Assembly (NCBI GenBank): GCA_019915015.1
Contig: JAHBBC010000008.1
Span: forward strand, 310,001-374,000
Source of the DNA: Auriscalpium vulgare
Taxonomy: Eukaryota > Basidiomycota > Agaricomycetes > Russulales > Auriscalpiaceae
Reading direction: 5' to 3'
Length of the DNA stretch: 64,000 bases
Shown here one piece after another: positions 1 through 64,000 of the stretch (the first letter of the stretch is position 1; the number at the start of each line of letters is the position of its first letter). The position numbers and the translations under genes were made by a program. Under the pieces are notes generated by a model. The model was not told the DNA's origin and did not search any database. It saw only the letters and a program-made list of their open reading frames with translations.

Positions 1-111
1 GTACGCGACGCGGACGGCGAAGTTGTGCTCAACAAGGTACTTGACGACCCACGCGCCAATGTAGCCCGACGCGCCGGTGACAAGGACCTTTCCAGAGGTG
101 ATGGCGACCAT
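1..111 (-). CDS. NAD(P)-dependent reductase (extended SDR), N-terminal exon, partial
   Basis: The minus strand from the ATG at 109-111 encodes the first 37 residues of a Rossmann-fold reductase, with a glycine-rich TGASGYIGAW nucleotide-binding loop at residues 12-21. The rest lies left of the window. It is nearly identical over this stretch to the first exon of the complete gene ending at 63737, so the two are paralogues in the same orientation. Their upstream regions also look alike: both have a TTTATAGG box about 70 bp before the start. The family (dihydroflavonol-4-reductase/aldehyde or ketone reductase-like extended SDRs) reduces carbonyl groups with NADPH in the cytosol. The substrate is unknown. 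Confidence 0.85.
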   Translation of the reverse strand, partial: MVAITSGKVLVTGASGYIGAWVVKYLVEHNFAVRVAY

Positions 112-2009
112 ATTCTCAGCGGCAGATGAGGTGTAGATGTTAGTAGCAGTTGTTGCGCATTAACCAGCGTGCATCCGCCTTTATAGGCCCAGAGTTTCCC
201 CAGACAAGTGCGGCGTAGGATACAATTGAAGGATGTCACGCTGTCAGCCCTCGGCGATGACAGTCAGTCCCCGAGAGCGTCCTGGACGAACGCCTGTGGT
301 CTCTGCTCTGATGTAAACGCGTCAGCTAAGCAAAAAACAGTTAGTAATTGAACTTCAGTAGGGATATTGCGTGTCTGTGAGTCAGAGTCTGTCGGAATGT
401 GTCCCTGAGTAAGAGTTGGTCTCCTTTCCCGACCTGTCGCGGAGTCAGAGTCAGCAACCTCGCTGACTCTGCTGATTGATCCTCGTTCGGGGAGCATTTA
501 TCTGCGCTGTCAATATTGTACCGTACTAGATGCTGCATGATAAGTGCGAGATGCGTGGATCATGTGCACAGGAGGTGGGGAGATTTTTTGGGATTGTACC
601 ACTGACTCGAGCGGGTCGCAGACGCGACGCGTTACCTACATGTACACATCGGGTCAGGCAGCACGATGAAGAGTGGAGGAACGACTTACCTAGGCCCACT
701 CACTATGCATTGTGCACATCGGCGGACGTGGTGCTCGCGATCGCAGGAGGACGTCCAATGGGTGCGAGATGACGTGGCGGCGGCGATCAGCACGATTGTC
801 AAACACAATGCGCTCCGCACACCGTCTCGCCTATGCCCATGGGCCCCTGAAGGCCCTGAAGCGCACGGTCGTCTTGAAGTTGAATACAGCGCTGAAATGG
901 TTGGGAGGTAATGGTGAATCGGTGATTGGTATGTTCTAGCTGCGCGGGCGGTCCAGTGCTCGAGAGAGAGACCAATTCTCATGAGTGAGAGAAAATTCAG
1001 AATGCACATTAGATGATGATGTGGCACCCAGTACTTGCCAGAGGGTGGCCATGGGAGATTGAAGAGTTGTTATCGGAGCTGCTATAGAGAATGCGGCGTT
1101 CGGAGATTCAACTGATTTGAAGGAAAGGCTTTCGGAGATTGGACCCTGTGGTCTGCCGGGCACGGCACACCTCCGGCATGCTATCATCCGACTCCGATTC
1201 ATCCGAGTCGTCCACAAGAGTCGGACAAGACCACCGCGGACGTCCTGACTGGAACATACTCAGGATGTCTTGCATCCGTCAGGCATCTAGGCGTCACGGT
1301 CGTTTCTCTGAATGTTTGGTGGCGATGGGGCACGCCGACATCGTGACGTCGACCTACCACTGCCTACGCTCACTCTCGGCGCCATCGCTCAGCACCACTT
1401 CGACCTTGACAACACTCTGCCCGCCGTCGCCAAGCGCGAGGTGCGGCGGAAGCCTTCCCACGAGAACGCGTCGACGAAAAAACTTCCCCGAACATCGCGA
1501 CTACCACACGCCCCGGTGACAACATGTCGGCGGGCTGTCTCGCTGTGCGGGCACGCCGGGCCTGCCCAAATAAAGCTGGGCCTGCGAGTCTTGGCGACGA
1601 AAGACCACCGTGGCCTCCCTGTACTCGAGTCTCCTTGCTCCCATCTCCGGATTTATCGGGTTCGCCCTCGTCTATCGAAGCTTCAGGTGGATCGCAAGTA
1701 GGGTCGTCTCGACGCCACCAGGGCGTCTCCCTGAGGCTCCCTGAGGCCTCGATATCCTGATGCGGATGCCTAGTCCCATTTGGAAAGTCAAGTTGTTCGT
1801 GCTGGGATCGTTCACACGTCTTATTGTTCGAACTCACCATCGACATGGTTTATGCGGAAGGCCATCGGCCATTTGCGCTGTCTCCCAGCTCTAACATGCT
1901 TCCAAACGTATGTTTGACTTGGCCCTTCTGTTCCAGTTCATCTGATAGTTTTGCAGTGCTTTACGGGAAAGGCAAACCCCGATCTAGTCCACACCAAGCC
2001 TATCTTACC
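112..2009. other. Intergenic region between divergent reductase and A-T-R gene
   Basis: About 1.9 kb with no gene I can support. The first 100 bases hold the promoter of the minus-strand reductase, with a TTTATAGG box near 180-187. Short open frames on both strands lack family motifs. A plus-strand stretch around 1350-1470 has codon use that could be relic coding sequence, but I cannot name it. Confidence 0.5.
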
Positions 2010-5000
2010 ATGACTCACGAGGTGCCCCACAATGAAAGGTTCCAGCCTTTGCATATACATATTCTTTCGCGCTTGGACAGATCAATGCGAACGATTGCCC
2101 ACACCATGTACGACCTCCGCCTCCACGCCCGCGATGTCAACCCGAATCTCCAGCCCGAATACGCAGCGACATTCAGCCCACCCCCGCTCGACGGCAGCGT
2201 GTCTGTGCCGGAGGCGTTTGAGTACCACGGCCGGCACAGCGCGGAGCACACGCTGTTCGTGTATGCTGACGGCGCCGAGACGCATACCGTCTCGTATGCT
2301 GCGGCATGGCGCATGATCAGGCGCGCAGCGCGCATTGTGCGCGGGCACTATATGCGTCTGGAGGATAGATATTTAGAGCAAGCGAGGCTCGCGCCTGCAA
2401 CACACGGTCCGACGATTGGCATTCTTGCCTCTGTAGGTACGACCCGTTTTTCAAGCATCTCAAAAATTGCCCACAGAGTTAAACGACGTCCCGTTTGCAG
2501 ACAGCATAAGCTACTTCTCTGCCCTCGTCGGCACGATGCGACTCGGCCTTGTCCCCTTCCCGATCTCCGTCCGCAACTCCGCCGCCGCCGTTGCGCACCT
2601 CATCAAGAGCGCGCATATACTCCAGCTGCTCGTCTCCCCGGACCCCGCGATGCAGCGTCTCGCCGCAGAGGCTGCCGAAATGCTTGCAGAGGAAGGCCTG
2701 CAGATAGAGGTGCTGCCCATGGTGCTCTTCGACGACATCAAGGACGGAGGCGCGGGCTCGGCGACGGATGGGGAGGACTTGGAGTTTAAAAAGCTCGGGC
2801 TCGATGATGTGCTGATACTCATGCACTCTTCCGGTACGTCGATGAAGACGAAGTTTTCGTGTGTATGCTAACAGTTCCCAGGTTCGACCGCTTTCCCGAA
2901 GGTCGTCCCGTTCTCCAATCGCGCGGCTCTTCAGTGGTCGTCAGGACCACGTGTGTCTTCTACATCTCACGTTCGCAGGAGCACCTCTAATCGGCATCGT
3001 AGTCTACGGCCAAGTGAATTGCTGCGGCACCGTGCTCGGGATGCACACCGCGCCGCTGTTCCGTGAGCCCCTTCTCGCGTTCAAGATTAAATTATTTCTG
3101 ACGTAGAGCTGTTTGGCAGACGTTATGGGTTTGGACAACATCTTCAGAGCCGTGAGAATTGCTTTCAGTCTTGTTCTGCGGTGGAATAACATGAACCACG
3201 GCAGGTTTCCGTGGGCGTGGTGCTCGCGGTGTTCAAGCCATCGTCGCCGCCCGTGCTGCCCACGCCGGAGAACTACCTTGAGGCTGCGCTAGCGACACAT
3301 AGCAGCATGCTCTACTGCGTGCCTTCGTTTGTTGAGGTATGCGACACAAGTGTGCTATTCTTCTTGGTCAATATCTAACATTAACATAGGCGTGGTTCAA
3401 AGAGCCCGCGAATATCCCACGCATGACTGCCTTCAAGGCTATCGTGCGTAGATAAAAGTAAAAAAAGGATGATTGCTGACTAGCGCTGCTAGCTGTACGG
3501 CGGTGCACCGATGAACAAGACCGTCGGCGAACAGCTCGTCATGATGGGCATTACGCTCTCCCCATTCTACGGCTCGTCAGTCCCCTGACACGCAATCCAC
3601 TTCACTCGTTCACACAATCGTGCATAGGACCGAAACGGGCTGCGTCAGCATGTTCCTTCCAGCCGATATGTCGACGGTGGACCGGTGGGAATACTTCAAG
3701 CTCGCTCCGCGACTCACCCTCAAATTGCTCCCACAAGATGGGCTCGATGGTATCTTCGAAGCGGCTATCGTAGTAAGCGTTCCCTTCTCTCCCGCCTCCA
3801 CAGAACCCCTACTGATCATCTGATGTAGGAAACAGATGTGTGCCGTCCAAACGTGCTCAACTGGACGACGGACGCGGAGCTTCGTGCGTACCGCACGAAC
3901 GACCTCCTGCAGCGCCACCCCACCGAGCCGGCGCTATGGAAGATTTACGGGCGCGCCGACGAACAGATCATGCTCTCAAATGGTGAAAAGGCGCGTCCGC
4001 TCGGATCGCTCGCGCCGCTCTGTTTGCTGATGAACGCTGAACCTTGTGCGCCTAAATCAAAATAGACAAACCCTGTTCCACTAGGTACGGTCACTCGCCG
4101 GCGGCGCAATACTGATACTGATTTGGCTTTGCCTTTCTGATTCTGCAGAGGCAATACTTGCGCGCGATCCGCATATCGCAGCCGCTGTGATGCTCGGCCG
4201 CGGGCGCTTCCAGAACGGCGTGCTCGTGGAGCCGAAAAGAGAGTTTGTATTTGATCCCAGCGACGAGCGGCTGCTGGCAGCATTCCGCGAGCGCATTTGG
4301 TGCGTGTGCTCGCGGCTGTCCGAGTAGGCGAGGAGCTGATTTGTTGTACGGTGTAGGCCGACTGTGGAAAAGATGAACGCGTTCGCGCCGGCGCATTCAA
4401 GGCTCTTCAAGGAGGTGCGTCGTTTTGGGTTCGATGTGGATATGTGTTCAATATTGATATGATCCAGATGATCATGGTCAGCAGCCCCTGGAAGCCGTTT
4501 GAATACACGGTGAAGGGTACACCGCGGCGTCCCGTCGTCATCAGAAACTATGAGGAAGAGATCAACGCCCACTACGAGGCGCTGAAGGATATGTCGCAGA
4601 CGGATCTCGTGCCCCCGTCCTCATGGGACAAGCGCACGACGCTCCAGTTCGTGCGCTTGGTCGTCGCGCGCGTATTGAGGGCGACTGTTGGAGACGATGT
4701 GGATCTCTTCCAGAATGGATGCGACAGGTCAGATGGCGCACCACCTAGAGGGTACATTCATTGATGGAAGGGCTATGCATTTGCAGTCTCCAGGCCATCT
4801 CCATCGGAAACGCTCTTCTGCACGCGCTCCGCAGCACCACGACCCAGCACTTCGTCGGGGTACCCACGAATTTTGTCTACGCCAACCCGACCATCACCGC
4901 ACTGTGCCACTTCGTCACCCGGCTCCTCTCCCCGGAGCGCGCGTCCACGAGCGAAGCAGCCGATGTGCCCGCCCGCGCCCGCGCGATGCGCGCCATGGCT

Positions 5001-6385
5001 GACAAATACAGCGCGGGCTGGAGGGCGCGGTCCACCGCGTCCTCGTCGCAGTGGGCGGACACCACGCCTGCAGGCGAGGCGATCCTGCTCACTGGGACAA
5101 CCGGCCGCCTCGGGTGCCACCTCCTCGCGCAGCTCCTTACGCGGCCGTCGGTGCGCTGCGTGTACGCGCTCAACAGGGCGGCGCAGGTCCCGTTGCGCGA
5201 GCGTCAGCGCGCAGAATTCAGAAGGTGGGGACTGAATGACGCGCTGCTGGATCTGCCCGCGGTCATGTTCCTCGAGGGCGATCTGGAGAAGGAGGAGTTG
5301 GGACTGGATTCGTATGTTTTCGATCAGGTAGGGAGCCTCGAGTTTGGTATTGTGGTCACGCTACAGACTGATGGTTTCGACAGGTTCAAGCGACCGTCAC
5401 AAGTATCATTCATAATGGTAAGTGCGAGTTTGCGCACTGTGCGTAGACAGGATGCTGACAAATTAATGCAGCCTGGCGAGTCGACTTCAACCTCGCGCTA
5501 CCGTCCTTCGAGCCGCTCGTCGCCGGCGTGCGCAACCTGGTCGACTTCGCCCTCGACTCCCCACGCTCCGAGCCACCGCGCATACTCTTCACCAGCTCCA
5601 TTGGCGTCTTCATGAGTACGTCCCCAACCCAGTGTCCTCCCAGCATCGGCGCTCACATCTCGCACACCAAGATGATACTTCATGCATCTCCATCCCAGAG
5701 GTTCCCATCGCGGACCCAGAGATTTCCGTCGGCACGGGGTACGGCGAGAGCAAGTGGGCCGCGGAAACGGTGCTGTTGCGCGCCATGCGCGACACTGGCG
5801 TGCGCGTCAGTGTGGTGCGGGTGGGACAGCTGTCCGGAGACGGCATCGTGGGCGGATGGAACGAAACGGAGTGGGTTGCGGCAATGCTGCGCGGCTCGCA
5901 GCTCATGGGGTGCGTGCCCGTGCGGGACGAGGTAGGTTGCGTCGTTTGCTGGCAGGATGCTCGAATTTTAACTCCTGCTGTAGATGGTCTCGTGGGTCCC
6001 TGTCGATGTGGCCGCGGCTGCACTCCTCGACATGCTCGACAGCCCCCACCCCGTGCTGCACCTCGTGCACCCGCAGCCCGTTCCGTGGACCGTCGTCAGC
6101 GACGCGGCGTCCGCCATCCTCGGCGCCCCAGTTGTCCCCTACGCCGAGTGGGCGGCGAAGCTGCACGACGCGTACCATGCGTCCGTGGCAGACGCAGGCG
6201 CGCTGAAGAACAACCCTGTGTTCAAGCTCGTCGACTTCTTCGCGGGGATGCGCGCGCCGAGTGTGCTCAGCACGGATAGGGCGGTGGACGCGTCCAGGAA
6301 TTTGAGAGATGCGGCCGTGCTTGGGAAGGAGGATGTCGAGCGTTGGGTGGGGTATTGGCGGAACACGGGGTTGCTTGCTACGTGA
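2010..6385 (+). CDS. NRPS-like A-T-R carboxylate reductase (aminoadipate-reductase/CAR type)
   Basis: A multi-exon gene with about a dozen short introns (for example 2437-2500 and 2834-2881). The adenylation domain has the A3 core SSGSTAFPK split by an intron near 2834, a YGG...PFYGSTETG A5-like motif across 3494-3650, and YGRADEQIMLSNGEK near 3946-3990. The thiolation domain has FQNGCDSLQA, whose phosphopantetheine serine codon spans the intron at about 4727-4786. The reductase domain starts at LLTGTTGRLG (about 5089-5118, NADPH loop) and has a YGESKWAAE catalytic YxxxK near 5742. In this family an acid is activated as AMP-ester, loaded on the T domain and released as aldehyde or alcohol by NADPH. 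The frame looks intact to a TGA at 6385. The start is uncertain: ATGs at 2010 and 2085 are both in frame. The substrate cannot be read from the sequence. Confidence 0.9.
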
Positions 6386-7032
6386 GGATCGGATGTGAGT
6401 CACTCTCGGACAGGCCGGACAAGGCCTGCGACGGGTTGAAATTTATGTACGCACGCACTTGGATTATGTATCATTAATTGTACAGTACAGTCGCGTGATT
6501 GGGACATACGGCCACCAGCGCCGCGGCGTCGCTCGGAAGCAAAACATGTCAGCCCATACTACAGGCGAACGACGACACGTCACGCCCTACCGACTGAGCA
6601 GCTTTCAATAGGTAAATTCTCATCATGGTTGAGGTTAGCTACAAGTGCAGAAAAGAGGTACACCAAGTTACCTATGTCAAAATCCCCATTCCAACTCAGC
6701 CATCGTGACTTGTCGGTGATGCCACTTGAGACAAACTTGCCTCCGAGCCGATCAACGAGCGAACGAGATGGATCCCATAGGGCGCTGCAATCCTCTAGAG
6801 ACTTTCACGAGAGCACGAAAACACAAAGTGAAAACAGTAAGGACACTTCCAACATGGCTTTGGCAGGTCGTACACAGTGTCCATGCCACCGCATTGAATA
6901 GCAAAAACATAGTGGGAACAGAAACCAATATGATATGGATACATGTATTCGTATATATACAGGTAAGCGTCATGACCCCGAGTGATCCAAGAAAATCAGA
7001 TCAATATCATCCAAGATGTTGCCCGTACACGT
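6386..7032. other. Convergent intergenic region
   Basis: About 650 bp between the convergent 3' ends of the A-T-R gene and the minus-strand small gene. It is more AT-rich than the flanking exons. No gene or repeat is recognised. Confidence 0.5.
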
Positions 7033-7823
7033 TCAATTGAGTAGATCAAACTGCAAGTCGAGCTCGACCTGTTCGACAGTTTTGAGGCGTCGCACGCGCC
7101 GGCCGGCGAAGAAGGCCTGTTCCCACCGGAGCCGCGTCAGGAGTCGGTCGCCAAAAGGCGAGAAAATGCACATACGAGAACCCGTTCAATCATGACTATC
7201 ATGCGCTTGCGTGCGACGCGCGTGCTCGCTCGCCCGGACTTCACAGTGATCGTGCTCTCCCCCGTCGACGTGTCAACCTTAGTTTGAATATCGCCCCAGT
7301 CCTCGATGGTAATATTTGGCTGATGTCTTCACATCAGCGTGGAAGGAAAATGAGAGGGAAGCAAGACGTACGATGGCGAACCGAGCCTCTGCGTTCGGCT
7401 GCTGCCTTGAGTTGCAATTGTCGGCAATAACCTGACGGGGAATCAGATAGGAAAAGAAGGCAGAGAATTGGTGTCACATACTGCGATCGCCGGCGGAGGC
7501 AGACTGAACTCAGACAACAGCTTTGCTCGACCCGCCGCAGGGAGTTTGGGCTTTGCAGGGCGAGTGGAGCGATAATCGACAGTCCTCTGATGATGATTAG
7601 CATGCGTGTGTGCTTGAGACGACACTGCATGTACCATGTGCCAATCATTCGACGTCTCGCGGTAGACATGTTGATGCTGCTGAACCACGGCCGGTATTGT
7701 CGTGTTCTCCTGCGCAGAGCGCAGGGCTGACGGCGGCCAGATGGGCCTGATAGCCTCGGGATTCTCGCTGGCTGCGAGGACCCAGCTGAACGACGGATTG
7801 GGAAGAGCGCGCCGCCCAGACAT
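7033..7823 (-). CDS. Small conserved-looking hypothetical protein, 4 or 5 exons
   Basis: Minus-strand gene starting MSGRRALPNPSF at 7821-7823 and ending ELDLQFDLLN at a TGA (7033-7035). Clear GT...AG introns join four exons in frame. Donors GTATGTG, GTACGTC and GTATGTG pair with CAG acceptors; the last exon begins AFFAGRRVRRL. A fifth, 48-nt segment near 7580-7627 (GTACATG...GCTAAT...CATCAG) has all intron signals and a length divisible by three, so it may be spliced or retained. The product is about 185-200 residues. The C-terminal half is basic with alternating hydrophobic residues; there is no signal peptide or membrane segment. I do not recognise the family. It converges on the A-T-R gene. 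Confidence 0.6.
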
Positions 7824-10441
7824 CGCGAGCGACGGTCCAGAATGAAAAGAAAAGAAAATAAAAGAGAGTGGTCAACGGGGGTTCGTGAGATGCAGCGAGG
7901 GTGAAGAGGGAAGGAGGGAGAAAGCGGGGGAGAGAGGGGAGAGAGGGAGGATAGAGGGTGCGGCCATTGCAGACAGGCTAGTCGAAATGCAAGAACCCCG
8001 CGATATTGAGTTCGCGCGACGCGAGGTAACGTTTACACCGGTTTGGGATGGAGGGCGCGCGCCCGCGCGCCTCGTCTGCGACCGCGAGCGTGAACGGGGA
8101 AAGTTCAGCCAGCTCCTTCACGACGTCTTCAGCTTCTTCCATCTTGAAGGCTCGGCCACGGCACCGTGTGCACATCGTGGTGTGTGCGGAAGTTAGTGGA
8201 CATGGAGGAGATCATGTACGTTATTCGCCGACGCCTTGTGCCATCGGTGTCTGACTGGGATCGCACGGTCCAATTAGTTTGCCAGTTGTGCGTAGGTGAC
8301 TGGGTATGATTGCAGGGCAGACGCTATGCCAGTATGAACATAGGTGATGTCTTCCGGTACGGGAGTCGCATTTGAAACGAAATGCAGCCGCAAGCCTGGT
8401 ATCCTGGACGCAGGTGAGGTCAGTCAGCCTCGTCGCTTTAAACACATTGACCCTGCGAGCACTGCATTTTATCTCTCAAGGACGGCGGTCAGGCCGTCAA
8501 CGCACATCCCATGTGGTTTCTCCGCTTCGGACTGAGCCTGACCATCCTGACACCTCCTCGCCGGACCAAAACCGTTATGCAAAACAACCTACCAGCTGCA
8601 TAAATCCACCGCATCACCAACACGCGCGCCTCTCCCACACGAATCATCAACAATTGTCACACGTCACGTGAACGATAGGCTCGAGCAACGAAGGCGAGTC
8701 GGCAAGCTTTCTCGCGCGAGTCATGCCTCGGCCGCAGCATGGGAATACGCGCTGATTGCTGTGAGCAGCTCCATGAGAAAGACGGATGGACGCTGTCCCG
8801 GACCACAACCACGAAAGCGCGTCAAGACAGAAATTGGGACACGGACACGGACCGCGGCGCGAAGAGTCACCAACGCGAAGCAAGGACGCAGCAATAAAGT
8901 CCCTTGCACCGAAGGCATCCAACCAGAAGATACCGAGAAGATAAAACGAGGCGATCAGAAAGTTTGCTCACCAGCTCCATCGGCCCGTCTGATTTGCGAG
9001 GCCCGTCAGCGCAGCCGCGGGAGATGCAGCAGACAAGCCACTGCCGGACCATCCAACCCTGCGAGTGGTTGAGTCCAGCGACGCCGAAGGGTAAGCTTAT
9101 GACAAGTGCAGGAAAATACTTGCTGAGCGGTGAATCGTGATTCGCCTGCACCTACATCTGCGATGCGCTCGTGACCGACACCTCGCAACTGGGCGGCCAT
9201 GGACTCCAGCTTCTGAGGCTCCCATTTCAGCTGGCCTGGAACGAGTGGATGTCTAGCAGCGCGGGGTTGGCTGTTGCGCAGCTAATTTGATGACTGCGAT
9301 GCGTACATGGGTGTCGGCGCAGCGCGGTAGCGACGGGTAGGTTGAGGACACGACGTCGGTTGGCGGGGTACGACTGGCTTGGAAATCAGCAGGTTTGCGT
9401 CGCACACCGGTGTCGATCCGGTCCAGTGACAGAGTGCATCTATGCCATAGTCGTTGCTCAGAACCATATAGGCGAGAGGTATTGGTGATGCTCACCCGAT
9501 CGACTCTCCACTAAAACCCGTCACCACGGGCCTGACTGCTGCCCCATCGCCTCCGAGCTACACCTTGGTTTTGCAAGATTTCGCGCCTCAAACGTTTGGT
9601 GGGCCGCAACGAGTTGAACAGAGAAACGGTGAGAAACTCAGGCTGCAGGAAGGCGACGAATAGCTGCGAGACTCAGGCGAGACTGATGTTTTTGAGCCTT
9701 TCATTCAGGACGATGACCACTGGTAGGGGCAAAGATGGCAAGGCAATGGGGCGTGAAAAGCCGTAGTCTCACTGACTCAGGCTCGGCGTGGGCGCGCGGC
9801 TCTCCGGCCACTGCACGCTCCCGCAACTGCCAGTGGAAGCCTGCCAGCCCCCTCCCTTCCCTCTACATAATACTACATTGCTTTCCTGTTTTTCTTTTGC
9901 GGCGACTCTACATCACGGTTTCTCCAAATTTTGACCGGCCAGTCGCGACCTTCGGACTCCCGCCCAAAACCAGCTTGCAGGCGTACGACCTCGGTGGAAC
10001 GCGCACGACGTTGTCCTCGCTCCTGGACCCTAGCCCTGAGCCTGACCGGCCTGGCTGTAAAAACTCTCACTGGCTCTCCGACTACCCGAAGGAATGCAAA
10101 CGTCGACTCTTTGACATCCAATTCCTTCAAGTCGATCTCAATCATGCCATTCGTATTTCCACGCGCCGCAGACTGTCATCGTCATAGCGGCTGAATGGTG
10201 CTTCAAGGAGGACGTGGATCTTTCGGCCGGTGTATAGCCTGGGCTGGAGTACTCACAAAGGTGACTCGGTGCGTCGTGAATCTTTTCCCGCGCTTCTGGC
10301 AGCGATGCTAACCTCAAGGTGTTGATAGTCATGTAGATTTACCTATGGGTAAACTCCTCATTCGGGATGAAGCGACCTTGCGCCGCATGCGCAGCTGTCG
10401 TTCGCTTGTAGTATGGGCCCGCCGCTCGCCCGTGCTTTGGG
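7824..10441. other. Long stretch without a recognised gene
   Basis: The first 300 bp are the purine-rich promoter side of the small minus-strand gene. A minus-strand frame at 7978-8175 (MCTRCRGRAFKM...) is coding-like in composition but has no recognisable motif or clear partner exons. Between 8200 and 10440 I see only short overlapping frames, no RNA gene and no repeat shared with the rest of the window. Confidence 0.4.
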
Positions 10442-10720
10442 CTACAATGTTTTGCTAATCACCCACCCACCGCTCGACATCCTGAGCACTGTCGCATCTC
10501 TCAAGCTCCTCGACGCGCCCTCTCCGTGCTCACCACCGTCGGCACGGAACATCCCCGTGAAGAAGTCGACGAGTTTAGACACCGGGTTCTTTTCCTCGCG
10601 CCCACGTCTGCCGGGGATCGCCTTGGTACACGCTGCGCAGGTCGCAGGAGACATGCAGTCGGGGAGGCCGAAGACGCGGATGTGGCATCGCCGAAGACAC
10701 CAGGTGACCATATCATTCGT
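10442..10720 (-). pseudogene. Decayed C-terminal fragment of an A-T-R reductase domain
   Basis: The minus strand reads NPVSKLVDFFTGM followed by ASRSLRDATVL. This matches NPVFKLVDFFAGM and ASRNLRDAAVL at the C-terminus of the intact A-T-R gene (about 6210-6330). The segment between them is shifted in frame, and the final WVGYW region has become WVISK. Upstream on the same strand a weaker match to the HDAYHASVADAGALK region can be seen only by changing frame. No A, T or NADPH-binding core is left. This is therefore a relic of a second A-T-R gene in inverted orientation, not a functional gene. Confidence 0.75.
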
Positions 10721-12580
10721 GCCCCGTTCATCTTCGAAACCGGCTACGTAGGACCGTCGCGATCTCTGCAGGCAACTTTCGCTCACGTATCGGCGCTTTG
10801 AGGACCTAGCGTGGCTACCGCCCATCCTGCCCTTTTGTCTTGGGAACCTGGAGACGTCGAACCCTTTGTCTGTCAATTTGGAGCCAGGCGAAGTCTACAG
10901 GTTAGTCTCATCTAGGAGATAGTGCAATCTACGTGACGGTTAGGTCGACGTGCGTGCCCGCTCTCCTCCATTCTATAGCCCAGTGAATCACAATGCCCTA
11001 CCTCAGGCCCCAATCGATGTGAGTACCTGCCACTCATATGTAAGGTCTCCGTGGTGCTGACTCCGCGCGCCGGCAGCATCAAAGTGATTCTCGCGCCGCA
11101 CATCATGCTTAATCTGCGCGAAGCCATGCACGGGCCCGCGCGCATCGACGAGCGCACCGTCGACAGCCTCGCGCTGCGCGACTTCCGCCCCTCTCGCACG
11201 TAGCATCGAAGGCCCTGCGCTTCTCGTCGCGCGACGTTGTTGGTGCTCAAGCTAAGCTAGATTATTTTCTTGGGCGCTGGCGACGATGAGTCTGTATTTC
11301 ACGATGCTGCATTCGGTTACATAGGTGCTGTAGCGACTCGGGCTGATACTGTTTTGCGTAGCATGTCACAATGGGTGCACGGGTGCTAGTAACGTTAAGT
11401 GGGCCATTGTATGGTCGGATATTCGAGAATCGAGATTCATTTTGCACAATGTGTTCTCTGTTGACGCTCGCTTCTTGGATTTAGCTCGGTTCAGCGCGGC
11501 GACATATCCCTGTTGTCCTGTCGCAGACCGTCGTCCCACCCTTAGACTTTGATAGCAAGTACGAGGATCGTGCAGTCCTCGACCGCGCAGGAACCGATCG
11601 GAGGAGCACTGGCAGCGATGAAAAAAAAACAGGATACATTCACTTCACTGGCATTAGCACACCGTACAAGGTACAAATGAAACGCCGGTTTTCTCTCCTC
11701 GCGCCCTCTTTTACTTCCAGCTCACCCGAGCTTCGCGCGCACACAACGCCCCATGTGTCGGCGAAAATGACCCGAAGATCAACGAGCGAGTTACGTAGGA
11801 GTTGACTAGAGTACCGAGTGGATATAGAGGCGTGACGAGACGCCCGGCGCTGGCACCCTCAGTTGCACCGTCGGATCCGTTGTGCTCTTTGTGCGTTCTA
11901 AGGCGAGTGCGACTCGTGCATGTTGAGCGGGGGGCATCGATCCAACGCCACGGGAACGCCCCGTCGCAGGCGAGAGCGGTAGCGGCTCGGGACCTTGACG
12001 ACGCGAACGGGGCTCACCCGGGGGCGCATGGGGTGCTGCTGGGAGACACGCGGTGATGCTCGAGCACAATTGATGGGAGACGAAGGGGCACAAAGAGCGG
12101 AGGTCAGCACACTGCTGGTGGGCATCGAGATTCAACTACTCACCAGGAATCCCGACGCCAAACCAGCGATATCCCGCTCACGCGCGCGACGACCTGCGGA
12201 CGCTTCATACTGGGTGGCTTCCATCGAGACTGGGTGGGCTCGGCTGGAAAGCAGAGGCTGGATGAGCATGCGACACTGACGTCGGGATCGAAGGGCGATT
12301 GTGTGTCGCGCCGTGAGTACTCGAGTGGTCGGTCGTGGTGGGACAAGAAAAGGTGCGGCGACTGAGGCTCCACGTGTCCCATCGTTCCCCCGGGCGCCGC
12401 CTCGCGCAGCGCACGCGTCCTCACTTCAGCATCGCACCACGATCTCGTCGCATCGTAAGTCAACACGTCCCTCCTTCAGACCTGATCTTGTGCTCACTTG
12501 TCCGACAACGCCATCGGGACGCCAGATCTCAATCACTACCGTCTTCTTCGCTCATCAGGCTCTGTTTCTCGATCCGACTG
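10721..12580. other. Intergenic region with possible gene debris
   Basis: A short plus-strand stretch at about 11075-11203 ends in a stop and includes ILAPHIMLNLREAMHG. It resembles the cytosolic tail of basidiomycete multi-pass proteins (DUF6533-like), but there is too little to call. The remainder up to 12580 has no supported gene; the last few hundred bases should hold the promoter of the NLR gene. Confidence 0.3.
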
Positions 12581-14035
12581 ATGGCTCACAGTGAACCCAA
12601 CCGCGGGTACGATTCAATAACCTCATCAAACTGACCCACATACTGACGACTGTCGCTTATCAGTGTAACCGCTTCCGCTGAAACTCGTCCTGCTAGGCTT
12701 GAACTGAAAGGTGCGCATGCCTCGTGCTCATCGTGTTATCTGGTCTAATCACTCGCTGCAAGTTGAACGGTGCACCGGATTGCCTGAGCTCCACCTCCTC
12801 AAAGGCTTTCTCGTTGTCATGCGAGTCGATGGTAGTGCAGAGCAGCGCACAAAGATTTCTACAGGCAAGACTGACATTTTCTGGAATGCACCCGGAACCC
12901 ATGTCTTGTATGTGATTGTCTGTGCCTCCGTCTGTTTGTTACTGATTGGAGAGTTTACTAGTGATTTCTCTGAGATATCTCAGGTGCATCTGGAGGTCTG
13001 GGTAGACCGCCGATTCACAAAAACGAAATGTGTTGCGAAGGGATCATTTATTGCTCCTGCTTTGCTACAGACAGGCAATGGTAAGCTGTTTCCTATACTA
13101 CCTGCTGAGGTTACTAACACATTGTCCTTATGTACAGGTCCTCATTCTCTTGATATCATATATCCTCGTGAGAGTGCGGGCTTGCACTGTCAGCTCTATA
13201 TCACTGCTACTGCAATATCCCAGGATGAACATCTGGGTGTCAATGCCCAAGTAGCCAACCTGATTGCACAGCCTTCATCTACTATCAGCCAAGCAGTTAC
13301 TTCAGCATCAACTGTGGCTCAAGCTGTGCAGGAGGATACAGTCTCTGCAGTTGATATATGGGTGCCACTCTTGGAAAAAATCAACCTTTTTGCATCTGTG
13401 ATGGACAAGGTGTCTGAGGTATGCATTATGTCACTGATTTCTGTAGCATTGTGCTTAGCTGCATCTGAAGGTCCATCCATACTTGTCAGCAGCTTGGACA
13501 ATATTGGATGCTGGACGCAAGGTGTGGCATTTTATCCATCTATACATCAGAGCTAATCTGAATGGAGCAGATCATGGTTGCCCAACAGGAGCGTACTGCT
13601 AGAGTTGAAGCCCTTGGACAAGTCATGATCAATGTCTACAATGATATTGATATGACTGCTGATTTGAAGAAGAGCAAAGCTCAGGAAAAAGTTTTTGATT
13701 CTTTGAGCAAGCAAACACTGGAATGTGGCTATTTCATTCTTGACTACTACAAGGACAGGAGCAAATGTAACATCTTCATATTTTCTTCAAAGTTTATAAG
13801 GCTACTAATAAATATACATAGGGCAAGATGCTTTCAAGAATATTCTTCCTAAGACTGATACTTTGATATCAAAATATGAGGATCAATTCAACAAACTCAG
13901 AGATGCCTTGCAATGCTATACTGCTATTGAAACTCAATTCATGGTACAAAGAATGTTTGAGAAAATTGAAAAGGTTGAAAATACTAGTAAGCTGCCTGTG
14001 TTGATTCTTCTAGAAATCTATTAACAAACTCTACA

Positions 14036-15508
14036 GTGGAAAACATGGCTCTTCCGGACATGCCCTACTATGCTATAGGTGCTCGTTATCAAATGGGAAA
14101 AAAGTGTCTGGCTGGGACACGTGAAGGTTTATTGAGCAAGATCAGAGCTTATATTGACAATGTTGATGGGCATCATGATGGCTCTAGAGTGTTCTTATTG
14201 ACTGGTCTCTCTGGCACTGGAAAGTCCTCTGTGGCGCACTCTATTGCTGAGCACTATGATACATTAAATCGGCTGGGATCATCCTTCTGTTTCAAAAAAA
14301 ATAGATCAGCAACCTGCAATGCAGAGCATTTATTCAGCACAATTGCTCTAGATCTTGCACAATTTGATCCCTCCTTTGGGAAGGCATTAATTAAATATGT
14401 TGGAAATAAACAGTCACTTTGTGGAGCACAAGATCTGAAGGAACAATTAAAGAACTTCATATGTTTGCCTATCCAGGAGCTCACATTTGTGGGACCAATT
14501 GTTATTGTCATTGATGCCTTAGATGAGAGTGGCAGTGTGAACTCTCGTGCTCAGCTGTTAGAATCATTTACGGCCATGCTTTCACATCTGCCAAGCAATT
14601 TTCGCATCCTTTTGACTTCTCGCCCAGAGAATGACATTGTGAAGGCTCTTCTTGGAAACCAGCGGATTCACCATTTGAATATGTCAGATGTGTCAAAGGA
14701 ATCCACAAATGATGATATTCTGACATACATTCAATCCGAATTGAGAGATGCCAAGGGAATCCCTTATCCTGTATTTCAAAATCAGCACTATGACATTCTA
14801 GCGATGAAAGCTGAAGGACTCTTTCAGTGGGCTTATATTGCTTGTAGTGTTATTAGGGAATCTACCCCTGGTGGGATGTTTGAAGAGTTTACCAGTCTGA
14901 CTTCAAACACTTTCAAACCAAATAAAGGACCTTTAGATGATATATATCTGTATATATTATCAGCGCTAGTTGCAAGCCCAAATACTAGTCAAAAGGATAG
15001 GAAAGTAGATGCATTAAAAACACTATTGGGACAAGTACTTGCTGCCTTTGAGCCATTATCTGCAGATTCTCTTAAGGAAATGTACAATATGAGCCCCAAG
15101 TCAGCATGGATGGATGACTTTGACTGGGCTTTGAGCAAGTTGGGGGCTTTGCTTACTGGAGTTATTGACCGATCAGAGCCCATCCAGTTTATTCATACTT
15201 CTTTCCGAGACTTCCTCACAAATGAGCCACATAGTGGAGAGTTCTATCTTGAGGAAACATTACACAGCCATGAGTTATTTGCATGGGGAACCCTCCATAC
15301 TATCAGCAAAGTGCTCAAACTCAATATGTGTGATTTTCCATCTTCATATTCTGCCAATAGTGATGTATCTGGCTTGGATAAACAGGTTGATATCTATTTC
15401 AGTGTATGGTCAAAATATGCCATAAAATATTGGGGCCATCACTTTGCCAAATCATTGCTTACAGCAGAACTAGAAAGTTTTGCAACAATGTTTCTTGAGA
15501 CAAAGTTA
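14036..15508 (+). other. NACHT NTPase exon of the split NLR gene
   Basis: This long exon begins MENMALPDMPYYAIGARYQ and carries the P-loop GLSGTGKSS, the Walker B run ending DALDES and a sensor-like LLTSRPEND, followed by helical winged-helix/NACHT-associated sequence with FIHTSFRDFL. Everything expected of a functional STAND switch is present up to FATMFLETKL. The codons after 15508 belong to the inserted repeat and add 26 foreign residues before a TAG at 15584-15586. Confidence 0.85.
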
Positions 15509-16650
15509 CGATTACTCTTAATCGTTTCTTTCTTCAACCAAGTCAGGCCAAAACGTGAACACATTATAAGTCGCTTTAGGAAATAGATCCCACGGTCAAG
15601 TCGCGTCGTCCCAACTGCCTTTTTCAGTAATTCTTAGCTAAGCAGGTCCTGCCGCAACTTGCAGGATCCTCACACTTCAACTATAGCACTAGCATGGTTC
15701 TCATGACGAGTACTCTTCATTATGATTCCTCCTAATCATTTATTTCCTTCATCAGTCAGGCAAAATGCATGCATTAGAAAGATTGCTCTAGGAGATATGT
15801 CCCAAAGCTTGGACTAAAGTCAAGTCGTGTCATCCCACCTGCCTAATTCTGTAATTCTTAGCTAAGTAGCTACTGCCTGCCCTGTGATCTACACACCTTT
15901 GCACTGCAAAGACACTCGTGTCTGCGAGTATTTTGCATTTTCCAAGCTAATTAGCATTGATATACACATGATACCAATTGTTCTCAAGTCAGAAGAGAAG
16001 GCCTTCTAACTTCCCTTTTTGGTAACATGTTCCCACGGGGTGACAATGGTGAGGTTGGCAATTGGGAGGGCTCTAGTTGCTAACTACCATGCATTATATA
16101 TACCAGAAGTGTTGAAAGGATGTTGATCATGTGAATAGCCAATAATATAATTCCTCAACAAGCGTGGGAAAATGACGCAGTTGAATCAGGCAGACTGGGA
16201 TTTTTGCCGGTCAATGAGTCATTGCTTACTAATCCCGGGGATAAAGTACCCGGTTACCCGGCAATTGAGCAATTTTTAGCTAAGTAGCTCCTGCCCAATG
16301 CTTTTCAACACCTTCTCACTTCCAAAGACACTCATGTCTGCAAGTATTTTGTGTTTTGCAAGCTAACCAGCAACAATATGAACATGATTTCAATTGTTCT
16401 AGAGTCAGCAAACAATACTGCACAGTTTCCATTTTAGGTAAAACTTTCCCACGGGTAGGCCAAACACGCACCATGACGCATCAACCGGCACTTTCGACTG
16501 TGTGCATATTTAAACGCGTCATGGTGCACAAACCCGGCTACTACAATACCCGGGCTGAATATTTATATTAATAAAAAGTCACACAGAGGGGGAATTGAAC
16601 CTACAACCTCTTGGCTTTATATATCAACCAATAGTATTGACCACTACACT
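15506..16650 (-). repeat. 1.15 kb dispersed repeat with tRNA-like head, uninterrupted copy
   Basis: This segment is about 95% identical to 42557-42919 joined to 61166-61955. Read on the minus strand it begins with a tRNA-like head: an A-box-like TAGTGTAGTGG at 16641-16651 and a B-box-like GGTTCAATTCC at 16591-16601, about 40 bp apart. It ends at GATTAAGAGTAAT (15509-15522). The body holds three diverged internal units, each with TTAGCTAAG and a GTCTGCGAGTATTTTG-like stretch, and a short palindrome built on CACCATGACGC/GCGTCATGGTG near 16470-16530. The tRNA-type internal promoter suggests a SINE-like origin, though it is long for one. Confidence 0.7.
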
Positions 16651-16768
16651 ACAAGGCCATTTAGCATTATAGGATATGTGCAGTAGTTGTTGACCTTCTA
16701 TCTTCTCCTGCCCTACAAGACAGTTTGCTCTTTGCATCAATTTCTTTCCCCTTCTTTGGTACTTTGGG

Positions 16769-16798
<30 letters not shown>

Positions 16799-16802
<4 letters not shown>

Positions 16803-19311
16803 TACAATTCTTGTGATTTGCAAAATGGAGGAGAATTCCTGAAAAAAAAAAGAGTTCAGAGGTCCTCGACCTGTGGGCTGCGGCGCCACCAGGTGCCGTG
16901 GCTTCGCTCTTGACTCCAACACTTACACATCGCCGCTGCTTCCCACAACATGTGGCGCGTCGTCGCTGTCGTGCTGACGCGCCACGCGACATCGACAACG
17001 TGTATCTCAGCTTCTACTGCGCCTGTGGAGGCGGTTCTGGGCTCAATCGAGATATCCTATCATGACTGATTCACATATACATGCAATTCTATGGTGCTAC
17101 TGTGGATAGAAATTACATACATGTGAAAATGAAATATAACTCTTTTGCCATGAAATACAGCATCAGATAAAACTCTTGGGCATCATAGAAATACATGACA
17201 TCCAAGCCCTCGATTGAGCCCGGAACCGCCTCCATAGGCGTAGTGGAAGCCAAGACACACATTGTCGACGTCGTGTGGTGCGTCAGCACAATGGTGACGA
17301 CGCTGATACACCTTGCTCCATGCTGCGAGGCAATCATTACAGAATTTTCACACTTTCATCAAGTCAACAGACACACAATTCCGAAGATCGCAGCATCGCA
17401 CAGCAGTGCTCCGACCACCCGATTAGTTCTTCCGACCACTCACAAGATTGGACTCTTGCAGAGCAGTCACGCAATCGGAATCATACCTTGGACACCACAC
17501 TCGCGCCAGCAACACCGTTGCACACAGCACACGCAGTCATCCAACCACTTGCTCATTGTTCCAACTGCCACCACACGACCTCAAGCACAGCATCTCCCAC
17601 AGCTGTCATAACGCACCGGAATTCCATCAGACATTTTGATTCTTGGGATCGTTGTTTCAGCACGTGCGCCACGTCTCTCCAACGTCTCTGCGACTTCCGA
17701 GTACCCCCACAGTTGCGCCATTGTCCTCCAACCATTGTCCAGCTCAGTGCTCAAGTTCGCGCTACATATATTCGATCCCGATCGTTCTGCGGTCGGACCA
17801 GCACTCCGATTATCCCTCCACCGCTCTGACCATTGCACACGCAATACCAGAGCATTCTTCCAACCATTCGACGAGTCGCAAAATCGCAACACTTACCTGC
17901 AGCCCCCTCACACATCGGAGTGTATTCTACCACTCGCCAGCCACACCTCCATTGTCTCCTTTTCTAGTTGTAATGTCTTGTTCGACTCTGTAGGATGTCT
18001 CTCCCGCACTCCTTGATAGCGCAGATTGTTTTCCATGTGCTTGCACTGTCCTCCTGATAAGCGCTGATCACTTGCTCTACATTGTTCTATACAGCCTCTT
18101 GACTCTCCTCCATTGTCTGTACCATGTGCAACTTGCACACCATTGTTTGCTTTTGTTCCGACCATTTTCCTTTATTCCGACTTCATTCTTGATCGGACTT
18201 GTACTGCAGCAGTCGAAACATATAAATAGCGGTCGCATCCATACTGCAATACAGATTCGGTTCCCCCCCATGGTTCAGATCTCATTTGGAGCACAGCATC
18301 TCTGTCTCTATTGTATAGTTAGCTCGAGGCAAGCTCTGTCACCTTTGCCTTTGCCTTTGTCTTCGTCGTCGTCTCACGCACTCAGCTCATTGTTCTCCTC
18401 CCTCTCATCTTATTCCATCATCATTGCATCCGCTGTTGCCCTCGCACTTCATCGCTCCGAGTGTCTTGTGACATCGGAGATCACAATTGTGTTCCGCTCA
18501 TCCCGCAGCGATCGCAACATGAATCGGTGTACTTGCACCACTCATCCCTATCTTCCACCCATCGCCCCCGCTCCTCTGACCATCCACACGATTCTGTGTC
18601 ATTGCCTGCATGACTCATCATTGCTCCTACCGTCTTGGGACATGAGAGATCCCAGCCTCGCTTCCATTTGTCCTGTCGCGGTTGCACCCTCGATCGCACT
18701 TACTCCCACCACTTGATCCGACATTCCGACCTGTGCCTCTACTCATCCGACCGTTCGCACGATTGCAACAGTTCAGCGTTGTTGCCCGCACCCCTCGTTG
18801 TTGTTTCGATCACCTCGCAACGCCGTCGCGCATCACGCATTAGAGCCACACTCTGCACACCTTTGTCAACGGTTGTACGCACCGCGTCCAGTTTCTCACA
18901 GTCACTCGCACCACGTGTCCTCACCTCCGGACCCTCGTCGGCACAGTTCTCCGACCGTTTGTGCACTCTGATCCACCTTTCCGACCGCACACACCTCCTG
19001 CGCACCACGTCGGAGACACGCATCCGATCATCTTCGGGACCCTGAAACCCACTCGCACACACACATCATCACGGTACCCTCCTCAGCGCTCTAGGTATCT
19101 GGTATCACACACATTTACCACCCTACTACCTGTGGGTGCCCATCAACACGTCACATGTTGTGGGAAGCAGCAGCGAGAGTGCGGCGGCTATATGTAAGTG
19201 TCAGAGTCAAGAGCGGAGCCGCGGCACCCGGTGGCGCCACAGCCAACGGGTTGAGGACCTTTGAACTCTTTTTGTTCAGTGATTCTCATCCATTTTGCAA
19301 ATCACAATAAT
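16799..19311. mobile_element. Nested unit with long inverted repeats
   Basis: The sequence at 16799-16965 reappears as its reverse complement at about 19145-19311. The shared parts include TTGTGATTTGCAAAATGGA, a GAGTTCAGAGGTCCTC-like run, GGCGCCACC and CTTCCCACAACATGT. Between the arms lies low-complexity sequence rich in TCCGACC-type repeats with no coding potential I accept. It looks like a foldback or MITE-like element inside the larger insertion. An AT dinucleotide run at 16772-16798 sits just outside the left arm. Confidence 0.65.
17270..17890 (+). repeat. CTGATACxCC / TTCGGAA repeat family, copy 1
   Basis: This unit shares with 19430-20075 and 24040-24410 a start around CTGATACACC/GATACGCC, then TTTCATCAAGTCAACAG and many TTCGGAA or TTCCGAC blocks. 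Copies 1 and 2 also share ACCTCAAGCACA.CATCTCCCACAG. It carries no reading frame of note. It lies inside the inverted-repeat unit. Confidence 0.6.
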
Positions 19312-19429
19312 GCAAACACAATATATAGAGTTGAGAAAACATAGCCAATACATCTCTACCATCTGTGTCCAGATCATCTTAATGGTTACAAGTGCTCACT
19401 CTTTGTAGGATATCATATATATAATACAT

Positions 19430-20075
19430 GATAGGGCTAAGCAATAGGTTGATACGCCTTGTTACATGCTGCCAGGCGATCATTGGGGAATTTTTGCCCT
19501 TTTGTCAAGTCGACAGCCACGTAATAATTTCGGAAATTGAGGTGTTTCACAGCAACAGCAGCGTTCAGACCATTCAAGTAGTCTTTCCGAATGTTTGCAA
19601 GGTAGGAGCCAGAGTTCTCACCATTGCAGTCTTGCAAAACATTTCATGATCAAAAGTGCACCTTGGACAGCACCCTTGAACCATCAACCCAGTGGCACGA
19701 CCTGCACATAGTCGTCCAACCTGCTCTCATCATTCCAATGGCCACCACGCAACCTCAAGCACAACATCTCCCACAGCTGTCACAACTCGTCAGAATGCCA
19801 TCAGACATGTTTACTGTTGAGATTGTCATCAGAATGTGTGCACAATGTCACTCCAGTTACTGTGACATCTGTATTCCTCTGCAGTCGCACCATTGTCCAC
19901 CTCAGTTCTTGTACTCGCACTGCATCATTCTGATCCTGATTGTTTTGTATTTTCATTAGCGTCCCGATTATTGCCTCAGGAATCTGACCACCATTCCGGA
20001 GCATTCTTACCGGAAGAATGATCACAATGTCACAACATTGCAACACTCACCTCCGACCACCTAGTGCATCGGAGC
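19430..20075 (+). repeat. CTGATACxCC / TTCGGAA repeat family, copy 2
   Basis: A direct repeat of the 17270 unit, diverged by substitutions and small indels. It has the same order of blocks, from GATACGCCTTGTTACATGCTG to CATCTCCCACAGCTGTCA. It ends near the right boundary of the insertion in the NLR gene. Confidence 0.6.
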
Positions 20076-20577
20076 ATGCAGGACGTTGAGCTACCACCCA
20101 ATGATAGAGACAATCCCCAAGCCTAAACTGTCAGCAATTTTGCTTGGGTATATTTAATGGCCAAGCCCCTCTCCCCCCTGCCCCCTAAATGATTAAGAGT
20201 AATTGTACTGCCATGCTTGCGCTGGCCATTTCCCACCAAGTTATTATTCTGGCTGGAGGCACTTAGTCTACTTAAACTTGTAAACACTGCTACTGCCACT
20301 TTTTCTACCATTAATGTATCCTGCAAGGTGTGTATCTATCTCTATTTCAAACATTCAAATTCTAATATAATATAATAAGACTGAAAAACTGAAGTCTTAC
20401 ACACTAGATGCCAACAGATTTGTGCTCATGTTTGGACCTGCTATTGTCAAATCGATGCCACATATATATCTGTCGAGCATGGCATGTGCACCTCAAAAGT
20501 CACTGGTGCATAACCAGTATAAGAAGTGTTTGCAACATCTGCCTAAAATATCTGTAGGGCATATTTCACATTGGCCA

Positions 20578-22776
20578 GTGACAGTTATAAAAATAGATAC
20601 TACACGCGTTATTACGGCTTTAGCATGTTCCCCAGATGGACATCACATTGCGTCTGGCTCATATGACAAAGCCATCTGCATCTGGGATGCACACACAGGC
20701 CAGCCTGTGGGCACACCTCTTGAGGGACACACAGAATGGGTTGTATCAGTGGCATATTCCCCAGATGGACAGCACATTGTGTCTGGCTCGTTTGACAGGA
20801 CCATCCGAATCTGGGATGCACACACAGGCCAGCCTGTTGGCACACCTCTTGAGGGACACATAAGTCCGGTTATATCAGTGGCATATTCGCCAGATGGAAA
20901 GCACGTTGTGTCTGGCTCAAGTGACAAAACCATCCGCATCTGGGATGCACACACAGGCCAGCCTGTGGGCACGCCTCTTGAGGGGCACACAGATTGGGTT
21001 CGATCAGTGGCATATTCACCAGATGGACAGCACATTGCGTCTGGCTCAGATGACAAAACCATCCGCATCTGGGATGCACACACAGGCCAGCCTGTGGGCA
21101 CGCCTCTTGAGGGGCACACAGAATGGGTTGTATCAGTGGCATATTCACCAGATGGACAACACATTGTGTCTGGCTCGTATGACAGGACCATCCGAATCTG
21201 GGATGCACACACAGGCCAGCCTGTGGGCACACCTCTTGAGGGACACACAGAATGGGTTGTATCAGTGGCATATTCCCCAGATGGAAAGCACATTGTGTCT
21301 GGCTCAGGTGACAAAACCATCCGCATCTGGGACGCACACACAGGCCAGCCTGTGGGCACACCTCTTGAGGGACACACAGAATCGGTTGAATCAGTGGCAT
21401 ATTCACCCGATGGACAGCACTTTGTGTCTGGCTCAAGTGACAAAACCATCCGCATCTGGGATGCACACACAGGCCAGCCTGTGGGCACACCTCTTGAGGG
21501 ACACACAAAATCAGTTGAATCAGTGGCATATTCACCAGATGGACAGCACATTGTGTCTGGCTCGTGTGACAGGACCATCCGAATCTGGGATGCACACACA
21601 GGCCAGCCTGTTGGCACACCTCTTGAGGGACGCATAAGTCCGGTTATATCAGTGGCATATTCACCCGATGGACAGCACTTTGTGTCTGGCTCTTGTGACA
21701 AAACGATCCGCATCTGGGATGCACACACAGGCCAGCCTGTGGGCACGCCTCTTGAGGGGCACACAGAATGGGTTATATCAGTGGCATATTCACCCGATGG
21801 ACAGCACTTTGTGTCTGGCTCAAGTGACAAAACCATCCGCATCTGGGATGCACACACAGGCCAGCCTGTGGGCACACCTCTTGAGGGGCACACAGATTGG
21901 GTTCAATCAGTGGCATATTCACCAGATGGACAACACATTGTGTCTGGCTCGTATGACAGGACCATCCGAATCTGGGATGCACACACAGGCCAGCCTGTTG
22001 GCACACCTCTTGAGGGACACATAAGTCCGGTTATATCAGTGGCATATTCGCCAGATGGAAAGCACATTGCGTCTGGCTCAGATGACAAAACCATCCGCAT
22101 CTGGGATGCACACACAGGCCAGCCTGTGGGCACGCCTCTTGAGGGGCACACAGAATGGGTTGTATCAGTGGCATATTCACCAGATGGACAACACATTGTG
22201 TCTGGCTCGTATGACAGGACCATCCGAATCTGGGATGCACACACAGGCCAGCCTGTGGGCACACCTCTTGAGGGACACACAGAATGGGTTGTATCAGTGG
22301 CATATTCCCCAGATGGAAAGCACATTGTGTCTGGCTCAGATGACAAAACCATCCGCATCTGGGATGCACACACAGGCCAGCCTGTGGGCACGCCTCTTGA
22401 GGGGCACACAGAATTGGTTGTATCAGTGGCATATTCACCAGATGGACAACACATTGTGTCTGGCTCGTATGACAGGACCATCCGAATCTGGGATGCACAC
22501 ACAGGCCAGCCTGTGGGCACACCTCTTGAGGGGCACATAGAACGTGTTATATCAGTGGCATATTCCCCCGATGGACAGCACTTTGTGTCTGGCTCAAGTG
22601 ACAAAACCATCCGCATCCGGGATGCACACACAGGCCAGCCTGTGGGCGCACCTCTTGAGGGACACACAGAATCGGTTGAATCAGTGGCATATTCACCAGA
22701 TGGACAGCACATTGTGTCTGGCTCAGATGACAAAACCATTCACATCTGGAATGCACAAACAGGCAATTCCAACCAT
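20578..22776 (+). repeat. Array of 17 near-identical WD40 repeats
   Basis: Seventeen WD40 units of 43 residues (129 bp) follow one another. The frame of each is constant: GTPLEGH, SVAYSPDG, SGS, TIRIWDAHTGQPV. Variation is concentrated in two patches: the four or five residues after GH (TEWVV, ISPVI, TDWVR, TESVE, TKSVE, TELVV, IERVI) and the positions around H(I/F/V)(V/A)SGS(Y/S/D/G/C/F)D(R/K). Unit 16 has IRIRD in place of IRIWD. High DNA identity between units with variation limited to ligand-facing positions is known for fungal HET/NWD genes, where repeats are reshuffled and diversified. Confidence 0.95.
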
Positions 22777-23076
22777 CTACAGTGCAATCAACCTTCAATC
22801 CAATTTTCGTCTCATGCAGATCATGCCTTGATTTATCCAGAAACCTTACAAATACTTCACCCTGATTCACGCATCAAGCTCCACTTGCAGAATGATGGAT
22901 GGATTGTTGACCTTGCCTCATCTCCACCTGCTCTTTTAATGTGGTTACCTCCACAGTATCAAACAAAGGGGCTGTTTACACCATATACATACTATGTCAT
23001 AGGTGCTCAGCCTATCCAACTTGACCTTAGTGATTTTGGTCACGGCCCTAGATGGGCGGAGTGTATGAAGCAGTAG

Positions 23077-24039
23077 AATCCATGGCTTTGCCTTTGTTGT
23101 ACAACTTTGTCTATCAAGTATATCTTGGTCTCTTTGCAGGTACCAAATTTCTCTTTGTAAAAATATTAGTGTCCCTACAGACAGTATGTCAGCTCTCCTC
23201 TTCTCTCTTGCTCATTCAGATAACACATGCTCTGTGAATCCCAACAATTCCATAGTTGGTCTTGGGCACACAGTCACTGGAGTGGTTACATATGTAGCAC
23301 TGTGCGTAGTGTATATCTGATGGTCTCCGCATCTCCACGGTCACTGAAGCATCGCCCGCTGGCACAAATACTTCTTACCAACGAGCGCATGGACTTGGGG
23401 TCAGTGGCCATTGCAAGCATGGCAGTACAATTACTATAATCATTCTTATTATATCTAGTTTTCTTACATATTTTATGTGATAACAACAGATGCTAAGCCA
23501 TTATATTCTCTACTTACTGTATTAGGCTCAGTTCAATTATAGCTATAAGCACAGGCTCCAGTATGGCTGTATGTGGAACCAGAATTGTGATGTGTGACAT
23601 ATGCTGGTATATATTTTGTGGGGTACTTCATGTACTCCACCTGGTGCTAACAGATCCCACCTATATAGTTTTGACTTAGCATGCTCAGCGAGAGACTAAC
23701 ACCCGTCCATCTGTAATTCTGACAGCTCAAAGACTTTGTAAGGTCCAGAGAGGTAATCTATGCTGCATGGGAGCTTCATCTACTTTCATAAAGTCTGGGA
23801 GACGCAGTGAAAGATATATGGCAAAATATTTAATCAAAAGACAAAGAGAAGATAAAATGTATGCAGTTCTAACAGAATATTGCTTGAATTTATTACATAC
23901 TGTTGCCTAAGTGTACCTTTGACCTACCTAAAAATGGTAAAAATCACATAAATAGAGTTGGTACATTGACTTATTATACTGAGGAATTATGATCATTTTA
24001 CAATTGCCCGCTGGCGCAAATACTTCTTACCAACGAGCG
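23077..24039. repeat. 3' flank of the NLR gene with short repeats
   Basis: A 39-bp block beginning GCCCGCTGGC and including AATACTTCTTACCAACGAGC occurs at 23357 and again at 24006, bracketing about 650 bp of AT-rich sequence. Near 23405-23445 the run GTGGCCATTGCAAGCATGGC followed by AGTACAATTACTATAATC resembles the outer right end of the NLR insertion (20190-20234, reverse complement). This may therefore be the end of another copy of that element. No gene is seen. Confidence 0.5.
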
Positions 24040-24410
24040 CATGGAAAAGCTGGCGGCGGCGCTGATACGCCTGGTTCTGCGGTGTGCGGAGATCTCACTT
24101 CAATTTTCGAACTTTCGTCAAGTCGAGAGTTTCGCTTTGGAGTCACCTGACTTCGGAATTTGGCCAGCAGTTTCCGAGGTTTCAACCCAGTCACTTCGGA
24201 ACTTTCCAAAGTCACGTGACTTCGGATTCCGAACTCGCACCGGTCTCGGCCCGCTAGCACAGCCTCCACGGATCTTTCCGAAGCGCCCGCACGTGATTCG
24301 GTCCAGACTTCACAAGCCCATTATCATCAGACACGCCCCAAACGTGATCCAGAGTTGAAACACTCACAGATTGTTGGGCTATGCCACATCTAGGCCATAT
24401 CCACTCCAGA
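24040..24410 (+). repeat. CTGATACxCC / TTCGGAA repeat family, copy 3
   Basis: This third copy begins GCTGATACGCC and includes TTTCGTCAAGTCGAGAG followed by several TTCGGAA blocks, in the same order as copies 1 and 2. Related TTCGGAAC and GTTCCGAA pieces continue to about 24570. Confidence 0.55.
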
Positions 24411-25322
24411 ACATTGCCACCTTGTTCCCAGTATTGTCCCCTCCATTCCGACCCTACCTCGAGCCCTCCAGATGTGGTTCGCTGCGTTTCTAGCTGCGTC
24501 GAACCGCTACGCAACGCAATACTTCGGAACTTCGACGATAGCCGCAGCGACTTCGGAACGCGTTCCGAAGTTAGGCGCACAATCCCACTGTGGAGTCCCT
24601 TATGTTTCATTGTCTTAGGTTTCATGACTACTCTTCTCAGGCTTCCTAGCAATGGCGTTGATACGCTATCACCCGGGACGGACCCTAGCGGGGCGTGCGG
24701 CGAGTGCCTCTCAGGACAACAACCACCAACACTGCCTCCTATACGTCGCGCTTCAGACCGGGTGACTAGACTTGCAGAGTGGGAAGGTGTTCGTGTCGCT
24801 GTCGCGCTTCGCGCCCTCCCGCGGTCGTGCGGGCCACCTCCTACCGCCTAAACACCAAACTAAACACTCACCTGCCTGGGGATGCCCTCTACGGGATCCG
24901 CCTTCGAGTGCTTCGCACCCGTGTGCGAAGCGTCCGCCTATGGGCCGTCGCGCCCCCTCTTGCCTGTCCGCCTGCCTACCTGTTCCCACATCGGTGGGGT
25001 CCTGCCTTCCTAAGTCTGGTAGCGCCTCAGGCTACAGTTTCTGTGAGGTAAAGGGTGTGGGTAGCTTGCGCCGCCCACAGGTTGATTGGGTTGCTCCATC
25101 TCACGCAGCTCCCTAAGTAGTGGCTCTACCTACGTCGCTAACTTCTAAGCCATCCCGATCTAGCCCGTTCCGGTGATCTGTTCCGTTGCCAGTCCCGGTT
25201 GCTCCTGGGTCGCCGGACCACGTTCCCATCACCCACGCTCCCACGACCCTGCGCATCGCATGCTGCTTCCCCGTCTCGCGACGTCTCGCTACACGCTTGC
25301 CCGCGGCCTGAACCTATCATTT
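24411..25322. other. Repeat-derived or non-coding region
   Basis: About 0.9 kb leading up to the first of the three paralogous genes. It contains further TTCGGAAC-type blocks up to about 24570 and then GC-rich sequence with overlapping spurious frames. I see no gene. Confidence 0.4.
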
Positions 25323-25354
25323 CTCCCCCCAACTGAAACTGCAACTGTCCCCAG
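25323..25354 (+). promoter_or_regulatory. CCCCCCAACTGA box plus hairpin, upstream of paralogue 1
   Basis: TCCCCCCAACTGA, an 8-nt spacer and CTGTCCCCAG lie 93-124 bp before the ATG at 25447. GCAACTG-TCCC-CAGTTGC forms a perfect 7-bp stem. The same layout occurs upstream of the other two paralogues with a different stem sequence. Confidence 0.6.
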
Positions 25355-25446
25355 TTGCCAGGAATTGCGCGGAAACGGCATATAAGGGCTCGCGACCTTT
25401 CGCGATAACATCGCTGTGGCATCCCTTTGCCGATTTCTGTCCCGCG

Positions 25447-26861
25447 ATGTCGCTCCCCGCCGACAACCTCAACCTCCTCAGCTTGTTGACGCAGGCCCCC
25501 TTCGCTGGTTTTGACCTTGGGGATGCCAACCGGGAGGTTACGCTACGTCCAGAGTGGGCCGACAAGGTCAACCAGCTTGTGGTGCGTGCTGGTCCCCGAC
25601 CGCGTCTTTCCCGGCTTGACTGATGATGAACTCAATTCCAGACCCTTTCTTCAATCCGCGCGTCCCGCAGCCTGCGCGATCTTGCCTTCCACTTCACCTC
25701 GCCGATCCTCGAGTTCATGGTGAAGCTTGTTCCAGCGTCCGCCCCTCTTGCCCAGCGCTTCAAGGGCACCCTCATGCGTACCCTCCCCGACGCGGCGCGC
25801 GCCAGCCCGCGGTGGTCCCAGATGTTCTCCCCTTTCCCCGCCGACGCTACCGATGCGGAACTTCACGTTTTGATCACCATCGTGGAGGCTGGGCTCTGGA
25901 CCGTGTACTACTTCGGGGACATGTTGAAGAAAGCCGATGCTGCGCACGGCGGGCGATTCCATCGAATCAGGTAGGCTTATATATTCAAGATCAGACAAGG
26001 ATGAGTGACACAGTTGTTGAAAGATTGAGCACAAATACCTGTATGGCCAATTGAAAACTCACAGTGCTATATATACAAGACATAATTTGATGAAGAAAAA
26101 GACAGGAAGACATGGCAGGATGATATGATATTCAACTACATTTCTTTCCCTTAGTGAATGAAATCTTGCGGACATGCCTATAGAATGCGGATACAGAGTT
26201 AAGTCATAATAACGTCCATTCAATAAGCCTGGAGTGAGAGAATGAATGTTGTAAGACAAACAGAAGCAAAAATGAAAAGAAATGGATTTTAATAATGAAT
26301 AAATAAATAAATAAATGAATAAATAAATAAAAATAATGATTTAAAATCGATTTTTTTGCGGAGATAATTTGCCCGAAGAATTCAAATAATCGATACCTGC
26401 GCAACTACTGATCTGATTGACGCAAGCAAAACACCGTTCGAAAGGTCTTCATCGCTGCTTTCGACATATACAACACTCAGGAAATTTGACTCATAATTGA
26501 TTGAATTATGAGGGGTACAAGGTTTTCGGGTGAACTCGGGTCAGGACTCGGGTGAGCCCGTAAAGTGTACCGGAAAAGCGACACGAATGACATATAAACG
26601 TCCGTTAAAGTACTGATCCCAATACGGAATCAGAACGGTTCTGTCAAATCCTACCTCCATGAAATCACGGAGTTGCATGGCGCCTTCCCCACCCTGCGCC
26701 CTCAGGGCATGCAGAGTTGGCTCCTTCGTGATTTCGACGCCCGGGCCGTCCATGGGATGTTTGTTATTACCCGCGAAGACGCCGTGTGCCGCGCCCTGGC
26801 CTACCACATCCGTGGTGCCTCCAGCTCCCCCCACTCTTGTGCCTACGCGGTGATGAGATGA
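25447..26861 (+). pseudogene. Paralogue 1 of an unknown three-gene family, interrupted by a 0.66 kb insertion
   Basis: The gene starts MSLPADNLNLLSLL at 25447. An intron at 25582-25641 follows WADKVNQLV, and the frame continues TLSSIRASRSLRD...FTSPILEFMVKLVP...RFKGTLM to about 25970. The sequence is then broken by AT-rich DNA flanked by GAATCAG (25964-25970 and 26627-26633). Beyond it SVKSYLHEITELHGAF...VMR reads to 26861, parallel to CSVASYLRELAIFHAA in paralogue 2. The frames before and after the insert differ by one base, so a second lesion or an unseen intron is needed. The protein is helical, without signal peptide or membrane segment. I do not recognise the family. Confidence 0.55.
25971..26626. 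mobile_element. AT-rich 656-bp insertion with GAATCAG direct repeats
   Basis: The base composition changes sharply inside an otherwise GC-rich gene. GAATCAG borders it on both sides, fitting a 7-bp target duplication. The interior holds an AATA/AATG-rich run near 26290-26340 and no reading frame. No clear terminal inverted repeats are seen, so it is a probable non-autonomous element of unknown class. Confidence 0.55.
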
Positions 26862-27686
26862 ACCCTGGGGAAGGCCCGGGGAACGTCGATAGAAATGGAG
26901 GGAGCGAGCAGCCAACCGCTGGCCCAAGAGGTGGTGGATCGGAGGAAGGAACCAAGATCGCGACCGTGACCCGAACAAAACCACCCAGGACCCCACGGGT
27001 CCTGGCCTCTCCTCTTGACCTATCTGCCCCGCACCACCCGACCGTCGTACGACGCGCCCTCTCTTGTCGGTAGAGGTCTTCGTTCGTCCGCGGCCGCCAT
27101 CGTGAGTTCCGTGCGCGTCGCCGTGTAGCACCGACCGTCCGACCCGACCGTCTTCGTCCGTACCGTCCGTGGCCACTATCCTATAACATAAACGTCAGTC
27201 ACAAATGCCCTACCACACGGTATCACTCCAGTCTGCGGTTGGGTCTGGGCAGCGTGGCCCGTAGTGTCGCGGTGAGAGTACGACCCGATGGCCGGTCCCG
27301 TCCCACTGCCTAAGTCATCTTGCCGGCCCAGTCGGTTTCGGTCGCGTCTAGCAGAGGTCGCTACGTTGTGGAAATGAAAGGTGTAGTCTCGGGTGTAGGC
27401 CCCGAGGTCCAAAAGTGTCTATACAAGAGCTCGAATCGCATCTATATACCGCTGCTTCGTCAGCTCTCCCACGGTCCGTGCACCCACGCCCTGCTAAGTC
27501 TCGCCTTTCCACGGTACGCCTCCCCTACACTGCCTCGCTCTCGCAGCGGTGTCGCCTGGCCTCGGGAGTAGCGCATAGTGGTCGTGTTGGTGCCTCGACG
27601 CCCTACGGGGGTCTCGGGGGTGTGTGTCCGCTTGTAGCGGTGTGATTGGCCCGTTTCGGTGCCTGTAGCTCGGCGGGTCCCATCAT

Positions 27687-27720
27687 CCTCCCCCCAACTG
27701 AGCTACCGACTGTCCTCAGT
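27687..27720 (+). promoter_or_regulatory. CCCCCCAACTGA box plus hairpin, upstream of paralogue 2
   Basis: TCCCCCCAACTGA, an 8-nt spacer and CTGTCCTCAG lie about 125-158 bp before the ATG at 27845. The stem is CCGACTG/CAGTCGG around TCCT, so the outer stem pairs differ from paralogue 1 yet still pair. Confidence 0.6.
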
Positions 27721-27844
27721 CGGCAAATCCCCGGATGGCTCCTCCTGATAAAGGCTCCCTCGCGTCGTCTCGATGAGTTGTCAGGTAGCGTCGCACCGCC
27801 CGGCCGATCCCACCAAACTCCCTACAAAACCCCCACACACCACC

Positions 27845-29073
27845 ATGACCTGGTCTCCCCACACGTACCGTTGCGGTACTCTCTTGCTGTACCACCTGGG
27901 TTGGGCCCCCAGCGCGGACTTCCCACTCGCGGCCGCCGCCGAGGCGATCGAGTTGCGTGAGCGTTGGGCGCAAGAGGTGTTGGCTGTCATCGTATGATTC
28001 CCTCCTTTTCCCGCACCGTTGTCGCTCTAATCGTCCGCTCCCATCGGTTATAGGAATCCATCACCGACTCCGACCCCAGGCTGATCATTCCCCTCGCCGA
28101 GCGCATCCTCATGCCGATCCTTGAGACCGCCATCGTCCTCGTGCCCGAGATTGAGGACCGCTTCCGCTCGTGGGCGGGGCGCTTTCTTCGTCCCGCCCCG
28201 CTCCCCACGACCGAGCTGCACCCATGGACCTCTGTTGTTGATCGGGTCGACCTGCTTGACGCCCCCAAGGTCCGATTGACCGCGACGCTGGTCGAGGAGA
28301 ACTTTTGGGTCGTGTTTCGCAAACGCGGGTGCTCGGTTGCGTCGTACTTGCGCGAGCTTGCCATTTTCCATGCCGCCATCCCCGACGACCGCCCCTTGGG
28401 CAATCAGACGTGGGTCGCGTACGTCCTCTGAGAGGCCTTGGAATGTTCTGCGCTCTCCATTCGCCACTCGCATGGTGGGACCACTTTCCTTCCCGACTAC
28501 GTCGCACGCGAGTCGACCGCTTGGCCCATTTCGCCCCCTACGCAGTACGGTCGCAACCTCGGCGGCCTGGGTGCGCGCCTTCTGGCTCGTTTCGAGGCCG
28601 TGTACCGCGAGACCATCGAGGAGCTTGCCGGGGCTACGGAGAACGTCGCCAATTTGCAAGCCCTCTGGGCCGACGCTCCCTACCTGTTAGCCATCGTTCG
28701 CGACCCATGCCTCTCCCTCGAGCACGCAACCCGACTCTTCCTGGAGTACGCAGTGACTGCGGCATACGTTCTGCGCCATTTCCCAGCCGCCCCGACCGAG
28801 CCCGACCTTTACACGAACAACCTCTTGGTGACCTTCGTGCGCCATCGTGTATTGTCGGGGCTCCCCGCCTTGCCCGACGGTGATGGTGTCGGCTCGGTTG
28901 ACGACGATGCCGGCGGTTTTGACTCTGACGAGCAGATGCAGGGCGATCCCGTGGACATCGGGGGTGTCGGAGGTAATGCCGCTGTGATGGAGCGTGTTGT
29001 GGTTGGCAATGTCGGGGCGATAGTGGATTACCGCAGCGATAGTGATAGCGACATCGCGAGCAGTCGCGAGTAG
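27845..29073 (+). pseudogene. Paralogue 2 of the unknown family, with an in-frame TGA
   Basis: The gene starts MTWSPHTYRCG at 27845. An intron at 27992-28053 lies after WAQEVLAVI, the same position as in paralogues 1 and 3. The frame continues ESITDSDPRL...RILMPILETAI...RFRSWAGRFL and then ELHPW...GCSVASYLREL. A TGA at 28429-28431 stops it, but the same frame resumes at once with EALECSALS and stays open to 29073, ending in an acidic serine-rich tail (DSDSDIASS). Either the stop is a recent nonsense mutation or it is removed by an intron I could not place in frame. No known domain is recognised. The preserved frame after the stop suggests the lesion is young. Confidence 0.6.
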
Positions 29074-29360
29074 TGTACCCCTTCTGTAAATGGTCTCTCC
29101 GGCCGCCATGAATCGCAAAGGACTATGGCCCCAATGTCTCATAACCATGATTCTCGCGCCCCGCTGCGTAGGCGACTCGTAGCTTTGCGAGGTCTCCGAC
29201 AGTATTCTGATGGGTCGCGGATTCTGTCGCGTGTGGTTGGTTCCGGCTTTGTCTTGTCCCGCTCCCTTCTGGCCACTTGTTCCTCGTGTGCCCTGCGCGG
29301 GCTAGTCACCCGTCGCCGAGGAAATCCCTATCTTTCTCCTCGTCGCTCGCGACTGGCCAT

Positions 29361-29394
29361 CCTCCCCCCAACTGAAATCTGCGCCTGTCCCCAG
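29361..29394 (+). promoter_or_regulatory. CCCCCCAACTGA box plus hairpin, upstream of paralogue 3
   Basis: TCCCCCCAACTGA, a 9-nt spacer and CTGTCCCCAG lie 100-133 bp before the ATG at 29494. The stem GCGCCTG/CAGACGC pairs with one mismatch around TCCC. Confidence 0.6.
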
Positions 29395-29507
29395 ACGCGC
29401 ATTCCCCGGCCAAACCGCGGTGCATCGGGTCGCGACAAGTGCCCGACGGCGTACAAAACGCGGGCTGTCGGTGCCTGCGACCCATCGTCTGTCATGTCGT
29501 CCACCTT

Positions 29508-29823
29508 AAACGCAGCGAAGGCGGCAGAAGCCTAGTGACCTAGTGACCAAAGGTAACCTCAGTCGAATGTAGAAGAGACTCAATTGAATAGATGTGTACC
29601 TAGTGACCAAAGGTAACTAGGTAGAGAGTTAGATATGCCTAGCGAGGCAGAAAGGAACGGTGCTCACCCTCAGTCGAATGTAGAAGAGACTGAGGGGCGA
29701 CGTGGCGCGTATGGCGACTATACGAGTTGTCCGTGATTAGGTAACGAGCGTCAAAAGTATGAGTATAGAGGATATGTACGAAGAAGTGATTGTAAGTAAG
29801 TAATGTACGTTCTACGACAACAC
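29508..29823 (-). repeat. 3' LTR of the Copia element
   Basis: 316 bp matching 34330-34645 without a difference I could find. On the minus strand it starts close to TGTTGTCGTAG and ends at GCTGCGTTT. It contains two copies of CTAGTGACCAAAGGTAAC and two of TCAGTCGAATGTAGAAGAG. Confidence 0.9.
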
Positions 29824-29829
29824 ACCCCC

Positions 29830-32800
29830 TCAATCACGAACGAGTCCGAGTCCATCCACCATCTCCTGGAACTTGACACGTGCGAGAGGCTTTGTGAGCC
29901 CGTCTGCAAGCATCAGGCCCGTTGGGCAGTGCTGAACCACGAAGGTACCGTCGGAAACTCGCTCGCGGACGAAATGATGTTGAACATCAATGTGCTTCGT
30001 GCGTGAGTGGTAGCGAGATTCCTTCGAGAGGTCAATGGCACCTTGGTTGTCCACAAGAACGACCGTTGGCGTCTCCTCGATGCCGGGTACGCCGATCTCG
30101 ATGAGGAAGCGTCGAAGCCAGAGTCCTTGGCTCGCGGCGTTCGCAAGTGCCATGTACTCGCCTTCAGTGGATGACTTGGCCACAGTAGGTTGCTTCTTTG
30201 TTGACCAGGAGACCGTCGCGTCGCCCATCTGAAAGACAAACCCCGATGTCGAACGACGGTCATCGATATCTCGAGCCCAATTCGAGTCGACAGAGCAGAG
30301 TAAGCTGTCGGAGTCACCAGACGTGCCACCGAGGGCCAGGCGCACGTCGCGAGTCCCCGCCAAGTACCGGAGAACGTTCTGGGCTGCATGCCAGTGTACT
30401 TCGCCCGGATTGGCGTTGAACTGCGATAGATTGGAAGTGACAAATGAGATGTCGGGACGCGAGATGACAGAGAGCCAGAGGAGAGCGCCTGTAAGTGCGC
30501 GATACGGGACCGTCTTCATGCGCTCGATCTCCTCGGTCGTCTCGGGTGCGTCCCACTTCGAAAGGACTACGCTGGGATCCATTGGGACGTCCCGCGGCTT
30601 GCATTTGTCCATGTTGAAGCGCTTGAGAAGACTCTCGATGTACTGCCGTTGCGAGATGGAGACCGTATTGGTAGCCGCATCGTCGATGAGCTGGAAGCCT
30701 AGCATCCAGTCGGGGTTCTCTTCCTTCATCTCAAAGAGGCTGTGGAGCTCTCCGCGCACGCGCGTCAGCTCCTTTGCGGAATCCGCAAAGCTGAGGAAGT
30801 TGTCGACGTGGACTGCGAGGATAGCATGACTCCCGTTGGACGATCGAGTGTAGACTGCGGTGTCCTGTTCGGTCGGAAGGAACGAGACTGTCGCCAGTTT
30901 CTCGTTCATGTACTTGTGCCAGAGGCGGGACGCCTGCTTAAGTCCGTAAAGGCTGCGCTGCAGGCAGAGGACGCGGTCTGTCCCGTCGTCGAATCCCGGG
31001 GGCTGGCGCATATAAATAGTGTGGTCGACGTCGCTGTGAAGGAATGCACCTGTCACGTCATCCTGTCCGCGCACCCATCCGCAAACCTTGGCGAGGTGTA
31101 GCAAGATGCGCAGTGACTCGGGACGGACGGTTGGCGAGTACGTATCGTCGAAGTCCACTCCGGGAATCTGGGAGAAACCTTGGGCAACTAGGCGTGCTTT
31201 CCAGCGCAGGATTTCGCCGTTCGGGCCAAACTTGATGTCGAAGACCCATCGGCACCCTATGACTGAGCTTCCCGGCGGTAGCTCCACCACAACCCAGGTT
31301 CCTCGCTTCTCGTGCATGCTCATCTCCTCTCCCATTGCCGTCCACCATTGCGGCGCATCAGCGCCTGCAGTTGCCTCCTTGAAGCTCGCCGGAATCCTCC
31401 CTTCATAGACGGCAACGAACGCGAAGTGCGCAATGACCTCTGTCGATGACGGGTCCGCGTCTTCCGTTGTCGCGTCATTCTGCGCATCTGCCACCCCCTG
31501 GAGCTGAGCTTGGTCGCGTAGTTGCTTGCGAGCAGCGCGCGCGTCGCGTAGGGCCTTGTTGTCGGCCTTCGCAGCTGCGTCGCGCGCATTCGTAGCGTCG
31601 GCAGCTTTCTTGTACCAGGATGGGCGCTGAATGCGAGTCGTGCGTCGGGGTTGTGGATCGTCGGCAGGAGGTGCTGCTGGTGTGCTCGGAGGTGAAGGTG
31701 TGAGAGCTGGAAGAGGTGAGAGAGGTGGTTGAGCTACGGGTTCTTCGGCGCCGGTGTTTGGGTTGTCAGAATTGACGGCAGGCGTCGTTGGCATGTTGCG
31801 AGTGGAATCCTCGCGTTCCGGCACAGGTGGCGGCGCAGTTGGTCTCACCCCCTCACTCGGAACAGCCGACGCGCGTGGTGCGTCGTCGTCATCCTCACGC
31901 GCGAGCACGTCTTCATAGACAACGACGTCGCGCGAGGTGCGAAACTGACGTTTCGATGGTACCCACACCTTGTATGCTCGAGAACCGCGCTCGAATCCGC
32001 ACCATACTGCTTCATACGCGTGCTCATCAAGCTTCTTGCGCTGAGCGGGCGGTATGCGGACATGGCAGCGAGCACCGAACGATCGCAGTGCTGAAAGATC
32101 GGGCTTCGTGCCGTAAAATGCCTCGTTGGGCGTGACCAGTGGGCTAGAGAGCGAGCGGTTCGGGCTGCGGTTGCGGACATGGTTTGCATATTCGTGCGCT
32201 TGGGGCCAGAACGCGTTGGATAATTTCGCGCCCTTGAGCATCGAGAGCGCCAGCTCGTGCGTCGTGCGGTTGAAGCGTTCCGTGACGCCGTTTTGCTGAG
32301 GTGTGTATGGCGCGGATCGCTCGTGCGTGATCCCCTTGCTCTTGAACCAGTCCTGCAAGTCCGTGTTGATGAACTCGCCTCCGCCGTCTGTTCGGACGAT
32401 CCTGACTTTGTCGCTTGTGTGCGTCTCGAGGCGTGCGATGAGCGCCTTGATCTCGTCGGCGGTGTCGCTCTTCTGCTTGAGATACTCCTTCCAGCCCTTG
32501 CGTGTGGCGTCGTCGACGACGGCGAGCGTGTATGTGTAGCCCGCGTTCGATACGTCGAACGGTCCTTGAAGATCCATGTGCAGGCGCTCGAGACGGGCCT
32601 TCGAGCGGTTTGCTGCCTCCTTCGGAAAGGGCGCCTGCGGGCTCTTCCCCTTCGCGCAGCCATCGCACGGTGCGAGCGCACCTTCAGGGTGGAGATCCAT
32701 CCCTGTTACGAGGCCTTTCGATTTGAGGAGGCGGATGCTGTACTCGCCGAGGTGACCGAGACGTTGGTGCCATAGATCAATATTGGACTTGGAAGCGGAC

Positions 32801-34245
32801 GCAATGAACGAGACGTCGGGCGTGGAAGTGAGTCGCGTCGGTGGCGCGATGACGCAGTTGAGCTCGTAGAGATTCTGGCGTAACCAGCCCTCCATGACGG
32901 CGAAGCCATTTGCCTTCTGCACGGCGACGTGGCCGTTGTGCGTGACGATGTGGAGGCCCTTGAGGTCCATCCGCGGCTGTGAGACAATATTGTTGCGCGC
33001 TGTCGGACAGTAGTTGACGTTCTCGAGTGTGACGATGCGGTCGCGTGCGCCTTGGACAGAGGATATGACCTGGACAGTCCCCGTGCCGATTACTTCAAGC
33101 GGGGGTACTCCGGTCTGGATGCCGTTGATGATACTGTGCTTCGGCGTGAACGAGGTGAATGCGGCGCGGTCGCGGCATATGTGCGTCGTCGACCCGCTGT
33201 CCAGGATCCACGAGAACCGGGAGATGTAGGGCGCGCTCATGAATGTGAGCTGGTCGAGGTCGACGTCGGCGCTGACCGGCTGTTCGGTGGCTTGATTAGC
33301 CTGCTCGGTGGCCTGGTTCGTCTTCGCGTCGTCCTTCGTGCTGTCCTTCTTCTTCCTACGGTTCCGGCCTGGGCCTTTCCCTTCAGATCCGCCCCCCTTC
33401 GACCAGCAATCGGCGTGCGTGTGGCCGGGGTTCTTGCAGTTCGTGCAGACAGACTCCCCGGGTTTGGGGGTCCGTCGCGGTTTGCCTCCGCGTCGTGCAA
33501 ACGCGGCGCTGTATGCAGTCGCCGTCGTTGCCTGGTTCGTTCGGACTCCGTGCTCGTCCTTGATGCGGCGCTCGATTTCCGTGGACAGGTAGTGATCGGG
33601 GAGGCCGGAGAAGACGTAGTTCCACGATGGCGGCATGGAGATCCGCATGAAGCAGGCGAATATCTCGTCGTCGACATCTCGGCCCATGAGCACGAGGTCG
33701 CGACGGAAAGCCTTCATCTTTGCGATATGTGCCGTGGGATCCTCGCCCTCAACGTATTTCGTCGTCACCAGTGACGTGATTGTCAACGTCCAGTCGGTGA
33801 GCGTCTGCCCGGAGAACAGCCTGCGTGCCTCTGCCCATACTTCTGCACCGTACAAAAGATGAGCCACTTGGGCGACCACCTCCTCCGTCATATTCGACGT
33901 CAGTATCGTCTTGACGAGTGCGCTGACTCGGCGCCACGTGTTGGACTGCTTCGGATATGAGCTCGGGTCCGGAAACGGGACGGTATCGGTCGCGTAGTCG
34001 AAGAGGTCGACGGTGTCGAGAGCGGATTGGATGTTGGTGCTCCATGCAATGTAATTTGTCGGCGTGAGTTTGTGGGGGAGACGGAAGAGGTTGGTGTAGC
34101 GTGTGCTATCGAAGTCCGACGCTGTGAGTGTCCAGTGCGTCGGTGCCTCCGTTTTCGAGTCGCTGGTGCTCGGGTCTGGGTTGCCCCCGCCCGGCGGAGC
34201 GCCCGTGTTCGAGCTCTGACTGCCTGATGGACTCGTCGGGGCCAT
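29830..34245 (-). CDS. Copia gag-pol polyprotein, 1471 aa
   Basis: A single frame with the Copia order gag, protease, integrase, RT, RNase H. Visible parts: zinc knuckle CTNCKNPGHTHADC, protease WILDSGSTTHI, integrase HHCC (HQRLGHL...CDGCAKGK), the D-D-E core (MDLQGPF, RTDGGGEF, QQNGVTERFNR), RT blocks (QPPGFDDG, SLYGLKQASRLWH) and RNase H (STSGFVF, KSSTEGEYMAL, KHIDVQHHF). The RT catalytic block reads VHVDNF where Copia RTs usually have (Y/H)VDD, so the second aspartate appears as asparagine (GAC AAC near 30808-30815). The length and lack of stops suggest a young copy. Confidence 0.95.
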   Translation of the reverse strand: MAPTSPSGSQSSNTGAPPGGGNPDPSTSDSKTEAPTHWTLTASDFDSTRYTNLFRLPHKLTPTNYIAWSTNIQSALDTVDLFDYATDTVPFPDPSSYPKQSNTWRRVSALVKTILTSNMTEEVVAQVAHLLYGAEVWAEARRLFSGQTLTDWTLTITSLVTTKYVEGEDPTAHIAKMKAFRRDLVLMGRDVDDEIFACFMRISMPPSWNYVFSGLPDHYLSTEIERRIKDEHGVRTNQATTATAYSAAFARRGGKPRRTPKPGESVCTNCKNPGHTHADCWSKGGGSEGKGPGRNRRKKKDSTKDDAKTNQATEQANQATEQPVSADVDLDQLTFMSAPYISRFSWILDSGSTTHICRDRAAFTSFTPKHSIINGIQTGVPPLEVIGTGTVQVISSVQGARDRIVTLENVNYCPTARNNIVSQPRMDLKGLHIVTHNGHVAVQKANGFAVMEGWLRQNLYELNCVIAPPTRLTSTPDVSFIASASKSNIDLWHQRLGHLGEYSIRLLKSKGLVTGMDLHPEGALAPCDGCAKGKSPQAPFPKEAANRSKARLERLHMDLQGPFDVSNAGYTYTLAVVDDATRKGWKEYLKQKSDTADEIKALIARLETHTSDKVRIVRTDGGGEFINTDLQDWFKSKGITHERSAPYTPQQNGVTERFNRTTHELALSMLKGAKLSNAFWPQAHEYANHVRNRSPNRSLSSPLVTPNEAFYGTKPDLSALRSFGARCHVRIPPAQRKKLDEHAYEAVWCGFERGSRAYKVWVPSKRQFRTSRDVVVYEDVLAREDDDDAPRASAVPSEGVRPTAPPPVPEREDSTRNMPTTPAVNSDNPNTGAEEPVAQPPLSPLPALTPSPPSTPAAPPADDPQPRRTTRIQRPSWYKKAADATNARDAAAKADNKALRDARAARKQLRDQAQLQGVADAQNDATTEDADPSSTEVIAHFAFVAVYEGRIPASFKEATAGADAPQWWTAMGEEMSMHEKRGTWVVVELPPGSSVIGCRWVFDIKFGPNGEILRWKARLVAQGFSQIPGVDFDDTYSPTVRPESLRILLHLAKVCGWVRGQDDVTGAFLHSDVDHTIYMRQPPGFDDGTDRVLCLQRSLYGLKQASRLWHKYMNEKLATVSFLPTEQDTAVYTRSSNGSHAILAVHVDNFLSFADSAKELTRVRGELHSLFEMKEENPDWMLGFQLIDDAATNTVSISQRQYIESLLKRFNMDKCKPRDVPMDPSVVLSKWDAPETTEEIERMKTVPYRALTGALLWLSVISRPDISFVTSNLSQFNANPGEVHWHAAQNVLRYLAGTRDVRLALGGTSGDSDSLLCSVDSNWARDIDDRRSTSGFVFQMGDATVSWSTKKQPTVAKSSTEGEYMALANAASQGLWLRRFLIEIGVPGIEETPTVVLVDNQGAIDLSKESRYHSRTKHIDVQHHFVRERVSDGTFVVQHCPTGLMLADGLTKPLARVKFQEMVDGLGLVRD

Positions 34246-34329
34246 CTCTTGAGACTTGGGTTCAAAGGAGTGGAAGGTTTGGTTGGGGTAGGCTCAACAG
34301 CTAGTGTGTCGGCTCAGGGCCCATAACCT

Positions 34330-34645
34330 AAACGCAGCGAAGGCGGCAGAAGCCTAGTGACCTAGTGACCAAAGGTAACCTCAGTCGAATGTAGAAGAGA
34401 CTCAATTGAATAGATGTGTACCTAGTGACCAAAGGTAACTAGGTAGAGAGTTAGATATGCCTAGCGAGGCAGAAAGGAACGGTGCTCACCCTCAGTCGAA
34501 TGTAGAAGAGACTGAGGGGCGACGTGGCGCGTATGGCGACTATACGAGTTGTCCGTGATTAGGTAACGAGCGTCAAAAGTATGAGTATAGAGGATATGTA
34601 CGAAGAAGTGATTGTAAGTAAGTAATGTACGTTCTACGACAACAC
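34330..34645 (-). repeat. 5' LTR of the Copia element
   Basis: 316 bp, same sequence as 29508-29823. It is followed inward by the GGTTATGGGCCC primer site and outward by ACCTT, the target duplication. Confidence 0.9.
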
Positions 34646-35513
34646 ACCTTTGCCCTTGAATCGCGCGCACTCGCCCTTGTCGGCTTACTCCTCGCGCCCC
34701 CTGCCATTGACTTGGAGACCGCCCCCGTAGAGACCCTGGTCGCGGCTCGTGAAGAGTGGGGTCGCAAGGTAGCCGCCCTCTACGTACGTCCTCGCATTGT
34801 TCTCGTGACCGCCGCTCATCCTGGTGTTGGGTTGTTCCAGGGCGAAGTCTTTAATACCGCGAAGCCGTCCGTCCTCCGCCTGGTGCAGGCGATTGTGGGC
34901 CCGATCTTCGAGACATTGTTCACCGTGTCCCCCGAGTCGCGTGTTGCCTTCGCCGAGTGGGGTGGTATTCTCATCGGCGACATCGCGCCCCCGACGTCCG
35001 CTCCACTCAATCCGACATTCGCAGTTCGCCCAATTGCTGGCTTCACCTTTCCCAACAATCGCGATCATGCTCGGCAGCTCGCCCGCCTTTGCGAGGGTGC
35101 TCTGTGGGCAGCGTTCGAATCGGGTCGCACGTCCGTACCTCAGTACCGCCGCAGCCTCGGCGAGCTCTGCCTGGCCGCTCATCCTACTGGTTGCGGCGGG
35201 GGCATTGACGCGACCGTGCACGCAGAGTTTATCGCCGCGATGGACGCTTGCGCGTCCGCGCTCCAGCGCCTGACTGGCGGGGAGGAGGCCCTCTTGTCCG
35301 AGATCCATCGCCTGGCCTACTCGACCACTGGCGTATCCCTTCCCGACCTCCTGCGCACCCTCGCGCATCCCCTCTCCGATACTCTTATCACCCACACTAT
35401 CGAGACGGTGGCGACCGTGGAATCGGTCTATGCTACCATCGCTCAAGTCGCGCGACCCGACGATCGGAGCGCGCGCGGTCGCTGGGGTCCCTACGTTGAC
35501 GCGTTTGATTCGG

Positions 35514-36103
35514 CGGATGGGTCGCTGGAGGCCGCCGCGGCGGCGTTTCTTCGCGACTCGTTGCAGTGGGCTACCACGATCGACAGTCTTCATGCCCGGA
35601 CTGCGATAGAGAGCGCGATCCTCGCGTCGAACCTCCCTACTCAATTGTTGGCCGACATCCACAGCAACCCGACGATGTTTCTGGACGAGATCATGACGTT
35701 CCGCGCTGTCCCGATGGGGTGGCAGAACGTTCACCGCGGTCGCCGAGGTGGAGGTGCGAATCGGGGTCGTGTCAGCCAGCAGGGGCACATCCCTCGCGAC
35801 GACCCTGGCGGATGGGTCGCTGGAGGCCGCCGCGGCGGCGTTTCTTCGCGACTCGTTGCAGTGGGCTACCACGATCGACAGTCTTCATGCCCGGACTGCG
35901 ATAGAGAGCGCGATCCTCGCGTCGAACCTCCCTACTCAATTGTTGGCCGACATCCACAGCAACCCGACGATGTTTCTGGACGAGATCGTGACGTTCCGCG
36001 CTGTCCCGATGGGGTGGCAGAACGTTCACCGCGGTCGCCGAGGTGGAGGTGCGAATCGGGGTCGTGTCAGCCAGCAGGGGCACATCCCTCGCGACGACCC
36101 TGC
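35514..36103 (+). repeat. 295-bp tandem duplication inside paralogue 3
   Basis: Two direct copies, 35514-35808 and 35809-36103, differ at one base seen (ATCATG against ATCGTG). Since 295 is not a multiple of three, the duplication breaks the frame. Near-identity implies a very recent event. Confidence 0.9.
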
Positions 36104-36605
36104 CATACCATAGTTTTGTCGCGTCGTCGGGGCGTCGAGGAGTAGAGGGAAAGAAAGCGCCCGCGTTAGTGTAGTCATTTTGTGTCTGCATGTACGTTGT
36201 TGAATGCCTCCCAATAGGACTATTAGATTTGCGACCCATTGCCTGGTTAGGCGACGTCAGTGTGCAGGGGTCGCGCGTCGAGGGAGGGACGGGCGCCAAC
36301 GACTTGTGAGATTTCGCTCGCGACGGGGGCACGTGATCGTCACGCGGCTTCGGAGCCGCGCGCGTCGTCCCGCCGCGGCCCGGTGTATGTCGCGGGATCA
36401 AATCAACGATCGCTGATCAGATCGCGGATCGACCCGGCATCGTGGGCACTCGGAGGCAAAACTAGCGCTCTGGCCGGGCCACGCGGCCGGTCGCTCCCAC
36501 GCACGCGCCATTGTTCGTGCGCCTGCGGCGAAGTCGCCGTCGCCCTTCTTCCCTCTTCCCCCCACCTCGCTTGCTCGCCCGCTCGACACCCCGATTCCTC
36601 CCACC

Positions 36606-37138
36606 ATGGACGCCGCATCCGCCGCCGACACTGCTGCCACCCGCGCGCTGCTGAATGCCCAGCACGCCTTGCTGGCGGGCATGGCTCGCGACGCCACCGC
36701 CGAGCCTCAGCTCGCTCTGTTGCGGCCCCAAGTCCGCCAGTTCATGGTGCGCCCGCTCTTACAGTCCTTGCCGACCCCGCTAACTCTTCGTTGTCTGTCG
36801 CCGCTCAGCGCACCTACCACGACGCTCGCGATCGCGGCGTTACGTTCTCGTCCGCGGCGCGAGCCCGCTACTACGCCCTCGAGGAGGCCGTTCGACCGCC
36901 GCACCAGGCCCTCGACGATGAGGAGGACGACGAGGGTGTTGTCGACCCCCCCACAGTCGCCCCGCCGCCGGCTCGCCACGTTGCCACTCCGCCGCCCGCT
37001 GTCGTCGCTGGAGGGGCCGTGGAAGGGGAGGTTCGCCCGGCCCGTACTAGTCGGCCCAAGGTGCGTTCGCTTCGCCTCGCGCTCGTCCCGCCGTTAACCC
37101 GACCCCGATTGCATCCCCGAGCCGTGGTGGTAACTTAA
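36606..37138 (+). pseudogene. Probable broken gene of unknown family
   Basis: The ATG at 36606 begins MDAASAADTAATRALLNAQHALLAG and runs to QFM near 36746. The coding character then moves to another frame that reads VLADPANSSLSVAAQRTYHDARDRGVTFSSAARARYYALEEAV, an acidic stretch and a basic tail to 37138. No plausible intron of normal length explains the switch (the only GT...AG pair nearby is 18 nt), so I favour a frameshift. It follows the three-paralogue cluster but lacks the upstream box. Family unknown. Confidence 0.45.
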
Positions 37139-38329
37139 GTAACTAAAAGACTGCAGTACTAGCGAAGTCGTAGTAGTTTATACAACTGGAACTGAGTAGG
37201 TACTAGTATTACTACACTGCCTGCAATTTCTACTACAGCCCTGCTAGGTCTAATGGCTGTGCGTAGTATTTACTAATGTGGTCCTAGTAGCGTTATTACT
37301 ACTCTGCGCCTGCAATTTCTACTACAGCCCTGCTAGGCCTGATAGCTCTGCGTAGTAATTACTAAATCGGTCCTAGTAGCCGTAGAAACGTAGTATTTAC
37401 TATCAGCTGAAGATTCCTTGTATCTACTAAATGTGCCCCTACTAGACCTGTAGATTGCGCCCTCCTAGCCGCTTGCTTGGTAAGCATTATAATGGATTGT
37501 TTTGCTGCACGTGATAGGCTATTTCCTGTTATTTTCCCTGTAGCTGTACCCTGTGGGCATACTGGTAGAACCGTTGGATCTGCTGGTGGAACCGTTAGAT
37601 TTACCTATCAGCTGCGTGCTTTGTCATCTGATTAGATCTGTGTGCTTTGCAATCAAATCAATATTCAAATTTTGGATCTATTCCGTGCGTATGGTAATTT
37701 CCTGTCGTTTTCCCGCTGTTTTTCCTCGTAGTTGTAGCCCATGGGACAATTGAGTGTGTGTATGTACAAGCTTGTGGCAAGCAAACATCCTCCTTAAGTG
37801 TCACGTGATCAAGGGACCCACTTCACTTGGCATGTTTGCCGCAGCGGGAGCCAAGTAAATACTACGAGACTTGGTGGTGGAGCACTCTGGAGAGGAGCTT
37901 AGTATTTACTTCCACAGGACTTAGCAGATTTGCTACGAGTCAGCGTCTGAGTATTTACTACGGGTAGAAACCTCGACATTTTTGCTTAAGTCAATGCTCA
38001 TTCTGCCTCTCATCATGCCTGTACACATGAGTCGTCAATCCCATAGCAATTGTATAGCATGTTGAATACTACTAGCATGGAATACATGTTGACTGTGTAC
38101 TCGAAGCACTAAGTCTCACAAGAACATCACGACACGACACGACGAACACGACACGGCACAACACAACACAACAACACAACAACACGACGAGACGACGAGA
38201 CGACGAGACGACAACGAGACGACGAGACAACGGGACGACGAGACGACGCACAACACGACGACACGGCCTTTTACTTTTTTCTGTGACAGAGGCGTTAGCA
38301 AGGCTGGAATGATGCAGAACTCGGTGCAC
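37139..38329. repeat. Non-coding region with tandem and simple repeats
   Basis: A roughly 89-bp unit containing CTGCAATTTCTACTACAGCC occurs at 37221 and 37310, in sequence dotted with TAGTA and TACTA. At 38130-38262 there is a simple-sequence run of ACAAC, CACGACG and GAGACGAC blocks. No gene is seen; the AT-rich part around 37500-38050 may be intergenic. Confidence 0.5.
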
Positions 38330-41300
38330 TCACCTCTTGCTCATGCGCTTCCCCGCAGGCTCTCGAGGTGCGCCTCGCTTGGCGCCCGCATCTGCATGGC
38401 TACGGAGATACTCGACCATTTGGTCGAGCACCCAACGCACATCTTCAATGACGGATTCCCACTCGCGCCGGGCAGCCCTGTCGTCAGCAGCGAGCCGATA
38501 CCACCACGTCGAAGAGACCAGCAATATTTCAAACCCGTTGCGACCGCCCTTTGCTGTTTCCCCCCATGCTTCGGATGCCGTACCGCCACTGCGCCGCAAA
38601 GGCCACGTCGTCCCCCGCCATTCGGGCTGAAGTGCAATCCACCAGTCCCTCCACTCCTTGCCGTATTTGCGAACGTCCTCGATGATTGAAGGCGTCTTAT
38701 TGAACTCGCGTTTGCGAGCGACCCAATGTCCCACTGCAGGCGGTCGATTAGTCGTTGCAAGTTGAAAATTCTTGCCCTGCAGGCCGAACTGTCAGTATGT
38801 ACACGCAAAGGGGGAAACGGACGAACTCACCGTCCCGTTTTTGTAGCCCAACTGCTCCTCGAAGAGGCACCAAGCCTTCAAAAGCGCCGCCCAGTCTTCG
38901 TTGTCCTCCTCGGATATTGCTGCAAAGAGATGCTTGAAGTCGGTCGCAAACCATTCCGGCCATTCGGAAGATAACGCCGTTTCTTGAGTGGATGCTATGG
39001 CAATGGAGGATGGGGGTGTGGCGACTGCTGGCGTGAAGGTCGCTGTGTACTTGAGAGCCGCAACCGGTTCGACGGCGGCGGCAGCTGGCAATGACTGGAC
39101 AGCCGGCCTAGTAGACGTGGCGGGTACGGAAGTGGGGGGAGGCGGCGCAGCTGGAGCGGAAGGAGCTGGGGTGGCGAGTGGTGGGTTCGCGAGAGCGGGT
39201 ACTGTAGCGTGCGCGCTGGTCGTCATCTTGGTCGCGTCATCGATACCGGGGCCCGCAGCTACAGAAGCGGCTGAGACTGTGTGCGAAGAGTTTTGAGAGG
39301 AGCATTGCCTGGCACTAGAAAGCAAGACTTACCTTGTGAGAGCTTCAGAGCAGCTTGTGCGGGTGCGGCCAGTGGAACGGTCGATGCCGTATTAGAGCGT
39401 GAGGGAGTGATGGGAGTTTCCCCGTGCGAGGGCGCAAGGCTGAGTCTGTCCGCCTGGCTGTTTGCGCTCGATGTGTCGACACCCAGTGGCAGAATGGGAG
39501 GCACGATGGTGGTGGACGATGTAGCGGCGTCGTCGGTAGGCGCCAGTGAAGGAGTATGTGACGCGTTACCCGCGTTGTCGCTGCTTGCTTCATTCGCGCC
39601 TGTCCCGACCTCCTCCCCAGCATCCTCTTCATCAGCGACTTCTTCTTCTTCATTGTCCACATCTTCGCCTTCGCCTTCTTCCATCTGTTCATCGGCTTCC
39701 GCCTCGGCTCTGCCCAGAAGATGAGTCATTGACTTGATCAGACCAAAAACCAGTGCTTACTGTTCCACAGCGCCTGAAAGTCGGGCAGAATGCCTTGTTC
39801 GCGGGCGCGGACGCGGTTTGGATACTTGTCGGGGCGGGTCAATGCCGCGCGGGGGAGACGGAGGGTGCTTGGGCATGCTACTTGCATGCGCAGGCTGGGC
39901 GGCGGCTGTGTTTGCAGGCGCCGAGTCTTCAGGTGCGTTTTTCGCGTTCGAGTCTGCGGAGGCTGTATCTGAACTGACGCGTGCGGCTTCACCAGCAATT
40001 GCCATCGACGAGTCTACTGGAGGACCTGCTTTGGCAGCCGAAGCAGGCGTCGTATCACGGGGTGTCGCAGTTGCGAGTGACGAGTCCACGGGAGGATATG
40101 CTTTGGCAGCCAAAGCAGGGGTCGTACTGCGAGGTGTCATGGAGCGTTCTGCGCGGACGGCGGGCGCTGGCAACGGATAACGGTGAGTACGTACGTGACA
40201 CAACAGCGTCAGACTACAACTCACTGTATGCGCGCGACAGAAATTTGCGGAACGGTCTTTCGACGTCATCCTTGAACGACTTGTGCATCGTTTCGAACGA
40301 CTGTTTATCGGGCAAGGTGCGATGAATACTAGAAAAAGGTAAGTCAGTGTTTGGACTGTTGGAATATCACGTGCGTGTCGAGCTCAACGCCGCGCCGGCA
40401 TCTTCCGGGTACTGTACAGTACGTACGAACCTTATTCCGTGGACATGTAGCTAGCTCTTTTGCTACAATATCCCTTACGGATTACGCCCAGCTTCGTATA
40501 CGCTATCCGGCGCTAATTTGAACATCCTTTGTTGTCCCTCGTCGTCCTTGTGCGCGGAGCCAATCCTCAACATAATCCGTCTACCTTGGTCGTTGGGAAC
40601 ATCGACCGGCCTCTTGCCTTGACAGTGGACACCGGCTGTCCTGTCTCAGTCGTGCGTCGTGGGCACGTAACTGGACCTCGTGCCGCAGCGCCTTCGCGTG
40701 ACCGTACCTCGCGTCGTAGCCCAGGTGGGCATCAACACTTGTCTTGTCATTGGGCCTTAAATCCCTTCCCCCTTCTTCAACGCTCCTTTCCGATTCCCCC
40801 CCTCACTTGATGTTCCGCTGTTCTTGCTGTCGTCGTCATCCGCTGTCCGCGCTACGGGACATGAGGCTCACGCCTCACAGAGCATCGTCTGCTCTCGGGA
40901 TAGGTGGCATCCGGCCACACAGAGAGAGTCCGGCTTCGGGGCTTTAGGTGCGCAATTGCATCACCGAGTAGTCGGTTGGCTGGCGGGGAGATGAAGACAT
41001 GGGCTTGGAAGTTGGTCAGGTTGGACAGGCTGGGAGTGCGTCCAGAGCCAGGGAGTGGCAGGATCAGTCCAGGAGTTGGGTCAGGCGCTAGGATCTCCTA
41101 CTGTCTGGGGTTACTAGGCATGTCATCATCTTCTATCTTTATCCTTCTGCTGTTATGCTTTTCCCGTCCCCTTTGATTCCCCCTTCCCATTTTCTGTCCC
41201 TGTTTCCTGTTGGCGTTTTCGCTCGAGGGAGTGTGTTGGAATATCACGTGCGTGTCGAGCTCAACGCCGCGCCGGCATCTTCCGGGTACTGTACAGTACG

Positions 41301-42283
41301 TACGAACCTTATTCCGTGGACATGTAGCTAGCTCTTTTGCTACAATATCCCTTACGGATTACGCCCAGCTTCGTATACGCTATCCGGCGCTAATTCGAAC
41401 ATCCTTTGTTGTCCCTCGTCGTCCTTGTGCGCGGAGCCAATCCTCAACATGGACTGCAACGTTGAGCTCGACTTACGAATATGACACGATCTTGCCGCCC
41501 TCGTCCGGCATCGGCCCTCCGAACAGAATTGTGGTCATCCAGCCGGTCTGCTTCTCGATACTTGTGACAAGATTCATGGCCGTGGTGGGGAGGAGGTCGA
41601 TTGCCCTGCAATAGTCTCAGTGGTAAACGTGTTCATTTTGTCTGAACAAGGGCACTCACGATTGATAGTGACGCCCCTTCGCAAGACGCTTCGCCTCCTC
41701 GTCATCGACATCCTCCTCATCAACACCTACGTCGTTGTACTCCCCGCTGTTGCGCGCCTTCTCAACTTGCGCCTTGACGTCGTCTTTTTCCTTTCCGAGC
41801 CACACGCGGGCCGTCTCGTTTTGAAACACAAGAGCTTGGTCTTCGGGACAACATCCGGCGTTAACGACTGTAAGTAGTCGTCGTACGCTGTCGCCATTTT
41901 CGGTTGAAGCTCGTCCTTGAAGAGCTTCTGGTAGACCTGGTAAGCAGGCAGCCTGCGGGGTGTCTTGAAGTTCAGGACCCGGCCACGTTGGCCCTTGTTG
42001 ACCTCTGTGCCGCGCGTGCGGTTGTTGAACCACTGTCGAAGGCGCTTTGTGAGTGGCTGTAAGTGTCTTGCATGACTGACAAATAATCATATTGACTCAC
42101 CGTTCTCGTAGGAGGGTTGCCTGCCTGCGGCACCTTGTCGCTGTCATCGGTGTCGGGCCAACGTTCGAACCACGCCGAGTACAGCTCGGGCCAGAAGTCT
42201 GGAAGACGACGAGCGGCACGCGCATTTTGATAGGCTTCAATCCAGGATTCGAGGAAGTCGAACTGCTCTTTGGAGGCCCACAT
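38330..42283 (-). CDS. Agaricomycete-expanded hypothetical protein, multi-exon, with probable frameshift
   Basis: Minus-strand gene with at least seven exons. The N-terminus MWASKEQFDFLESWIEAYQ...FWPELYSAWFERWPD precedes LRQWFNN (about 42020). Then come FQNETARVWLGKEKDDVKAQVEKA, an exon with NLVTSIEKQTGW...ILFGGPMPDEGGK, a proline/alanine-rich middle with acidic runs, and a C-terminus GHWVARKREF...WWIALQPEWRG...SKR. I know this pattern as a family present in many copies in agaricomycetes; its function is not known to me. Between PDVVPKTK and VFQNETARVW (about 41830-41850) the frame changes by one base without splice signals, suggesting a pseudogene or a sequencing error. The start may lie further upstream. 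Confidence 0.65.
40357..40572 (+). repeat. Left LTR of the miniature LTR element
   Basis: 216 bp, TGTTG...CAACA termini, preceded by TGGAC. It contains the palindromic GTACTGTACAGTAC (about 40408-40421). Confidence 0.85.
41234..41449 (+). repeat. Right LTR of the miniature LTR element
   Basis: 216 bp, followed by TGGAC and preceded by the purine-rich GAGGGAGTG, a likely polypurine tract. Confidence 0.85.
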
Positions 42284-42556
42284 GAGGCGGGGGCAACGGT
42301 GGGAGGTGAAGTTTTCACTGGACGGTCAGTATTTACCCGACACTGTATTGTTTGATGGTATTTACTGTGCATTGTTTTTACTAGAGTGAAACGGAGCAGG
42401 TGGAGAGTAGAATGGTCGTCGATCACCAAAAATGGTAGGTGATCGAGCGGGGTATTTAACACTGACCGATCTTCCCTCCCTCCCTCTTCTCCATCTATTG
42501 CAGTAGGGATACGTTTGGTGAACGCATCCCCACCGCCATGAATGCCCCACCCGCTA
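42284..42556. other. Short intergenic stretch before the second 1.15 kb repeat
   Basis: The presumed promoter side of the minus-strand gene. No gene or repeat is recognised. Confidence 0.4.
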
Positions 42557-42912
42557 TTACGATTACTCTTAATCGTTTCTTTCTTCAACCAAGTCAGGCC
42601 AAAACGTGAACACATTATAAGTCGCTTTAGGAAATAGATCCCACGGTCAAGTCGCGTCGTCCCAACTGCCTTTTTCAGTAATTCTTAGCTAAGCAGGTCC
42701 TGCCGCACCTTGCAGGATCCTCACACTTCAACTATAGCACTAGCATGGTTCCCATTACGAGTACTCTTAATTATGATTCCTCCTAATCATTTATTTCCTC
42801 CATCAGCCAGGCGAAATGCATGCATTAGAAAGAATGCTCTAGGAGATATGTCCCAAAGCTTGGACTAAAGTCAAGTTGTGTCGTCCCATCTGCCTAATTC
42901 TGTAATTCTTAG

Positions 42913-42919
42913 CTAAGTA
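42913..42919. other. Left attachment repeat CTAAGTA
   Basis: CTAAGTA precedes the element; the same 7-mer follows it at 61166-61172, and the empty site is at 15862-15868. Confidence 0.85.
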
Positions 42920-43478
42920 AACCTTAGTCGCTCCGAATTTAAGTCGCACGCCAAAATCGTGCCTGGGTGATTTAGCGGTGGTTCGTCGGCGCAAGCGCCC
43001 GGTTCGAACCAGCCGCACCGCCGCCGGGCCTGCATGCGGTCGCCCACACCAAGCAAAATCTTACACGCGCACGCTCAGCCCCAGGGCCCGAGCCTAAATC
43101 CGCCCTTAGTGTGCTCTAAGGCAGGTGCACCTGTCAAATCCTGCATCCTGACGCCAAGCACCCGGCCGCATAAATTTAACATTTAACCTTTCCTCTCGGG
43201 GGAGGTCAATTCTTGCACGGCCCGCTGGCCTCATGCCACCCCGTCAATCTTTGCACGTCCGCCTCCCCCCCCCCCTGCCCATGTCAAAACCATGCACTCA
43301 GGCAGGCGCTGACTCAGCCTGGCGCGCGGTTGGCCCGTGCGCAATCTGCGGCCCTCAGGCACAACTGGGGTCTCTGAGCTCTGATCTTTTCCAAAGTCAA
43401 CCTTCGCGATCCTTGCTCGTCATTTCACTCTGCCCCTCCGTTGCACTTGCCTCACACTTGCCCTCCCACACAATCACC
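42920..43478. other. Left subterminal region of the element
   Basis: GC-rich, with a GATTTAG block at 42970 and the palindrome GGTTCGAACC near 43011-43020. The right end has the counterpart GCGAACCGGTTCGC near 61092-61105 and TAAATC near 61118. Motifs of the GTCAAAT/TTTGCAC type occur at 43134 and 43224. The promoter of the recombinase gene should lie in the last 200 bp. Confidence 0.5.
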
Positions 43479-45826
43479 ATGCCTCGTGGCGGTAAATCCA
43501 AGTCGACCGCCTCCACTCGCGGTGGGAGGAAGAAGCAGGCAGGTGGTGCTGCCAGCAGAGGGACAGGCGTAGCAAGGCGTCTCGCCGCCGCGGCCCCTCC
43601 CGCTGCCACCACTGCCGCAGGGCCCGCCGCTGCCCAGCCTGCTGCAGCCTCCTCCGATGCGCTCTCGCCGGAGACCCTCCTGGACCGTGTCCGCATAACC
43701 ACGGAGGAGTGGTACCGCTCCAAGCGCACGGCCAAGGCGTACGCCGGCTACATCAAGGCTGGCAAGGCTTGGATGGTGGGGATGGTGGCTCAGGCAAGCT
43801 CGGATGACACGGCGGAGGACTCTTCGGAGGGCACGGAGGTGCGGTATGCGGATCTGCGGGAGGCGTTCGACACGATCTCCGCCGCGACGCCTATGGCCCT
43901 CAAGCTCTACACGGCCTACAAGTGTGAGGAGCAGGAGTGCGGGTTCTCCACCGCTGAGGGTCTCCGAGCCGCGTTCAAGGATTACTTCATAAGGTGCGTT
44001 GACTTGACGTTGGGGCTGGCGCCATTCACAGGCTCACGCTCTGATAGGGTGCTCGGGTGCCAAGGAGACATGTGGAAGTTCAACCCGACCACTCAGAAAT
44101 GGGAGGGCAACCCCGTGTTCGACCCGGAGTTTATCACTTACTTTGAGTCCCTCAAGCACCGCTCGCAGCGCAATGCCACGGTCACGCACGCGTTGCCTAT
44201 GCTCCCCAAGGACATGAAGGTCATCATGGCATACCTGGATGGGGAGGAGGCTGCGCGCACCATGTCTCTCACCCGGCGTCTGTACTTCAAGGCTTTTGCG
44301 ACAGCAGCGTTCAACCTGTGGACGAGGTGCGTGCTTGCTGGGAATCTTGGCATTGCAACGGACACTGATGATCACACCTGACCAGAAACGAGGAGATGGT
44401 CACTCTGCAGTGGAAGAACGTATGTTTCCATGGCGACGGGAGCTTGGAACCTTACATCTCCTTCAACCTGGTGTTCAGAAAGACGAACAAGGACCCCGCC
44501 GCAGGCAAGTGCTTCATAATTGCCCTGGGGCCCCTGCCTTGCGCTGATCACCGTGCCTCTGCAGGCCATGAAATGCGCGTGCCTGAGCAGCCGGACGAAC
44601 CGGAGATCAACGTGTACCCTCACATGCGTGCATGGGTTGCTCACCTCCAGGAGAAGATGCAGAGGCGATTGCAACCTGAGGACTACGTCTTCCCTGCTCT
44701 GGCGTCCACAGACCTGCTCAAGTTCGGGGAGCCCATGTCGCGCACCGGGATAGAGAACATCCTCGACAGACTCACGGACGCATCCGGTGTCATGGATGGG
44801 CGTTCCGGCAAATTCACGACGCATTGCTTTCGACGAGGCGGGGCGCAGTACCGCTTCATGTTTGCGGAACACAAGTGGAGCATGAAGGCGATCAAGTGGT
44901 GGGGTGGCTGGTCTGCAGGTGACGATGTAGATGACCTCTTTACTCTTTTTGCTCTGGAGTTCCTGTTCTAAAGGCAATGCAGGTTGGGACTGTCATGCGC
45001 TACTTGCTGGATGAGTTGAGCGCTTATGAGGAGGGCTTCTCGGACATCATGCTCAAGAGCCGCAACAAGGATTGTCATGAGAGCTTCATGGGAGGATCCT
45101 CCTCTCCGAGCATTGTCACTCAGCATGAGTTTGACAGACTGGCCAGCGTGCTTAGCAGTCAGATGGGCGAGTGGACGGCCAGAATGGCGAGTCGCATGGA
45201 GGAGATCATTTCCACGCCACGTTCAGATCACACCCTGGCATGCTCCACCCCTCAATCAGACCGCACATTGACGTGCTGCTCTCATTCAGCTACAGGTAAG
45301 CAACTGCCCAGTCCTCACAAGGTGAACGCACACTGATCCACTGTGGCGTAAAGCTCCCCTGCCATCATTGCTCTCCGTCATGCAGGCCAACGACAGGCCT
45401 GCTATGCATGCAGCATCTCCCCTGCACATGTCTCCTGCCTACGAGGACAATGAGGACCTGTTTGCGGAGGGCATAGAGGACACCCCTCCCCTTGAGACAC
45501 CCGTTCGGCCTCCGCGCATTCCAACTGTACACACACTGGACGATGTCATACGCTATTGGGAGGTGGGTGACAGCGCCAAGGGTCTTGTTGTCCCTTTGCA
45601 CAGGTGGGAAGACACCTTTGAAAGGGCATCATACGCCCAGGAGGCTGCCAAGCTCTCCAACATCAAGCATGTCTACCATGAATTCGCCGACAAGTGTTAC
45701 GGGGACCTAGATGCGTTTGAAGCCAAGTATGCTGGTCTGTCAGGGAAGTTTACCAAGCTTCTCAAAGAGGTTCGGAAGGCTCGAATAGCCAGGGGGGATG
45801 CGAAGGGGCGCCAGAGGCGGAAGTGA
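43479..45826 (+). CDS. Tyrosine recombinase (Crypton/YR-type), likely mobiliser of the element
   Basis: It starts MPRGGKSKSTAS at 43479 with a basic, alanine-rich N-terminus, followed by the SAM-like core-binding domain. The catalytic domain has Arg I in LWTRNEEMVTLQW (codon split by an intron ending near 44383), the H-x-x-R box HCFRRGGAQ (about 44824), WWGGWSAG in the histidine/tryptophan position, and the tyrosine nucleophile in MRYLLDEL (Tyr codon near 45001-45003). Introns include a probable GC-AG one (about 44506-44565) and one from GTAGATG at about 44928. The C-terminal region after 45390 (VIRYWEVGDSAKGLVVPLHRW) matches the tail I know from agaricomycete YR proteins. It cuts and rejoins DNA at short identical sites in the nucleus. 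The frame is intact. It is the first gene from the left end, the usual captain position. Confidence 0.85.
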
Positions 45827-46626
45827 TGTTAGTAGTAGAGTAGCGGCATGTAAAATCACAGCTCTTTTGACCTGTGTAAATTTTCACGCACCCGTAGGGC
45901 CAGGAGATAGCTGTGAGTAGAAACTGGAGAATACTGCACCGCTCCATGCTGTCAAATATTACCCTGCCTTTCACGCTCTGTCCAAATTTGACCTGGGCTC
46001 TGATAGCTCTCACGCTCACCGTCTGTCTGAATTTTACACTGCTGTAGTATTTATCCGTGTCATATCTTGCATCACAGTCGCTCTTAAATCTGTGGGCACT
46101 AAGGACCTCACTAAAGGCAGGCTAAGAACTTAGGGCCCCAAGATTTAGCAAGATTTAGCGGCAGATTTAGTATCCGTGTAGATGCTCCTGTTCTGCTATA
46201 CGCCTCAGGTGTATATCATGCCTGGCTTTCTGCCCTCCTGATGTTCCGTCCAGGCCAAAATTCTTGCCCATCCCTGCTTTTCATTTTCCACCTCTCTAGC
46301 CTTCCCAAGCACACTACATATGCACCTTTCTGTACATCTCAGAACTGCTGAGCCGGTTGTCTGACATATCCTCCACGTAGCAATCACTGTTCGTCTTTCT
46401 ACATTGCTGTGTTCAACATGGCTTCCTCATATTACATCCTCCGTCTATCTGTAAGACGCATACAACACCCTTATGACTGCCATACCACTGACGGCTGAAA
46501 GCTGAAGGCCTCTTGCCTATGCTCGCTTCCTCTTTGTCAAGGGCGCACACCCATGAGGATATCACAGCCACTATAAAGATACGACTTTCTCCCTACGACA
46601 GGCGTCTCTTGTGTACAAAGTTAATC
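45827..46626. promoter_or_regulatory. Intergenic region with an internal copy of the element end
   Basis: 46083-46104 reads CTTAAAT-N8-ACTAAGG, the same pattern as the left end (reverse complement) and the right end, followed by three GATTTAG blocks (46140-46170). Upstream, at 45850-46060, are five or more copies of the TGTCAAAT/TGTAAAT-type motif, for example CTGTCAAATATTACC at 45949 and GTCCAAATTTGACC at 45980. Confidence 0.6.
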
Positions 46627-47958
46627 CTAGAACTGCCATTGTGGCTGTAGCCAGCCCATCCACATCTCAGGTGGCTCCCCTTCAAGCCAGGCAGCGACGT
46701 TGAGGAGGAGCGGGACGGCTGCCTCACGGTTTCTCCAATAATCAAGAGATCTGAGACAAGAGATCAATCAGATGGCGCGTCAGGTGAGATGAGCCAGGAT
46801 GTCACTTGCCCCTGCTCATATTGCATGTCGTCCGGTTGAACTGCGTCCCGGAGCCAACCCGGATCTGGCCCAGATCTGGCCCTCGTCCACTTGACGAGCT
46901 CAAACTCTTGATCCCAGTCCTGCCCGTACCGCTTCCCCCCTGAGAACCACTCATTGTACCCATAATCCAAGCGCACCAGGGCTAGGCTTGGCAGGTTCTG
47001 AGCACTGTGGATCACCAGGGACTGCTCACAATACGTCTGCCATGTCTCCCCAGCCAGAGCTTGCCCAGGTTGGCGAACTTGATAGAGGGGATTGAGATCC
47101 ACCTCCGTGACAAACGTCTCATCAGAGGGATCGGCGGTGTCAAAGGGATTCGGGAAAATGATCCCTTTTGCCCGAAGATCCAGCGTGCGTAAGGGCCCCA
47201 GGCGTGCGATGAACTCCGGCCATATGTCATGGTTCCATATCAGTGCCGTTCCGTTCTAGGGAAAACATTAGGCCTGTGCGTGGACGGAGAACATTGACTC
47301 ACAGTTGGAGAGCATATGGTGTACTGCATATGCAGCGACTGCACCCCTCCACCTTGCCCTTGCACGGAGCTCCACCAACTTGCGATGCTCGTCCAGATGG
47401 CCAATGGGGGTACCTCGGGGAGAGAGCAGGTGATCCACAGATCTGTGAGGCCGGCCATCACAGAGATTGCCTTGTACGCGATAGTGTTGTTCATTGATGC
47501 CAGCCAGATTGCCTGATGGTCGGCAAACAACCAGCCCTCCTCCGGTCCGAGGAGCCTGATATGCAGGGTTTGGATATTGCAAAAGCGTCGAGCAGCGTAA
47601 GCTGCATGCCGCTGCCTCTCTGAAAGCTGCTGGCCTTCCCTGACATGATATTGACGAGACATGACAGAGTGATATTCAACGATCTGTTATCCATCGTGAG
47701 GTAAGCCTTCAGCAAGGTTGACGTGAGAGCATTAAAGCTCACAGTGGAGAAGAGATGGGCAAGGGAAGGTCCCCAATCCCCTCCGATAGCGGCAGGTGGC
47801 AATTCCGCATATCTCCAAAAGAGAGAGCATGAGAGGCGCACAGGCCCTAGATATTGGCGAGATAGGCCGGGGTGATCCCGCTGATAGACCTCTGAGCAGG
47901 TGGATGCAATGGCGATAAGGACATCCCTTGAAAGGCGGGGGGACTGCATTGCAGACAA
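46627..47958 (-). CDS. F-box/LRR-like hypothetical protein
   Basis: Minus-strand gene starting MSAMQSPRLSRDVLIAIAS (an internal ATG at 47949 is also possible). Exons join across introns near 47680-47740, 47247-47303 and 46755-46809, giving about 380 residues ending MGWLQPQWQF. The N-terminus, with LSRDVLIAIAS and VRLSCSLFW, resembles a degenerate basidiomycete F-box. The rest has leucine-rich blocks (CNIQTLHIRLLGPE, LTDLWITCSLPEVPPL, LRTLDLRAKG, LPSLALVRLDYG) at the spacing seen in fungal F-box/LRR proteins, substrate receptors of SCF ubiquitin ligases. It lies between the recombinase and PHD genes. The F-box call is tentative. Confidence 0.6.
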
Positions 47959-48360
47959 GAAGCAAAGAGACAGAATTACAGCCCTATTTATACAGAAAGT
48001 GCCATGCAGAATGCAGATTAGGATAGGCCCGCTCCCTGGCTCTGCTTTACAAATCTCTCTTGAATATTGAGGTCATGGTTCTTATCTGACTCAAAAGGTT
48101 GACAGAACCAAGCACTTCATCGTTGGGACAGTGCAGGAAAAGCTTGAGCATGTTTCACGTCCAGGCAGAGGGAAAGCGGAAAGCACACCTATCGTGTGAA
48201 TTTCAGCCACAGGCGCGAGCCCACACTGTTGGTTCGCGCCTGTGGCTGAGCACCAGTTCCCACACTGCCTTTGAGGATCAGATTTCTTTGGGCCTTCAGT
48301 TGTACTTCAAGTTCAAGTTCAAGATCAAAATTCTGGAGACTCATTTTGGGTACAAAATAT
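47959..48360. other. Intergenic region with a long hairpin
   Basis: It holds the hairpin at 48203-48249 and, near 48300-48330, a TTCAAG triplication. Both neighbouring minus-strand genes flank it: promoter of one, 3' end of the other. Confidence 0.5.
48203..48249. repeat. 47-bp hairpin, family 1 copy 1
   Basis: TCAGCCACAGGCGCG pairs with CGCGCCTGTGGCTGA around a partly paired centre containing ACACTGTTGGTT. The same hairpin occurs at 52645-52691 with AAGCGCG/CGCGCTT in the stem, a compensatory change. Confidence 0.85.
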
Positions 48361-50584
48361 CTACTCAGACTTCTTGTCAGACTCCTTGTATGCTATCCAG
48401 TTCCCCTCTGGAGCACCTTTAAGCACTCTTCCCTTCACAAGATTTGCCACTTCCAACAGATGACCACAGCCCCTGCACTTGAATTTGACCATCAAAACCT
48501 TCCCTCTGGCTTCACCTTCGAAGTGCCAAGGCCTGACTGCAAGGCAATCAGGGTTTTTGCACAGGCCAGGCAGTTGTTCTCCAAAGGGCTGGATCTTGGG
48601 GCTAGACCAGACCATGCGCGTCACCTCCGTCTCCTCGTCCCTAGGAGTCAGGTGGTAGATCCCAGTAGTGCGCGCAAGGCTGCTGGCCACATCTAGAATG
48701 TGTCCCATGACCTTCTCCTCCCCATTGAGGTTGACGAAAATCTTCCTTGTATACTCTATTACGAAAGTCATTGTGGTGTGGAGATTGAGAGAAGGGGCGT
48801 CAAAGGCATAGAGGTCATGAATGCTTTTGCGATTGCTATAGGATGGCACTTGGTGAATGAAAAGCTTGATAACAAAGGTTGGAGTGCTCACTTGAGGATT
48901 GTAGACTTGAGAGACTTGAGAGCAGGGGGAAAGTTGACAACCATCCCACATGAGAGGAGGAACCACTTGACTTTGGGGATCTTGGCCAAATATTTCATGA
49001 GGCGATCCCCAACAATATGCTCAAAGAACTGAGAACCATGTCATGAGAACAAATAAATGTCACAATAAGAAGGCATACCTCTGGGACAGTTACAGCCCCA
49101 TGTTCTTCAACAAGCAAGTCACCGCGAGTCTTCTCAGAATGAGTGCTGATGGCAACAACAGCTCCCTGGAAGGACTTTCCCATCCTATTGGGCTGTCAGT
49201 AAATGTGCTTTCACTATAGAATGAAAAGAGAAAGACACATACAACTCTAGAGTATCAATGAGCTTATCCAGCTCAGCCTTGTGCTTCTTCAGAGAGTCCC
49301 CTTTGTTGATGTTGAACTCAATCTCCTTGCAGACCAAGTCCTTAGGATTCTCCTGATAAAATCCTAGCAGATCCTGCCGCACAGCTTGCAAGGGTGGACC
49401 GCTGGCTTCAACCTGGCTTGAGCGCAGGCCTAGGAGCAGCAGGGGTCCTGTGTATACCCTATTGGAGGGCATCCCTGTAGCAAGGCCTGGTGCCTCCAGT
49501 GGTTTTCCAATGGTTTTGGATGTCTTCAAGTTCACAAACCCCTGTGTAATATTTAGTGGGCAATGTAACTCCAGCAATGAGCAGGGTGGGTGTAGGCTTA
49601 CTGTGTACGCATCCAGTCTGACAGTCCTGCCATCGGGACCTTTCCTTGTGATATGACAAAAAGGGCAGACAAATGTGGGCCCATTGTCTGCTTTGAGCAA
49701 GGCCTGGGGGACCACAACACACTCGTCACATGTGGCACGAGGGCACAGGTCACAGAGGGCCATTTCCCCTCCATTTTCACAGAGACAACAGTACTGCAGA
49801 GACATCTCAGTGTCGATCACTTACAATAGGCATAGGTACAGACAGACCTTGTCATGGTGTTCATCACTGGTTGCAGGTATGGCAACATCAGTCATGATCA
49901 CATCCTATGTTCCTGTTGAGCATGAATCTTATCAAGGAATATGGGGGGACATACTTTGTTTTCCTCCTGTAAATCAGCTTCATCCTTTTTATCGCCCATG
50001 CTCCTGCGAGGTGCATAGGCGCCTGTGGTCTTCTTCGCCGTTTGGCGCGTTCTCGTTCTCTTGGTGGCGGGTGCAGGAGCTGTGCCATCAGCCATGACAA
50101 CGTCCTATTTTCCTGTTGAGCATAAGCCATTTACAAGGAGAATGGTGCAAATACCTTTGTTGTGTTTGGCCCCTTTCCACGTGATTTTTTACCAGCAGCA
50201 GGTGCTGTGTTCTTGGCAGGTGCTGCAGGCACAACGACTTCCTGTGGACTGGTTCAGTCCTATCTTACCATGGATAATAGGGCAACACACATTTGTAGCC
50301 TTGCGTTTGGCTGAACGTGTTCTCCCACTCACATGAGGTGCAGGACTCTCAGGAGGAGATGGCTCAGGTACAGGACTCTCATGAGGTGATTGCTCTGTGC
50401 GCACAGGAGGTGCGGATACCTCCGTGCGCTCAGGAGGTAAGGACACCTCTGTGCGCTCAGGAGACAAAGCCTCAGTGCGATCAGCAGGCCTTGGGCTTGC
50501 AGAAGGTGATGGCGAGTAACCTGTAAGGTCCATATGGAAGGGATGAGAGACGATGAGAGACGAAGACAGATGTGTCGACGTCAA
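48361..50584 (-). CDS. PHD-finger protein with possible caspase/CHAT-like region
   Basis: Minus-strand gene with about nine exons. The N-terminus is a disordered segment with PERTEVS-type repeats, then a basic linker (TKRTRTRQTAKK). The PHD finger follows: YCCLCENGGEMALCDLCP, TCDEC and FVCPFCH (49800-49640). A helical linker (KKHKAELDKLIDTLE) leads to GAVVAISTHSEKTRGDLLVEE and KWFLLSCGMVVN; these two resemble the His and Cys strands of caspase/CHAT peptidases. After an intron the frame resumes NNRKSIHDLYAFDAPS and ends with a CKNPDC...CRGC zinc-binding pair before YKESDKKSE. PHD fingers read histone H3 tails in the nucleus. The peptidase reading is only a hypothesis. Confidence 0.7.
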
Positions 50585-51012
50585 TGTAAAATTTGTACGT
50601 ATGTCCTAAATAGGCAATTGTTTGTATGTGTTTGTGCCGCGTTCGTTTTGCTTGTGTGTCGCGTCGCCTCTTTCCCTCACCCTTCCCCCACCAGCAGGAG
50701 GCATCGTAGTGCCGCCCCCGTAGCCAGGCTGAGGAGTACCTCTGTCCTGCCTCGGGGACCTGTTGGCACGGAGGATCTTTGTGGCAGGGCGGCGTAGTAG
50801 CGCCTCCCCCGCAGCCAGGCTGAGGCGTACCTCTGTCCTGCCTCGGGGACCTGCCACTGGGGTGCTCTCTTCCCCCCTTCTCTCCTGTCCTCTCTCCCAG
50901 GTTTCTTACTTTACAAGGGGTGGGACATGACCAGCGTGCATGCTGGGGAACGGGTGCTAGGACATGGGCAACAGGCATGGGCAATAGGCATGTCCTCCCC
51001 CACTGTCTAAAC

Positions 51013-51066
51013 AAATATCTTGCCAGCAAGCGCGAGGAACTCCTCGCGTGCATGGTCAAGATATTT
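51013..51066. repeat. Hairpin, family 2 copy 1
   Basis: Outer arms AAATATCTTG/CAAGATATTT and inner arms CGCGAGGA(A)/(C)TCCTCGCG form a 54-bp cruciform-like palindrome. Confidence 0.8.
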
Positions 51067-51763
51067 TGGATGGCGTGGGAGGGCAGCGTGGCCATGTGGG
51101 CGGCGTGGTGTGGTGGGCGTGGCGGGCATGGCGGGGGCATCGTGCGCTGGTGATGTGGCAGGCCGTGAACGACGTGCGCGCGTGGGAAACAGCGTGCCCT
51201 GGCTGTGGGTGACGTGGCGGGCGGTAGACGGCGTGCGCGGGGCAAGGGACAGCGTGCGGGGGGTGGCGGGGGACGGCATGGGGTGGGCGTGGCGAGAGCG
51301 AGGCGGCGTCGAGCGGGGCGGCGTCGAGCGTGGCGGGAGCGTGGCGTGGCGGCGTCGAGCGTGGCGGGGCGGCGTCGAGCGGGGCGGCGTCGAGCGTGGC
51401 GGGAGCGTGGCGTGGCGGCGTCGAGCGTGGCGAGAGCGAGGCGGCGGGAGCGTGGCGGCGGGAGCGTCGAGTGCGGCGACGGCAAGCAAGGGTGGTGGGG
51501 ACTCACCTGGCGACGAGCCCGAGGGGCTCGTTGTCCTCAACATCCTCCCCCTCCTCCTCCTTCCTCCCTCTGCACCCCCTCCTCCACCCTCTCCAGCCTC
51601 CAGGCGTGCGCTGCTGGGCACGGAAGCGTTGCGCAGAAGCGCAGCACGGCGTCGTGGTGTTCCTCTTGCGCGTCCGAGTGCCGTGACGTGGCAGCGCCAG
51701 CTGCCTCGTCAGTCTGGCAGCCCGGCGTCTTGAGGAGTCGCCACGCGTACCCAGCCACCAATA

Positions 51764-51815
51764 AATCTCTCACCCGCCAGCGCGAGGAATTCCTCGCGTG
51801 CGTGGTTGAGAGATT
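51764..51815. repeat. Hairpin, family 2 copy 2
   Basis: Outer arms AATCTCTCA/TGAGAGATT and inner palindrome CGCGAGGAATTCCTCGCG. Both differ from copy 1 yet still pair. Confidence 0.8.
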
Positions 51816-52424
51816 GTGGGTGGGACGGTGTACCGGTGAGGCGGACAGTGTGCGGGGCGTCGACGGGGGGCGTGGGGCGTACACGGCGGGCGCGGCGTGG
51901 GGGGATGTCGTGCGGGGGCCGTGGGTGTTGAGCGCGGGTCGAGGGACGGCGTGCGGAGGCGGTGGGCGTCGAGCGGGGCGGCGGCGAGCGGGGGCGGCGG
52001 CGAGCGCAGGCGAGCTGCGTCAAGCGCCGGCGTGCAGCGAGCGCCTGCGCCACGCAGCGTCGAGCGCAGGCGGGCTGCGTCGAGCGTGGCGGGGCGGCGT
52101 CGAGCGCCGGCGACGTTGAGCGCGGGCGGGCCAGGCGGGGGAGACGGGGGCGGGCCGGGGGAGAGGTGGGCGGGCCGGGGGAGAGGTGGGCGGGCCGGGG
52201 GAGACGGCGGGCGGCGACGGGAGACGTGGGCGGGGGCTGGGGGACGAGGGCAAACACTCACCTGCGTCGAGCCCCTTGGGCTCGACTCCTCCCCTTCCTC
52301 CCCCTCCTCCTGCACCCGCTGCTTCCCTCCCCACCCCTCGAGCGCGCACGGCGCGGCGCGGTGACGTGGCGCGGCTGCGCGGCACGTCGTTGTGTTGCGT
52401 GGTGTTGCGTGCGCAAGCGCTGTG

Positions 52425-52452
52425 ACGTGGCAGCGCGCAAGCGCTGCCACGT
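52425..52452. repeat. Hairpin, family 3 copy 1
   Basis: ACGTGGCAGCG pairs perfectly with CGCTGCCACGT around a CGCAAG loop. A related hairpin lies at 52803-52828 and a weaker one near 51683-51712. Confidence 0.75.
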
Positions 52453-52644
52453 AACGTCCGCTGTGTTGAGGGCGGTGTGGCGGAGACGGAGGGGAGGGGA
52501 GGGCGCGGGAGTGGTGGGCGGGGGCAGGAGCGGGGGCGGAGGACGGGACGGGAGGGGAGGGCGAGTGCGCGGGAGGGTGAAGAAGAGAAGGAAAGGCGCG
52601 GGTCACGCGTGGGCGCACAAGCTGTGCGTCACGCGTGACGTCGC

Positions 52645-52691
52645 TCAGCCACAAGCGCGAACCAACACTGTTGGTTCGCGCTTGTGGCTGA
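52645..52691. repeat. 47-bp hairpin, family 1 copy 2
   Basis: TCAGCCACAAGCGCG pairs with CGCGCTTGTGGCTGA and the centre AACCAACACTGTTGGTT is also palindromic, so the whole 47 bp is a near-perfect inverted repeat. Confidence 0.85.
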
Positions 52692-52802
52692 GCCTCTCAC
52701 GCTCTCACCACCCTCCCCCGCAGCCGTCCCTCCCCCGCCGCCGTCCCTCCCTCGCCGCCGTCCCTCCCCCGCCAACTCCTCAAGACCCTAGACCGCGAGC
52801 GC

Positions 52803-52828
52803 GACGTGGCAGCACGCGCTGCCACGTC
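52803..52828. repeat. Hairpin, family 3 copy 2
   Basis: GACGTGGCAGC pairs with GCTGCCACGTC around a short ACGC loop. Confidence 0.75.
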
Positions 52829-53060
52829 ACTGCGCTCGGGCACGCAACACGAAGACGACGACGTGCCGCGCTGTCGCGCCACGTCACCGTGCCCCGCCGC
52901 GCGTCCCCGAGGCGTGGAGAGGGGAGTAGAGGGTGCAGAAGGTGGAGAAGGAGAGGCAGAAAGATGGGGAGGAGCGCAGGTGAGTGCGCCCGTCGTCTCC
53001 CGTCCCCCCGCCGCCCGCCACTGCACCCCCGCCCCCGCCCCGCCGCCCACGACCCCTGCA

Positions 53061-53878
53061 CGCCCCCGCCGACCCGCCACGCCGACGTCGACCCGCGCAC
53101 GCTGCCCAGCGCCCCGCCACGCCGACGCCGACCTGCGCACGCTGCCCTGCGCCTCGCCACGTCGACGCCAACCCGCGCACGCTGCCCTGCGCCCCGCCAC
53201 GTCGACGCCGACCCGCGCACGTCGACGCCGACCCGCGCACGTCGACGCCGACCTGCGCACGCTGCCCAGCGCCCCGCCACGTCAACGCCGACCCGCGCAC
53301 GCTGCCCAGCGCCCCGCCACGTCGACGCCGACCCGCGCACGTCGACGCCGACCCGCGCACGTCGACGCCGACCCGCACACGACGATGCCGACCCGCGCAC
53401 GTCGATGCCGACCCGCGCACGTCGACGCCGACCCGCGCACGCTGCCCAGCGCCCCGCCACGCCGACGCCGACCCGCGCACGCTGCCCTGCGCCCCGCCAC
53501 GTCGACGCCAACCCGCGCACGCTGCCCTGCGCCCCGCCACGTCGACGCCGACCCGCGCACGTCGACGCCGACCCGCGCACGCTGCCCAGCGCCCCGCCAC
53601 GTCAACGCCGACCCGCGCACGCTGCCCAGCGCCCCGCCACGTCGACGCCGACCCGCGCACGTCGACGCCAACCCGCGCACGTCGACGCCGACCCGCGCAC
53701 GTCGACGCCGACCCGCACACGACGATGCCGACCCGCGCACGTCGATGCCGACCCGCGCACGTCGACGCCGACCCGCGCACGCTGCCCAGCGCCCCGCCAC
53801 GCCGACGCCGACCCGCGCACGCTGCCCTGCGCCCCGCCACGTCGACGCCAACCCGCGCACGCTGCCCTGCGCTCACGC
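53061..53878. repeat. 20-bp minisatellite with a 16-17 unit higher-order period
   Basis: About 40 units of 20 bp of two types: A (GTCGACGCCGACCCGCGCAC) and B (GCTGCCC(A/T)GCGCCCCGCCAC), in mixed order. Rare variants GTCAACG (53281, 53601) and GACGATG (53381, 53721) recur after 320 and 340 bp, so the array grew by duplicating a block of 16-17 units. Three units make 60 bp, 20 codons, which keeps all frames open. Confidence 0.95.
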
Positions 53879-53959
53879 CACGTCCCCACGGCGCCTGCGC
53901 TCCCGCCACGCCGACCCGCGCACCGTCGCCCCGATGCCCGGCACCCACCTCCCGTGCTC

Positions 53960-54011
53960 AATCTCTGGTCCGCAGGCGCAGGGAATTCCCTGCGTCCGGG
54001 GGGCAGAGATT
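53960..54011. repeat. Hairpin, family 2 copy 3
   Basis: Outer arms AATCTCTG/CAGAGATT and inner palindrome GCAGGGAATTCCCTGC. It ends the GC-rich zone directly upstream of the TET/JBP promoter. Confidence 0.8.
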
Positions 54012-54610
54012 AAGTAGGGAGCAATGGAGCAGGGATGGAGATACACAGCGAAAAACGGAGGGGGCAGCAGGGAGACTGCATTCTTTAAATAATCCTGAGG
54101 TCAAGCCTCTACGGATTTGGCCGCAAGTGGATTCATTTTGAAGATAAAGGAAGGGGAAACGTATAGTAATATTTACAGAAATATTGACCAAGGGAAAAAA
54201 GCACCAGGGGGCAGTAAAGGATGCAACTGCCATGTTATTATTTACAAACGTATCGATCAACCGATAATCCTGGAAATAATACCATGGATCTCCCTGTCCT
54301 GCGCCGTCAGAATGGGCCCACTCGCGTCTGAAACGGAGGAGACATGAGGGCTGGGCATCAAAACAAAATAAGCCACCTTCGTGGTCCCCCATGTCATTCT
54401 TCCCACGGTCAAAAATCTTGTAAATAATGCAGTGGGTGTCCCCAGTAGGGGCAAAGGTATGGTAGTATTTACAAGAATATTGACCAAGGGAAAAAAACGC
54501 CAAGTCATTTCTCGCACTGAGTTTGATGCGCCGCTGTCAAATCTGACAAGTCACTGCTGGCCAGCTCTTGCCTTCCTCCCTCACCTCCCTCCCTTCTCAG
54601 ACTCTTCAAA

Positions 54611-57600
54611 ATGAACATCAGCTCTGAGCTTGCTTTGTTCCTCTTGGGCAGGGCCCCAGAACTCTTGGCTCTGTATCCACAAGAGCCAGAGTGGGCAGCT
54701 ATTTACAATGAGCTCTCTAGGCAACAGACTCCTGCTCTGGAGGTCAACCAGCTGGCTACCCCCAGAGCCACACCTTTCTCTCCTGGCACTTCTGGAGAAC
54801 GGTTGACCCCTGCTGCCAGTTCTCCCACTGGGCAGGTGGTCTCTGCAGAATCAATGGTTGAAAATGCTGTAAATGCATCTCCAGGCTCTGACACATTTTT
54901 CATTCTCTGATTTGCCAGCTAGGCTGTATCCCCAGGGTCTGAGCCATCCAGGCATAGTGAAAGGCTGGATGCTGTCCGGGCTAAAAAGGTGTGTGCCAGC
55001 TGGTTCTCTCTCTTTGTGACATTCACTCAGGGAGTGCAGGCCAAGCAGACCAAGGGCAGCTCTCCTGCCAAGGGCAGCTCTCCCGATAAGAGACTGCGTT
55101 CTGGCAAAAAAACTCTGGTAGGTCTTTGGCAACCAACAGCAGGTAAGATATGCTCACTGGATGTTCAGGTTCTCACAGGGCGTGGCAAACCAGCGCCCAG
55201 TGGCTCTGGCAGTGGCCAAGGCGGCAACTCTGTTCATTCAGACTGTAAAAGGGGCAGCGAGGCTAACAAGGTGATGGCTCCCATGGAGGCCATCCCAGAG
55301 TATGAAGGACTGGAGGCAATGGAGGTTGACGAGGATGAAGAAGAAGCCATGGTACGTTTTGAAGTCTCTATTTTTTGGCATTAATCTCACTGTGCTTGAA
55401 GGAGACGAGGGAGCACGTCTGGGTGGAACGCACAGTTCCTCCAAGACCAACTGCAAAAACCCTGCTGCTCCTGTCTCATCTTGGCGGAATCTCTAACTCC
55501 TCTTCCCAGAAGAGTCTCTCTGATCTCATAGAAGGTCACTCTGGGAAGCTCCCCCTGGAGAACCCAGCTCAATCTTGGAGCACACAATCATGTGGGGATA
55601 CTGGTGGCATGGTTCTGGACTTGTCCAGGATGAGATCTCTAGGAAATCAATGTGAAAATCTGGAGCTGGCACAGAAGGTTATCACCTTTCGATCCACCAT
55701 TGTCTATGTTGAACTGGCTGTGGAAGTGGATTTGTCAGTGCTGTTTCATCTCTCAAGGCTGCTATGATTAATTGTCTAGCAGCATTTTGAAGCATCAGGC
55801 AGTCTTTGCCAATACAAAGGACATCAAGAATCTGGTGGCCCTTTGGCGCGCTGTAGGAGGGAAATGGTCTGAACAGAATTTTCGCCTTTGGGTGCAAAAA
55901 GGGAGAAGATTGATCTATCTGGCTCAAGCTGGTAAGTAGCCCTGCTCATATGAGGAACTGCCAGTGATTCATCCTTGTCCAGCTTCCCTTCACATCTTGA
56001 CTGTCATCTCTGCTCTGGGAGTGGCACAATTATTCATTGGATCTAGGACCAAGGCCATAGAGTCTGATCTCATGCAGGTGGCATATGCTCTCAGAGCTGT
56101 TCCTGGTATGTGCTTTTTTATTTTGCAGTTCTCCTTCTAATATCTTGTATAGAACAATACTCTGGAAATCTCATCAGTTCCTCCATTATTCCAGGCCTTC
56201 TACAGGCCCATATACTGTCCAAGGACAAGTGTGGATTTCACATCTCAGTCCCTGTCCTTACTATGGAGGGCTCTGTGGGCTCTGTGGGCTTTCAGCAGCT
56301 GCATTTCAACAATATTCAGGCGTCTGATGATTATCTCTCAAAAGTCTTGGTGACGTACGTGAGATATGCATTTTCTATTAGTGAGCTCATACTGATCTCC
56401 CTCACATAGTGGATGGAAGCTTCCAACCAGGGCTCTGCTGTGGTCAGAAGATCTACCCCACCAGCAGGAGAGGCCTACTGTATTTTTGCCTAATCCTGGG
56501 AAGGTCTGGGAAGTGTCCCTTCCCTTTGATATCACCCACACTCCCAGCCCTGTGGGGAGGGGCAATAGTGAGGCCTGGACGGCCGCCCAGAGAGAGGCTG
56601 CTGCCTCTGCATTTCTTGACAGCCCATCAAGTGTGGCTAACCTGAAGAAGAAGGTGTGTTGGTTCAATCATTCTGTCATGGCTTGCACTTAGGCGTTGTT
56701 AGCTTCTCTCTCATGAAGCAGAGGGACCCTATATTTCTATCAAACCTGCTATATGCAATGGGTGAGTGCTCTGCTTCTTGCGCCCAGGGACCCCTGGCAT
56801 CCTAATGCTTGACTGCAGGAGGCCTCTGCATATCCGAGACAGCTCCCAGCACCTTGTTGGACTGGTGCTCTCTGACTTTGGCACTGCCTACCCTCAGTCC
56901 TTGGCCAGCATCACAGCTAAACTCCTTCATCTTCTTGGGGATGAAATTGGACAAGATGCCTCAGATATCCCTGGCTTCAAGTTTGCTGCAGAGCATCACC
57001 AAACCTACAATAGGTATTCTGAAAGGGTATGTTCCCTTCTCTCCAACTCCTGAACATCACTGAGACACACTCTTTTCCAGGGAGACAATGCTCCAGAGGG
57101 CATGCATCCCTACCTCCTCACAAAGGATGGGAATGTCCGGGTCAATATCCAGCACCGCATGCCTCGGGCTTCCATAGAGACTCGCAAGGATCCTGTCAGG
57201 TATATGCTCCTGGTGGAAGCCCTGGAAGACATGATGGTGTACATCAAAGTGAATGTGAGTCTACCTCTTTCGCCAAAGCAAAACTCATGTGATGACACCT
57301 TTCTTTCAAGCTGGCCCATCATCTCCCTAAGGTCTACGATGACCTGACCATTGCCATTGAAACCCTCCCCCTGGGCTCTGTCAGCGCGGCACACCCTTTC
57401 TCAGGCTTTGTGCTCAATTTGTCTGCTTGCACGCGTGGACATCGTGACAGCAAGGACAAGTCTGTGTGCGTTGTTGCACCATTTGGTCATTGGCAAGGGG
57501 GTGGTTTGTGTTTGTTTGAAGCAAAGCTGGTCATCCACCTGAGACCTGGTGATGTGCTCATCTTCCCCTCAGGGGAGCTCACACACTTCAACCTTCACTT

Positions 57601-57694
57601 TGAAGGCCTGAGGGGTTCAGTTGTCCTCAGCACGGACAGAGACATTGATGGGTGGGTGCATGATTACAATGGGTGGGGCAATCACATCCAGTAG
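54611..57694 (+). CDS. TET/JBP-family 2-oxoglutarate/Fe(II) dioxygenase
   Basis: It starts MNISSELALFLLGRAPELL at 54611 and is spread over about a dozen exons. The N-terminal part is low-complexity with an acidic MEVDEDEEEAM; the middle has helical exons and DLPHQQERPTVFLP near 56440. The double-stranded beta-helix lies at the C-terminus. Iron ligands are H-R-D in RGHRDSKDKS (about 57437-57463) and the distal histidine in ELTHFN (about 57577-57592); the 2OG-binding arginine is in LRGSVVL. HWQGGGLCLFE and LRPGDVLIFPS are family hallmarks. The protein ends NGWGNHIQ at 57694. TET/JBP enzymes oxidise 5-methylcytosine or thymine in DNA. All catalytic residues are present. It runs away from the hairpin zone. 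Confidence 0.85.
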
Positions 57695-57865
57695 CTACAT
57701 TTCTCCAATACCTGACATTGCATCTTGAAGTTATATATATCTTATATCTCTAGCAGTAATATCATCTGTAGCTTATTTTCTTGTTCACCTTTGTCTCAAG
57801 CATTGAAAGCAGATATGATGCCAATCTGCATTTAGTCTGTAACACGTTTCCTGCCCTGATCCCTC
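57695..57865. other. Convergent 3' region
   Basis: AT-rich spacer between the TET/JBP stop and the minus-strand coiled-coil gene stop. Nothing else is seen. Confidence 0.5.
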
Positions 57866-60621
57866 CTACTGCTGGGTTCCAGAGCTGCTGGCTGCACCTG
57901 CCAAACGCATCACATCTGCCCCCTCCTCTCCAGGAACCTTCAACACCTTCATAAGCTTGACGACGAGTTCAGTGGACTCCTGCCCTCCAATGGCGTGCGC
58001 CTTGGCTAGCTCTTCCAGGGCCCACCTGACCGTTTCCTTCAAGCGCGCCTCTCTTGGCTGCAGGAGATCGTCAATGTGCAAGCCGGAGGTCTCAGCAATA
58101 GCCGCTGCGCAATAGGGCAAATTGAGCAGAGAGAAGCCCAGCTTGTACCGAAGAACGGTCACATTGCCGCCCTTGTCGGCAATGCGCGTCTGGCTTGACT
58201 GAATCTCTTCATTGTTCCTTGCATTGGGGACGTTGTACGTCTGTGCCGTCTTGACCATCCACAGCTCAAGGAGAGCGGAGTCTGCAGGGCAACCGCAGTC
58301 CAGGTATGCTGCATCGTCTCGGGATGAAACCGCCTTCATGGTATGGCCCGTTACGCGCACCTGCTTTCCTCTACCCGCACGGGAGCAGGAAAGGCACTGA
58401 GTGACGTAGGATCCATCCGCGGTCTTTCTCTGGACATACCATTAAGTGATGCCTAGCGGAGAGTGAGGATGGGAAAGTGCTTGCCTTGGCCAAGCGCAAG
58501 AGGGCTGTGGCCACCTCGCGTCCGCTGTGGATGGCAGACATGTGCTGGTCCGGCTGCGTTCTAGCCTCAAACGCCAGGGTATACGTCACCTCCGTGTCTT
58601 TGTTGGTTTCCTCATCTCTGAATGTCGGACGGAAGCCTTCTGCAAATCGCCTGCCCAGGGCTTCCAGGGCTGCGTCAAGAGAATGCAAAGGTGTGTTAAG
58701 AATGGCAGGCATACCTCCTTTGTCTTTGCCTTTGCCCTTTGCGGAAGACTGAGACTTTCCCTTGCCTTTGCCTTTCGCCTTTGACTTGGTGGCGTTGTCC
58801 TCCTCTTCAACCTCAGACTCCCCGCTGCCATCCCTGTCATCCTCCGGTCCGTAGTTGCTGTCGGAACCTGCGGAATCCGCAGCCTCCACTTCCGCATACC
58901 ACAGCCTGAACCAATTACGAAGTGCCTTGCAGTAGTCCACAGTGATCTTGCTCTTGTCTTCACTGGCGGCGTGGGGAATGGGCCAGTTGAAGTCCGTAAG
59001 CTGGAAGCCCAAGCTGCTGGCTTTCTCAATTGCCTCCAAGTGGATCTTGAATGCAGCCCGTCTTGAGCCTCTGGACCTGATATCCTTAGTCACCGCTTGG
59101 TGAAAGCGTAGTGACTGCACTGCGCTAAGGCCCTCAGAGAACAGCTTGAAATCTGGCTGTTCTGTGAGGAAAGAGAGGGTTACATCTCAAAGTCATTAGG
59201 AGGATAACACAAGCACCTACTGCTCTGAGTCTGGTTGGACTCTCCGTCCCCCCGACCTGGCTCCTCCGTGGTCTGTTGCCCATGCTCAGAGTGGCCAGAG
59301 TCTGATTGAAATTAACACGTGTTAGAAGTTGCATCTGGAAGTATCATGGGGCAAATTGGACAAAGGAAGATCTGCAAAATGTAACAAATGCATAGGAAGA
59401 TCCGTCAAAATTAACACGGTCACTGATACGTCTTGCAAAAAGTTGCAGACCTGATGCCCAGGCCCAGTAGCTGTATAAAATGACAGTGAAATGTGACTGT
59501 GCAAGGGTGCAAAATGTTGCAGCTGCATATCATGAGGTGTAAGAAATGACAAATGTGAAAGCAGCCCCCTGTAAGAAATGTCACATAGGCAGAGCGCCCT
59601 GTAAAAAATAACAGGCACCAAGTGGGCAAGGTAAGATATTGCAGGTGCCCAGGACAGCCACAGATGTCATATATGACATCCCTGCCTATGCCATGGCAAG
59701 GCAGGCAAATTATGACAGATGGGAATATGACCATGCAAAAAATGACAGGAGCCAAGTCGTTGACACTGTAAAATAATGCATCTGCAGACCAGAGGCACAA
59801 CTGTCAAATCTGACAGCACAGCACGCACAACAGAAAGGGATGCAAAATATGACGGATGCAAAATAAGACAATGTAAAAATTGGCTGCATCCAAGTGGCCA
59901 CTGTAATGTAAAATATCACAGACGCTCCTGCCGCTGGTGAATTTTCACAGCCCTCACAGAAGCAACTGTCATATTTTACAGCCCAGCGGAAGATGTTGGC
60001 AGGCAGGTATGATTTGACAAAGCAAGGAAAGACTATCTTGTGGCAGGCAGCAATAAACTCACCTTTGGGTGCAGAATGGCCTCTCTCAGCATCGTGTGTC
60101 TCCGGAGGCACGGGTGGCCTTGGGGGTGGCGACTCGGGGGTTGGCGTCAATGCTGAGAATGCTTGTCAGCGGTATGGAAACGGACAGTGGGTCTGATATG
60201 CGCACGGCTGCCCTTGGAGGCCTCCTCAGGTTCGTCCACATTCATGGCGTCTTCTGGAATGCCAGAGGCATGGGCAGCAGACGTAGTCTTGTCCGGTGTG
60301 ATCTTTGCCTTCTTGCGCAGGGCGTCGAGCTTGCGACTGGCTTCTTTGAGCTCTTGGGAAAGCAGCGTGCCGTAGCCTGGCAACGCTCAGTTGGTCAGTA
60401 TCAGCAGTTAGAGGGATGTATGTCATTCACCCACCCCTAGTAGTTCCCTCATACCCCACAGGTATCAGGTCGTGCTTCTGGCGGCCACGGGCTGCGGCCG
60501 TCCACGCATCCTTCTTCTTCTTGAGCTCCCTCTCCTCCTTCTCCAGCTTCTTGATCTCCGCCTTGAGTGCCTGAGAGGTGTCGGCAGTGGGGGCCGTGCG
60601 GGCGGTGCGGTTCACAGGCAT
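57866..60621 (-). CDS. Coiled-coil, acidic-linker hypothetical protein of the element
   Basis: Minus-strand gene starting MPVNRTARTAPTADTSQALK at 60621. The first exon contains a coiled coil (ALKAEIKKLEKEERELKKKK). Further exons add SQELKEASRKLDALRKKAK, a proline-rich piece and SGHSEHGQQTTEEPG. The main exon (59150-58490) reads FHQAVTKDIRSRGSRRAAFK...FNWPIPHAA...ALRNWFRLWYAEVEAAD, an acidic stretch, a KGKGKGKSQSSAKGKGK basic run and ALEALGRRFAEGFRP. The last exon starts with DCGCPAD and is helical to SSSGTQQ. I do not know the family. Its intron at about 59308-60061 is filled with a short repeated motif. A DNA- or chromatin-associated role would fit the charge pattern but is only inferred. 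Confidence 0.65.
59340..60030. promoter_or_regulatory. Array of about 20 TGTMAAAWNTKACA-like motifs in an intron
   Basis: Copies occur roughly every 30-40 bp, such as CTGTATAAAATGACAG (59471), TGTAAGAAATGACAAATG (59538), CTGTAAAAAATAACAGG (59599), CTGTCAAATCTGACAG (59801) and TGTAAAATATCACAG (59907). The consensus is close to an inverted repeat (TGTCAAATTTGACA), suited to a dimeric DNA-binding protein. Isolated copies lie in other non-coding parts of the 18 kb element. Confidence 0.55.
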
Positions 60622-61165
60622 GGGGACTGGTGCGCGGGCAGAAATACTGCGGGGTGGACGTACTGCTGGGGGAGGGGGGGGAGGTAAAATTTAGACGGCC
60701 GTTGACGGGGCGGAACGTCTCTGTTGCACTTTGTTTATTTTACAGGGCCCTGCGGGCAGGCCAGTGCCGATCGCGCCATCACCAGTGGCCACCGTGGGAA
60801 ACCCCCCCCAACGGTGGGGGGATGTCAAATTTATGCAGAGGGAGCGGAGGGGTAAGATTTGGTACAAGATGAGGGAGGCCGTAAAGAAATGACGTGTTGC
60901 TTGTGTGCGTGCAATATCTAACCGCCCCAGATTGCCTTTTGTCAGATTTGACGCCTGAGAAGCCTGGCGGGTGCGCCCACACCGGATCGCGTCGACGGCG
61001 GGTTTGGACTGGCCCGGCATGATGAACAAGCGGCGAACCGCGACCACCTGCAGCCCCGCGCAGGCCTGATGCGCCGTCGGCGAAACCCTGGCGCGAACCG
61101 GTTCGCACCCTGCGCCCTAAATCTCGGCATCACCGGCGCCGCATAAGCGCCTTAAATGCACGGCA
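60622..61165. other. Right subterminal region of the element
   Basis: It contains more TAAAATTTA, GTCAAATTT and GTCAGATTTGACG motifs (60686, 60826, 60939), the palindrome GCGAACCGGTTCGC (about 61092) and the terminal CTTAAAT-N7-ACTAAGT. No gene is seen. Confidence 0.5.
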
Positions 61166-61172
61166 CTAAGTA
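61166..61172. other. Right attachment repeat CTAAGTA
   Basis: CTAAGTA marks the return to host-repeat sequence (TAGCTCCTGCC against TAGCTACTGCC in the empty copy). Confidence 0.85.
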
Positions 61173-61955
61173 GCTCCTGCCTGCCCTGTGATTTACACAC
61201 CTTTGCACTGCAAAAGACACTCGTGTCTGCGAGTATTTTGCATTTTCCAAGCTAATTAGCATTGATATACACATGATACCAATTGTTCTCAGGTCAGAAG
61301 AGAAGGCCTTCTAACTTCCCTTTTTGGTAACATGTTCCCACGGGGTGACAATGGTGAGGTTGGCAATTGGGAGGGCTCTAGTTGCTAACTACCATGCATT
61401 ATATATACCAGAAGTGTTGAGAGGATGTTGATCATGTGAATAGCCAATGATATAATTCCTCAACAAGCATGGGAAAATGACGCAGTTGAATCAGGCAGAC
61501 TGGGATTTTTGCCGGTCAATGAGTCATTGCTTACTAATCCCGGGGATAAAGTACCCGGTTACCCGGTAATTGAGCAATTTTTAGCTAAGTAGCTCCTGCC
61601 CAATGCTTTTCAACACCTTCTCACTTCCAAAGACACTCATGTCTGCAAGTATTTTGCGTTTTGCAAGCTAACCAGCAACAATATGAACATGTTTTCAATT
61701 GTTCTCGAGTCAGCAAAAAATACTGCATGATTTCCATTTTAGGTAACATTTTCCCACGGGTAGGCCAAACACGCACCATGACGCATCAACCGGCACTTTC
61801 AACTGGGTGCAGGATTAAACGCGTCATGGTGCACAAACCCGGCTACTACAATACCCGGGCAGAATAATTATATTATTAAAAAGTCGCACAGAGGGAGAAT
61901 TGAACCTACAACCTCTTGGTTCTTTATATCAACCAATAGTATTGACCACTACACT

Positions 61956-62381
61956 GCAGTGCTGCTCAACCCTCCGTCGTCGCATGCCGTACGAATATCC
62001 TCTCCGTGCCTGCTTATACTGATCAGACTCGCAGCGCGTTGTTTCTAGTGGGTTTTGTCCTTCTCGGGAGACATGCCGGGCGGCGAGCCGGGGCTCGTGC
62101 GGCGCGAGTCGAGCGCGGCGAAGTCGGCATGCGATAGCATTACTATGTCGAAGATAGTGCTGTTCAGCACTGAAGTCGGCTGAAGAAAAAAGCTGTCTGT
62201 GGGAAAGCGAGAGAAGATGCGCACACAGGGGACGTAGGCCACAGTTCGGCTCTGTACCTCAACCACATATTTCACAAGATCGTTGTTACAACCATAAGAG
62301 GCTCGGATATATTCCACATCTATGTTATCTTACCAGTGCACATTGTCACCGTGACGGACGCCCAGTCCTCCCAGCACGCAC
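61956..62381 (-). other. Intergenic region with a possible orphan last exon
   Basis: After a TTTTTTCTTCAG acceptor (minus strand, about 62180) the frame reads PTSVLNSTIFDIVMLSHADFAALDSR and stops at 62045, like the tail of a larger gene. No matching upstream exons fit between it and the reductase gene, so it may be a stranded fragment left by rearrangement. Confidence 0.3.
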
Positions 62382-63737
62382 CTACTGGAGCAAGCCAGCC
62401 TCCTTCAAAGCCGCGGCCATATCCGTGACGGACTCCTCGAAGCTACGATAATTGAACCCAGGAAGGAACTTGTGCGTCTTCGCGTTCAGGGTCGGCGCAT
62501 TGACCTTGCCCGCGCCTGCGCCCTTCGTAGCCTTGCCGGGGGCGTCGTAGCCCGCCGCATTCAGAACGTCATAAATGTCCTGCCATGCGAAGAGGCCTGT
62601 CGGGTGTCCGTGTCAGTCAGATCGCGGGGAGTGAGTGTGCCGCAGTAGATGCACGCACCGTTGGTGGTGGCGAGCCGCTCGCCGCCGAGCGCCGGCGTCT
62701 CAAGCGCGAGGACGTGCAGCTCCGCGGTGTCGCGCACGTCGACCCAGTCGCCGACGGTCGCGCCGCTCGTGTCGCCCACCGGGAACGTGCTGAGGAGCAC
62801 ACCGGGCGTGCTACTGATGGTCTTGCCCACCTTGCGGGCGCAGCGCGTGTGAGCGGGAATCATGGCAGGAAGACCGGCAGCGCACCAACCTTGTGGATGA
62901 AAGGGCCCCAGTTGAACGTCGGCAGGATCGTGACGAGGTCGAACGACGGGCGGGCAGCGCTCAAGAAGTCCCACGCGGCCTTTTCCGCGCGGGTCTTCGC
63001 TGCGTTGTACACGAGCCACGGCGACGAGCTCTTGTCTAGCTTGGCGTCAAGCGCGACCGTGTTCCAGGAGGCCTGCGACAAATGCGTCAACACTGGGCCT
63101 CTGTCGCATCTATAATGGACACACACCTCGTCAAATGTCGTGCCAGCCTTCGCGTTCGCGTAGTCCAGGTTGTGGATGGCGACGCCGGAGCTGGTCAAGA
63201 GAACGCGCTTGACCTTGGATCTGATATGACTGTCAGTGCCAACGCGAAGGGATCGAACGCGGCGAGCACGTACCCATATTTATGCGCGCTTTTGAGGATG
63301 CCCGTGGCGCCGGCGATGGCGGGATTGATGATCTCAGAGGGATCCTCGAAGGTGAAGACGACGGGCGACGCGCAGTGGATGATTGCATCGACATCCTTCA
63401 CGGCCTCATCGTACGCATTCTCCTACCATAGCCAAGTCAATGAGACTACAAGGGGCCTTCGTACTGAAAGCGAAAAATGCTAACCGCTTCGATATCGGGG
63501 ACGTTGATGTGCGAAACCTTACCCCTGTACTCCGGGAAGCGGTTCTCGATGAAGGCTGCCTGTTCATCGTTGCGGGTGCTGCATTTCGATATTCAGCAGA
63601 CGATTCCAACGATGCATAGACGAGACGTACGCGACGAGGACAGAGAAGTTGTGTTCAACGAGGTACTTGACGACCCACGCGCCGATGTAGCCCGACGCGC
63701 CAGTGACGAGGACCTTTCCAGAGGTGATAGCGACCAT
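62382..63737 (-). CDS. NAD(P)-dependent reductase (extended SDR), complete
   Basis: Minus-strand gene with six or seven exons from the ATG at 63735-63737 to TAG at 62382-62384, about 335-345 residues. TGASGYIGAW (nucleotide-binding loop) is followed by AAFIENRFPEYRGK, DVDAIIHCASPV, RVLLTSSGVA, YNAAKTRAEKAAW (the catalytic YxxxK; WLVYNAAK near 63005) and a C-terminus with WQDIYDVLNAAGY...SFEESVTDMAAALKEAGLL. The family includes fungal dihydroflavonol-4-reductase-like and methylglyoxal/ketone reductases that use NADPH. It is the closest relative of the partial gene at 1-111. All introns have GT-AG ends and the frame is intact. Confidence 0.9.
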
Positions 63738-64000
63738 TTCTCAGTAAAGATGAAGATGCGGGTCAGATGAGAAGTAGATGGGAGTAAGAGTTGTTGAGCA
63801 TTTCCACGGCGTGGGTCCGCATTTATAGGTGAAGAGTCCCCTAGAGTACAAAACGACGTCTGGCGATGATAAAGATACACTGAAAACATCCTGGAAGTCT
63901 CTGCTCGGATGAATAAGCAATTCGGAATCGTAGGCTTCCATAGGGACTTACTAAGCCACAGAGTCAGCAATTTCGCAGTGGGCGCTTGGTGGGCGCGACC
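63738..64000. promoter_or_regulatory. Upstream region of the complete reductase gene
   Basis: It contains a TTTATAGG box at about 63821-63828, comparable in position to the one upstream of the partial paralogue at the left edge. No other gene is seen to the window end. Confidence 0.5.

Follow-up and report, generated by a model that had tools for sequence, protein, structure and literature searches.

A candidate tyrosine-recombinase cargo element carrying a TET/JBP dioxygenase-family gene in the basidiomycete Auriscalpium vulgare

The window, i.e., the whole stretch of 64,000 nucleotides analysed here, corresponds to positions 310001-374000 of contig C8 (JAHBBC010000008.1) of Auriscalpium vulgare; a single genome, of 51.6 Mb in 96 contigs, was analysed. 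A host repeat of a 1145-bp kind is split in the window (42557-61955) into two halves, 42557-42919 and 61173-61955, which align with an uninterrupted copy at 15506-16650 on the + strand. This confirmed the interrupted and uninterrupted repeats reported at these coordinates in the preliminary description. The uninterrupted copy contains the heptamer CTAAGTA once (15862-15868), and in the split copy the heptamer stands at 42913-42919 and at 61166-61172. Since the neighbouring bases on each side are unlike, the direct repeat is exactly 7 bp, in agreement with the earlier statement that the junction duplicates only CTAAGTA. The mobile element bounded by the two heptamers occupies 42920-61165 on the + strand (18,246 bp), with junctions that are precise by comparison with uninterrupted repeats.

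The uninterrupted repeat had been taken for the empty site of the element. It is indeed uninterrupted, but it belongs to a dispersed repeat family, as a paralogue of the split copy and not the same locus. The host repeat was found in at least 40 places in the genome (186 candidates, 40 scored, 46 matches). The empty copy in the window differed from the filled C8 repeat at 40 of 1145 positions, and among 24 rows compared, the empty copies nearest to the filled repeat differed from it at 5/1089 to 5/1146 positions. By eye, the sequence at 16575-16660, where the host repeat has its right end, looks like a tRNA derivative in reverse; no tRNA was called anywhere in the window by ARAGORN. Elsewhere in the window, a tandem array of 17 near-identical 129-nt units at 20494-22857 looks by eye like WD40 repeats, identical 300-nt direct repeats lie 4.8 kb apart (29507-29806 and 34329-34628), and a 295-bp tandem duplication was observed at 35512-36101.

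The first gene of the element (43479-45826, + strand) begins 559 bp inside the left end and reads inward. Like all gene models across the element, it was modelled by hand, with six exons (43479-43993, 44048-44326, 44386-44504, 44565-44926, 44983-45295, and 45354-45826) that encode 686 amino acids with no inner stops, and it is open both in the window and in a second copy of the element on contig C9. The R, K, HxxR, and Y residues of tyrosine recombinases were identified as R265-K297-H391-R394-Y432, which were invariant across 22 aligned sequences. The predicted structure had a Cre/Xer-like fold, with the model being uncertain at residues 415-424 and 438-471, adjoining the catalytic tyrosine. 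On the catalytic residues and the model, the first gene is predicted to encode an intact tyrosine recombinase with a Cre-like fold, as had been claimed. The whole protein matched no Pfam family at E up to 10, and a single exon reached 19.7 bits against Phage_integrase, below the cut-off of 27.1; this weak Pfam support is a point against our main reading. DUF3435 (PF11917) was not detected in the recombinase itself and matched 3 of 22 relatives weakly (best E 0.0025), and GCR1_C was detected in none of the 22 aligned relatives at E up to 10. A sequence search of the PDB with the recombinase profile returned nothing useful. Protein searches of the genome gave four recombinase loci, on C8, C9, C4, and C10, to which a later search added a weak match on C6 (E 0.001).

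Behind the recombinase lie two genes on the - strand and a GC-rich block. An uncharacterised gene with rough limits (46764-47949) had no informative Pfam match at E up to 1. The adjacent PHD-type gene (48361-49808) has a PHD-like finger at the start of 49185-49820, and the inclusion of the frame 48361-49020 in this gene is a guess. The Pfam match to PHD was weak, with 15.1 bits where the cut-off is 24, so that the PHD protein announced earlier stands as a PHD-like finger and falls short as a Pfam assignment; 211 amino acids of it were identical between the C8 and C9 copies. The block at 50900-54000 is a minisatellite, mostly of 72-80% G+C per kb, whose length varies between the two copies. At the far end of the element, a right-end gene of about 573 amino acids (57866-60621, - strand) encodes N-terminal coiled-coil-like helices and Cys motifs. 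Its 271-aa exon was identical in C8 and C9, and its predicted structure (mean pLDDT 42.7) was well resolved in the N-terminal helices only. Of 7995 candidates scored, two relatives of this protein were above threshold, both from Auriscalpium vulgare (80 and 74%).

TET/JBP enzymes are of the kind that erases DNA methylation. The gene of this family in the element (54611-57694, + strand) has a catalytic exon at 57296-57694, and its upstream exons are uncertain. The catalytic exon alone scored 30.3 bits against Tet_JBP, and the partial spliced protein scored 39.9 bits, above the cut-off of 34.9; the earlier claim of a TET/JBP gene inside the element was thus borne out after exon joining. Judged from this match and from an alignment in which HRD, the distal H, and R are present, the element carries a TET/JBP dioxygenase-family gene that is apparently intact in the C8 copy. 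Kojima 2025 (PMC12730594) distinguishes an AG type, with Gly or Ser at D+3 and Asp at D+9, from a PE type with HxE. In contrast to both, the protein of the element has Asp at D+3 and Val at D+9, and HRD in place of HxE; it is therefore neither of the AG nor of the PE type. One partial Auriscalpium vulgare TET protein showed 86% identity over 9% of the query. A PDB search with the TET domain gave nothing useful, with a Naegleria Tet-like dioxygenase at E 0.67-0.91 only, and the protein had no match in PHROGs.

Iyer et al. reportedly were the first, in 2014, to tie TET/JBP to KDZ. The genome contained 17 matches to PF12851 and 168 matches to PF18758 (KDZ). Six TET/JBP matches of equal score (C8:1578966, C9:154498, C9:492869, C13:416026, C13:539088, and C14:947177) each sit 4.3 kb from a KDZ match; KDZ-linked TET/JBP genes, anticipated in the preliminary description, are thus present in this genome, though of another type than that of the element. 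Besides the TET pieces of the element and of C10:977908, eight others were read, and five of them were of the Kyakuja (AG) kind (C8:1578966, C10:111107, C27:420026, C6:184514, and a fragment on C53). The non-AG pieces showed 57% (C4:370291), 46% (C12:500546), and 29% (C2:2970183) identity to the TET of the element. The pieces at C12:500546 and C4:370291 are of the element's kind and lie away from the recombinases found, the nearest on C4 being about 76 kb distant.

A DNA search of the genome with the recombinase gene revealed a 99% copy on the minus strand of C9. The element there is complete, with both ends, CTAAGTA, and the target base of the repeat identical to those on C8. The preliminary description had asked whether the 7-bp duplication recurs at other insertions, and it does so at this second insertion. 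The C9 copy is broken, near the equivalent of position 59734 of the window, by a stretch of about 11.6 kb with more copies of the host repeat; inside this copy of the element, host repeats lie at the outer ends of two inverted arms (more than 4 kb; C9, about 1482289-1492598). Between the two elements, 43 of 15,215 compared window bases differed (0.28%), with 12 gapped positions counted apart; the blocks compared were 42920-51000, 54031-59733, and 59735-61165 (21, 15, and 7 substitutions, respectively), and the GC-rich block was omitted. The flanking repeats differed at 23 of 1143 positions (2.0%), about seven times as much. A flank tree was calculated from 25 rows, consisting of the window's empty copy, two C9 copies, two filled repeats, and 20 fetched repeats, which were drawn from about 40 listed full or near-full copies and were mostly those less similar to the window's empty copy. 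In the IQ-TREE result, the C8 flank clustered with six empty copies in a seven-member clade (support 100/99), and the C9 flank was sister to the empty copy C4:442498 (99/95). Because the divergence of the elements is far below that of the flanks and each flank clusters with empty repeats of its own, the comparison indicates that the C8 and C9 elements probably arose by two independent, site-specific insertions. A site-specific recombinase would be expected to behave in this way, entering two repeat subfamilies at one and the same base.

The termini of the element are AA..CA. Two subterminal motifs at the left end, ATTTAAG (42937-42943) and GATTTAG (42969-42975), recur in mirrored order at the right end (61117-61157) as the reverse complements of GATTTAG and ATTTAAG; we propose them as putative arm sites of the recombinase. 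A right-end pattern, with up to 3 mismatches allowed, was found in three places in the genome, on C8, C9, and at C4:706860-706885, compared with 0 in the control. The C4 right end is 82% similar across the last 87 bp, contains both subterminal motifs, and is followed by CTAAGTA and then by DNA that is not the repeat. Next to it, in the matching place and orientation, lies a right-end gene homologue (35% over 394 aligned residues). Genome searches found neither recombinase nor TET/JBP near this C4 end, which is a point against the main reading. Since this diverged end meets CTAAGTA in unrelated DNA, the heptamer is best read as a constant recombination or crossover core rather than a target-site duplication; of the earlier account of CTAAGTA, the 7-bp direct repeat holds and the target-site duplication probably does not.

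The left-end pattern was less specific. It occurred exactly on C8, C9, and C16 and with one mismatch on C40 and C70, and at up to 2 mismatches it gave 12 occurrences in total against 11 in the control; this lack of excess also speaks against the main reading. The look-alikes at C16:947937, C40:138777, and C70:31972 share 18-19 bp, (C/T)TAAGTAAACCTTAGTCGC, including the core, in otherwise unrelated surroundings; by our own arithmetic, about 0.0004 chance occurrences of an exact 19-mer are expected in the genome. The C40 and C70 look-alikes are one duplicated segment, and that on C40 carries TAAGTA (6 bp). Reading 1.1 to 3.3 kb inward from the three sites revealed no recombinase or other clear element sequence; the sites may be old remnants, other elements, or natural sites, and they are a further point against the main reading. 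The short AT-rich motifs GTAAAAT and GTCAAAT appeared enriched in four stretches of the element, and this was given no weight because the stretches were selected after the motifs had been seen.

More distant relatives were found on C4, C10, and C2. The recombinase gene matched C4 and C10 at 68-69% in the DNA search; the C4 and C10 blocks are 97% alike and about 69% and 68%, respectively, similar to that of the window over 1.2 kb. Their left ends share the start TGCATATTCACGTCGCG, preceded by CTATGTA on C4 and ATAAGTA on C10. A TET/JBP gene with 57% identity to that of the element over 126 aa lies about 3.3 kb behind the C10 recombinase in the opposite orientation. The C4 segment matching this TET region is some 72 kb away from the recombinase of that contig; on C10, the junction falls where the two C4 pieces separate. 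The linkage on C10 is weakened because the TET segment starts where the similarity to the C4 locus stops and its C4 match is so distant; C10 was therefore set aside as a second clean recombinase-TET element, and linkage in the C4/C10 lineage is at most suggestive. On C2, a decayed relative (321504-327154) has 39 bp of the recombinase gene left; after this remnant come the uncharacterised gene and the PHD gene, at 83%, and the GC-rich block. TET/JBP was absent from this copy in the 14 kb read, again a point against the main reading.

Starships are described as elements of 15-700 kb with a leading recombinase, cargo, and insertion into other repeats (PMC12134995, PMC13066641). The present element resembles them in its first-gene recombinase at the left end, in the several cargo genes behind it, in the short direct repeats at its ends, in its insertion into repeats, and in its 18 kb, inside the reported range. 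In contrast to the Starships of Pezizomycotina, it lies in a basidiomycete and its recombinase has no DUF3435 match, and TET/JBP cargo was not seen in the Starship literature examined (PMC12134995, PMC13066641). One basidiomycete, Tremella fuciformis, is among the reported hosts of Starships (PMC13066641), so that a recombinase vehicle in basidiomycetes is not wholly new. CryptonF elements are described with a tyrosine recombinase, 4-6-bp direct repeats, GCR1_C, and a proposed circle with crossover at a short core (PMC3212892). The element shares with them the recombinase and possibly the circle and core crossover; it differs in its several cargo genes and in the GCR1_C result given above. Its direct repeats are short but of 7 bp (6 bp at the C40 look-alike), and the inverted similarity seen at its ends is that of the short mirrored motifs. 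As DUF3435 and GCR1_C were not detected, it was filed neither as a Starship nor as a CryptonF, and of the earlier phrase "like Starships or oversized Cryptons" the Starship-like layout is what remains. A distant relation of its recombinase to DUF3435 captains is possible, as is a diverged C-terminal DNA-binding domain. On its sequence features, we place it among tyrosine-recombinase cargo elements, with a layout that recalls Starships.

In fungi, TET genes are reported on Kyakuja, Zisupton, Dileera, hAT, IS3EU, EnSpm, ESTA, Plavaka, Harbinger, and Helitron transposons (Kojima 2025, PMC12730594). The likeness to the present element is a TET/JBP gene on a transposon, thought to resist methylation-based silencing; in contrast, those transposons have DDE transposases or, in Helitron, an HUH nuclease (PMC12730594). 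The words "recombinase", "Crypton", and "Starship" are absent from the main text of that paper, dated December 2025. Among the literature titles and abstract starts listed, no tyrosine-recombinase element with TET/JBP was described, which agrees with the earlier suspicion that such carriage was new.

The element is very probably an autonomous basidiomycete transposable element mobilised by its own tyrosine recombinase. The earlier notion of a mobile unit with this recombinase in the lead and TET/JBP inside gained from the second, apparently independent insertion with identical ends and the same 7 bp. A single insertion, with the filled repeat spread afterwards by composite transposition, segmental duplication, or gene conversion, would account for the shared target base and orientation in one repeat kind and for the 112 bp around the junction that match between both flanks. 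It is improbable, however, and disfavoured by the flank tree, since the flanks are some sevenfold more diverged than the element and have different empty relatives on both sides of the junction; the 23 differences fall on either side, the nearest 37 bp to the left and 76 bp to the right, and a conversion tract would have to stop within these distances yet carry 18 kb. Far less credible still is a Kyakuja-like (KDZ) TET/JBP transposon, or a nested one, with the recombinase as a passenger. Kyakuja has 7-bp target-site duplications, no inverted repeats, and CA..TG termini, and is the sole TET-bearing kind reported from Russulales (Kojima 2025, PMC12730594), and KDZ matches are many in this genome. 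The element nevertheless differs in its termini, its 7 bp are constant across different contexts, its TET/JBP is not of the AG type, and no KDZ was found in the C8 and C9 elements among the matches listed or in the Pfam-scanned frames. Termini, the lack of a KDZ match in the element among those listed, and the constant heptamer led us to reject a KDZ origin, with very little doubt left.

The place of TET/JBP in the element is a separate matter. That it is a chance, recent, or local passenger of a recombinase element, and not a lasting part of the family, has an appreciable chance of being right, if less than an even one. Such a passenger would fit the lack of TET/JBP in the decayed copy on C2 and at the C4 right end, the reversed orientation on C10, the distant C4 segment, the position of the C10 junction, and the Mycena TET relatives (P0123, P0124), which apparently share a contig with no Mycena recombinase among the 120 matches listed. 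Against it stand the intact gene in the C8 copy and the relative close to the C10 recombinase.

For the autonomous, recombinase-driven element that we prefer, a mechanism can be proposed. The recombinase would bind the mirrored sites at both ends, and recombination between the two CTAAGTA cores would release a circle. The circle would then integrate by crossover at a genomic CTAAGTA, leaving one core on each side. TET/JBP may counter silencing by oxidising 5-methylcytosine on the element or close to it; that TET/JBP helps transposons escape silencing is the field's proposal (Kojima 2025, PMC12730594). The PHD-type protein may read chromatin, and the right-end gene may encode an accessory factor. 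More tentatively, and with less than an even chance, the element may represent an undescribed group of recombinase cargo elements in agaricomycetes, perhaps also in Mortierellomycota, apart from Starships and Cryptons, in which a TET/JBP of a further type and a PHD-type reader, with the right-end gene as a lasting partner, would keep the element and CTAAGTA sites in silenced repeats open.

TET/JBP genes are known on fungal DDE transposons and Helitrons. A tyrosine-recombinase vehicle with a different type of TET/JBP would, if true, mean that such genes have been captured once more, by a transposon of an unrelated kind, and would lend weight to the idea that TET/JBP serves the transposon and not the host. 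With a repeated target that is entered at a single base, the integration reaction lends itself to direct testing. In mushroom-forming fungi, the element would be, in compact form, what Starships are in ascomycetes.
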